Shown piece by piece: positions 1 through 37,108 of a stretch of 37,108 bases of DNA. The position numbers and the translations under genes were made by a program. The notes under the pieces were generated by a model, which had not been told where the DNA came from, made no database searches, and saw nothing but the letters and a program-made list of their open reading frames with translations. Location of the stretch: positions 1 through 37,108 of IMG/VR virus record IMGVR_UViG_3300024520_000229. One strand, written 5' to 3'. Each line of letters opens with the position of its first letter. Position 1 is the first letter of the stretch. This DNA comes from a virus.

Positions 1-75
1 GAGCGGGACTTGATAATAGCTAGAAAGGCGATAATTAGGGCGACAAAAAAGCTATTTGATAAGACTTATAAGTAA
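1..75 (+). CDS. 3' fragment of small lysine-rich protein gene
   Basis: The first 24 codons read in frame to a TAA and are identical to the end of the complete 37-residue gene at 36597-36710. The window therefore opens inside a second copy, or the same copy, of that gene. The product is basic and probably helical, with no recognised family. The fragment belongs to the 127-bp segment shared by both window ends, so it most likely reflects a circular map or an assembly branch rather than a truncated gene. Confidence 0.75.
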   Translation, partial: ERDLIIARKAIIRATKKLFDKTYK

Positions 76-105
76 TCTTTATACATTATATAAGTAATCC
101 TTATA
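67..105. repeat. Two 17-bp direct repeats (iteron-like)
   Basis: TATAAGTAATCTTTATA at 67-83 and TATAAGTAATCCTTATA at 89-105 differ at one base and start 22 bp apart, about two helical turns. The first copy overlaps the stop codon of the small upstream gene. They lie directly before the phased CTATCA words. Such arrays often bind a replication or packaging protein; which one cannot be told from sequence. Confidence 0.6.
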
Positions 106-117
106 TATTATCATCTA

Positions 118-166
118 CTATCATGTGCTATCACCCTCTATTATTATCTACTATCATACACTATCA
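118..166. repeat. Phased CTATCA repeats
   Basis: CTATCA occurs at 118, 128, 151 and 161, with a degenerate copy (CTATTA) at 138, so most steps are 10 bp. The other branch, after 36762, also carries five copies at near 10-12 bp steps although the sequence between them differs. Words kept in helical phase suggest a protein-binding or DNA-bending site. Its position between the small and large terminase genes of a circular map makes a packaging (cos/pac) or origin role possible, but unproven. Confidence 0.5.
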
Positions 167-202
167 ATATTAAATTATCTTAAGAGGGTGAAATTTATGG
201 AC

Positions 203-230
203 TTGACAGAAGCAAAATAAGCCCTAAAAT
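203..230 (+). promoter_or_regulatory. Candidate sigma70 promoter, left branch
   Basis: TTGACA at 203-208 and TAAAAT at 225-230 are separated by 16 bp. The other branch has a TTGACA promoter at nearly the same offset from the shared repeat (36828). It would drive the homing endonuclease gene through a leader of about 170 nt. Confidence 0.5.
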
Positions 231-408
231 ACACCTATTGAGGGAGGGCAGGGCGCGAGACGCTCAAGCAACTCAGCAATCTTGCAATTTGCAATTTACT
301 TTACTTAATAACTAAGTAATACTCTTAATAGCTAGGAGATATCCGAAAAGGTGCAACCTACACCCTGCTATTATTCTTCATAGGTATAAAATAATTAAGA
401 GGTTAATT
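231..408 (+). other. Leader region before the HNH-AP2 gene
   Basis: No gene is seen here. The stretch holds a perfect 7-bp inverted repeat, TTACTTA (301-307) and TAAGTAA (313-319), and a short tandem of GCAATTT words near 280-297. GAGG at 400-403 is the likely ribosome site of the next gene. A TATAAA near 385 could be a -10 box, but no convincing -35 stands before it. Confidence 0.35.
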
Positions 409-927
409 ATGAATGATAAGATAGCTAGGATAGAAGAACTACTCACAAAGGTTTCAATCAATGCTGAGTTAGGTGAGATTAGGTGGGCTACAAGTGGAAC
501 AGGTCGAAAATTAATGTCTTTGGTTGGAAGCATAACATCTAGCGGATACAGGAGTATTTGGGCTAATGGTAACCGTCTTCAGTATCACCAAGTGTTATTT
601 TATTCTGTGCATGGGTATATACCTCAAGATGGGCGTGTCATTGATCATATAGATAGAGATAAATTAAATAATAGAATAGATAATCTCAGAGATGTGACTA
701 TACATCAGAATGCGCATAATAATGGCGCCAAGGGTGTATCATTTATTCCTAGTAGTGGCAAATGGCATGCCTATTTATATAGAGATGGCAAGAATTATCA
801 CCTAGGAACACATAATACTGAGGGTTTAGCTATAGCTGCTAGAAATGCAGCTCTATCCTCTTATGCTTCTGGTGAACCAATTAAGAATAATAATAAACAA
901 AGAATAAGCAAACAAACAACGGGATAA
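409..927 (+). CDS. HNH homing endonuclease with AP2 domain
   Basis: A 172-residue protein of the phage HNH_3/AP2 type. The HNH core is visible around residues 60-95: a first His (YHQVLF), then DHIDRDKLNNRIDNLR, the usual second His-Asn pattern of this family. An AP2-like DNA-binding part follows around 108-150 (GVSFIPSSGKWHAYL and LGTHNTEGLAIAARN). Such proteins cut DNA site-specifically and spread themselves into alleles that lack them. GAGG lies ahead of the ATG. Only the left branch of the duplicated region carries this gene, as expected of a mobile free-standing endonuclease. Its last codons contain the GGGATAAGCAAAAATG leader of the next gene. Confidence 0.85.
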   Translation: MNDKIARIEELLTKVSINAELGEIRWATSGTGRKLMSLVGSITSSGYRSIWANGNRLQYHQVLFYSVHGYIPQDGRVIDHIDRDKLNNRIDNLRDVTIHQNAHNNGAKGVSFIPSSGKWHAYLYRDGKNYHLGTHNTEGLAIAARNAALSSYASGEPIKNNNKQRISKQTTG

Positions 928-933
928 GCAAAA

Positions 934-1281
934 ATGAACTACAGCGACACAACACGGCATCTAATTAATAAAGAAGTTATGAGCCTAGTTAATCAATTAA
1001 ACCAAAATATGGACTACCCAAGGCCACTAGGTGCAATAGAGCAGGCAATTGTAAAAATCCTTGATCATCTACATAAGAGAGAATGTATTATGAGTGAAGT
1101 AACTCAGTTAAATACTGACTTCCCTGATATAATCAATTATAAAGATATTCATATTGATTATCTCGATAAAAGAAACAATACAATAAATGAATTAGTCCGG
1201 TTTGCTGGGGTTATGGAGCAGATTATTAATGGTGAAGAGGTAAATGTAATCGATGAAGACGGGATAAGCAAAAATGACTGA
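934..1281 (+). CDS. Unknown phage protein, 115 aa
   Basis: I do not recognise a family. The protein is charged and mainly helical by composition, with no cysteine cluster and no membrane segment. Its start is set by the leader GGGATAAGCAAAAATG, which recurs word for word before the next gene (1261-1276) and before the gene at 36986. Its stop overlaps the start of the 43-residue gene that follows, so both are probably translated together with the HNH gene downstream. Confidence 0.6.
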   Translation: MNYSDTTRHLINKEVMSLVNQLNQNMDYPRPLGAIEQAIVKILDHLHKRECIMSEVTQLNTDFPDIINYKDIHIDYLDKRNNTINELVRFAGVMEQIINGEEVNVIDEDGISKND

Positions 1282-1405
1282 AGCAGATAAACTACAAAGA
1301 AGAGTTAAGAAGCTCATTAAAGAACTACACGAAAAGCCCAATGGGCATAAGTTTATTACCGTGTGGGATCTAGAAGAACGGCTTAAAGTAAATGCATCTA
1401 AGTAA
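1274..1405 (+). CDS. Small basic protein, 43 aa
   Basis: The ATG at 1274 follows the same 16-base leader as the gene before it, which supports real translation. The product is lysine-rich (RRVKKLIKELHEKP near the start) and has no recognised domain. It overlaps the previous gene by 8 bp and the next HNH gene by 14 bp, so it sits in a tightly packed operon that leads to the terminase. A DNA- or nuclease-binding helper is conceivable, but nothing in the sequence proves it. Confidence 0.6.
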   Translation: MTEADKLQRRVKKLIKELHEKPNGHKFITVWDLEERLKVNASK

Positions 1406-1703
1406 ATACAGGCTTTCTAAATGGTCACGGCTGGTAAGGGAGCGCGACAACTTCACTTGCCAGCTATGCCTCAATGAATATCCACCAAGGGAGCTACAGG
1501 CGCACCATATAAAGCTCAAGTCATTGTTTCCAGAGTTGGCGTATGATCTTAATAACGGTATTACTTTATGCGCTGCCAGATGTCACCAGCCATTGATCCA
1601 CTCAGATAAGCGGAATGAAACCAGGTTTAGGATTTTGTTCTATCCTTATATGAGGCGCGGTTATATTCGCGAGTTTAATATCTTCCATCAAATAAAAGTT
1701 TAA
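1392..1703 (+). CDS. HNH endonuclease, packaging type
   Basis: A 103-residue single-domain HNH nuclease. Cysteines at CQLC and at the later TLC/CH pair would bind structural zinc. The catalytic HH lies in LQAHHIKLKS, followed by DLNNGITLC with the Asn and the closing His in CHQPL. Small HNH proteins of this form next to a large terminase are needed for specific DNA cutting during packaging in HK97-like phages (HK97 gp74 is the model). The position three genes before the terminase fits. The start overlaps the small gene upstream, and GGCTT rather than a good ribosome site precedes it, so coupling is likely. Confidence 0.85.
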   Translation: MHLSKYRLSKWSRLVRERDNFTCQLCLNEYPPRELQAHHIKLKSLFPELAYDLNNGITLCAARCHQPLIHSDKRNETRFRILFYPYMRRGYIREFNIFHQIKV

Positions 1704-1720
1704 TTCCTTTCTTTTCCTGC

Positions 1721-1749
1721 TTGAACTATACGTTTTTTACGTGTATTAT
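1721..1749 (+). promoter_or_regulatory. Promoter P1 with operator-like inverted repeat
   Basis: TTGAAC at 1721-1726, a 17-bp spacer and TATTAT at 1744-1749. The spacer holds ATACGT and ACGTGTAT facing each other across a T run, an operator-like inverted repeat. The expected start lies at the conserved ATAAGC. This promoter and its leader are almost identical to those at 30823, down to the shared AACGGAGAAAGAAAGATG before the gene. Confidence 0.85.
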
Positions 1750-1789
1750 AGATACATAAGCAAGTTAATTAAACAACGGAGAAAGAAAG

Positions 1790-2044
1790 ATGACATTAGA
1801 TAATAAAATCGAAGCGTATGCTAAATCAGTTGGAGTTTCAAGACATGATGCAGAGATGTTCTTAAACTCAATGATGAACTCAATGAAAAAAGATGGCCTT
1901 AGATTGGAACAGATAACTACAGACTTAGTAGAGGCTTATGCAAAGCCAGTAAATGATAAAATGATTAGTTTTACTTCGACATACCTAACAAAGCCATGCG
2001 CAAGACAGGCTATTCAATCAGCGATAGCGGAACAAGTCAACTAA
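1790..2044 (+). CDS. Unknown small protein under P1, 84 aa
   Basis: The start is fixed by ACGGAGAAAGAAAG directly before the ATG. The product is 84 residues, helical by composition and slightly acidic to neutral, with one cysteine and no domain I can name. It is a single-gene unit: a strong promoter with its own operator lies in front and a terminator lies right behind (2054-2078). Separate, regulated expression within the late region suggests a regulatory or host-takeover role, which is only an inference. Confidence 0.75.
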   Translation: MTLDNKIEAYAKSVGVSRHDAEMFLNSMMNSMKKDGLRLEQITTDLVEAYAKPVNDKMISFTSTYLTKPCARQAIQSAIAEQVN

Positions 2045-2053
2045 CAAACCACG

Positions 2054-2079
2054 GCCACCTATAACAGGGTGGCTTTTTA
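2054..2079 (+). terminator. Rho-independent terminator
   Basis: GCCACC (2054-2059) pairs with GGTGGC (2068-2073) around an 8-nt loop and is followed by five T. It closes the P1 unit. Confidence 0.8.
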
Positions 2080-2102
2080 GGTAAACAAACGGAGAATAAG
2101 CA

Positions 2103-2138
2103 ATGAGCAAATACTGTCAAATAGAGGTGAAGCCATGA
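2103..2138 (+). CDS. Possible 11-codon leader peptide
   Basis: ATG at 2103 follows AACGGAGAATAAGCA, the phage-wide leader element, and opens an 11-codon frame that ends in TGA overlapping the ATG at 2135. The zinc-ribbon gene that follows has a weaker site of its own (GAGGTGAAGCC). The peptide may therefore serve to couple translation, or it may simply bring ribosomes to the next start. Confidence 0.45.
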   Translation: MSKYCQIEVKP

Positions 2139-2446
2139 AGTGCCCTAAATGCTCCGGTAATATGGTGGCAATCCATGGTATTCCGTGTTGTGGGGCGTGC
2201 CAGAAGGCTTATGGTATGGATGGTGAAGTTGTGGAGATGACTAATTATAAGACTGAGGCAGAGATGAATAGCGTACCGAATGATTATCATATAAAAGTCA
2301 GAGATGATCAGATTGAGCTTTTACAGGAGGAAAATTTTAGGCTTAATAAGCGCCTAGATGAAGCGCATAAAAAGAATAGCACTGATATTTTTTATGTATT
2401 GTGTCTTTCCTTGATTACTAACTTTCTTTTTCTGGTGTGGAAATGA
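2135..2446 (+). CDS. Zinc-ribbon protein with C-terminal membrane segment
   Basis: A 103-residue protein. The start has CPKC and, after 14 residues, CCGAC, a classical four-cysteine zinc ribbon (residues 3-22). The middle is charged and likely coiled (residues 55-80). A hydrophobic stretch at the end (FYVLCLSLITNFLFLVW) could anchor it in the inner membrane. It sits between the HNH nuclease and the large terminase, and its stop overlaps the terminase ATG (ATGA). A role with packaging is suggested only by position. Confidence 0.7.
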   Translation: MKCPKCSGNMVAIHGIPCCGACQKAYGMDGEVVEMTNYKTEAEMNSVPNDYHIKVRDDQIELLQEENFRLNKRLDEAHKKNSTDIFYVLCLSLITNFLFLVWK

Positions 2447-3705
2447 ATTTTCACCCTAAATACATCCCTTTTTTTGAATTGCTTTCCGATGACCAGCAAT
2501 TAGTTAAAAAGCATAAAGATATCCGGTATGTAGTCATCACGGGATCACGAGCAAGTGGTAAATCATTTGCTTTATCAGCATGGGTTAATTCAGCTACATT
2601 TAAACAAGGCTGGGGCATTCTCTCAACCCGTTGGACTATGTCGAGTGTTTCTGATTCCATTATACCGGAGTTTATGGAGCGATGTGAAGACTTGGGCAAT
2701 GACAATGCATTTAGCGCCACCAGGACAGAGGTAATAAATAACTGCACTGGCGTCAAGATAACATTTAGAGGATTAAAACCATCAAGCGGGACGGCAAACA
2801 GTGCGCTAAAATCAATCGCCAACAAGAATGTATTTTTAGTCGAGGAGAGTGAAGAGATAGCAGATAAGACGCTATTCAATAAAGTGAATCTATCAATAAG
2901 AACAAAAGAGCAGAAGAATATTGTTATATTGATACTTAACCCAACTAATATAAACCATTGGATATATCAGGACTTTATTAAGAATAAACGCTCTGATACA
3001 ATGTTAATACACACAACGTATCTAGATAATATTGATCATCTTAATAAATCCTTTATTGATGAGGCGAATTGGGTAAAAGAAAGAAATATAAAACAATACA
3101 ATCACTTATTTTTAGGTCATTGGACTACCGATAGTGAAGGCGCTTTATTTAGGCAAGAAGATATAGAGTCCTCAAGAGTCGATGAGCTGCCGGAGCTGAA
3201 GAGTATTGTTATTAGTTATGACCCAGCGGTCTCTGATTCCAAAAAAGGCGTAACAGATGACGGCAGCAAGGTTGATGAGGATGGCATAGGTGTTGTTGGT
3301 GTCACTAAGGATCAGCATTTTTATGTCATCAAAGATAAAACTATGCATGGAAAGCGATTGGATATTATCGACAAAATTATAGAGCTATATCATCAACATA
3401 GCGCTGATTTTGTAGTTGTTGAAATAAATAACGGTGGTGATTTCATTAAGACGATGATTCAGCAGCGGGATAGAACGGTAAGGGTTCAGACTGTTAGGGC
3501 CACAAAAGGAAAGGCTATTAGAGCGCAGCCAGTTCAAGCGCTTTATGAGCAAGGCCTGGTTCATCACGTTGGGATATTGCCGGAGCTTGAATATGAGATG
3601 TGTACTTGGGTGCCGGATAGTGGGATGAGATCACCAAATAGAATCGACTGGTTAGTGTGGGGCGTTACTAAACTAATTAAAAAGCGTGAATTAATAATCA
3701 TTTAG
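2443..3705 (+). CDS. terL: Terminase large subunit
   Basis: This is the ATP-driven DNA packaging motor and nuclease, which acts at the portal vertex. The ATPase domain shows a Walker A, GSRASGKS, at about residues 34-41 and a Walker B, NVFLVEE, near 128-134. LNPTN (near 163) fits the coupling motif. The nuclease domain shows SYDPAVSD near 258 and VVVEINNGGD near 324, both with the acidic residues that bind metal. The length (420 aa) is normal for the Terminase_3/PBSX-like group. I choose ATG 2443 over GTG 2437 because it gives an ATGA overlap with the gene before. The small subunit lies far away in this map (34488) but is close across the circular joint. Promoter P2 begins 3 bp after the stop. 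Confidence 0.95.
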   Translation: MNFHPKYIPFFELLSDDQQLVKKHKDIRYVVITGSRASGKSFALSAWVNSATFKQGWGILSTRWTMSSVSDSIIPEFMERCEDLGNDNAFSATRTEVINNCTGVKITFRGLKPSSGTANSALKSIANKNVFLVEESEEIADKTLFNKVNLSIRTKEQKNIVILILNPTNINHWIYQDFIKNKRSDTMLIHTTYLDNIDHLNKSFIDEANWVKERNIKQYNHLFLGHWTTDSEGALFRQEDIESSRVDELPELKSIVISYDPAVSDSKKGVTDDGSKVDEDGIGVVGVTKDQHFYVIKDKTMHGKRLDIIDKIIELYHQHSADFVVVEINNGGDFIKTMIQQRDRTVRVQTVRATKGKAIRAQPVQALYEQGLVHHVGILPELEYEMCTWVPDSGMRSPNRIDWLVWGVTKLIKKRELIII

Positions 3706-3707
3706 CC

Positions 3708-3736
3708 TTGAACTATACGCGTTTTACGTGTATTAT
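3708..3736 (+). promoter_or_regulatory. Promoter P2 for a candidate small RNA
   Basis: TTGAAC at 3708-3713 and TATTAT at 3731-3736 are 17 bp apart. ATACGCGT and ACGTGTAT form the inverted repeat in the spacer. The expected start is near 3743, at ACATAAGCG, similar to P1 and P4. No gene starts until 4053 and a terminator intervenes, so the product is probably RNA. Confidence 0.85.
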
Positions 3737-3742
3737 CTTTAA

Positions 3743-3966
3743 CATAAGCGATTAACTCTCAATACTCACAGCGCCTTTCTTATCCTGCATTGCGTGTTGT
3801 ATCAGCTCGGGCGCTGTGAGTACTGGGTGTTAATCCAGGAAGGCGGGAATAACTAATTAAACTAGAACCACCAAAATAAAGCGCTGATGTTTTATAAAGT
3901 TTTTTACTGATGCTATAAAGTCCCGCAGCCCGCCACGAGACCACACCTCGGAGGCGGGTTTTTTTG
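3743..3966 (+). ncRNA. Candidate structured small RNA, about 220 nt
   Basis: The region runs from the P2 start to a strong terminator. A 15-base arm (3761-3775) pairs with 3810-3824 with one mismatch; the core ACTCACAGCGCC/GGCGCTGTGAGT is perfect, and the loop is 34 nt. Two partial repeats follow (CTGATGTTTTATAAAG at 3884-3899 and CTGATGCTATAAAG at 3907-3920). No open frame with a ribosome site is present. It could be a trans-acting RNA or a decoy; the alternative is a long terminated leader of the spike gene. Confidence 0.65.
3928..3966 (+). terminator. Strong rho-independent terminator
   Basis: CCCGCC (3929-3934) pairs with GGCGGG (3953-3958), with CGAG/CTCG stacked inside, followed by seven T and GTGC. 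It ends the P2 transcript before the spike gene. Confidence 0.9.
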
Positions 3967-4052
3967 TGCTCTTACAAAATCCCCTCCAAATTGTAATTAC
4001 ATTTAGGCTGTGATATAAGTAGCTTAATACTTATCAATTTAAGAGGTTTACA

Positions 4053-5348
4053 ATGGCACAGAAGGTATATACGCCCGATGATAGGCGATTTCAGAATATT
4101 AATGGGGTTGTTAGGGAGGCATTAAATACTCACTCCTTGGGAATTGATAACGCTGCTTTAAATAGCACAGTGGTGGTTAAAACATCCGCTGACTTTGGCA
4201 CGATTGATTCAACCAAGGTTTATTACATTGATGGTGTGATTGACATGACTGGCGTGACTGTGGAAGTTCCTGCGGGTGGTATTAGCTTAATTGGATCCAC
4301 TTTTGATATATCAAAAATGGTCTCCTCTGATAATAGCTATGATATGTTTATCTCTGCTGCGGGTGGTTGTGGTAATGTATTAGCCCAGGATATAGGGTTC
4401 GAGGCTTCAGGCACAAGTTCCCAAGTTTGGAACCTAACAAGCTTAACGGGAAATGAAGCTTTTGAGTTTGCAAAAATAAATTACAATAATTGCACTAAAG
4501 TGGGAACATTAACCAATTTCCGTCAAGGACTAGAGCTTGGAACGGGCCGATTTGGTGGAACTCCTTCGCTCGAACTTATCGGGGTTTGGGCGGGTGGTTA
4601 TCGTATTACTACTAGTATTGTTCGCTCATTAGATGCTGGTATGACTGACCCTATATTCAAGGCCGGTGCGGGATTTGCAATGGCCTCACGATTTCTAACA
4701 GACATAAACTGTGACCTTCCCGCCTTAGCTGCCTTTTGTGACTTTACTCCGTCTCAGTTTGCTAACCCTTCAACAGTGCAGGTATCGGGCGCTATCTTTT
4801 CACGTGATGGTGTTTTTGATGCTGCTGACGCTAATATTTTCAGTAATTTACTAGCCACAGATATAGCTTCAGACTTCACGGGAAATAAAGGAATTGCCAA
4901 CACTTTTGTTGGTGGGCGAAGCGAGATTACAACAGAAGTACTAACGACCATAACAACGGGCGGAGTATTTGAAACACTGCTCGGAACCTTTACCGCATCA
5001 AACATGTCGCACTTTGATAGTCCATCCAATGGACAATTAAGGCATATTGGCGACAATCCAAGAGAGTATAGGATAATAGCTACAATAACCCTTGAGGGTG
5101 GCGCTAATGATGTTGGTTCGATTCGCGTAAGAAAGTGGGATAACTCAGCCTCCTCCTTTGTTAATCTAAATACGCAATCAAGACAGATCAATAGCCTGGT
5201 TGGTGGGCGAGATGTGGCATTTTTTACAATCATTGAAGATATCATACTGGATCAAAATGATTATGTATTCTTGCAGGTAGCCAATGAAACAGACACATCT
5301 AATTTCACGGCCGAGCTTGGAAGTTATTTTATTATAAACGAAAGATAG
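4053..5348 (+). CDS. Putative tail spike or fibre-like protein
   Basis: A 431-residue protein, rich in Gly, Thr, Ser and Asn. The middle has short beta-strand-like turns (GTIDSTKVYYIDG, EVPAGGISLIGSTF) as in right-handed beta-helix spikes. The last 130 residues (from about 295) read like a compact jelly-roll (RIIATITLEGG, FTAELGSYFIINE), as in receptor-binding tips. No signal peptide or enzyme motif is visible. GAGG precedes the ATG. The place is odd: it stands alone between large terminase and portal, with a terminator on each side, while the other fibre genes are at 18-22 kb. A virion surface or receptor-binding protein is the best guess. Confidence 0.55.
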   Translation: MAQKVYTPDDRRFQNINGVVREALNTHSLGIDNAALNSTVVVKTSADFGTIDSTKVYYIDGVIDMTGVTVEVPAGGISLIGSTFDISKMVSSDNSYDMFISAAGGCGNVLAQDIGFEASGTSSQVWNLTSLTGNEAFEFAKINYNNCTKVGTLTNFRQGLELGTGRFGGTPSLELIGVWAGGYRITTSIVRSLDAGMTDPIFKAGAGFAMASRFLTDINCDLPALAAFCDFTPSQFANPSTVQVSGAIFSRDGVFDAADANIFSNLLATDIASDFTGNKGIANTFVGGRSEITTEVLTTITTGGVFETLLGTFTASNMSHFDSPSNGQLRHIGDNPREYRIIATITLEGGANDVGSIRVRKWDNSASSFVNLNTQSRQINSLVGGRDVAFFTIIEDIILDQNDYVFLQVANETDTSNFTAELGSYFIINER

Positions 5349-5351
5349 ATA

Positions 5352-5374
5352 AAGGGCCTCATTTTTTGGGGCCT
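5352..5374 (+). terminator. Weak terminator-like hairpin
   Basis: AAGGGCCTC and GGGGCCTT can pair with one bulged G around a T-rich loop. No good T run follows, so termination may be partial. Confidence 0.4.
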
Positions 5375-5387
5375 TGACTTTTCATAC

Positions 5388-5419
5388 TTGAAACATAATT
5401 ATATATATATACGTATAAT
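5388..5419 (+). promoter_or_regulatory. Possible promoter before the portal gene
   Basis: TTGAAA (5388-5393) precedes TATAAT (5414-5419), but the 20-bp spacing is long. The palindrome TATACGTATA lies at the -10 and recalls the ACGT operators of P1-P4. It is a candidate start for the head operon only. Confidence 0.4.
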
Positions 5420-5434
5420 TAATTAAGGCATGCC

Positions 5435-6688
5435 ATGTATAACCCTTTTAAGAAAATATTAAAAAGCTTCGGTTATGGCCGTTCAAGCGGAATAACTGTA
5501 GGTGATATTATATCCGTTGATAAGTACTCCAATGACTTATCAAGCACAATGAATTACGCACAGTTGGCCGATAGTGGTTATATAAAAAACTATGTGAGCA
5601 ATAAATGCATTCGCGCGACTATGCAGGCTTTGGGTGATTTAAAGTTTGATATTTTGATCAATGGCGAGAATATTGCCGATAAAACAGATAGGGTTTCAGT
5701 TGCTTTTAAAAACCTGGTTCGAGATCCAAACGCGGATTATTCATGGGGTGACTTTATTGGCGCTGTATATAACGGCCGGACAATTGATGGATCCGGCTAT
5801 GTGTATCCTGAGTTTTATAATGACGGGCGGCCGATGAGTATTGAGTACTTCCGGCCCGATAGAGTAACAAAGATTTGCTCTGAAGATGAGCGCATACATT
5901 CTTATTTATATAGCCGTGGTTCAAGGCAACAGGTGTTTCAACGTGATGAAGATGGCCGGTTTGATTTGCTAGAATGGCGGGCTTATAATCCAGTAAATGA
6001 CATTAATGGTTTGAGTAGTGTAAGGACTGCCGGACTGGCGATAGATGGCCTAACCGCTGCCGAGCGATGGAATAAACAGATTTTAGAGAATGGCGGTAAA
6101 TATTCAGGGATTGCCAGTGTTGTAGATGGTGAGAATATGCAGCAATTAGATGAAGAGGAACTGACAAAACTTGAGAATAAATTCAACCAAAAAGCTAACT
6201 CAAGCCTAGGTGGTTGGTTAATATCAAATGCACCATTGAAGATTGAGTCTATGGGACTTAATGCCAGTGAACTAGATTGGGTTAATGGAATGAGGGCTTA
6301 TGCTGTTGGTATCGCTAACTCTATGGATTACCCTCCTTTCTTACTTAATCTTGAATCAACCACCTTTACCAATATGGATTCAGCGAAGTTGTTTTGGTAT
6401 GAGGCTTCGATAATTCCAAAAGCTAATGACCTTTACGGAAGACTAGGGGCGTTTTATAGTCGTAAATTAGGAATGGATGTAGAATTCAAAGTAGACCTTA
6501 CAAAGATTGTGGCATTGTTTCCAAGAATGATTGAGTTATCTGACTTTACACGGAATTTATATAAAGATGGCTTAATCAGTCAAAATGAAGGCCGTGAAAA
6601 ACTAAATCTAGAACCAACTGCTTTTGGTGATGATCTTTTTACTGATCAGAATAATACTCCTGCATTTGGCGCGGAGCCAATGACATAA
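5435..6688 (+). CDS. Portal protein, HK97 type
   Basis: The portal forms the dodecameric ring at one capsid vertex, through which DNA enters and to which the terminase and tail bind. At 417 residues it fits the HK97 family. Typical stretches are NYVSNKCIRATMQALGDLKF near residues 44-63, LVRDPNADYSWGDF near 93 and IANSMDYPPFLLNLESTTFT near 292-311. These correspond to the early helix, the wing region and the segment before the tunnel helix in known portals. It comes directly before the Mu F-like gene (ATG at the portal stop), the usual order of head genes. Confidence 0.93.
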   Translation: MYNPFKKILKSFGYGRSSGITVGDIISVDKYSNDLSSTMNYAQLADSGYIKNYVSNKCIRATMQALGDLKFDILINGENIADKTDRVSVAFKNLVRDPNADYSWGDFIGAVYNGRTIDGSGYVYPEFYNDGRPMSIEYFRPDRVTKICSEDERIHSYLYSRGSRQQVFQRDEDGRFDLLEWRAYNPVNDINGLSSVRTAGLAIDGLTAAERWNKQILENGGKYSGIASVVDGENMQQLDEEELTKLENKFNQKANSSLGGWLISNAPLKIESMGLNASELDWVNGMRAYAVGIANSMDYPPFLLNLESTTFTNMDSAKLFWYEASIIPKANDLYGRLGAFYSRKLGMDVEFKVDLTKIVALFPRMIELSDFTRNLYKDGLISQNEGREKLNLEPTAFGDDLFTDQNNTPAFGAEPMT

Positions 6689-7509
6689 TGGCTAGTGACG
6701 CAAACTTAGATAGCCAATTCGATTCAATCCTTCGCATATACGAAAGTAAATTAGAGCGAAAGCTTAGAGCAAACTTTAATTACTTGTCGCGTCAAATGCT
6801 GCAAGCATGGATTGAATCCGGTGAGTTTATCGCACAAGGTGCAATTACGGCCAATGAAGAACAGCTTGAAGCAATCCTACAAGAATCCTATGAGCAAACA
6901 ATCATTGCCGGTAGCAGATTTGGCCGGAGAATGGTTGAGGAGAAGGACAAGGAAAAAGAGGATTCACTGGCAGAAGAGGCGCTATTACTTTTGTTATTGT
7001 GGACTCGTGAAGAAGCTGCAAAGACTAGCAAGGAGCTAAACAAAACCACGCGCAAGATCTTCAATAAGTTCCTGGACGAAGGCATTAAAGAAGGGTTAAC
7101 GAACAGCCCGACTATTATTGATGGCGTTACCAACACGACTTCCACCGGAAAGAATGAGCTATCTGACTTTGTGATCAAGAGCACTAAAAAAGCAAACATG
7201 AACAGAGCTAAGACAATAGCCACCACTGAATCCCAAGCTGGTTTACAGAATGGCATTGAAAAGAGCGCTGAGGTGATGAATGAACAAGCGCTAGTGGTGT
7301 TTAAAAAAAAATGGAGAAGTCAGCAGGATTCAAAAGTCAGGGATTCTCACGCTCGTGTAAATGGCCAAGTAAAAGAGATTGGGGATTATTTCTTAGTAGG
7401 GCGTGGTCGTGGATTAAGGCCTTTAGATAAGAACCTCCCGAAGGAGGAAGTTATCAATTGCCGGTGTTTTTTAATGCTAAGTAAGCATAATATTATTACT
7501 GAGATTTAA
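6688..7509 (+). CDS. Head morphogenesis protein, Mu F/SPP1 gp7-like
   Basis: A 273-residue minor head protein. The N-terminal half is strongly helical and charged. The C-terminal part has the family marks AKTIATTESQAGLQNG (about 171-187), SKVRDSHARVNGQ (about 212-224) and the closing INCRCFLML. Proteins of this family bind the portal and enter the prohead, and some travel with the DNA. It starts on the portal stop (ATGG after AC ATA ATG) and ends in a 4-bp overlap with a leftward gene, so two converging transcripts meet here without a terminator. Confidence 0.88.
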   Translation: MASDANLDSQFDSILRIYESKLERKLRANFNYLSRQMLQAWIESGEFIAQGAITANEEQLEAILQESYEQTIIAGSRFGRRMVEEKDKEKEDSLAEEALLLLLLWTREEAAKTSKELNKTTRKIFNKFLDEGIKEGLTNSPTIIDGVTNTTSTGKNELSDFVIKSTKKANMNRAKTIATTESQAGLQNGIEKSAEVMNEQALVVFKKKWRSQQDSKVRDSHARVNGQVKEIGDYFLVGRGRGLRPLDKNLPKEEVINCRCFLMLSKHNIITEI

Positions 7510-7727
7510 TCTATAGGAAAAAACTTGAAATTGGATTGGTTTCTTCCAGTCCATACAACAACGTGGTTATGTATAGGACTAATTATTGAGTTATATGAAG
7601 GCTTAAATATATCCATCAAGCGAGGGTGATCAGTTTTAAATAATTCAAAAACCTCCTCGTGTGTATGGGCTTTGTATAAACTGCCCACAATATCTGTTTT
7701 TGCAATTTTAGCAAAGAAGTATTTCAT
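7506..7727 (-). CDS. Unknown small protein, last gene of leftward cassette
   Basis: The product is 73 residues, aromatic-rich and basic (MKYFFAKIAK at the start, NFKFFPID at the end), with no recognised domain. It is the most distal gene of the leftward cassette. The ribosome site is poor (GAAATG), so coupling to the gene 10 bp upstream is possible. Its stop overlaps the convergent head morphogenesis gene. Confidence 0.6.
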   Translation of the reverse strand: MKYFFAKIAKTDIVGSLYKAHTHEEVFELFKTDHPRLMDIFKPSYNSIISPIHNHVVVWTGRNQSNFKFFPID

Positions 7728-7737
7728 TTCAATTATT

Positions 7738-7902
7738 TTATTGTCCTTTTGTTTTTTTATCTTCTTTCATCAATTGCGAGACCTCACAGTTGCAATAACA
7801 GTATAACGCCCAATGTGCAGGCTCTGTCAAACCCATTAGTGTGCCTATTATACTGAATATAGCACAGCCGACAAGTAAGCTAATTATTGATGAGATCCTC
7901 AC
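7738..7902 (-). CDS. Small membrane protein, 54 aa
   Basis: I choose the GTG at 7902 because AAGGAG lies 8 nt ahead and because it gives a GTGA overlap with the preceding frame; an ATG at 7920 would add six residues. Residues 5-25 (ISSIISLLVGCAIFSIIGTL) form a transmembrane helix, followed by CYCNCE and a basic tail. It could be a host-membrane moron or exclusion protein, which is an inference from size and context. Confidence 0.65.
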   Translation of the reverse strand: MRISSIISLLVGCAIFSIIGTLMGLTEPAHWALYCYCNCEVSQLMKEDKKTKGQ

Positions 7903-8084
7903 TTCCCTTTCTCCTTCCATTGAAACTCGCCACTTACTCTATTTGTCTCACCGTAGCCGTATTCAATAGCTTGTTTTTTAATTAGCTTTAGTTCTCCATT
8001 TATCTAATCAAATGCCCATGCATTTAAAATTGCTAGAACTATGAACCCTAATACTACAAGTGTTGATTTTTTTTCATCACTCAT
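7899..8084 (-). pseudogene. Small membrane protein interrupted by an in-frame TAG
   Basis: From the ATG at 8084 (GGAG site at proper distance) 26 codons encode a charged start and a hydrophobic helix (LVVLGFIVLAILNAWAF), then TAG at 8004-8006. The same frame continues for 34 codons (starting INGELKLIKKQ) to a TGA that overlaps the next gene by GTGA. The overlaps at both ends suggest a single ancestral gene of 61 codons. TAG is a normal stop elsewhere in this genome (3705, 5348). It is either a nonsense mutation, read-through, or a genuine 26-residue peptide. Confidence 0.6.
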
Positions 8085-8242
8085 CTTATATTCTCCCTAT
8101 GCAGTTTTAAAAAATACCGGCTAACATTACCACCGGCTACTTTATCGATTGTGTGTTTTTCTTCTTGTGTTACTCTGATATTTATGGACGTGCTTTTGGT
8201 CACGTCCTTTTTTGAGGCCTGGTTTCCTTTTTTAAATCTCAT
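8081..8242 (-). CDS. Ribbon-helix-helix-like protein, 53 aa
   Basis: The ATG at 8242 lies inside the end of the gene before. A basic start (MRFKKGNQASKKD) is followed by TKSTSINIRVTQEEKHTI, a beta strand plus helix typical of CopG/Arc RHH folds, and then AGGNVSRYFLKLH as the second helix. RHH dimers bind operators with the strand. As the only DNA-binding candidate in the cassette it may repress the cassette promoter at 8945-8973, which carries an inverted repeat. An upstream ATG in the same frame exists but would overlap the previous gene much more. Confidence 0.6.
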   Translation of the reverse strand: MRFKKGNQASKKDVTKSTSINIRVTQEEKHTIDKVAGGNVSRYFLKLHRENIR

Positions 8243-8468
8243 CTGAAAACATTGATGAGGTGAGCATGTTATCAATTTCAACATTAATAAGAAGTTCAAT
8301 TTCACCTTGAATCTTTTCAAGCTCCCTAAAAAGCAAACCTCTTGCCTCCTGCTCTGTACGGCCGAACATGGCGATAATTTCCGTCCCGTCAGATATGGCT
8401 TTGGCTTGAAAGGCGATTGAGCGAGGTACTACTGTGTGGCTTTGTGTTTTTTCGATGGTGATAGTCAT
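8232..8468 (-). CDS. Unknown acidic protein, 78 aa
   Basis: The start follows AACGGAGAATAAA, the shared phage leader, with good spacing. The protein begins with a beta-rich part (MTITIEKTQSHTVV) and ends in an acidic helix, LLFRELEKIQGEIELLIN. No family is recognised. It overlaps the RHH gene by 11 bp. Small acidic proteins in such cassettes are sometimes DNA mimics or inhibitors of defence; nothing here shows that directly. Confidence 0.65.
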   Translation of the reverse strand: MTITIEKTQSHTVVPRSIAFQAKAISDGTEIIAMFGRTEQEARGLLFRELEKIQGEIELLINVEIDNMLTSSMFSDEI

Positions 8469-8492
8469 TTTATTCTCCGTTGGTTTATTGGT

Positions 8493-8506
8493 GGCCCCGA
8501 AGGGCC
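8493..8506 (-). promoter_or_regulatory. cUUCGg-type hairpin between cassette genes
   Basis: On the minus strand GGCCC-TTCG-GGGCC folds into a tight hairpin with a cUUCGg-type loop. The core GCCCTTCGGGGC is identical to one before the first gene of the other leftward operon (25997-26008). There is no T run, so it is more likely an RNA stability or processing signal than a terminator. Confidence 0.6.
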
Positions 8507-8513
8507 GTGGGTG

Positions 8514-8885
8514 TTATCTTTCAACTACTAGGGCGAAGCTTAGAGCCTCATCATATGCTTGGTTATGCATATAGATTAACTCCTTTCTTGAGAGCTTAAG
8601 GTACTTATGCGCCTTGTTGGCGATTGCCTCAAGCTCTTTATACTGAGCTTTAAAGCGCTGATTATCCATGGCGGAATTTACTGCGACCCATGCGACACCG
8701 TCACGGATAAAATAAGCCCGCTTAAGACTGAATGACCAACGACATTCAAGGCCGCCCTGTGCGTGGTGCTCCTCCTGGCCGGTGGTGTGATTGACAAAAG
8801 TAAACCCTCCACATCTTAGAGTGATGAATGCACTCTTGTTAGAGTTGATTGCTTCGAGGGTGGTAGTGAAAGTTGACTGTGACAT
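8514..8885 (-). CDS. Unknown protein, first gene of leftward cassette, 123 aa
   Basis: ATG 8885 is chosen because AACGGAGAACACC stands before it; an upstream in-frame ATG at 8966 would lie on the promoter itself. The product starts MSQSTFTTTLEAINS and shows a beta-rich first half (ITLRCGGFTFVNH, GGLECRWSFSL) and a helical second half. No known domain is recognised. As the promoter-proximal gene of an independently expressed cassette inside the head region, it should be the most expressed and is the main candidate effector. Confidence 0.75.
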   Translation of the reverse strand: MSQSTFTTTLEAINSNKSAFITLRCGGFTFVNHTTGQEEHHAQGGLECRWSFSLKRAYFIRDGVAWVAVNSAMDNQRFKAQYKELEAIANKAHKYLKLSRKELIYMHNQAYDEALSFALVVER

Positions 8886-8944
8886 GGTGTTCTCCGTTGG
8901 TGGCTTAATTGCCGGTGGCTTGATTGCCGTTGCTTGTGTCAATA

Positions 8945-8973
8945 ATAGTACTCGTTTTGTATACACAAATCAA
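8945..8973 (-). promoter_or_regulatory. Promoter of the leftward cassette with inverted repeat
   Basis: Read on the minus strand, TTGATT (8973-8968), 17 bp, TACTAT (8950-8945). An inverted repeat TTTGT-ATAC-ACAAA (8956-8969) covers the -35 and spacer and could be an operator. Confidence 0.75.
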
Positions 8974-9007
8974 GGAGGCTTTGAAAAATAAATACACATT
9001 TGCTTTT

Positions 9008-9081
9008 TGCTATAATTTACCCAAGGAAAAAAACGCCTTGAATTGTACAAAATTGACACTTAAATTAGTAAAAACCATAAG
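9008..9081 (+). promoter_or_regulatory. Candidate promoters before the prohead protease
   Basis: TGCTATAAT at 9008-9016 is an extended -10 without a clear -35. A second option is TTGACA (9054-9059), 16 bp, CATAAG (9076-9081). Either would restart head-gene transcription after the leftward cassette. Confidence 0.45.
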
Positions 9082-9104
9082 TTAATGTAAATAATGGATA
9101 TATT

Positions 9105-9767
9105 ATGGAAAAAAAGACGCTGGAATTTAAGTTAGATAATATTAACGCTGACACTGGCGTTTTTGAGGGAATTGGCAACAAAACAGACTTCAAAGACTTT
9201 GCAGAAGATATTATTTCTAAAGGCGCGTTTCAAAGAAGCGTATCAAAAAAGATGCCCAAACTACTTTGGCAGCACAAGACAGATGAGCCTATCGGGATCT
9301 TTACAGAGGCCTATGAAGATGGTGAAGGCCTAAAAGTTAAGGGCCAATTACTTATTAATGATGTACAGCGCGCGAAAGAAGCCCATGCATTATTGAAAGC
9401 CGGAGCGATTGATGGGCTAAGTGTTGGTTTTAGTATTCCTGCCGGTGGCGCTGAAATGAAGAAGGACGGCACAAGGATCATCAAGGAAGTTAATTTACAT
9501 GAGGTTTCACTTGTTACGTTTCCGTGTAATTCAGCCTCTACAGTTTCAAGCGTCAAGTCAGTAGATGATATGACGGAAAGAGAATTTGAAAAGTCACTGC
9601 GGGATGTTGTTGGCTTATCAAAAACACAAGCTAAAGCTCTTATGAGTAAAGGCTATATCGCTATGAATGATGCAATGAGTCGGGATGATTTAGGGCAACA
9701 GGAAGAGCAACAAGAAGAAAAGACCAACAACTTGAGCGATTTGCTCACTTACTTAAAAACTAAATAA
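9105..9767 (+). CDS. Prohead protease, HK97 (U35/S78) family
   Basis: This serine protease is built into the prohead; it removes the scaffold part of the capsid protein and then itself. The family signature is visible: LLWQHKTDEPIG with catalytic His57 and IDGLSVGFSIP with Ser106. EVSLVTFPCNSAS around 135-147 matches the conserved strand after the active site. At 220 residues it is a normal size. The last 40 residues are polar and Gln/Glu-rich (QQEEQQEEK). It is followed after 9 bp by the major capsid gene, the standard order. It has been separated from the portal genes by the leftward cassette. Confidence 0.93.
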   Translation: MEKKTLEFKLDNINADTGVFEGIGNKTDFKDFAEDIISKGAFQRSVSKKMPKLLWQHKTDEPIGIFTEAYEDGEGLKVKGQLLINDVQRAKEAHALLKAGAIDGLSVGFSIPAGGAEMKKDGTRIIKEVNLHEVSLVTFPCNSASTVSSVKSVDDMTEREFEKSLRDVVGLSKTQAKALMSKGYIAMNDAMSRDDLGQQEEQQEEKTNNLSDLLTYLKTK

Positions 9768-9776
9768 GGTAAAAAC

Positions 9777-11000
9777 ATGTCCGAACTAAACGACATCAAA
9801 ACTCTCATCACTGAGAAAATGACAATTACTGAAGAGTATAAGAAAGAGCTTAAAGCCGATTCTGAGTCTAAGAGTACTGAACACAAAGAAGCTATTGATA
9901 AGATTGACAAGCGCTTTGATGCTATCCAAGATTCTATGGATAAGCTTGAGAAGTCCGCGAAATCTCAGACTATATCCAAAGATATGGAAAAGACCGCTTC
10001 CAATAGAAAGCAATGTGCTGAGTTTGTTAAAGGCTTGCGCGACATGATTCAGAACAGCCAAGCAGTTATTAAAACTAACGAAATGGCTTCTGTTAAAGAG
10101 CTGAAGAATTACAACTCTGGTGACGATGCCAACGGTGGTGTTTTTGTTATGCCGTTCCTGGATCAAGAGCTGGGCAAGTTGATGCGTGAATTTTCTATGG
10201 TTCGTGATTTAGCCAATGTTAGTTCAATCTCCACTGATAAGTGGGAGCAGATTGTTATGAACAAGGTTAATGGCGCGAATTGGGAAAAGGATATGGCCAA
10301 CTTCACAGACCAAACCAAGACCAACAAGTTTAATCAGCTTAATATCATGGTTCAGAATCTACACGCCATTGCTATTTTCAGCGATGACCTAATCAATGAT
10401 TCTGCATTTGATATTGTTGGCGCTATTCTGACAGATATTGCCGAAGATATGGCAATCGCTGAAGGTCTTTCTTATTGGACTGGTTCAGGTATTGGTGAAA
10501 TGACTGGTATTTTGACTGTTCCAACTGCTGCTAATTCTTTTAATAGTATCGAGCGTGTTACAGCTGCAAATGCTAACTCTATTGTTATGGAAGACATTTA
10601 TAACCTTACAGGCTCATTGATTCCACGATACCAGGCGAACGCGCAATTTAAAGCAAACCGCGACACCATTACAGAGTTAAGAAAGCTCCGCAGTGATTCA
10701 GGTGCCGGTGCCGGAACAGGTAATTTCCTTTGGCAGCCAAGTAATCAAGCCGGAGTCCCTGACGTTCTAGCCGGTTACCCAATCAGCCAAGCTCAAGAGT
10801 TGTCTGCTACTCTTACCACTGGCATTGAAGGTGTTGTTTTTGGTGACTACCGTCAAGCCACTAAAATAGTTGATGGCATGGGTATGACTGTTCTTCGCGA
10901 TAACCTCACACAATATCCAAACATCGCTTACAAAGTTAAGAAGCGTGTTGGTGGTGGTGTTGTTAAAGGCCAAGCACTTAAAATTCTTAAACAAGCTTAA
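9777..11000 (+). CDS. Major capsid protein, HK97 fold
   Basis: A 407-residue capsid protein. Residues 1-75 are a charged coiled coil, the delta-domain scaffold that the neighbouring protease should remove. The mature part starts with the usual pattern near residue 117 (NGGVFVMPFLDQELGKLMRE, the N-arm). The middle shows FSDDLINDSAFDIVGAI and a C-terminal domain with FGDYRQATKIVDGMGMTVLRDN, matching the P- and A-domain order of HK97-like proteins. Cross-linking residues cannot be judged by eye. It is the head building block of this virion. Confidence 0.93.
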   Translation: MSELNDIKTLITEKMTITEEYKKELKADSESKSTEHKEAIDKIDKRFDAIQDSMDKLEKSAKSQTISKDMEKTASNRKQCAEFVKGLRDMIQNSQAVIKTNEMASVKELKNYNSGDDANGGVFVMPFLDQELGKLMREFSMVRDLANVSSISTDKWEQIVMNKVNGANWEKDMANFTDQTKTNKFNQLNIMVQNLHAIAIFSDDLINDSAFDIVGAILTDIAEDMAIAEGLSYWTGSGIGEMTGILTVPTAANSFNSIERVTAANANSIVMEDIYNLTGSLIPRYQANAQFKANRDTITELRKLRSDSGAGAGTGNFLWQPSNQAGVPDVLAGYPISQAQELSATLTTGIEGVVFGDYRQATKIVDGMGMTVLRDNLTQYPNIAYKVKKRVGGGVVKGQALKILKQA

Positions 11001-11014
11001 TAGGAGTATTGAAA

Positions 11015-11395
11015 ATGAGAGAAGATTTAATCTTTGGAACTACTGTTGTTGAATCCATGCCCACAACTGTTGTTGCCGGTGGCGGTAATAATGGCGTTGC
11101 CGTCACTACTGGCTCAATCGCAACAAAGCACATTATTCATGTGGAAGCATTGACAACTACAATTACCGTTAAGCTTCAGCACAGCGATGCAAGCGGCTCC
11201 GGTTATGCTGATGTCCCTGCCACAAGTATGCTCGGTGGTGTAAACCTCGTGACTGTTGTTGATACTGATGATAATACTGCTGTTCAGATTGGCGGTTTTA
11301 ATCTTAAGCCTTATCAAAGAATCGTTACAGTATCGGGCGCGGGCACTATGCACGCTGTTGCCGTTGCTAGCGGTGCTTTGAGTGTTGGCGCTTAA
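11015..11395 (+). CDS. Probable capsid decoration/stabilisation protein
   Basis: A 126-residue, almost cysteine-free, beta-rich protein full of Val, Thr, Gly and Ala (TTITVKLQHSDASGSGYADV). It directly follows the capsid gene with an AGGAG site before ATG 11015 (a TTG six bases earlier is less likely) and is followed by a terminator. This position and composition fit a small head decoration protein. A minor tail-tube-like protein is the other option. Confidence 0.6.
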   Translation: MREDLIFGTTVVESMPTTVVAGGGNNGVAVTTGSIATKHIIHVEALTTTITVKLQHSDASGSGYADVPATSMLGGVNLVTVVDTDDNTAVQIGGFNLKPYQRIVTVSGAGTMHAVAVASGALSVGA

Positions 11396-11409
11396 GCTCT
11401 AATTAGTTC

Positions 11410-11439
11410 AGCCCCGTCCTTAATTGGGCGGGGCTTTTT
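11410..11439 (+). terminator. Rho-independent terminator after capsid genes
   Basis: AGCCCCGTCC (11410-11419) pairs with GGGCGGGGCT (11426-11435), with wobble, around a TTAATT loop, followed by a T run. The same TTAATT loop recurs at three other terminators. It probably lowers transcription between capsid and connector genes. Confidence 0.85.
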
Positions 11440-11466
11440 AGGTGTAACTTAAAAGGATTTTTAAAA

Positions 11467-11709
11467 ATGAAAGTCAAGATTTTAAAAGATTGTAGCTACT
11501 CCGCTAATGGTTTTACTGTTATTGAGCGGGTTAAGGGTGAAGTGGTAGAGCTTCCAAAGGATGTTGCGGAAAAGTTTATTTTTCGCGGTCTATGTGAGCT
11601 ATGCGGTGCCGTAAAGGTTCAAGAGCTATTTTCACCGGTTGAAGAAACTGCCGTAATTGAGCCAGTCAAAGAAGTTAAAAAACGCAGACGTAAAAAGAAG
11701 GCTGAATAA
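11467..11709 (+). CDS. Small head-region protein with basic tail, 80 aa
   Basis: The start (MKVKILKDCSYSANGFTVIE) and RVKGEVVELPKDVAEKFI form a short beta-rich fold often seen in small phage proteins between capsid and connector genes. The tail is extremely basic (KKRRRKKKAE) and could contact DNA. Its stop overlaps the ATG of the connector gene (TAATG). Function is unknown; a role in head completion is inferred from position. Confidence 0.7.
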   Translation: MKVKILKDCSYSANGFTVIERVKGEVVELPKDVAEKFIFRGLCELCGAVKVQELFSPVEETAVIEPVKEVKKRRRKKKAE

Positions 11710-12296
11710 TGCGCAAGGTTTTAAGAGTTGCAGCCGCTAGCGCTCCAGTCACTTTGGCACAAGTTAAGGTTATTGGCTATATCAAAGACGATGCCCGTGA
11801 TACTGAGCTTCAGGGCTTTATTGATGCGGCTGTAATCTGGATTGAGCAATATACCGGACGGGGTTTAATCACTCAAGAATGGGATGTGTATTTTGATGAG
11901 ACTGAGTTTTTCCGCCCTATCTATATTGGCCAAGCTGTTGACTTAAGTACTCTAAATGTTAATAGCATTGATTCCCTTACTACTTATGATGTCTATGCTA
12001 ATGCTTCAGTTGTTACCGCTAGTGATTACCGGCTATCATCTAATAGAATTGTATTTGACCAGGCAACGCCATTTGCTGACACTCGTTTAGTCGATGCGGT
12101 GAAGGCTGAAGTTACGGTTGGTTATGGTGCTACTGAGGCTTCAATCCCTGAAGATCTCAAGCAGGCAATTTCCACACTTGCGATTCATTGGCTTGAAAAT
12201 GGTGTTTATGCCGCTGATATGACTATGAACAAAGTGCCGGACGTTCTAAAATCACTCCTCATGAAATATGTTTCCACTGTAAATTGGATTGCATAA
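11709..12296 (+). CDS. Head-tail connector, gp6-like
   Basis: This ring protein sits under the portal once DNA is packed. The family pattern is clear: PVTLAQVKVIGYIKDD near residue 14, TELQGFIDAAVIWIEQYTGR near 34-53 and ITQEWDVYFDE just after. The C-terminal part holds the long helix AISTLAIHWLENGVYA. At 195 residues it fits HK97 gp6-like connectors. It overlaps its neighbours by 1 bp on each side, in the order connector, gp10-like, terminator. Confidence 0.85.
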   Translation: MRKVLRVAAASAPVTLAQVKVIGYIKDDARDTELQGFIDAAVIWIEQYTGRGLITQEWDVYFDETEFFRPIYIGQAVDLSTLNVNSIDSLTTYDVYANASVVTASDYRLSSNRIVFDQATPFADTRLVDAVKAEVTVGYGATEASIPEDLKQAISTLAIHWLENGVYAADMTMNKVPDVLKSLLMKYVSTVNWIA

Positions 12297-12724
12297 TGTT
12301 TGAGAGCTTCACTAAACTTGTAGAAAAGCACTCAAAGCAAAATACGATTGCATATCAAAAAGAGTTTAGTGTTATCATGGGGCAAAAGATTGCAAGAAAA
12401 ACTCCCGTTGATACCGGCCGAGCTACTGCAAATTGGAAGGCAGGCGTCAATAAAGCCCCTAAAGGCCGTAGTGATGAATTCGATAGATCGGCCACAGCGC
12501 AAAAAACCGCTAATGAAATGCGCAAGGATTTAGGCTCATTGGGTGTTAAAGATACGGTAGTTATCCGCAACTCTGTTAATGATGGCTTAGAAAATGGCGA
12601 GGATTATATTTTGAAGCTAGAAGATGGCGCAAGTTCTCAGGCTCCAAATGGAATGTTTATGGTTAATATAGTGCAATATAAACGAGTAGCGCGCGAAGCT
12701 ATTAAGAAGTTAGGTTTAAAATGA
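12296..12724 (+). CDS. Neck/tail completion protein, HK97 gp10-like
   Basis: A 142-residue protein with the family mark IARKTPVDTGRATANWKAG near residues 31-49. Proteins of this type join head and tail. I take ATG 12296, which forms a TAATG overlap with the connector; a TTG twelve bases earlier is possible but less likely. It ends in a 4-bp overlap with the next neck gene. Confidence 0.8.
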   Translation: MFESFTKLVEKHSKQNTIAYQKEFSVIMGQKIARKTPVDTGRATANWKAGVNKAPKGRSDEFDRSATAQKTANEMRKDLGSLGVKDTVVIRNSVNDGLENGEDYILKLEDGASSQAPNGMFMVNIVQYKRVAREAIKKLGLK

Positions 12725-13191
12725 GTTTAGACACTGAAACAAGAGTTAACGCATATTTCAAAAGCGCCATTGCTGATACTTATAATTATTACACGAATTA
12801 CGATAGTGAAAATAAAGACCTGCCGGAAAGCAATGTGGGCGCAACTATTGACGTATCCTTTGAAGATGGCACTGACGAGCAATTGAATGATGCTGTTGAG
12901 TATGTTGAAACTGGTACACTGGTAATCAGCATTAAGGTAGAGCTTGGCAAGAGCGCTTCACAATTAAGTACTATTTCAGATCAGATCAAAGTAGCTTTTC
13001 GCGGGCCTCATGGATATCTACAGATGACTCCTACCGGCTCGGAAGAGGGCTTGATTGTCTTTGAATCATTGGAGAAAGTGCCACGAGGAACAATCAGCCG
13101 AAAGCCTTCGGGCAGACGCGCAAAGAATCAATCCACGAGAATGTGGAAGCGAGAAGATATAATGCTTACATATACTAAATATTGCTCCTAA
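12721..13191 (+). CDS. Putative tail terminator protein
   Basis: A 156-residue protein. The first helix (TETRVNAYFKSAIADTYNYY) followed by strands (ATIDVSFEDG, TLVISIKVELG) fits the small alpha/beta fold of tail terminators such as lambda gpU or HK97 gp12-like proteins, which cap the tail tube. Position supports this: after gp10-like, before the tube protein. No exact signature is visible, so the name rests mainly on gene order. Confidence 0.65.
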   Translation: MSLDTETRVNAYFKSAIADTYNYYTNYDSENKDLPESNVGATIDVSFEDGTDEQLNDAVEYVETGTLVISIKVELGKSASQLSTISDQIKVAFRGPHGYLQMTPTGSEEGLIVFESLEKVPRGTISRKPSGRRAKNQSTRMWKREDIMLTYTKYCS

Positions 13192-13202
13192 ACAAAATTC
13201 AC

Positions 13203-13231
13203 TTGAAAAGGGGTATTTGCCCCGCTAAATT
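13203..13231 (+). promoter_or_regulatory. Possible promoter before the tail tube gene
   Basis: TTGAAA (13203-13208), 17 bp, TAAATT (13226-13231). The spacer contains GGGG-TATTTG-CCCC, which could be an operator or a small RNA hairpin. It would boost tail tube expression. Confidence 0.5.
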
Positions 13232-13270
13232 GTAAAAATAGTTTATAAAAAACAAAAAAGGAAAAACACA

Positions 13271-13657
13271 ATGGCTACAGATGTTGGATATGGAACAATT
13301 TCATTTGGAACAGTTATTGCAGGCGTTTATAAGACATCTGATTCGGTAACATATGACGGTAAATCCGTTACAGAAGTTGAGTGCACAGTTGACACTGATA
13401 CGGTTGAATCATATGTAGCGGGCGACACTCCGGCATTTGGTCAATTAAAATGTAGTATTTTGGTAGATTCTACTCTGGATTTGGACGGTGTGGTGGGAAC
13501 CACTGAAACATTGACATGGACAACTACTCAAGGAAAAACAATTGTAGGAAGTGCTTTTCTCGTTTCCGGTGTTACCACTGGCGTAAAGAATGACATTGTA
13601 AAAGCAAGTCTTGTATTTAGATATGCGGGCGCAACTACTACTACTCCGACAATTTAA
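13271..13657 (+). CDS. Major tail tube protein
   Basis: A 128-residue, beta-rich protein dominated by Thr, Val, Gly and Asp (VTYDGKSVTEVECTVDTDTV), as usual for the tube subunit of siphovirus tails. It stands right before the frameshifted chaperone pair and the tape measure, the invariant place of the major tail protein. AAAAAGGAAAAACACA gives the ribosome site. Small for the family but within the known range for short tube proteins. Confidence 0.75.
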   Translation: MATDVGYGTISFGTVIAGVYKTSDSVTYDGKSVTEVECTVDTDTVESYVAGDTPAFGQLKCSILVDSTLDLDGVVGTTETLTWTTTQGKTIVGSAFLVSGVTTGVKNDIVKASLVFRYAGATTTTPTI

Positions 13658-14082
13658 TGAGTTTTTATTCTCAGTTTAAAGCAAAAGAGCTTATAACAGT
13701 AGAGCTTGAAACGCTTAAGGGTGGTAAAGATAACTCCATCTGCTTACGTGGTTTGAGTCGTGCGGACACTTCCTCATTTAGGGAGCTTCTGCATGATATT
13801 AGAACCGCTAGAGCGTTAAGGACTATCACACCCGATACTAAAGAGCTACAATTGCAAAGGGCTGAGGATTATTTATTGCTTAAAGCCTTGTGTGACCCTT
13901 CCGGAGTTCAGCAGTTTAAAGATGCTGATGAGCTTCGGGATTGGTTGGAAGAGGTTCCAAATAACATTGTAAATGAAATTCTATATCATATTAAAACTAT
14001 GAATACTCTTGACGGATCATGCCCACAAAGTGAACGGGAAGCCGCAGAGAAAGAGCAAAAAAAAAAATTGAATGCTTCGTAA
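13657..14082 (+). CDS. Tail assembly chaperone, short (G-like) form
   Basis: A 141-residue protein rich in helices, ending in a charged tail with three lysines coded by an 11-A run (14057-14067) just before the stop. Genes here in siphoviruses make a chaperone that coats the tape measure while the tube grows. The next open frame has no ribosome site and is read in the -1 frame directly across the A run, as with lambda G/GT. It starts on the stop of the tube gene. Confidence 0.85.
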   Translation: MSFYSQFKAKELITVELETLKGGKDNSICLRGLSRADTSSFRELLHDIRTARALRTITPDTKELQLQRAEDYLLLKALCDPSGVQQFKDADELRDWLEEVPNNIVNEILYHIKTMNTLDGSCPQSEREAAEKEQKKKLNAS

Positions 14083-14414
14083 ATGATGGCGAGGCTCAGT
14101 ACTGGTTTGATTTAGCGGAAAGCCAAAACAAAACAGTATCAGAATTAATGGGGCTTCGGCCTCCTGGTTCTCAGTTATCAATGAATGAATTTCTTTGGTG
14201 GGTGGCAAGATCAGCCAAGAAGCCTTTACCTTGCGTTCGTGATGAGTTTTTTAATGCGCGTTCAGTTTACTTTAGTTATGGCAACTCAGGCACTGATAGA
14301 CCTTACAGGGGTTTAGGTGATGCCGTTGTTGACTGGTTTAAAGTTGATGAGTTAGACGATGACGAATTTTTAGATATTGCCAAGCAGGTAATTAAGGAAA
14401 AAAAGAATGGCTAG
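13657..14414 (+). CDS. Tail assembly chaperone, frameshifted (GT-like) form
   Basis: A -1 slip on the run of 11 A at 14057-14067 joins the short form to the frame that continues through 14067-14414 (starting IECFVNDGEAQYWFDLAESQ). The fused protein has about 252 residues. The second part is acidic near its end (DELDDDEFLDIAKQ) and includes a Trp-rich stretch (EFLWWVARSAKKP). Slippage could occur in translation or in transcription of the homopolymer. The ATG at 14148 lacks a good site, which supports fusion. The 3' end overlaps the tape measure gene. Confidence 0.8.
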
Positions 14415-16104
14415 ACTAATAGAAGAAATAATCTTAAAGGTCGATGTTGATTCTTCCGGCCTTGATGAAACAGTAGATAAAAGTACTGACTCAGTCGATG
14501 ACCTCACAAAAAGTGTAGATGATAATAAAAGCTCTTTAGGTGCTTGGGCTGCTGTTGCGGCCACTGCTGCCGGCATTGCTGGTATTGGTTTACTTGTTAA
14601 GACTCAGGCTGAGGCAGTTGTTGAAACAGATAAATATGCCAAGCGCTTAGGGATAGCCACCCAAGAACTAATGGCATTGCAAGCCGCTGCCGGATCATTT
14701 AATATTGAAGCGGAAGATGTAAACGAAGGCCTTAAGAATATGGTAGAGCGTTTGGGGGAAGCATCGCTTGAAGGTCAAGGCGCTACTTTTGACGCTATTA
14801 AAAGATTGGGCTTAGACCTTAAAGAACTTGAGTCATTATCTACTGAAGACAAATTCATCGCAATATCTGACGCATTATCTAAAGTTGAAAGCAATGCCGA
14901 GAGAACTTTCTTACAAATGGAAATAGGCCAAGAAGAGTTTTTTAAACTTGGCGAATTCATGCAGACTGGCGCGGGCGATATGCGTGACTTAATCAAAGAA
15001 TCAAAAAGATTAAGCGGGAGCCTTTCTGATTTAGATATTGAAAATATACGTGGTATGGAATCTGCCGCAGCAGGGTTATCCACTGCTTTTGGTTCTGTTT
15101 TCCAGGAGATAGCGGCCAACGTTGCTCCGGTAATGGAAACGCTTTTGGATATAGCCTCAGATTTATTTGTTTCTTTCCGCGAGGAAGGAATGCCATTAAT
15201 ACAAGTTTGGGCGACCGACTTAACAGACTCCTTTTTGAACTTTGTTAATAATATACTTCCCGCAATCTTAACGGTCGGAAGCGCTGTTTTTGATTCAATG
15301 GTAAATATAGTCATTGCCTTTGGTGATATTGTTGGCACTGTTTTTAGTACTATAGGAAGCGGGTGGGCGTTGCTTGGTAATGAAGTAGCCGGTGAAAGAA
15401 ACTGGATTGATGATATCACGGCTTCTATTTCAATAGCTGCTAAAGCTTGGCCGGAGTTATTACAGAACGCTTTTCTGAATATCGCAAGTTCTATCTCAAG
15501 TGTTTTATCTGCGGTTGAGGATAAGTTTTTTAGTGTTTTATTTGCTGTACAGACTGAGGCTCTTATTGCTGCGAATGCAATTGGTAAGATCAGCAATGAA
15601 GAACTAGAAGCCGGTATCATTGACATTGGTGAGAAGGAAGGCCAAAGAGATAGAGAGGGCGGGTTTTTTGATGAACTCAAGGCATCACAAGAATCATTAA
15701 TTGCCGGAAATAATGAAGTAATTGATAGCATAGCAAGTGAAATTGTATCTAGTCAGAATGGTTTTAAATCTGCTGTGGGTGAAGCAATAAGCAATCTAAA
15801 AGGCTCATTAAGTGGATTGGATAAAGTGGCTCTACCCGATAAAATTGACGGTAAGATAAAGCCCAAGCGGGACGATGATAAGAAGAAGAAAGAACAACAG
15901 CAAAAAATTAAATCACCATTTGAAGCGCTAGAGCTTGGAAGTAAAAAAGCCCTTGACTTATTGGCATCGCGAGAGACACCAAAAGAAGACGACTTACTTG
16001 ATGTTAATAAAATGCAATTAGAAGCCGCTGATAAAGCTGTGATTGCACTTGAGCAGATAGCAAAAAACAAAACTAATACAATTAATACCGGAACTTTAGG
16101 ATAA
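14407..16104 (+). CDS. Tape measure protein
   Basis: The longest tail gene before the fibres, 565 residues. It begins with ILKVDVDSSGLDETVDKS, the usual start of tape measures, followed by a hydrophobic helix at about 45-65 (WAAVAATAAGIAGIGLLV). Helical, alanine-rich regions (AAAGLSTAFGSVFQEIAANV) and a mid-protein hydrophobic part (about 280-360) follow, then a basic C-terminal coil with a Lys-rich run. It sets tail length and enters the host envelope at injection. By the rule of about 0.15 nm per residue the tail would be roughly 85 nm, an inference. Confidence 0.9.
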   Translation: MARLIEEIILKVDVDSSGLDETVDKSTDSVDDLTKSVDDNKSSLGAWAAVAATAAGIAGIGLLVKTQAEAVVETDKYAKRLGIATQELMALQAAAGSFNIEAEDVNEGLKNMVERLGEASLEGQGATFDAIKRLGLDLKELESLSTEDKFIAISDALSKVESNAERTFLQMEIGQEEFFKLGEFMQTGAGDMRDLIKESKRLSGSLSDLDIENIRGMESAAAGLSTAFGSVFQEIAANVAPVMETLLDIASDLFVSFREEGMPLIQVWATDLTDSFLNFVNNILPAILTVGSAVFDSMVNIVIAFGDIVGTVFSTIGSGWALLGNEVAGERNWIDDITASISIAAKAWPELLQNAFLNIASSISSVLSAVEDKFFSVLFAVQTEALIAANAIGKISNEELEAGIIDIGEKEGQRDREGGFFDELKASQESLIAGNNEVIDSIASEIVSSQNGFKSAVGEAISNLKGSLSGLDKVALPDKIDGKIKPKRDDDKKKKEQQQKIKSPFEALELGSKKALDLLASRETPKEDDLLDVNKMQLEAADKAVIALEQIAKNKTNTINTGTLG

Positions 16105-16946
16105 TGGCTACAATCGAAAAACTTAAAGCGGCTGATAAATTGACCGAGTCTGGTAATGTATTGACCTGCACATCTCCCTATTTATTAGTTATGAATACCG
16201 CAAGTGATGTAGTAGAGGCATATTTAGCTCTTACAAGCGCGGGCGCTCCTGCTTTAGGTGCTGAACATCCGAGCTTAAGTTCATTAATTGTTATTGATCG
16301 TGCAGTTGATCACTTTAAGAATCAAAAAGATAAGTTTACGGTTATTGTAAGCTACTCAAATCAAAGAACTGATATAGATGAGCAGAGCCAGGAAAATCCT
16401 TTAGACCTTCCGGCATCTATTAGCATGGATCAAGTAGACCGCCAAGTTCCTGTTGAGTTTGATGTTGAAACTGGATTAAAAATTAGGAATAGTGCCAAGC
16501 GGCCATTTGGTGCAATTACTGAGAACAAGCCGCTAACAAGAATAACCATTCAGAGAAACGAGCGCAATTATAATAACACAACCGCAAACACAATGCGTAA
16601 CACTATCAATAGATCTTCTTTTCGTATTGATGGATATACCTATGATACCGGAACTGTAAAACTAGAAAAGTATTTTGGAGATAAGCAGTTCGATAATGAA
16701 GGAAACTCGTATTATAGAATCACATATCAAATGCTAGTTGATGAGGAGAATGGTTTTGTAAGACAATTAATAGACCGTGGTGACAAGGATATTAATGGCG
16801 CTTCACCTGGAAAGAATGTCCCGATTGATAGCCAGGGTGCAGCCTTTTTAAGTGCTGGCGAGTTTATATTAGATCCAGACGCAGAGCCGGAAATAATAGA
16901 CGCTAACACACTAAGGAAAGCAAGCTTTTCACAGTTGAGATTATAA
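16104..16946 (+). CDS. Tail protein, probably distal tail, 280 aa
   Basis: It follows the tape measure with a 1-bp overlap, where distal tail proteins or their partners are found. The protein has many short strands (FTVIVSYSNQRTD, ITIQRNERNYNN) and mentions of paired Tyr/Thr-rich segments (FRIDGYTYDTGTVKLEKYFG). No enzyme motif is seen. I cannot assign it to a named family; baseplate or distal tail role is inferred from order. Confidence 0.6.
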   Translation: MATIEKLKAADKLTESGNVLTCTSPYLLVMNTASDVVEAYLALTSAGAPALGAEHPSLSSLIVIDRAVDHFKNQKDKFTVIVSYSNQRTDIDEQSQENPLDLPASISMDQVDRQVPVEFDVETGLKIRNSAKRPFGAITENKPLTRITIQRNERNYNNTTANTMRNTINRSSFRIDGYTYDTGTVKLEKYFGDKQFDNEGNSYYRITYQMLVDEENGFVRQLIDRGDKDINGASPGKNVPIDSQGAAFLSAGEFILDPDAEPEIIDANTLRKASFSQLRL

Positions 16947-17806
16947 TGCCGGAAAATAATATATATGCTTTTAGTAAAGCCTCAGACTTGCCAAGGGTTA
17001 GCAACTCAGTAAGATATACTGAGGCCAGGACTATTGGTGGTGGCAATATTGGCGGTTTTGACACTCCGCCTTTTTTCGCAAAAGTTACATCCATTATAGA
17101 AGAGACTGGAAACAAACAAGCTAAGGCAGTGGCTGTATTATTTAACGGAACTACAGCAGCTTTTGAGGTGCCGGATAAGGGATGGATTTTTGACTCGGAT
17201 AATACTGGCGTATATGGCCAAGAGAATATTTACTCAATATCTGAGATGGCGGTTGATGATATTGTGGAAGTTGTTCAATATGTCGATACTACAGACGTCT
17301 CCCAGTGGCTTGTTATGCCTTCCGGTGGCGGTGGCGCAGAACGTCCGGTTATAATGGCCGCTGGTGATGAATTCGAATTTGGCGCTATAATAACAAGCCC
17401 TCAAGATGAGACGGCATTAACTGTATTCACTGCTGAACAATCCATAACCTTCAAAACCCTACTTCCTTGGGGCGCGGTGGCCGATGTTCCAGATGACTTT
17501 AAGTTTATCGGTGATCTAGTTGGCACGATTTATTATACTGAATCTTACCCCAAAACTATTTGGTGCCGTCCTAATGAGACTTACCCCACTTTAGGCGGGA
17601 TTACTAACTTTGATTTACTGGATTCAAAAAGCCAAACCGCTACAGTTTTTGCGACTCCGGCCGGTGCTGAGTTAATACTTGACGACTTTGATAATGTAAA
17701 CGCCAGTACTCAATCAAGAGCTTATTTTAACGGCAAGCTCTTTGCCTGCTCATTCAATTTCAATGACGGTAATTTTTACTTAGATTATCCACTGATAGGT
17801 AATTAA
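16946..17806 (+). CDS. Tail-tip protein of unknown family, 286 aa
   Basis: The protein begins MPENNIYAFSKASDLPRVSN and then has a short beta-barrel-like stretch (KQAKAVAVLFNGTTAAFEVP, residues 53-72) seen in phage tail proteins that carry an OB-like or carrier domain. The second half is beta-rich with an acidic FDNVNAST stretch. It starts on the stop of the gene before. A baseplate hub or fibre-attachment part is likely from position only. Confidence 0.55.
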   Translation: MPENNIYAFSKASDLPRVSNSVRYTEARTIGGGNIGGFDTPPFFAKVTSIIEETGNKQAKAVAVLFNGTTAAFEVPDKGWIFDSDNTGVYGQENIYSISEMAVDDIVEVVQYVDTTDVSQWLVMPSGGGGAERPVIMAAGDEFEFGAIITSPQDETALTVFTAEQSITFKTLLPWGAVADVPDDFKFIGDLVGTIYYTESYPKTIWCRPNETYPTLGGITNFDLLDSKSQTATVFATPAGAELILDDFDNVNASTQSRAYFNGKLFACSFNFNDGNFYLDYPLIGN

Positions 17807-18862
17807 ATGCCAGATTCGCCACTTGCTGAAATTGATTGGAATAACCTAGAAAGCGCTAACTTAGTCACTGCCATGAACTTGCTTGAATTGGCTTTTTCAG
17901 AGCGTGTTAATATGCCCGCTTTGGTTAGCGCTTTTCGTGGTGGCCGTAGGGGGTGGCCGGACTTGGATTTATACCCGTGGTTATCCAATAGCCCACAATA
18001 CGGAAAAGATGATTGGCCGATGATTTGGTATAAATTTACAAACTTTGATGATCAGACTTTAAACGCTTATTTATCTCAAACGAAAATAGACAATGCATTG
18101 GGAACCATAGTTCCAGGTAGTGGGTTTAGTTACTCAAATTACAAGCAAGATGAGGCACAGATATTTTTAGATCACGCCATTACAGCATGGCCAACGATGG
18201 ATATAATAAACCCTATTAACGTGAAGAAGTGGTATGATATTATCACAAGCCTTAAAAAAATATGTGTTGAATATCACTATCACAGCGGGAATAATTATAT
18301 TGAATCATATGCTGAAGGCATAATGAAGCAGCCTATTAACTTTCCTCAGTATGGCCAAGTATGGTATGAAGGTGGCCCAAATCCACCACAAAGCCAACTT
18401 CCTACTGATTGGGCTTTGTTATTCAATGGCCCACAAACAAAACAGGTAGTTTCTAAATTATTTCCGTATTTCAATCAGCCCTTAAATGCGTATATTAGAA
18501 TGACTGCTAGTAGATACTCTATATATAACACAAAAGGTTACTCCCGCTTCAGTAATGCTGATTATGTAAATACGGGATTAATAGGAATCCCTGAGTCTAT
18601 CGCATATGGAAGCTATAATTTTTATCAAAATGGCGCGGTTGATTATGTCCATGGATTGGGTTCTCAATCGTTAGAGATAAGACAATTAGGTGCAGTAACA
18701 AGGACTGCATTAGCAGGAAATATATTAGAGCGCTCTCTTGCTGTTCCTGTGATGCCAGAGCCTACTTATTCAGGCAGCACTATAGATTTTTCTCTCAATA
18801 CACCTTATGCAATATATGAAAATTGGGATATAGAAGGCGGCTTCATTTACTACACGCCTTAA
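17807..18862 (+). CDS. Tail-tip or fibre-associated protein, 351 aa
   Basis: An aromatic-rich protein (many Tyr, Trp and Asn; DDWPMIWYKFTNFDDQTLNAY near residues 65-85). No signal peptide, coiled coil or known enzyme motif is evident. It starts one base after the previous stop and is followed by a 57-bp gap with a small GCCT/AGGC hairpin and an AAGGA site for the fibre gene. Composition recalls carbohydrate-binding virion proteins, but no family can be given. Confidence 0.55.
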   Translation: MPDSPLAEIDWNNLESANLVTAMNLLELAFSERVNMPALVSAFRGGRRGWPDLDLYPWLSNSPQYGKDDWPMIWYKFTNFDDQTLNAYLSQTKIDNALGTIVPGSGFSYSNYKQDEAQIFLDHAITAWPTMDIINPINVKKWYDIITSLKKICVEYHYHSGNNYIESYAEGIMKQPINFPQYGQVWYEGGPNPPQSQLPTDWALLFNGPQTKQVVSKLFPYFNQPLNAYIRMTASRYSIYNTKGYSRFSNADYVNTGLIGIPESIAYGSYNFYQNGAVDYVHGLGSQSLEIRQLGAVTRTALAGNILERSLAVPVMPEPTYSGSTIDFSLNTPYAIYENWDIEGGFIYYTP

Positions 18863-18919
18863 GGTCATTTGAAATCGCCTAGTTGAAAGGCTAAATTAAA
18901 AATAAACTCAAGGAATAAA

Positions 18920-21235
18920 ATGGATACTCCAACCTATCCCGCTACTATAATTGTAGGTGGCCCAAGTCAAACAACTTTATTCAGTGGATTACCTCTTGCG
19001 CGTGGGTTAGATTCTACCGCTTTAGTCTCAAGACAGTCCGGTTCAATACCTGCCACTTTTTATGCAGCAGACGGAACAACGCCATTTGATTTAAGTACAG
19101 CCACAGCTACAGCCGAGGTCGTGCCTTGGAATACAGATGTAACTCCAATTGCATTAACTGCCAATATTGTTTCAAATGTTGTGACAATATCATGGGTTAA
19201 AGATACAATAGACGCGAGTTGGTCAACATATGCTCAGGATAGAGACGGGGCAATTGCATTAACGGTTAAAGTTGAAGAGACCGGAACCGCTGACTTTATC
19301 CAAGTTTATACACGATTTAATATTGTTGATGGTGACTTTTCAGGCGATGCCCAAACAACGCCATTAATAGAATTTCAGTATACTTGGAATGATGCAATTG
19401 CCTCTGAATGGACAAAATATGGCCGTGGTACTCCGGTATTAATGGGCAATGCTTTGAGTTATCTAGCAGCTGCCGGAAAGAACGACTGGGGAACGGTAAT
19501 AGACAAGGATCTAACAACGGCACCGGCCGGAGTTGATAACGCTCAGTATTTAATTGCCGGTATTGGTGGCGCTTGGTCTACTGGTACAATTGGCGATATA
19601 GCACGCTACTCCCTGGCCGATACAGTTTGGTATTTTAAGACGCCAACTGATGGAAACTTTGTTTTTGTTGCCGATGAAAATGTGAGCTATCGTTATGACG
19701 GTGCAGCTTGGGCAATTGATCAGGTAACCCATGCTGGACAAGTAACAGGCTCAACTGTTTTAAGCGTTGACGCAACTGCCATTACAGATCAATCTACAGT
19801 GACCGCGACAACTGGCGATTTACTTCTTGCCTCACGGGCCGGAGTCTTAAAAAAGATTGATGTTGTCGATTTTAACGGAAACATGAACACTAGCGTCTAT
19901 GATTTATCGGCCGTGAATGAGCAACTCGTGGGACTTACAGCCGTTCAGTCAATGACTAATAAAGATGTAAACGGGGTTACTTTGGCGACTGGTGGCGCAA
20001 GTACTCAATACTTATCCGCTGCCGGAACTTACAACACTCCGGCCGGTGCTGGTGATATGGATACAGCCACTTATGATCCTGCCGCTATTGGTGAGCAGCT
20101 TGTGGGGCTTACTGCCGTTCAGGCTTTAACGGATAAGACAGTAAATGGCGTAAACTTACAAAGTACAGGTTTGCCTACTGTTTTCCTTTCCGGTACTGGC
20201 TCATATGGTATACCTGCAGGCTTGGGTGATATGGCGGCAAGTGTTTATGATGCTGCGGCCGTGAATGAGCAACTCGTGGGCTTAACGGCATCGCAGAACC
20301 TTACAAATAAAAGTGTTAATACAGTCACTCTTGTGGCCGGTGGTTCTGCATCACAATATTTAAGTCAAGCCGGAACTTATAATACTCCGGCCGGTGCCGG
20401 TGATATGCTTAAGGCGGCTTATGATGCGGCCAATATAAATGAGCAACTAGTGGGTTTAGTTGCCACTCAATTGCTAACAAATAAAACTATTAACGGTGTT
20501 ATTCTCGCTTCTGGTGGATCTCCTGTTCTATTTCTAAATCAAGCCGGTAATTATGTGACCCCTGCCGGTGGCGGTGATATGACCGCTGCGGTTTATGATG
20601 CTGCCGCAATAACCGAGCAAGTTGTAGGATTGACCGCTACTCAGTCACTAACTAATAAAACTATTAACGGTGTTGTGCCGGTAAGTGGCGGAAGCTCCAC
20701 AGCATTTTTAAATCAGTTTGGTACTTATACAACGCCAGGATCTACCGGAGAAGCAAACACAGCTTCAAACGTTGGTGGGTTTACTGGATTATATAAGCAA
20801 AAAACTGGCGTTGATCTAGAATTTAAGACCGTTCAAAGCTCGGACAGCTCACTCACAATCACAAGTAATACAAGTGATTTGGATATTGTAATAGACCAAG
20901 CGAAAATAGCGGCCGGAACTGATAACGATCAAACCGGAACGACCTACACGCTCGTTTTAGCCGATGCTGATAACAAAACAGTATGGATGAATAACGCGGC
21001 CGCTAATGTCTTGACAGTCCCAACAAATGCAAGTGTAGCTTTTTCAGTTGGTGCTAAAATCAATGTTATGATGGAAGGCGCGGGAGTTACTTCAATTACC
21101 GGAGATACGGGCGTAACGGTTAATGGTGTTTCTGCGGGAAGTGGTGCAATTAATAATCAATATCAAGGCGTTACTTTGACCAAGCGGGCAACTAATACAT
21201 GGATCGTGACAGGTGATGTTGGAACGGTGGCATAA
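18920..21235 (+). CDS. Tail fibre with five tandem repeats
   Basis: A 771-residue fibre. Residues 1-130 are a beta-rich attachment part (an Ig- or BppU-like start: TALVSRQSGSIPATFYAADG). Residues about 320-610 hold five copies of a 57-58-residue unit with the pattern GDM..YD.A.I.EQLVGLTA.Q.LTNKT.NGV, spaced 171-174 bp apart in the DNA. The end (from about 640) is a beta-rich tip with NVLTVPTNASVAFSVGAKIN, as in many marine phage fibres. It most likely extends from the tail tip and binds host surface glycans. The repeats can recombine and alter fibre length. Confidence 0.8.
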   Translation: MDTPTYPATIIVGGPSQTTLFSGLPLARGLDSTALVSRQSGSIPATFYAADGTTPFDLSTATATAEVVPWNTDVTPIALTANIVSNVVTISWVKDTIDASWSTYAQDRDGAIALTVKVEETGTADFIQVYTRFNIVDGDFSGDAQTTPLIEFQYTWNDAIASEWTKYGRGTPVLMGNALSYLAAAGKNDWGTVIDKDLTTAPAGVDNAQYLIAGIGGAWSTGTIGDIARYSLADTVWYFKTPTDGNFVFVADENVSYRYDGAAWAIDQVTHAGQVTGSTVLSVDATAITDQSTVTATTGDLLLASRAGVLKKIDVVDFNGNMNTSVYDLSAVNEQLVGLTAVQSMTNKDVNGVTLATGGASTQYLSAAGTYNTPAGAGDMDTATYDPAAIGEQLVGLTAVQALTDKTVNGVNLQSTGLPTVFLSGTGSYGIPAGLGDMAASVYDAAAVNEQLVGLTASQNLTNKSVNTVTLVAGGSASQYLSQAGTYNTPAGAGDMLKAAYDAANINEQLVGLVATQLLTNKTINGVILASGGSPVLFLNQAGNYVTPAGGGDMTAAVYDAAAITEQVVGLTATQSLTNKTINGVVPVSGGSSTAFLNQFGTYTTPGSTGEANTASNVGGFTGLYKQKTGVDLEFKTVQSSDSSLTITSNTSDLDIVIDQAKIAAGTDNDQTGTTYTLVLADADNKTVWMNNAAANVLTVPTNASVAFSVGAKINVMMEGAGVTSITGDTGVTVNGVSAGSGAINNQYQGVTLTKRATNTWIVTGDVGTVA

Positions 21236-21975
21236 TGAGCTTCTTACTAAGACGTGGTGTAATATCATCTGCTTTGGCCTCTGGTAGTGCCACCTATGCG
21301 GCCAACACTGCTAATTTTAACGGAGTTGATGAGTATTTAGCTACTACATCAACTATCTCGGTGTCTGGGTCAATCTCATATGGTGGATGGGTCAAGCAAA
21401 GTTCATCACGGACTGGCTTTAGTGGTATGTGGGGGATGTATAATGGCTTTAGCACCACAAGTAGTAGTTTTGGGTCTACGTGGTGGACAACTGACAAGCC
21501 ATCTTTTTACTTTGTTAATGGCACATCGGGCGTTCAATTTGACTCGCTCACTGCTTTAAATTTGGATCAGTGGTACTATCTCATGTGTGTCTATAATGGT
21601 AGCACAGTGAAGATATACCACGATGGAGTTGAAGATAACTCCGTCGCATATTCTGCCGGTTTTAATGCCCCAACACAGGTATTTAAAGTCGGAAAAGATA
21701 TTGATGGGCAATTTTTAGGCTCAATGATGTATCCACAATTATATGACAAGGCTTTATCAGCCGCTGAAGTGCTCGAAGCTTATAATAGTGGTAACCCTAA
21801 ATGCTACGCTTCATTAAGCTCTGGATTAAAGACTGATTTGAAATTATATCCAAGAGCGGGTAATTTTGATGGAAATACAGGAGATGAACTCGTGGATCAG
21901 AGCGGCTCCGGCAACACACTCACCAACTATAACGCCACGCCATTTACTGGCTCAGGCTTAAGTGTTGAGTGCTAA
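21235..21975 (+). CDS. LamG/concanavalin-like virion protein
   Basis: A 246-residue protein. Residues about 25-185 match the LamG jelly-roll: YLATTSTISVSGSISYGGWV, LDQWYYLMCVYNGSTVKIYH and DGVEDNSVAYSAGF, ending in LYDKALSAAEVLEAYNSG, a very typical LamG_3 end. It likely binds sugars and caps or decorates the fibre, as it begins on the fibre stop (ATGA). A hydrophobic start could be a peptide for attachment rather than secretion. Confidence 0.8.
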   Translation: MSFLLRRGVISSALASGSATYAANTANFNGVDEYLATTSTISVSGSISYGGWVKQSSSRTGFSGMWGMYNGFSTTSSSFGSTWWTTDKPSFYFVNGTSGVQFDSLTALNLDQWYYLMCVYNGSTVKIYHDGVEDNSVAYSAGFNAPTQVFKVGKDIDGQFLGSMMYPQLYDKALSAAEVLEAYNSGNPKCYASLSSGLKTDLKLYPRAGNFDGNTGDELVDQSGSGNTLTNYNATPFTGSGLSVEC

Positions 21976-21989
21976 TAAAAGGAAATACT

Positions 21990-22316
21990 ATGAATAACAT
22001 AAAATACTACATATGCACTTATGATGATTACGAAGATACGGGTCAATTCACGCGCAACCCTGCAAAGATGAATAGAAAAGGTCAGATGATCAAAGGTAAA
22101 TGGAAGACTAAAAAGCTTTCAAAAGCTCATACAGTTGGCCATGAGAGAAAGAGCCTTGACGGTACTAAATTTATTACTTGGTGTGATACGGATATAAAAG
22201 GCCAAGGCATGTTTAAATGGATGACGGGCAATGAGCCTGAGTTCACCCACGCTGAGATTCTAGAAGAACTTAAAGGCCCCGAATGGTTTGACCCCGAAGC
22301 GGTACTTCACACATGA
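21990..22316 (+). CDS. Unknown protein before the lysis region, 108 aa
   Basis: ATG 21990 follows AAAAGGAAATACT; an in-frame GTG upstream would add seven residues. The protein starts MNNIKYYICTYDDYEDTGQF and is basic in the middle (MNRKGQMIKGKWKTKK) and acidic at the end. No family is recognised. It overlaps the next gene by 4 bp, so both are co-translated between the fibres and the spanins. Confidence 0.65.
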   Translation: MNNIKYYICTYDDYEDTGQFTRNPAKMNRKGQMIKGKWKTKKLSKAHTVGHERKSLDGTKFITWCDTDIKGQGMFKWMTGNEPEFTHAEILEELKGPEWFDPEAVLHT

Positions 22317-22699
22317 ACCCCGAACGCTATTTAAAGCTACTACCAGAGTATGACCTATATTGTAAATTAATAGGCCAATACGATAACCGAAAGGATTATG
22401 CAGGGCCGGAAAATTCTGAGCTTTCCGCCTTGATACCTCACTCGCTTTATGGGATGGACTGCAATATAGCTTTCTATGCCCATGATGCTTTATATGAGCA
22501 AGGCGGCCAGAAGAAAGACCGCTTCAAAGCTGATGCAATAATGCTTGTGACTATGCTTTGGGTTATCGAAAACCATCCAGACAGCAAATGGATTTACGGC
22601 TTTAACTGGGCAAAAAGACACTTAGCCAGGCTTCGAGCGATAAAGTATTTTGAAGCTGTAAGATCACTCGGGTACAAACATTTTAAGTTTGTTACATAA
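22313..22699 (+). CDS. Unknown protein with HDALY motif, DUF1353-like?
   Basis: A 128-residue protein. IPHSLYGMDCNIAFYAHDALYEQ followed by KADAIMLVTM recalls the HD-LY...AD pattern of small phage proteins of the DUF1353 type, and distantly of the active-site helix of phospholipase A2. The pattern is suggestive, not decisive. Between fibres and spanins an envelope-active enzyme would fit, and no other lysis enzyme is recognised in this window. Confidence 0.45.
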   Translation: MNPERYLKLLPEYDLYCKLIGQYDNRKDYAGPENSELSALIPHSLYGMDCNIAFYAHDALYEQGGQKKDRFKADAIMLVTMLWVIENHPDSKWIYGFNWAKRHLARLRAIKYFEAVRSLGYKHFKFVT

Positions 22700-22706
22700 T
22701 TGTAAT

Positions 22707-22735
22707 TTGTACTTACAAAAAGGAACCACTATTGT
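22707..22735 (+). promoter_or_regulatory. Candidate promoter for the spanin genes, with palindromes
   Basis: TTGTAC (22707-22712), 17 bp, TATTGT (22730-22735). Two inverted repeats flank it: TTGTAA-TTTGTAC-TTACAA and CACTAT-TGTA-ATAGTG. They could be operators or RNA hairpins that set timing of lysis. Confidence 0.5.
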
Positions 22736-22773
22736 AATAGTGTGATTACTTTAAAAAAGGCTATATTAAAAAG

Positions 22774-23106
22774 ATGATACAAGACATATATTTAATTATG
22801 AGCGCAATAGTTGGCTTGACTGTATTTGTAGTAAGACTACAAGCGACCGCCAAGGATAACGCCAAAAACCATACAGAGTTGAAGCACGAGATGAATAACC
22901 GGACTGACAGCTTAAAGGTCGAGCTTAATACGAAAGTGGATAAGCTTGAAAGGTGTGTACTTGAAAAGATCGAGGCACTAGAGAAACAAAACACTAAAAC
23001 ACAAATGGAGATAGTCGGCATTAAAGGCGATACAAAGCATATTCGCGAAAGCCTGCATAATATAATTAATCAGATCAATCAACATGTGTTGACTAAAGAT
23101 GCGTAA
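22774..23106 (+). CDS. Putative inner-membrane spanin (Rz-like)
   Basis: A 110-residue protein with one N-terminal membrane helix (IYLIMSAIVGLTVFVVRLQ, residues 5-23) and then a long coiled coil (about 28-100) rich in Lys, Glu and Leu. This is the form of an i-spanin, which spans the periplasm and fuses the membranes together with a lipoprotein partner. The partner gene overlaps it by 8 bp, the classical arrangement. An XhlA-like lysis accessory would be the alternative. Confidence 0.7.
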   Translation: MIQDIYLIMSAIVGLTVFVVRLQATAKDNAKNHTELKHEMNNRTDSLKVELNTKVDKLERCVLEKIEALEKQNTKTQMEIVGIKGDTKHIRESLHNIINQINQHVLTKDA

Positions 23107-23323
23107 ACTTTTGTTTATATCAATTACACTTTTGTTTACATCTTGCCACACTACAATAAAAAGCCCCGTAACTCAGATTGAGTACACGGGGGTTATTGAT
23201 AGAAGCGGGTTAACTATTACTGCGTCCCCGCCCCTCTGGGCTTCCGCTTGTGATCTTTACGATTGGCTTAAGGATTCAATAGCCAGTCAAACAGAACCAC
23301 AAGAAGAATTATTGCCAGAGTGA
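23099..23323 (+). CDS. Putative outer-membrane spanin lipoprotein (Rz1-like)
   Basis: A 74-residue protein with a lipoprotein signal: MRKLLFISITLLFTSC, with the lipobox at LFTSC and Cys16 as the acylated residue. The mature part is short and contains SPPLW, a small proline-rich feature. It should sit in the outer membrane and bind the coiled-coil protein encoded just upstream. This shows that the host has two membranes. It ends 3 bp from a convergent gene, without a terminator in between. Confidence 0.75.
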   Translation: MRKLLFISITLLFTSCHTTIKSPVTQIEYTGVIDRSGLTITASPPLWASACDLYDWLKDSIASQTEPQEELLPE

Positions 23324-23326
23324 TCA

Positions 23327-23734
23327 TCAGAAAGGCACATCAACGTTGTCAATCGTTTCTTGGAAGTTTGGCGCGGGTGCAATCTGCGGTGGTGCCGGTT
23401 GCTGATATGCTGCCGGAGCGGGGCCAGGCATTTGACCTTGTCCTTGACTGGTATTGATCTTGCCAAGCTGAAGAGTATTAAAGTACTTGTCTACGCCTTG
23501 GGGATTAGTCCACTTTCTACCTTTAAGATAAAACAAAACAGTAACTTCCTGCCCAATTTGGAAGCTATCCAAAGCCTCACATCTATCCTGTATAGCCTCA
23601 AACTTAATAAGCTCTGGTTGGTATTCTGGTTTATTACTTGGCACCTCCAAGACAAATTCACGCTTTGTAAAAGTCTCAGTAATCTGCACTGTGTCTTCAA
23701 TTACTATGATCGTTCCGGTTATTTCGTTACTCAT
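23327..23734 (-). CDS. SSB-like protein of DUF3127 type
   Basis: A 135-residue protein. The start (MSNEITGTIIVIEDTVQITE then FTKREFVLEV) and IKFEAIQDRCEALDSFQIGQ, VTVLFYLKGRKW match the OB-fold DUF3127 pattern. The tail is rich in Pro/Gln/Ala and ends NVDVPF, like the acidic tip by which bacterial SSB recruits partners. It would coat single-stranded DNA in replication and recombination. It is the last gene of the leftward operon and lies next to the putative annealing protein gene. Confidence 0.8.
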   Translation of the reverse strand: MSNEITGTIIVIEDTVQITETFTKREFVLEVPSNKPEYQPELIKFEAIQDRCEALDSFQIGQEVTVLFYLKGRKWTNPQGVDKYFNTLQLGKINTSQGQGQMPGPAPAAYQQPAPPQIAPAPNFQETIDNVDVPF

Positions 23735-23736
23735 TT

Positions 23737-23979
23737 TTACATATCTCCTGCTATTATTTTGTTGACTATTGCTCTTTGCATTTTATTTATATAATCCTTT
23801 AGCTCTTTAATTTCCTTTTTGTGTTTATTATTCTCATCGGTTATAGTATCTAGACTGTATTTCAACTGGTCATCCTTATCGCAGTTCTCATTTAAAAGCT
23901 TTGCCACTAGCTCTTTCTTGGCAGAGATACCCATATATCGTGGAGTGTCATCTGTATCTTTCCAAATCCAATCAGTCAT
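23737..23979 (-). CDS. Small coiled-coil protein, 80 aa
   Basis: The ATG at 23979 overlaps the stop of the annealing protein (TGATG). The first part (TDWIWKDTDDTPRYMG) is aromatic and acidic; the second (residues 40-75) is a charged coiled coil. No family is recognised. Its place between the annealing and SSB-like genes suggests a recombination helper. Confidence 0.6.
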   Translation of the reverse strand: MTDWIWKDTDDTPRYMGISAKKELVAKLLNENCDKDDQLKYSLDTITDENNKHKKEIKELKDYINKMQRAIVNKIIAGDM

Positions 23980-24647
23980 CACTTAACACTTGGAAGTGCT
24001 TTAATTTCATTCAGTATAGCGCCAAACTTATCGGGCGTTATTGCTTTACTCGATGCAAAGCCGTATTTGCTTATGATCGCTTTAATCTGCGGTACATCGG
24101 CACCACTTCCGGCCGTCTGAATCGCCTTGAATTGCTCTGGGTTGATTGTTTGCAGCATTTGAGGTTTAGGTAGTGGCGCTTGTTGTTGGCGGAACTCTTC
24201 AGTAACTTGATTGACATATTTATTGTCATCATATTTACCCAGGAAAATATCAGAGTTAAAGCCTAACATACTCAAGCCTTTTGTAAGGGCATCTGTTGCT
24301 GCCTTTTTTGCATACTCATCATCTACTTTAAGATATCCTTTGCCGCCTTGAGTAATAAAAGCCACTTTTATATTTGATTGGATTGGAAAAGATGATTTCT
24401 TTTCTTGATGAATAAACCAGAATGTCGCGGTGTACGTACAGAGTTTTGTGCTGTCAGGAAAATCCATAAAAGTATAAACGGGATCTTCAACACCCCATCC
24501 ATAACCAAATGGCCCAAACATCGCTGTCGCGGTCATTCTTTGGTATTGTGGACAAATTGCCGTGATGTTCATTTGTCCAATACGTGCTTTCTTTGTGTGT
24601 CTTGGGTCTGTCTTTTCTACTTTCTGCCATAGTTCTAGGTTTTTCAT
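23979..24647 (-). CDS. Probable single-strand annealing recombinase (Rad52-like superfamily)
   Basis: A 222-residue protein. The start (LWQKVEKTDPRHTKKARIG) and FGPFGYGWGVE, followed by KKAATDALTKGLSMLGFNSD and LGKYDDNKYVN, follow the pattern of phage proteins related to Rad52-type annealers. The last 50 residues form a separate helical part (EQFKAIQTAGSGADVPQIKAI). Such proteins pair complementary strands and work with an exonuclease and SSB; both are encoded here (32747 exonuclease, 23327 SSB-like). AAGGAGATAAGCAAATG sets the start. The family name is from pattern, not from a search. Confidence 0.65.
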   Translation of the reverse strand: MKNLELWQKVEKTDPRHTKKARIGQMNITAICPQYQRMTATAMFGPFGYGWGVEDPVYTFMDFPDSTKLCTYTATFWFIHQEKKSSFPIQSNIKVAFITQGGKGYLKVDDEYAKKAATDALTKGLSMLGFNSDIFLGKYDDNKYVNQVTEEFRQQQAPLPKPQMLQTINPEQFKAIQTAGSGADVPQIKAIISKYGFASSKAITPDKFGAILNEIKALPSVK

Positions 24648-24784
24648 TTGCTTATCTCCTTGTTACGGTTTTTTACTTGTATTGATTGACTCACCAACCA
24701 TGCTCTTCTTGCCACTTCAAAATGCGATAAATCCTCATAGACTAACTTGCGGCCTGTTTCATTCCACCATTGCGCAAAACTCAT
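24644..24784 (-). CDS. Small protein, 46 aa
   Basis: A compact frame with GGAGAAGTAAA before the ATG and an ATGA overlap with the annealing protein. It starts MSFAQWWNETGRKLVYEDLS and has an Ala/Arg helix (HFEVARRAWLVSQS). The pattern of a short helical phage protein with WW near the start is common in recombination operons, but its function is not known. Confidence 0.65.
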   Translation of the reverse strand: MSFAQWWNETGRKLVYEDLSHFEVARRAWLVSQSIQVKNRNKEISK

Positions 24785-24785
24785 T

Positions 24786-25226
24786 TTACTTCTCCTTTTT
24801 AAATAGTACGGCTATTGGTTTGCTGATTTCGCTTTCCGACCACATCAAGATTGGGGTACCTGCAAGAAAGAGTTTATATGGTGCGTGCCTCCCTTCATGA
24901 ACATAGCCCGCGAAGTCTGCTAATGATGTGGCCTCATTCAGTGAAAAATCTCTGCACCATAGCCGACCTGACTCCAGCAATATATCAGCTACCACAAACC
25001 CCTCACCATACTTTTCGACAGCTTGTTCATATAGTGTAAGTTCTTTGGGTTCTTCTTCCATAATCTCGTAGTCATAGCTACTCCAATCCCATGCCGGTGT
25101 AGTAACTTCTTTCCATTCATTAAAGCCGTGTAGCTTATACTTAATTTTCTTTCCATCGGCAAAGGCTTGAGTCACTACAAGAATGTTAATCGCCTTGTCA
25201 TGTAATACTCTTTCTGCTTCAGTCAT
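24786..25226 (-). CDS. Unknown protein with WDWSSYDYE motif, 146 aa
   Basis: The first 55 residues (VTQAFADGKKIKYKLHGFNE ... TPAWDWSSYDYEI) match a small beta-rich module common in phage and prophage hypothetical proteins, in which a modified-looking phrase 'W.WS.YDY' ends the fold. The second half is unlike anything I recognise. GGAGAAGTAAAATG sets the start. It is in the middle of the leftward early operon. Confidence 0.65.
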   Translation of the reverse strand: MTEAERVLHDKAINILVVTQAFADGKKIKYKLHGFNEWKEVTTPAWDWSSYDYEIMEEEPKELTLYEQAVEKYGEGFVVADILLESGRLWCRDFSLNEATSLADFAGYVHEGRHAPYKLFLAGTPILMWSESEISKPIAVLFKKEK

Positions 25227-25357
25227 TTTACTTCTCCAAATAAACTTACTTTGTTACATTTTTCACAGATTCTATAAAGCCTAGTGGAGCGGTTGTCTCC
25301 AATTTGCTTTAATGCATATTTCTTATGGCGGCACAGAATTTGCTTTAACTTTTTCAT
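25223..25357 (-). CDS. Small zinc-finger-like protein, 44 aa
   Basis: A very basic protein with CRH near residue 9 and CEKC near 31-34, a possible Cys/His zinc site of small phage proteins. It overlaps the genes on both sides (TAATG and ATGA), which supports translation. Function unknown; nucleic-acid binding is plausible. Confidence 0.6.
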   Translation of the reverse strand: MKKLKQILCRHKKYALKQIGDNRSTRLYRICEKCNKVSLFGEVK

Positions 25358-25503
25358 TAGGCAAGCATCCATTGAGGTAGTTCCATCTCTTGTCCATTAT
25401 CATCCAGGATTGTTATATAGCGCTCATCACGGCTAATAACTTTGTATTGCCTGTTTATGGTTACATTGCTATATTTAAAGCCCATAGTAGTTATTAATGT
25501 CAT
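25357..25503 (-). CDS. Small beta-rich protein, 48 aa
   Basis: The frame starts MTLITTMGFKYSNVTINRQY and continues YITILDDNGQEMELPQWML, an SH3-like run of short strands. No family is recognised. Its start overlaps the stop of the gene before (ATGA), so it depends on coupling. Confidence 0.6.
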   Translation of the reverse strand: MTLITTMGFKYSNVTINRQYKVISRDERYITILDDNGQEMELPQWMLA

Positions 25504-25838
25504 CACTTATACTCCTTTTGTATCTTTTTTACTTCATTTTTATAATCTAATGGATTATCGCCAGATAGTTCAAAAAATATATCAATACTCTCTTGGGCTT
25601 CTTTAATGTATACACTTCTTTCATCCGCTACTCCATCTCTAACATCAACTATATAATCAATTACAATGTCAGTAGTTAAACGGACTCTACAGTCTATGTA
25701 GTGGATAGTTGACTCATCATTAAGTGTGTATAATCTACAAACTTTAGTTGCAGATTCATCATTATCTATCATTGCTTGTGTGCTAAATATACTCTCATCT
25801 GCTATCCACGCCATTACTTTAATTATATGCTGATTCAT
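25503..25838 (-). CDS. Unknown acidic protein, 111 aa
   Basis: The start follows AAAAGGAGTATAAGCA. The protein is acidic, starts MNQHIIKVMAWIADESIF, has a beta-rich middle (IHYIDCRVRLTTDIVIDYIV) and a charged helical end. No domain is recognised. It is the second gene of the leftward early operon, so it should be made early and in quantity. Confidence 0.65.
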   Translation of the reverse strand: MNQHIIKVMAWIADESIFSTQAMIDNDESATKVCRLYTLNDESTIHYIDCRVRLTTDIVIDYIVDVRDGVADERSVYIKEAQESIDIFFELSGDNPLDYKNEVKKIQKEYK

Positions 25839-25984
25839 TGCTTATACTCCTTTTGAAGCTCTTTTAAGATATCATCAATTATCAATTCTATAATTTCAGT
25901 TGCCCAATCCTCAGTCCTAAACGGTGTTAAACCTAAATCATTTAACTTATTGGCTACTTTTCTATTTAACTCTATTTTGCTCAT
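25835..25984 (-). CDS. Small acidic helical protein, first gene of leftward operon
   Basis: A 49-residue protein (start MSKIELNRKVANKLNDLG), helical, with an isoleucine-rich acidic end (IIELIIDDILKELQ). GGAGCAAGCA before the ATG at 25984 is the phage leader element. A second in-frame ATG lies 12 bases upstream. It is the promoter-proximal gene of the leftward operon. Confidence 0.65.
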   Translation of the reverse strand: MSKIELNRKVANKLNDLGLTPFRTEDWATEIIELIIDDILKELQKEYKQ

Positions 25985-25996
25985 TGCTTGCTCCAT

Positions 25997-26008
25997 GCCC
26001 CGAAGGGC
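25997..26008 (-). promoter_or_regulatory. cUUCGg-type hairpin in leftward leader
   Basis: On the minus strand GCCC-TTCG-GGGC forms a tight hairpin just before the ribosome site of the first gene. The same 12 bases occur in the cassette at 8493-8506. It may protect or time this mRNA. Confidence 0.6.
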
Positions 26009-26091
26009 TTTTAATTTACATCATTGAAAAGTCAATACATTATTTGTTTTTTTTATCGTTGCTTACTCCGTTTTTTTTGTTCCGTTGATAT

Positions 26092-26120
26092 AAATTACAA
26101 TGGTTTTGTGTATAGTTCAA
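26092..26120 (-). promoter_or_regulatory. Leftward early promoter
   Basis: On the minus strand TTGAAC (26120-26115), 17 bp, TAATTT (26097-26092). The leader has AACGGAGTAAGCA, like the other operons. The beginning TTGAACTATAC equals that of P1-P4, but the ACGT inverted repeat is missing. Confidence 0.75.
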
Positions 26121-26162
26121 GGGTTAGTTTAATAAAAATTATACTTTTTATTACATTTAGTA

Positions 26163-26192
26163 TTGATATGAGTTAAATTAGTGTTAAACTAA
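26163..26192 (+). promoter_or_regulatory. Rightward early promoter with operator-like repeat
   Basis: TTGATA (26163-26168), 16 bp, TAAACT (26185-26190). TTAGT-GTTAA-ACTAA (26178-26192) is an inverted repeat across the -10. A related TTAGTTTAA lies at 26123-26132, so the divergent region may hold two operator sites. Confidence 0.55.
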
Positions 26193-26227
26193 TATAGTAA
26201 CCAAACAATAAATAAGGAATCAATAAC

Positions 26228-26368
26228 ATGAATACAGCAATGATCAAAGTATCTAAAGAGACTCACGCAAAATTTAAGAAGGCCGCTAATGACAAAGGTA
26301 TGAAGTTCGATGCTTTTATGCTCCTGGTCTTAAGGGATCACGCAAAAATGGAGGTCACCAGAGGATGA
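26228..26368 (+). CDS. Ribbon-helix-helix protein, probable early regulator
   Basis: A 46-residue protein: TAMIKVSKETHAKFKKAAND is the strand and first helix of an RHH fold, and MKFDAFMLLVLRDHAKME the second helix. As the first gene after a promoter with an inverted repeat, and directly beside a divergent promoter, it may regulate both early operons. AAGGAATCAATAAC precedes the ATG. Its stop overlaps the next gene (ATGA). Confidence 0.7.
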   Translation: MNTAMIKVSKETHAKFKKAANDKGMKFDAFMLLVLRDHAKMEVTRG

Positions 26369-26571
26369 GTGAGTGTATTGATAGTTTATTAGAGATTCCA
26401 CAAGAAATCCTTATTACCTTAGTCCATGACTTGGCGGTGAATGGTTTTGATATATCTAATTGTCATGGTGTTATTACCATATATAAATTTGAGGAAGTAG
26501 TAAAAGAGTTCGTTGATTGGTCGACCGCAATTGGATTTATTGATGGCTATATGACTGCCAAGGCGGAGTAA
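26365..26571 (+). CDS. Unknown small acidic protein, 68 aa
   Basis: The protein begins MSECIDSLLEIPQEILITLV and contains EEVVKEFVDWSTAIGFIDGY. It is acidic and helical. No family is recognised. It is coupled to the RHH gene (ATGA) and stands 1 bp before the replication initiator gene. Its place suggests a role in early regulation or replication. Confidence 0.6.
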   Translation: MSECIDSLLEIPQEILITLVHDLAVNGFDISNCHGVITIYKFEEVVKEFVDWSTAIGFIDGYMTAKAE

Positions 26572-26572
26572 T

Positions 26573-27376
26573 ATGTCTGGATGGATTAGTCTACATAGAA
26601 AGCTTGCTGATAATCCACTGTGGCTTTCGGAGCCATTTACAAGAGCTCAGGCATGGGTAGATATGATATTACTGACAAACCATAAGACTGGCTTCATATA
26701 TCAGAGAGGAGTTAAAGTAGATATCAAAAGAGGTGAATTGGGGTGGTCGCAAGTTGCCCTTGGCAAGAGATGGCAATGGTCAAGAGGTAAAGTAAAGCGG
26801 TTCTTAAATGACATGGAAAAGGAACAGCAGATAATACAGCATAATAATAATGTAAGTTGCTTAATTGCAATGATTAACTACAATGAATATCAAGGAGGTA
26901 GTACAGCAAATAGTACAGCAGACGGTCAGCAAATAGTACAGCAGACGGTCAGCAAACAGTACACTAACAATAATGATAACAAAGAAAACAAGGATAATAA
27001 AAAGACTCTCCCTTCACCTCAAGAGGCGAAGTATTTGTCATTTAATAAAAGATATTTAGAGAAGCTCCATGAGTCGGCTAGTAATGGCCATATACCAAAG
27101 CAGCCTGCCAGTCGTAAGAGTGACAATAAAGCGTGGGTGGATGCAATAAGGCGGCTTGAAACAATAGATGGATATTCATGGCAAGAGATAATAGAGACTG
27201 TGACATATTACTTCTCTACTGAAATTAAAGAGGTGGAATATAAGATTGAGGCATTTAGTATGGATGCGTTTAGGAAAAAGTATACAAACATTAGAAACAA
27301 AATGATGAAGGCTGATCGTTCGCCCAAAGAGCTATCAATGGCCGATAGAATTAAACAAAAGCAAGGAGAGTTATAA
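26573..27376 (+). CDS. Replication initiator, phage O/DnaD-like
   Basis: A 267-residue protein. The N-terminal part (ISLHRKLADNPLWLSEPFTR, AWVDMILLTNH, RGELGWSQVALGKRWQWSR) is the winged-helix domain typical of phage replication proteins. Residues about 95-150 are a Gln/Asn/Lys-rich linker, and the C-terminal part (YLEKLHESASNG ... DGYSWQEIIETVTYYFS) is a separate helical region that should bind the helicase. It is followed directly by the DnaB-like gene, the lambda O-P order. GGCGGAGTAAT is the ribosome site. It probably binds an origin within or near its own gene; the Gln-coding direct repeat AGCAAATAGTACAGCAGACGG region is a candidate. Confidence 0.8.
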   Translation: MSGWISLHRKLADNPLWLSEPFTRAQAWVDMILLTNHKTGFIYQRGVKVDIKRGELGWSQVALGKRWQWSRGKVKRFLNDMEKEQQIIQHNNNVSCLIAMINYNEYQGGSTANSTADGQQIVQQTVSKQYTNNNDNKENKDNKKTLPSPQEAKYLSFNKRYLEKLHESASNGHIPKQPASRKSDNKAWVDAIRRLETIDGYSWQEIIETVTYYFSTEIKEVEYKIEAFSMDAFRKKYTNIRNKMMKADRSPKELSMADRIKQKQGEL

Positions 27377-28659
27377 TGGAGCTAGCTTACACGGAGGGCG
27401 CGCTATTGTGCCGCCTAGCAAACGACTTCAACACTCTGGATGAAGTCAAGGTATTATCAGAGGAGGCACCATTTAGCAATTATAATTATAATATTGCTCT
27501 TAAGTGCATCCGGCAATCATTGGCAGAAAATGAAGGGGAGTCGAAGCGGGTAATTAAAAGGCGCTGGTTTGATCTGTATTATATCCAAACCTCAGTTAAG
27601 GGCGTGGAGTTACAGAAAGAGCTTAAGCAATATGCCAGCTACAGCGACACCAAAACAGAAGCCATTGAAAAGAACTTCATGGAATATTATTGTTTGCGTA
27701 AGTTATCGGCCCTTGGTGGATTGCTAACGAATTGCATGAATGATGAACTCATTTCAAGTGACCACATAAGCCATATAAACACGGTTGTAACACAATTAGA
27801 CGATGCGACTATACAAGAGGGCGAAATAACAAACAAAGACTGCCACAGGGCTTTAATTGAGAAGATGCAGCGAAAGCTTGAAGGCAATGAGGATGCTATA
27901 AGCTCCGGACTTTATGAACTGGATAAAATCATAGGCGGATTTATCAAGAAGCGCATTTACTTAATAGGCGCTAGAACCTCAATGGGTAAGACTGCACTTG
28001 CGCTTACTTTCATGGATCACTTTGTTTTTAGCCTTGGGATGAAATGCGCATTTATCAGCGTTGAAATGACTGAAGCTGATTTATATGAGCGAATGGTTCA
28101 AATAAGATCCGGTTATAACTTTGATGAATCCTTTAGTAAGTCTTCAATGAACACTTTCCTGGAGACTTCCGACCAGATGCAGAAAAACGAAAACTTAATC
28201 ATTAAGAAAACAACCGATAGAAGAATCGGCAATGTTAAGAGTATGTGCCGGAGATTAAAGCGGGACAATCCAGATTTGGAAGTTATCTTTGTGGATTACA
28301 TTCAGAAGGTTTTGAGTAATGACCCTAAAAAAGAAATGGTTGGAACTATTGAAGAGGTTTCTGGTGTACTTACTGATATAGCTGATGACTTGGATGTGGT
28401 TATGATGCCGCTCGCACAGCTCAAACGCCAGCAAGACCCAAAAGCTTTCCCTGCACTAGAGGGCTTGAAAGGCGCTGGTAGGCTCGAAGAAGATGCCTCA
28501 ATGGTTATGTTATTGCACCGTGATAGCCGGAGCGCTGAGGAGGGCGTTATTATAGTTGACAAGAATAGAAGCGGGCCGACTGGCATAGCGCAAATCCAAT
28601 ACAATACATCAATAACTAAATTCAGCAGCCAAATAGATGCCGGTTATGAGTATAATTGA
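27376..28659 (+). CDS. Replicative DNA helicase, DnaB-like
   Basis: A 427-residue hexameric helicase that unwinds the fork. Walker A GARTSMGKTAL lies at about 198-208, after GLYELDKIIGGFIKKRIYLI; AFISVEMTEADLYERMVQI follows. The Walker B is EVIFVDYIQKV near 302-312 and LAQLKRQ is the next family motif. GAGRLEEDASMVMLLHRDS (about 369-387) is the typical DnaB motif H4 region. The N-terminal domain is divergent. It starts one base into the initiator stop (TAATGG), which fits loading by that partner. The host should supply primase, because none is seen here. Confidence 0.93.
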   Translation: MELAYTEGALLCRLANDFNTLDEVKVLSEEAPFSNYNYNIALKCIRQSLAENEGESKRVIKRRWFDLYYIQTSVKGVELQKELKQYASYSDTKTEAIEKNFMEYYCLRKLSALGGLLTNCMNDELISSDHISHINTVVTQLDDATIQEGEITNKDCHRALIEKMQRKLEGNEDAISSGLYELDKIIGGFIKKRIYLIGARTSMGKTALALTFMDHFVFSLGMKCAFISVEMTEADLYERMVQIRSGYNFDESFSKSSMNTFLETSDQMQKNENLIIKKTTDRRIGNVKSMCRRLKRDNPDLEVIFVDYIQKVLSNDPKKEMVGTIEEVSGVLTDIADDLDVVMMPLAQLKRQQDPKAFPALEGLKGAGRLEEDASMVMLLHRDSRSAEEGVIIVDKNRSGPTGIAQIQYNTSITKFSSQIDAGYEYN

Positions 28660-28819
28660 AGAGCGCGCGGAACTATATCAAGAGTTGATTGATATGGCTG
28701 AGGCTAATGATTATGATCTGGATGAGATTAATACAATCACGGAAGAGATAAGCGATTTAGATGATCAGATTCAAAAAGAAAACATTGCATTAGTCCCGAG
28801 CTTAATAAAACTAATATAA
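28637..28819 (+). CDS. Small acidic coiled-coil protein, 60 aa
   Basis: The frame overlaps the helicase end by 23 bp. The start could also be ATG 28646 (MSIIEERAEL). The protein is acidic and helical (ELYQELIDMAEANDYDLDEI). There is no good ribosome site, so coupling would be needed. No family is recognised. It closes the first rightward early operon before P3. Confidence 0.5.
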   Translation: MPVMSIIEERAELYQELIDMAEANDYDLDEINTITEEISDLDDQIQKENIALVPSLIKLI

Positions 28820-28835
28820 AAAACACGATTCAGCC

Positions 28836-28864
28836 TTGAACTATACGTTTTTTACGTATAATAT
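28836..28864 (+). promoter_or_regulatory. Promoter P3 with perfect inverted repeat
   Basis: TTGAAC (28836-28841), 17 bp, TAATAT (28859-28864). ATACGT-TTTTT-ACGTAT in the spacer is a perfect 6-bp inverted repeat, the best operator copy of the P1-P4 group. AACGGAGATAAGCA follows as leader. Confidence 0.85.
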
Positions 28865-28891
28865 AAGTAACCTAAAACGGAGATAAGCACA

Positions 28892-29050
28892 ATGTATAAA
28901 AGGCGGACATTGAAAAACGGAAACATAAAGCTAGAGAATTCCAAGCGGACAAAATACGCTATATTTTCACGCAAGAAAAACATGGTTACTTTTAACGCTG
29001 GCGTGTGTGAGTATGTGGTTAAGCGATTTGAGGAGCAGGTGAGAAGATGA
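28892..29050 (+). CDS. Small basic protein, first gene under P3, 52 aa
   Basis: The start is set by AACGGAGATAAGCACA. The product is very basic (MYKRRTLKNGNIKLENSKR) with a beta-rich second half (YAIFSRKKNMVTFNAG). No family is recognised. Its stop overlaps the YopX gene (ATGA). Such a protein under a strong promoter could act on host machinery; this is only a guess. Confidence 0.7.
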   Translation: MYKRRTLKNGNIKLENSKRTKYAIFSRKKNMVTFNAGVCEYVVKRFEEQVRR

Positions 29051-29457
29051 GCAGAGAAATAAAATTTAGATGGTTCGATAAAGAGGCGCATGAGTGTGGT
29101 GAGAGTGGAATGATTTATTGCGATAAATTGCCCAGTGAATACATGCTTATTGTCGATGAAAAAAGATGTCTTGTGCTACTTGTCGAAGGGCAGGATTGTG
29201 ACGTACGTGGTCTGGATTGGGTGGAGGTTGAAGGTACTGAGATGCAATACACAGGCCTCAAGGATAAAAACGGGGTTGAGATCTATGAGGGGGATCTGAT
29301 TGGGTACTTTGTGCATATTTATAAAGTAGGTTTTCACAAGGGTTCTTTTGGTCTCTTTAGTTTAAAACATAACGGCTTTACACCTTTTTTCGAAAGTGTT
29401 GAACTAAGCTGTGACGTCATCGGCAATATTCACGAAAATCCGGAGTTACTAAAATGA
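29047..29457 (+). CDS. YopX family protein
   Basis: A 136-residue protein. The YopX pattern is clear: MSREIKFRWFDKEAHE at the start, MQYTGLKDKNGVEIYEGDLI in the middle and DVIGNIHENPELL at the end. YopX proteins are common in phages of many hosts, and their function is not known. The gene lies in the P3 operon and is coupled with both neighbours. Confidence 0.88.
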   Translation: MSREIKFRWFDKEAHECGESGMIYCDKLPSEYMLIVDEKRCLVLLVEGQDCDVRGLDWVEVEGTEMQYTGLKDKNGVEIYEGDLIGYFVHIYKVGFHKGSFGLFSLKHNGFTPFFESVELSCDVIGNIHENPELLK

Positions 29458-29585
29458 GAACAAAAGAATATCCAGAGTCAGAAAAAGACCAGCTTTTATG
29501 GATGTGTCAGTGTAAGTATTGTGCTGCTTATTTTATCGGGGTTAAGGATGATCAGTATTGTGGCTGCAAATTAAGGGCTAAATAA
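29454..29585 (+). CDS. Small cysteine-rich (zinc) protein, 43 aa
   Basis: The frame has CQCKYC (residues 18-23) and CGC (36-38), a likely zinc site. It overlaps the YopX gene by ATGA and the next gene by TAATG, which supports translation. It starts MRTKEYPESEKDQLLWM. Function unknown. Confidence 0.7.
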   Translation: MRTKEYPESEKDQLLWMCQCKYCAAYFIGVKDDQYCGCKLRAK

Positions 29586-29839
29586 TGGATCAGGGGGAGT
29601 TAGAAAAAGAGGTATTGGAAGAATATAGAAAGTTAATGAAGGTGCACGAAAAGCCGTCAAAATCATCACTGGATAAGGAGAGGACAAAAGCAAAGAAAGA
29701 AAGCGGTGTGGATAAAGAAGAACGGCAGCGAATTAAAGATATTATGGCGGTGCCGATAAAGGCGACATCGACAAAGCTTTATTACCTGGCGCAAGATCGA
29801 CAAAAAATAAGAAAGTTATTAAACGGAGGCATATTATGA
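29585..29839 (+). CDS. Small charged coiled protein, 84 aa
   Basis: Nearly all charged and helical: MDQGELEKEVLEEYRKLMKV, then a Lys/Glu-rich middle and KATSTKLYYLAQDRQKIRKL at the end. No family is recognised. Coupled to neighbours on both sides (TAATG, ATGA). It may bind DNA through its basic middle. Confidence 0.6.
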   Translation: MDQGELEKEVLEEYRKLMKVHEKPSKSSLDKERTKAKKESGVDKEERQRIKDIMAVPIKATSTKLYYLAQDRQKIRKLLNGGIL

Positions 29840-30261
29840 TTAATGTGAATTTTAAGAAGTTAAATAAAGAAGCAGTAACGCCCACTTATTCAAAGAGTGG
29901 TGATGGCTGTCTGGATATGGTGGCGACATCTATAAAGCATGGCACAAAGTGGACTGAATACGGCACAGGCTTAGCTTTTGAAATCCCTGTTGGTTATGTT
30001 GGTTTAGTCTTTCCGCGAAGTAGTATATCAAATACAGATATGACTTTGGCCAATGGTGTTGGTGTTATTGATGCCGGATACCGTGGAGAGGTCACGGCAC
30101 GATTTAAGCATAATCCTGAGTTTAGATCTGATATTTATTCAGTGGGTGATAGGATTTGCCAAATAATGATTATTCCACGGCCGGTGGTTAGTTTGGTTGA
30201 GTGTTGTGTGTTGTCGGATTCAGAGCGTGGCGCTGGCGGCTATGGGAGTACTGGGGCATGA
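29836..30261 (+). CDS. dut: dUTPase
   Basis: A trimeric dUTP pyrophosphatase, 141 residues. All five motifs are visible in order: YSKSGDGCLDMVA, PRSSIS, NGVGVIDAGYRGEV with the catalytic Asp, GDRICQIMI and the C-terminal RGAGGYGSTG that closes over the substrate. It turns dUTP into dUMP and keeps uracil out of the new phage DNA. AACGGAGGCATATT before the ATG is a strong ribosome site. It is an early metabolic gene of the P3 operon. Confidence 0.95.
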   Translation: MINVNFKKLNKEAVTPTYSKSGDGCLDMVATSIKHGTKWTEYGTGLAFEIPVGYVGLVFPRSSISNTDMTLANGVGVIDAGYRGEVTARFKHNPEFRSDIYSVGDRICQIMIIPRPVVSLVECCVLSDSERGAGGYGSTGA

Positions 30262-30395
30262 TGCTTAAAAAGATTAGGAGATGGCTAGTATTTAAGTTTG
30301 GTATTAAGTACGGTGATATTTGTTATTATAAAAATGGTGATCATGGCTTTGAATATTATTATAAATTATTTAAATGGATAGAATACGATGAGTAA
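30258..30395 (+). CDS. Small basic aromatic protein, 45 aa
   Basis: The ATG at 30258 overlaps the dUTPase stop; a second ATG follows at once. The product starts MMLKKIRRWLVFKFGIKYGD and is rich in Tyr, Phe and Lys. No membrane helix is certain and no family is recognised. Its end overlaps the next gene by 8 bp. Confidence 0.6.
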   Translation: MMLKKIRRWLVFKFGIKYGDICYYKNGDHGFEYYYKLFKWIEYDE

Positions 30396-30507
30396 AGCGA
30401 CACATGGCGGCAAGGGCGATAAGCCAAGGCCAGTAAATAAAGAGCAGTATGATGAGAACTTTGATAAGATATTTAAAGGGGGAAAGGATGGCAAGAAGAG
30501 CAAATAG
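30388..30507 (+). CDS. Small conserved-looking phage protein (THGGKGDKPRP)
   Basis: A 39-residue protein, MSKATHGGKGDKPRPVNKEQ with YDENFDKIF and a Lys-rich end. I know this phrase (HGGKG...RP....FDNF..IF) from small hypothetical proteins that precede VRR/PDDEXK nuclease genes in phages. Its end overlaps the nuclease gene by 20 bp, so translation is coupled. Likely a partner of the nuclease. Confidence 0.7.
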   Translation: MSKATHGGKGDKPRPVNKEQYDENFDKIFKGGKDGKKSK

Positions 30508-30775
30508 GCGCGATGCTAACCACCGCGATATAATAGAAGAGTTTAATCGCCTTGGGTGGTCTGTCCTTGATATAGCGGATTTAAAAAACTGCTGCGATAT
30601 ATTTGTTGCTAAGTGCGGCCATACTATAGCCATTGAAATAAAGGATGGTGAGAAGCCACCAAGCGCGCGAAAGCTAACGAGTGGGGAAGAATCATTTAGG
30701 GAACGATGGACAGGTAATTACAAGATTGTAATAAATGAGCTAGATGTTCAGAATATAGATAACCTATTTAATTAA
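30488..30775 (+). CDS. PD-(D/E)XK nuclease, VRR-NUC/resolvase-like
   Basis: A 95-residue single-domain nuclease. ANHRDIIEEFNRLGWSVLDI is the first helix and strand, CCDIFVAKCGHTIAIEIKDG holds the D...(E)xK catalytic pair. A longer frame starting upstream exists, but ATG 30488 follows AAAGGGGGAAAGG. Such proteins cut branched DNA or resolve junctions before packaging. It is the last gene of the P3 operon and is followed by a terminator. Confidence 0.8.
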   Translation: MARRANRRDANHRDIIEEFNRLGWSVLDIADLKNCCDIFVAKCGHTIAIEIKDGEKPPSARKLTSGEESFRERWTGNYKIVINELDVQNIDNLFN

Positions 30776-30781
30776 AATCAC

Positions 30782-30810
30782 AGCCCGTTATTAATTTAGC
30801 GGGTTTTTTT
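30782..30810 (+). terminator. Rho-independent terminator of the P3 operon
   Basis: CCCGTTA (30784-30790) pairs with TAGCGGG (30797-30803) around TTAATT and is followed by seven T and GTG. Confidence 0.9.
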
Positions 30811-30822
30811 GTGTTTATACCC

Positions 30823-30851
30823 TTGAACTATACGTTTTTTACGTGTATTAT
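30823..30851 (+). promoter_or_regulatory. Promoter P4 with operator-like inverted repeat
   Basis: TTGAAC (30823-30828), 17 bp, TATTAT (30846-30851), with ATACGT and ACGTGTAT in the spacer. From -35 to the ATG it is nearly identical to P1, including the start region ATAAGCA and AACGGAGAAAGAAAGATG. Confidence 0.88.
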
Positions 30852-30888
30852 AAGGGATAAGCAATTAACAAACAACGGAGAAAGAAAG

Positions 30889-31095
30889 ATGGAAGATGTA
30901 GTTTTAGTAGATAGCTTTGAAGGCCAATTGATTATTAAGGACATGTCGTCCTCTTGTCGTGAAATTATATATCTTGAAATTCATGAAGAGGCGCACGATA
31001 GATCTTTAGAATTTAATCTAAGTATCGATAACGCACAAAAACTAATTGACACTTTGCAAGACTTAATCCAAAACGCGGAGCACATGAATGATTAG
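30889..31095 (+). CDS. Unknown small protein under P4, 68 aa
   Basis: The real start is ATG 30889, after AACGGAGAAAGAAAG; a longer frame upstream would run over the promoter. The protein starts MEDVVLVDSFEGQLIIKDMS and ends with an acidic helix (NAQKLIDTLQDLIQNAE), a short beta-then-helix fold. No family is recognised. Overlaps the next gene by 8 bp. Confidence 0.65.
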   Translation: MEDVVLVDSFEGQLIIKDMSSSCREIIYLEIHEEAHDRSLEFNLSIDNAQKLIDTLQDLIQNAEHMND

Positions 31096-31315
31096 TTCAG
31101 ACTTATTTAAGGTGAGTGAAAGCATAATATCAAGAGAATTGACTTTAGCACTTTTCGGACTGGTCACAATTAAGGAAAAAGTCGAGAAGATTCACGAGTT
31201 GTCTAGTTTAATAAATGGTGTGATTCTAGACGATGATCTTTCATTGGCTAGTAAACAGAACACGATTGTAATTATCAATAGTCAAATAATGGCATTAACA
31301 CAAGGTTTAAAATGA
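31088..31315 (+). CDS. Unknown helical protein, 75 aa
   Basis: The frame starts MISSDLFKVSESIISRELTL and is almost fully helical and neutral, with a leucine-rich middle. No family is recognised. It is coupled with both neighbours (8-bp overlap and ATGA). Confidence 0.6.
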   Translation: MISSDLFKVSESIISRELTLALFGLVTIKEKVEKIHELSSLINGVILDDDLSLASKQNTIVIINSQIMALTQGLK

Positions 31316-31983
31316 GCAACACAGGCAACAGGAACATAGGCGACAGGAACATAGGCAACAGGAACATAGGCGATAGGAACGCAGGCGACTGGAACACAGG
31401 CGACTGGAACACAGGCAACAGCAACACAGGCGACTGGAACACAGGCAACAGCAACACAGGCGACTGGAACGCAGGCTACAGGAACACAGGCGACAGGAAC
31501 ACAGGTAACAGGAACACAGGCGACTGGAACATAGGCAACAGGAACACAGGCGACTGGAATAATGTTGATAAAGAGACAGGGTTTTTTAATACTGTCGATG
31601 CTGAGACAGTCAGGGTTTTTAATAATGATTGCAATAAATCGCTATGGGAAAATTCAGAGAAACCATCTTTTTTATATTTTGATCTGACCCAATGGATACG
31701 ATCAGATGATATGACCAACGAGGAAAAATCAGAAAACCCTGAGCACGAAACCATTATGGGCTATCTAAAAAAGTATGATTATAAAGAGCAGTTTAAAAAG
31801 TCATATAATGAAGCCAGTCAAGAAGATAAAGAGTTATTGTTAAAACTGCCTAATTTTGATGCGGATGTATTTTTGGAAATTTCAGGAATTGACGTTCGTA
31901 AAAATAACAATACGGATAAAATAGACGCTATTAATATGAAAATAAAAGAACTTCAAGAAGAAGTAGATAAACTCAAGGTTTAA
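31312..31983 (+). CDS. Pentapeptide-type NTG repeat protein with helical tail
   Basis: A 223-residue protein. Residues 3-84 are about 16 copies of a five-residue unit, N-[TIA]-G-[DN]-[RWS], one 15-bp DNA unit each (31318-31560). This pattern (N.G.. repeats) belongs to the Pentapeptide_2/PPE-like type and should fold into a narrow beta-solenoid. The second half is charged and helical (MTNEEKSENPEHETIMGYLK, ending in a coiled coil). Solenoids of this kind can mimic DNA or form scaffolds; no function is proven here. The DNA repeats are near identical, so copy number may vary between relatives. Confidence 0.8.
   Translation: MSNTGNRNIGDRNIGNRNIGDRNAGDWNTGDWNTGNSNTGDWNTGNSNTGDWNAGYRNTGDRNTGNRNTGDWNIGNRNTGDWNNVDKETGFFNTVDAETVRVFNNDCNKSLWENSEKPSFLYFDLTQWIRSDDMTNEEKSENPEHETIMGYLKKYDYKEQFKKSYNEASQEDKELLLKLPNFDADVFLEISGIDVRKNNNTDKIDAINMKIKELQEEVDKLKV
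31318..31560 (+). repeat. 15-bp tandem repeats within the repeat protein gene
   Basis: About 16 units of the form AACACAGGCGACTGG and near variants are arranged head to tail and stay in frame. They code the five-residue repeats. The low divergence points to recent expansion. Confidence 0.85.
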
Positions 31984-31984
31984 A

Positions 31985-32266
31985 ATGACACGAGAAGAAT
32001 TCAAAGATTTAATATATCCTTTTTCGCTGCGGCAAATTGCAGAAATGACAGGATATTCAAAAAGGACGCTAGAGGAGTATTCTAGCGGGAGGAGTCCAAT
32101 ATCAGTTAGGTTTACATCATCGATAACAAGGAGGCAAATTATCATAGCTTACAAGTATGGGCGTTATAATCCATCATTAAGCAATAATACTGTATATGGT
32201 AGAGTAAAAGCAGGCATTAAAGCCGGAGATAAGCGAGCGTTAAAATTTAAGGATGAGATAAAATGA
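31985..32266 (+). CDS. Helix-turn-helix protein, 93 aa
   Basis: Residues 13-45 (PFSLRQIAEMTGYSKRTLEE, then YSSGRSPISVRF) form a clear helix-turn-helix of the kind that senses DNA in phage regulators. The rest is basic (RRQIIIAYKYGRYN, KAGIKAGDKRALKFKD). It starts 1 bp after the repeat protein stop. It could act as a late-to-middle regulator. The binding site is unknown. Confidence 0.7.
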   Translation: MTREEFKDLIYPFSLRQIAEMTGYSKRTLEEYSSGRSPISVRFTSSITRRQIIIAYKYGRYNPSLSNNTVYGRVKAGIKAGDKRALKFKDEIK

Positions 32267-32430
32267 GCAATCCAAAATGTAAATTCTGCGGGAAGTACGC
32301 AAATTACAGCCTTTACCTGGCGGGAAGAATTACGGAATTATGCGCGGAGCATTATAAAAAGGCAGGGCAGAAAACAGAGCAGGTTGATACTTTTGGCATG
32401 CAGGTTAATGAAATACCGGAGGCAAGGTAA
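32263..32430 (+). CDS. Zinc-ribbon-like small protein, 55 aa
   Basis: CKFCGKYANY near the start and CAEHYKK at residues 27-33 form a Cys2-Cys-His site, a common small phage zinc motif. Coupled to both neighbours (ATGA, TAATG). Function unknown. Confidence 0.7.
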   Translation: MSNPKCKFCGKYANYSLYLAGRITELCAEHYKKAGQKTEQVDTFGMQVNEIPEAR

Positions 32431-32750
32431 TGAGCGAATTTGATCAATTATTTAATTCATTAGAAGCCAATGATCCTCAAATGTGCTTAATCAAAAAACT
32501 CAAGGCTGAGAACGCTGAGCTGATAACAGAGTGTCGAAATCATGCGCGAAATACAAACAAATTGATGGATGAGAATAAGAAGCTAAAAGCAGAGAATGAG
32601 AGGCTGAAAGTCGTGAATAACAAACTGAAAGAAGTGCTAACAGATATCATCGAAGAGAAAGAGTCAGTAGGTGATGATAATTGCGACCACTTGTTTGATT
32701 TGATCGATGATGCTTGGCGACAAGTTGACGGTTTAGGGGATAAAAAATGA
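32430..32750 (+). CDS. Coiled-coil protein, 106 aa
   Basis: Residues 20-80 are one long coiled coil with heptads (LKAENERLKVVNNKLKEVLT). A short acidic end follows (HLFDLIDDAWRQVDG). Such proteins occur before recombination exonucleases in phages and may aid oligomerisation, but no known family can be named. Confidence 0.65.
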   Translation: MSEFDQLFNSLEANDPQMCLIKKLKAENAELITECRNHARNTNKLMDENKKLKAENERLKVVNNKLKEVLTDIIEEKESVGDDNCDHLFDLIDDAWRQVDGLGDKK

Positions 32751-33544
32751 AAAAGTTTCGTATCAGATGTAGTGCAATTGGCCAGATAATGGGAAAGCTT
32801 AAAGGCGGATTGACGGAAAAGCAAACGGAAGAGATGGAGAAATTAAAAGCCAAGCTAGATGGTAAGGGCAGTCTAACAACTATTCAGGCGGCTAAACTGG
32901 TAGAGTTTGACGCAAAGAAAATCCAACCAAAAGAGCTGCCGGAAACTGCCAAGACTTATTGCAAGGAATGGTTTAAGCAAGAGTTGTATGGTAAGCGGAA
33001 GGAGTTAAAGAGTAAATATCTTGATAAAGGTATACTTGGCGAAGATGACGCAATCGATTTAGTGATTGAAGTTGAAAATCTGGATTTTAACGAAAAGAAT
33101 GAGGAGTATTTTGAGAGCGATTTTTTGACAGGTACGCCTGACTTACTTTATCCGGATTTGGTAACTGATACAAAATCCTCTTGGGACTGCTATACTTTCC
33201 CGCTATTCAAAACAGAGATAGATAAGGGGTATTGGTGGCAGTTACAGGGGTATATGGATCTTACAGGCCGCGAGAATGCAATGCTGAGTTATTGTTTAGT
33301 AGATATGCCGCGCCATATGATTGAGCAAGAAGCTTATTTGCTTGGCAAGAAGTCCGAGACGGGATTAATGACTGAGGATATTTATAATAAGGTTTTGGAA
33401 AAGCGCACATATAGCCACATTGATAAAAAGTACCGCGTGAAGTCGTTTAAGTTTGAATATGATAATCAAGCTATGCAGGTTGTTAGGGATCGCGTTAAGA
33501 TGTGCCAAGTGTATATTAATAAATTGGAGCTAGAGACGTTATAA
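32747..33544 (+). CDS. Recombination exonuclease, PD-(D/E)XK (YqaJ/lambda Exo-like)
   Basis: A 265-residue nuclease. EDDAIDLVIEVENL holds an early acidic residue, GTPDLLYPDLVTDTKSS holds the catalytic Asp and DxK pair, and YWWQLQGYMDLTGRE the QxxxY motif of the family. The N-terminal IRCSAIGQIMG matches the usual start (RCSAIGKIM). It trims double-stranded ends so that the annealing protein at 23979 can pair the exposed strand. It is coupled by 4 bp to the coiled-coil gene. Confidence 0.88.
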   Translation: MKKFRIRCSAIGQIMGKLKGGLTEKQTEEMEKLKAKLDGKGSLTTIQAAKLVEFDAKKIQPKELPETAKTYCKEWFKQELYGKRKELKSKYLDKGILGEDDAIDLVIEVENLDFNEKNEEYFESDFLTGTPDLLYPDLVTDTKSSWDCYTFPLFKTEIDKGYWWQLQGYMDLTGRENAMLSYCLVDMPRHMIEQEAYLLGKKSETGLMTEDIYNKVLEKRTYSHIDKKYRVKSFKFEYDNQAMQVVRDRVKMCQVYINKLELETL

Positions 33545-33552
33545 AAAGAAAA

Positions 33553-33580
33553 GCCCGCAACACTAGGGAATGTTGCGGGC
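33553..33580. terminator. Strong hairpin, possibly bidirectional
   Basis: GCCCGCAACA (33553-33562) pairs perfectly with TGTTGCGGGC (33571-33580). The T-rich tail is only on the minus strand (TTTTCTTTTT). On the plus strand the hairpin lies just after the exonuclease stop and could protect or process the mRNA. Confidence 0.6.
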
Positions 33581-33660
33581 CTTAACGGAGTGCTGCAAGG
33601 GAGGGCAGCTATAAGCAAGATTATTATACGTGTTAATACGATAGATTACAAGGCTGAATA

Positions 33661-33831
33661 ATGATGGGCGATAAATTTACTGAGGAATGTATAGTCAATG
33701 ATAAGATTTTAAAACAGGGTGATAGGTATAAAATATTGATGGAACATGAACATTTTTTAATAATTGAGTTGGAGAACGGCCAGGAATATCCAGCCTTTAG
33801 AAATGAATTTAAGGAGTTTGCGATAAAATGA
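33661..33831 (+). CDS. Unknown small protein, 56 aa
   Basis: ATG 33661 has no strong ribosome site (AAGGCTGAATA). The product starts MMGDKFTEECIVNDKILKQG and has a beta-rich middle and a helical end. It overlaps the next gene by 3 bp. AACGGAG at 33584-33590 and TATACGTGT near 33627 recall the regulatory elements of P1-P4. No family is recognised. Confidence 0.6.
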   Translation: MMGDKFTEECIVNDKILKQGDRYKILMEHEHFLIIELENGQEYPAFRNEFKEFAIK

Positions 33832-34121
33832 ATGAGCATTATAAGAAGAATACGCACATTGTAGGGGCATCGAGTAAAGACAAAATCATAACAGTTGATC
33901 CTTATTACGTGTCAAAGTATTGTGACGTTATGAGCTTGGGCGCTCCGGCTTTCCATATGCTTAAAAAGTTGATGAGAGGAAGAGCGAAAGGCCATACTGA
34001 AAAGCAAGTCTTGTGTGAGTTACAGCTTTGTTTAGATCGTTGGAAAGAACTGGCTGAGGTTGATTGTATTTGCGAAGATGATTTAACTTGCGCTCAATGC
34101 GTTGAAATTGATGGAATGTAA
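33828..34121 (+). CDS. Unknown protein with Cys-rich end, 97 aa
   Basis: The protein starts MNEHYKKNTHIVGASSKDKI and carries several late cysteines in CICEDDLTCAQC, perhaps a metal site. A helix with many Lys/Arg lies in the middle (MLKKLMRGRAKGHTEKQV). No family is recognised. It overlaps the next gene by 11 bp. Confidence 0.6.
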   Translation: MNEHYKKNTHIVGASSKDKIITVDPYYVSKYCDVMSLGAPAFHMLKKLMRGRAKGHTEKQVLCELQLCLDRWKELAEVDCICEDDLTCAQCVEIDGM

Positions 34122-34323
34122 AGAGTGTTTTCACTGCGGTAAAGTAAAGCCGCTTAGTGAGTACCGGAAGACCGAAAAGAAGTACAGTAGGCCGGAGCAA
34201 TTAGGATGTTGTATTGGTTGCAAGGACTGCACCAGGCCGGACGTAGCAAAGATCAGGATTATGGGTAAGTATTTGCACAGGAATCAAGATTGGTGGAAAA
34301 CAGAAGAAGAAGGAGTAGTTTAA
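34111..34323 (+). CDS. Zinc-binding small protein, 70 aa
   Basis: CKECFHCGKVKPLSEYRK and later CCIGCKDC give a four-Cys-pair pattern common in phage small HNH-like or zinc-finger proteins ('CxxCGxxKPLxEF'). It lacks an HNH motif, so nuclease activity is not claimed. I choose ATG 34111, although a TTG nine bases upstream is in frame. Confidence 0.7.
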   Translation: MECKECFHCGKVKPLSEYRKTEKKYSRPEQLGCCIGCKDCTRPDVAKIRIMGKYLHRNQDWWKTEEEGVV

Positions 34324-34326
34324 AGG

Positions 34327-34491
34327 ATGAGCAATTTTAATAATTTAGTGATTCCAACATGTACAGAGTATGCCCAATATTTACTTATAGAATATATGCA
34401 TGGTGGTGTTTCTGATGATTCTTATCAATTATTTATGGAAGCAAGAAAAAGACAGATAAGAATTCATAACGATAGGCAAGGTTTATTATGA
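34327..34491 (+). CDS. Small protein before terminase small subunit, 54 aa
   Basis: The ATG at 34327 follows TTTAAAGG and lies 3 bp after the stop of the zinc-binding gene. The product starts MSNFNNLVIPTCTEYAQYLL and is helical. Its stop overlaps the small terminase start (ATGA), so it belongs to the packaging operon. Function unknown. Confidence 0.6.
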   Translation: MSNFNNLVIPTCTEYAQYLLIEYMHGGVSDDSYQLFMEARKRQIRIHNDRQGLL

Positions 34492-34898
34492 GTGAAGAAA
34501 GAAAAAGCAACGCAGGAAGGCCACCAGCTTTTGTTAATGATGAAGAGCTTCAAGAGTTGGTTGATTTATATTTCCAAGAGCTTGAGTATCAGGATGATAA
34601 AGGCAATACGTTTACTAAGCCCGCAACCATTACAGGTATAGCTTTAAGGTTGGGATTTTGTAGTAGGCAATCATTTTATGATTATGAAAAAAAGTCGGAA
34701 TTTACTTACACAGTAAAAAAAGCAAGGCTTAGAGTTGAAGAGAGTTATGAAAATCATTTGTTCGGGAAGTCATCAACAGGTGCGATATTTGCGCTTAAAA
34801 ATATGGGTTGGACTGATAAGATGGAAGTTGAAAGTACAGTGGAAGTTACCGGACGGCCGCTGATAAGTTTTGGCGATACGAGTAAAAAAGGAGAGTAA
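34488..34898 (+). CDS. terS: Terminase small subunit, gp3-like
   Basis: A 136-residue DNA-recognition subunit that selects the packaging site. The family pattern of P22 gp3-like/phage packaging proteins is clear: NAGRPPAFVNDEELQELVDL at 8-27, then ITGIALRLGFCSRQSFYDYE (about 49-68, the helix-turn-helix), KKARLRVEESYENHLF and GAIFALKNMGWTDKMEVE. The large subunit is 4.6 kb further on if the window is read as a circle. It starts on the stop of the gene before. Confidence 0.9.
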   Translation: MSEERKSNAGRPPAFVNDEELQELVDLYFQELEYQDDKGNTFTKPATITGIALRLGFCSRQSFYDYEKKSEFTYTVKKARLRVEESYENHLFGKSSTGAIFALKNMGWTDKMEVESTVEVTGRPLISFGDTSKKGE

Positions 34899-34901
34899 GC
34901 G

Positions 34902-35357
34902 ATGAGTGATTGGATGTATATACTTTTGGTGGTGGTGGTGGTGGGTTTATGGATAGGGTTCACTATAGCAGAGTGGTTGATTAAGTTCATGGAGAGGGGG
35001 AGTCATTCGGTAGCATATACGCCATTGCCAATGCCGGAAGTAAAGCCACCTAGGGAGTATTATGAGCATACATATACACTTCCGGTTAGTTGTTGGAACT
35101 CTGAAACTAATAAAATAGAGATGCCTGCCAACAATCATAAGTCCAATAAAGATGACTTCATGGTTGTTATGGGTGCGGAGAAAGGAAGGGGTGTTAATGA
35201 AGATAAGTATGAATATATGATGAGAGTCCGCGATGATATACGCGAGGGTCAAATTAGTTATTCAGATGGAGTCCCAAGGAAGAAGTTATCAAGGATTCAA
35301 GAGTTGTGCGCTCAAATAAAAAAGAATAAGATAGAGACAAGAGCTGATAATTTATAA
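34902..35357 (+). CDS. Membrane-anchored protein after terS, 151 aa
   Basis: Residues 4-27 form one membrane helix (WMYILLVVVVVGLWIGFTIA), coded by a run of GGTGGTGGTGG. The rest is soluble and charged, with a proline-rich link (YTPLPMPEVKPPREYYE) and a basic end. GAGAGTAAGCG before the ATG is the ribosome site. The place after terS and the fold suggest an envelope-directed accessory protein. No family is recognised. Confidence 0.65.
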   Translation: MSDWMYILLVVVVVGLWIGFTIAEWLIKFMERGSHSVAYTPLPMPEVKPPREYYEHTYTLPVSCWNSETNKIEMPANNHKSNKDDFMVVMGAEKGRGVNEDKYEYMMRVRDDIREGQISYSDGVPRKKLSRIQELCAQIKKNKIETRADNL

Positions 35358-35383
35358 ACCCAAGCCGCTATCTTAGATAAGAA

Positions 35384-35412
35384 AGCCTTACTTTAATTAG
35401 TAGGGCTTTTTT
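35384..35412 (+). terminator. Rho-independent terminator of the terS operon
   Basis: AGCCTTACT (35384-35392) and AGTAGGGCT (35399-35407) pair around TTAATT, followed by six T and GTGC. First of three similar terminators in this region. Confidence 0.9.
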
Positions 35413-35664
35413 GTGCATGGGGTATTGTATTAATTGCCAATTGTATTATTATTAGTCAAGACATTAAGCAAAGCCCTTTAACTTGAGATTCTTAGAGTCA
35501 GAGTGGGCTTGTACTGTTCAAAGCTTGGCGCTTGCAGTGTTTAATGTTTGTTTATATAAATGTATTTGATTACAAGCCGGACATCCTTGGGAAAAAGGTT
35601 TTATATACTCCCTGTTCAAAGCCAACGCGCTTGCAGTAAGCCTTATCATTAATTTGATAGGGCT
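35413..35664 (+). ncRNA. Non-coding stretch with twin hairpins, candidate small RNA(s)
   Basis: No credible gene is seen. Two near copies, CTGTTCAAAG..CGCTTGCAGT at 35514-35538 and 35612-35637, lie 98 bp apart; each can fold into a similar hairpin and their loops, TTGGC and GCCAA, are complementary. A promoter-like pair TTGCAG (35532) and TATAAA (35555) stands between them, and a terminator follows the second. One or two small RNAs or an RNA switch is likely. Confidence 0.5.
35532..35560 (+). promoter_or_regulatory. Possible promoter inside the non-coding stretch
   Basis: TTGCAG (35532-35537), 17 bp, TATAAA (35555-35560). It would start an RNA of about 100 nt that ends at the terminator at 35664. 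Confidence 0.45.
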
Positions 35665-35669
35665 TTTTT
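35639..35669 (+). terminator. Rho-independent terminator, second of three
   Basis: AGCCTTATCA (35639-35648) pairs with TGATAGGGCT (35655-35664) around TTAATT; six T and GTGC follow. Confidence 0.9.
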
Positions 35670-35674
35670 GTGCC

Positions 35675-35702
35675 TTGAATCACGCTCATAACAATGTATA
35701 TT
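35675..35702 (+). promoter_or_regulatory. Promoter of candidate small RNA
   Basis: TTGAAT (35675-35680), 16 bp, TATATT (35697-35702), directly after a terminator. The expected start CTAAGCAGCGAATTAA is like the ATAAGC starts of P1, P2 and P4. Confidence 0.7.
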
Positions 35703-35748
35703 ATAATCTAAGCAGCGAATTAATCTAAAGAAATTAACGAAAAGGCCA

Positions 35749-35817
35749 ATGATCGCTGAAGCCACGCCAATGGCTTTGGGTCACCAGTTAACGAAGTTAG
35801 ATCAACCTAGCAATTGA
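35749..35817 (+). CDS. Possible micro-gene, 22 aa
   Basis: A 22-codon frame (MIAEATPMALGHQLTKLDQP, end SN) with AAAGG only 3 nt before the ATG, which is closer than ideal. It overlaps the stems of the candidate RNA. Low confidence; listed because the transcript has a promoter and terminator of its own. Confidence 0.25.
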   Translation: MIAEATPMALGHQLTKLDQPSN

Positions 35818-35877
35818 TCCAAGCAGTACCAAAGACCACTAAGACTTATAACCACTGGAATGGCTATAGATCCTTTA

Positions 35878-35908
35878 AGCCTCACTACGGGAATAGTGGG
35901 GCTTTTTT
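35878..35908 (+). terminator. Rho-independent terminator, third of three
   Basis: AGCCTCACTA (35878-35887) pairs with TAGTGGGGCT (35894-35903), followed by six T and GTGC. Confidence 0.92.
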
Positions 35909-35942
35909 GTGCTTACAATCTACCACGCTTTTTATATACGCC

Positions 35943-35971
35943 TTTAACATAATACAATCGTATGTTATTAG
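35943..35971 (+). promoter_or_regulatory. Possible promoter/operator of the prepilin operon
   Basis: TTTAAC (35943-35948), 17 bp, TATTAG (35966-35971). The spacer holds ATAC-AATC-GTAT, and AACATA/TATGTT face each other outside it. The -35 is weak, so an activator or repressor may act here. Confidence 0.4.
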
Positions 35972-36010
35972 TACCGGTTAAAACTATTAGCCTAGTAATC
36001 ATAGCTGGTG

Positions 36011-36037
36011 CTTCCCCGTTCTGTAGGAGCGGGGAGG
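36011..36037 (+). promoter_or_regulatory. Stable 11-bp leader hairpin before the prepilin operon
   Basis: CTTCCCCGTTC (36011-36021) pairs with GAGCGGGGAGG (36027-36037) around TGTAG, with two wobbles. No T run follows. It stands 14 nt before the AAAGGTG ribosome site, so it may control or protect this mRNA. Confidence 0.6.
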
Positions 36038-36058
36038 CTTAACTCTAAAGGTGATTAT

Positions 36059-36157
36059 ATGTATGAGATATGGTTTTATATGGTGTTGCATTTAATCGCG
36101 TTATTTGGCGCGGTATTCGTTTCAATCTGCTTCCTGGTCGATGAGGTGACGGCATGA
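36059..36157 (+). CDS. Small single-helix membrane protein, 32 aa
   Basis: The product starts MYEIWFYMVLHLIALFGAVF and is one hydrophobic helix with a short acidic end (LVDEVTA). AAAGGTG precedes the ATG. Its stop overlaps the prepilin-like gene (ATGA), so the two are made together. It could be a holin-like or pilin-partner peptide; neither is shown. Confidence 0.65.
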   Translation: MYEIWFYMVLHLIALFGAVFVSICFLVDEVTA

Positions 36158-36600
36158 AATTCACGCTCATTGAGATGCTGGCAGTGATCACTATCACGTC
36201 ATTCTTGTTGGTCATGGTGCTATCTATTAAGGTTGGCAGCGGAGTCAATAGCAAGCAAGCCCATGTGGGGGAACTCATAGAAGCCGCTAAGATGGCCAAT
36301 ATACTCACAGCTGAAGATTCTATCGTGACTAATAACGGAATGGATGTAACGGCCACTTATTACGAGCATACCGGCAATGGCACGACCGCGCAAGTCACCA
36401 GGTCAATTCAATTGAATGGTGTATTGCTTCAGATGTTCAGGGGGCCGAATCCAGTAAGCTCATTTACTTTTAGGCAGTTCGAAGTCTTTCCGGCAGGGCC
36501 AGAGGTACGGCTTGAGATGTCAACGCCTAAAGATAAAGGCGGGGTTATACGGGTGAATAGCTTTACAGGTAGGCTGAGTTATTATGAGGCGGCACAATGA
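36154..36600 (+). CDS. Prepilin-like protein (type II secretion/type IV pilin N-terminus)
   Basis: A 148-residue protein that starts MKFTLIEMLAVITITSFLLV, the N-terminal methylation motif with the FTLIE core, invariant Glu at +5 and a hydrophobic helix (residues 3-25). The leader before Phe is only MK and lacks the usual Gly at -1, a form known to me from Lentisphaerae-type pseudopilins. Residues 30-148 form a soluble head rich in beta strands (VTATYYEHTGNG, SSFTFRQFEVFPAG, GVIRVNSFTGRLSYYE). It should insert in the inner membrane and could be processed by the host prepilin peptidase and join or block a host pseudopilus or type II secretion system. It is the middle gene of an ATGA-coupled trio. 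Confidence 0.8.
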   Translation: MKFTLIEMLAVITITSFLLVMVLSIKVGSGVNSKQAHVGELIEAAKMANILTAEDSIVTNNGMDVTATYYEHTGNGTTAQVTRSIQLNGVLLQMFRGPNPVSSFTFRQFEVFPAGPEVRLEMSTPKDKGGVIRVNSFTGRLSYYEAAQ

Positions 36601-36710
36601 ATAAGTCAGAGTATGAGCGGTTGAAGCAGGCTATTGAGCGGGACTTGATAATAGCTAGAAAGGCGATAATTAGGGCGACAAAAAAGCTATTTGATAAGAC
36701 TTATAAGTAA
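36597..36710 (+). CDS. Small lysine-rich protein, 37 aa
   Basis: The frame starts MNKSEYERLKQAIERDLIIA and ends KKLFDKTYK, a single basic helix. The start overlaps the prepilin-like stop (ATGA). Its last 24 codons are repeated at the window start. No family is recognised. As part of the prepilin operon it may be a partner, or a regulator of the repeat region in which it ends. Confidence 0.65.
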   Translation: MNKSEYERLKQAIERDLIIARKAIIRATKKLFDKTYK

Positions 36711-36762
36711 TCTTTATACATTATATAAGTAATCCTTATATATTATCATCTACTATCATGTG
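36636..36762. repeat. Terminal direct repeat, right copy
   Basis: Identical to 1-127; see the left copy. This copy is complete with the start of its gene. Beyond it five CTATCA-like words continue at 36753, 36763, 36775, 36785 and 36795. Confidence 0.85.
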
Positions 36763-36827
36763 TTATCACTTTAATTATCACCTACTATCATATACTATCA
36801 ATGTTCAGAAGCTTTGAAAGATGCTAC

Positions 36828-36856
36828 TTGACAAGGTTTTTATGAGAAACTATACT
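36828..36856 (+). promoter_or_regulatory. Consensus sigma70 promoter, right branch
   Basis: TTGACA (36828-36833), 17 bp, TATACT (36851-36856), the best match to the sigma70 consensus in the window. A pyrimidine-rich leader (36860-36920) follows, then GGGATAAGCAAAA before the last gene. Confidence 0.85.
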
Positions 36857-36985
36857 ACGGCTTCTTTCTCTTTTCTTTTACCTGGTTTTCTTTTCTCTTT
36901 CTTGTTTTGCTACTTTGTTTAGCAGGTTAAGAACATCAGATGAAGAACATAAGAAGCATAAGCAACAACAACGGGATAAGCAAAA

Positions 36986-37108
36986 ATGCAAATTAGAATT
37001 GATTTAAAGAAGATGCGCCACTTAAGAGATGAGTCCTGCTATAATCATAATTACTATGCATATGGCAATCAAGGCCAGAAGTTGCTTCAGGTTGGCAATG
37101 AGGATGGC
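36986..37108 (+). CDS. Start of an unknown gene, cut by the window end
   Basis: The ATG at 36986 follows AACGGGATAAGCAAAA, the same leader as the genes at 934 and 1274. The 41 visible codons start MQIRIDLKKMRHLRDESCYN and continue with a Tyr/Asn/Gln-rich stretch. No family can be named from this part. It belongs to the branch that differs from the left end of the window. Confidence 0.6.
   Translation, partial: MQIRIDLKKMRHLRDESCYNHNYYAYGNQGQKLLQVGNEDG

Follow-up and report, generated by a model that had tools for sequence, protein, structure and literature searches.

Why a tailed phage should carry a gene whose product begins like a type IV prepilin, and what such a product might do in the infected cell, is the question raised by a small operon close to one end of a viral contig. 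The window analyzed here, 37,108 bases, is the whole IMG/VR record IMGVR_UViG_3300024520_000229 and encodes a tailed phage, whose genome is probably complete and which is otherwise unclassified. In the leading interpretation, to which a probability of roughly 0.35 is given, the operon would be a horizontally acquired moron, the central product of which mimics a minor pilin of a type IV filament and thereby interferes with the filament of the host.

Organization of the cassette and closure of the phage genome

Three plus-strand open reading frames (ORFs) coupled by ATGA overlaps make up the cassette (36059-36710), which confirmed the original prediction of a 148-residue protein placed between peptides of 32 and 37 residues. 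The first ORF (36059-36157) encodes the hydrophobic membrane peptide MYEIWFYMVLHLIALFGAVFVSICFLVDEVTA (32 residues), the second (36154-36600) the prepilin-like protein, designated P0001, with the sequence MK-FTLIEMLAVITIT, and the third (36597-36710) the basic, helical peptide MNKSEYERLKQAIERDLIIARKAIIRATKKLFDKTYK (37 residues). For the two short peptides, no family match was found in Pfam, NCBIfam or PHROG. Shine-Dalgarno-like sequences (AAAGGTG, GAGGTG and GAGG, respectively) are located 5-7 nt upstream of the ORFs. AT-rich direct repeats consisting of TATAAGTAATCYTTATA and ACTATCAT units lie just 3′ of the cassette (36702-36810), and similar units occur at 117-160.

Upstream of the cassette, a plus-strand intrinsic terminator (35877-35904) is the third of three near-identical GGGCTTTTTTGTGC terminators, which are spaced by about 240-260 nt within a stretch devoid of clear genes (35376-35912). 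This stretch between the small terminase gene and the cassette possibly gives rise to short non-coding transcripts; it had no Rfam match, and the RNA-family search of the whole window was empty. The candidate promoter TTTATA-16-TACAAT (35931-35966, plus strand) is a match to the consensus only, of a class that is not above chance. It is overlapped by the inverted repeat AACATA-N9-TATGTT (35946-35966), which covers the -10-like TACAAT and might be an operator. While the repeat noticed originally is thus present, its operator-like character is weak, as it is single-copy and the motif is not unusual (four near-matches compared to 3.6 expected). By contrast, the stable hairpin predicted upstream of the cassette was borne out. 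The structured leader (35995-36058, plus strand) comprises a GC-rich hairpin at about 36007-36044 within an outer stem (35995-36002/36051-36058), and folding of the segment 35985-36060 yielded -29.9 kcal/mol, compared to -19.3 ± 2.9 kcal/mol for shuffled sequences (z -3.6), none of the 200 shuffles being as stable. Due to the overlap of the outer stem with part of the Shine-Dalgarno sequence of the first gene, the operon may be regulated at the level of translation.

The tailed-phage genes comprise those for the small terminase (34488-34898), large terminase (2437-3705), portal (5435-6688), head morphogenesis (6688-7509), head protease (9105-9767), major head (9777-11000) and tape measure (14407-16104) proteins and a DnaB-like helicase (27376-28659), besides genes for a DnaD-like helicase loader, SSB, exonucleases and a dUTPase. 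The left contig end (1-127, plus strand) is identical to 36636-36762 over exactly 127 bases, and the circle closes there, inside the third cassette gene; beyond this overlap the two copies diverge. An overlap fixed at 127 bases is the signature left by a de Bruijn assembler run at k = 127. Most simply, the record can be read as a circular or circularly permuted genome of about 36.6 kb which closes inside the gene of the 37-residue peptide, the remaining bases (36763-37108) being an alternative branch from a variant. This tail begins with a short lead-in, AACAACGGGATAAGCAAAAATG, which it has in common with the start of gene 934, and continues with a different ORF. A chimeric assembly, which had been named at the outset as a possible source of the cassette, was rejected on account of the exact closure, with both contig ends joining inside the cassette. 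It follows from the junction that the cassette is bounded by the small terminase gene on one side and by the HNH endonuclease and large terminase genes on the other. Since the two terminase genes are adjacent in the Pseudoalteromonas phages H105/1 and HS5, the interval between them looks like a cargo region in this phage, and the alternative branch indicates that the content of this interval varies in the population.

The vicinity of the terminase genes would also suit a virion or lysis component which is made late in infection and is not aimed at host filaments, and the 32-residue peptide could be a small holin-like protein. Nevertheless, this is a very improbable explanation: a PHROG structural or lysis match was not obtained, the cassette possesses its own upstream terminator and leader, and the structural genes are arranged in order elsewhere.

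Origin of the cassette

Among the 44 genes with at least 90 codons, the gene of P0001 deviated most in codon usage (by 0.205 bits per codon above the expected value, followed by 0.160 for the next gene). Its GC3 value is also the highest (0.53, compared to 0.23-0.49 for the others). Judged by this codon usage and by the phage genes on both flanks, the cassette looks acquired, as phage cargo within a tailed-phage genome. The second most atypical codon usage was detected in a minus-strand ORF (8514-8966). A region of about 1.6 kb between the head morphogenesis and head protease genes (7510-9100) lacks clear plus-strand genes.

Sequence relatives of P0001 were found neither in named phages or plasmids, nor by peptide patterns in IMG/VR or GTDB genomes, nor in 294 genomes belonging to the phylum of the bacterial isolate SZUA-421 (see below), nor in 32 viral records having one gene in common with the phage. 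The lone weak match in these 32 records is located inside a frame of 625 residues and is not a pilin. Scans with the pattern MKFTLIEM revealed one real bacterial prepilin (L086) and otherwise chance matches. Relatives identified by the large terminase have at most three genes in common with the phage, which therefore is an orphan. None of the related phages carries the cassette, for which reason selection on it cannot be shown. The gene at 4053-5348, which encodes a 431-residue phrog_16509 protein with 45-64% identity to counterparts in at least 80 IMG/VR contigs and in Pseudoalteromonas phages, was rejected as a lineage marker because it is common to otherwise unrelated phages; it is a widely exchanged head-region gene.

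The foreign codon usage and the lack of phage relatives, as well as the missing glycine described below, might also be explained by a host pilin gene that was captured recently, lost its leader on capture and is now being lost as a functionless passenger. The tight ATGA coupling, the good ribosome-binding sites and the strong leader hairpin, however, look like a tuned operon and make such a passenger quite unlikely.

N-terminus and head domain of P0001

The N-terminus of P0001, FTLIEMLAVITITSFLLVMV, comprises a hydrophobic helix with Phe at position +1 and Glu at position +5, as is typical of prepilins. The residue at position -1 is Lys (MK/FTLIE) and not the Gly by which prepilin leaders end. 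Since the ATG is preceded in frame by a stop and the codons GGT-GAC-GGC, none of which is a start codon, the absence of Gly is real and not an annotation error. The Pfam model N_methyl (PF07963) scored 14.3 bits (E 0.03 against 24,736 models) at a cut-off of 21.2 bits, and the NCBIfam model TIGR02532 scored 13.0 bits at a cut-off of 16.3 bits. Values below the cut-off fit a two-residue leader without Gly, as the match begins at Phe+1. A position matrix was derived from 25 pilin-type proteins encoded at GspH-family loci, using residues 1-22 of the mature forms. P0001 scored 24.2 bits with this matrix; among the 711,456 positions in 6,135 viral ORFs, the runner-up scored 15.2 bits. As far as sequence can tell, the type IV prepilin signal is genuine and above chance, and the assumption that a phage operon encodes a prepilin-like protein was supported. 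In 828 kb of related viral contigs, a scan by regular expression did not reveal any other candidate with a prepilin-like helix.

The head domain was studied by modelling and by comparison with minor pilins. In a single-sequence AlphaFold model of P0001, a helix (residues 5-47) is followed by strands at 56-60, 65-72, 78-85, 103-111 and 118-123, which is the order of a pilin, albeit at low confidence (pLDDT 54.6, pTM 0.42). A Foldseek search with this model gave no meaningful match, but since a bona fide bacterial pilin modelled in the same way fared worse (pLDDT 33.6), this negative result carries no weight. In one out of 398 Pseudomonadota genomes, a FimT/FimU-like minor pilin encoded beside PilV- and PilW-like genes matched P0001 (E 0.0013, 29% identity over residues 3-144). 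Its head score of 57 exceeded all of 400 shuffles (maximum 53), but as it is the best partner from 398 genomes, the significance is marginal and the match only suggestive. A GspH profile built from 24 proteins did not score the P0001 head above shuffles, and Pfam did not match the head to the GspH/FimT family (PF12019). The C-terminal motif IRVNSFTGRL occurs in 11 of 25 GspH-locus proteins and in 4 of 2,878 viral ORFs, the pattern having been chosen after P0001 had been seen. What P0001 has in common with the FimT/FimU/GspH minor pilins is the alpha-beta order, the C-terminal motif and its best partner in the genomes (L259). What separates it from them is a score below the family cut-off, the negative profile test and the lack of Gly at -1. 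On these comparisons and the model, the odds lie slightly on the side of a GspH/FimT-like minor-pilin head.

The scores of the curated pilin families, all of which remained below their cut-offs, the negative results of the head-profile test and of Foldseek and the adjoining gene for another small membrane peptide would be expected as well of an ordinary small phage membrane protein (exclusion protein, holin-like or signal-anchor protein) with an N-terminus merely resembling a prepilin and an unrelated beta-rich domain. Such a protein is unlikely, though, given a prepilin match which lies 9 bits over the next of all positions, is placed exactly at the N-terminus and includes Glu at +5.

Phage-encoded prepilins, possible function and host

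Prepilin-like proteins encoded by phages are already known, and P0001 adds an orphan example without Gly at -1. PHROGs contains a family named 'pilin' (phrog_3433; moron, auxiliary metabolic gene and host takeover). Prepilin N-termini also occur in five or more unnamed PHROG families (phrog_13280, 11596, 27437, 11263 and 10597). Several of all these families are matched by four IMG/VR viral prepilins. The proteins of these families are, like P0001, phage-encoded and possess a type IV prepilin N-terminus. P0001 differs from them in that it has no PHROG match even at E ≤ 1, no Gly at -1 and its own head of about 120 residues. IMG/VR was also scanned with the pattern FTLIEM followed by a hydrophobic residue and Ala or Val. 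A GFTLIEMM family is present in six viral contigs (L093, L096, L106, L107, L110 and L122) and is related to a protein of the isolated Synechococcus phage BUCT-ZZ01 (UTS52068.1). It resembles P0001 in the prepilin N-terminus and, in some contigs, in the ATGA coupling to phage neighbours, but its members comprise 73-86 residues, have the canonical Gly at -1 and an unrelated C-terminal part. The core GMTE(M/V)RCIDGYKF(V/I)...MDEFGKG was observed in L093 (5701-5958), L110 (4537-4773, reverse complement) and L290 (1995-2246). The family sits in a coupled operon in other contigs, and in two contigs the gene adjoining the prepilin presumably encodes a UvsW-helicase-like protein. In further viral contigs, position -1 of the prepilin is Ala or Ser. 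A literature search did not yield a paper on phage-encoded prepilins or on their role.

A prepilin resides in the inner membrane, its leader facing the cytoplasm, and cannot be assembled until the leader is cut (PMC7248040). As a prepilin does, P0001 would insert into the inner membrane, where it would encounter the assembly machine of a type IV pilus or type II secretion system of the host. With its two-residue leader and with Lys in place of Gly at -1, the protein should be cleaved poorly by a canonical prepilin peptidase and would therefore remain anchored in the membrane, where it would poison or cap the assembly of filaments. Neither a prepilin peptidase nor a tyrosine integrase was found in the phage, which would thus have to use enzymes of the host and gives no clear sign of being temperate. 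The benefit might be that competitor phages which depend on pili are excluded, or that release from pili becomes possible in the course of infection. From membrane insertion onwards, we infer every step of this scheme. Phage proteins disabling type IV pili are the PilB-binding proteins Aqs1 of DMS3 and Tip of D3112 and the PilC-binding PfsE, an inner-membrane peptide of 30 residues encoded by Pf4 (PMC8764522). None of them is a pilin mimic, as P0001 would be. The 32-residue cassette peptide resembles PfsE in size and membrane nature, a sequence relation not being claimed, and by analogy may help in the way that PfsE does by binding PilC. It is conceivable, though rather unlikely, that a cleavage-resistant decoy minor pilin and a PfsE-like peptide jam filament assembly together, which would be exclusion by pilin mimicry and not by motor binding. 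The known shut-off of type IV pili by phages relies on small proteins aimed at the motor or the platform; interference by a pilin mimic that resists maturation would, if true, be a different and simple route to this end. Two points contrast with interference by P0001. Without an integrase, a prophage, the usual setting of superinfection exclusion, is not evident, and some lineages, for instance SZUA-421, do without Gly at -1.

The main rival, a doubtful one, is a working minor pilin or pseudopilin: a host peptidase that tolerates residues other than Gly at -1 would cleave P0001, which is then built into a filament and alters its tip, adhesion or secretion to the benefit of phage or host. Phe+1 and Glu+5, both of which are required for assembly, are present, the viral prepilins with Ala or Ser at -1 point in the same direction, and a genome with dozens of prepilins in which the -1 residue is unconstrained does exist. 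The genome of 'bacterium isolate SZUA-421' encodes 48 prepilins, and 15 of the 18 that were read carry N, S, Q, K, W, H, T, R, E, V or D at -1 before FTLIEML. The original prediction had ascribed many prepilins without Gly to the Lentisphaerae; a lineage of this kind was thus found, while its identity as Lentisphaerae was not confirmed. On the other hand, the leader of P0001 consists of just two residues, the lineage signals of the phage point to Pseudomonadota and not to the phylum of SZUA-421, and the Pseudomonadota minor pilins that were read have Gly at -1 except for one with Ala.

The Lentisphaerae/PVC host that had been suggested is likewise not supported by these signals. Relatives of the large terminase (E ≤ 1e-20) were detected in 69 of 398 Pseudomonadota genomes but in none of 392 genomes of SZUA-421's phylum, a contrast to which unequal prophage loads could contribute. 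For genes other than that of the large terminase, the named-phage relatives are mostly phages of marine Pseudomonadota, with some of Flavobacterium and Clostridioides; the best ones, for several genes, belong to Pseudoalteromonas, Rheinheimera, Roseobacter, Colwellia and Flavobacterium phages. Ribosome-binding sites precede 38 of 58 phage genes, compared to 18% at random positions, and common ribosome-binding sites argue against a Bacteroidota host. A phrog_14105 protein (31312-31983) matched proteins of Rheinheimera, Roseobacter and Clostridioides phages with 43-47% identity; the relatives of this protein are annotated as pentapeptide-repeat or hypothetical proteins.
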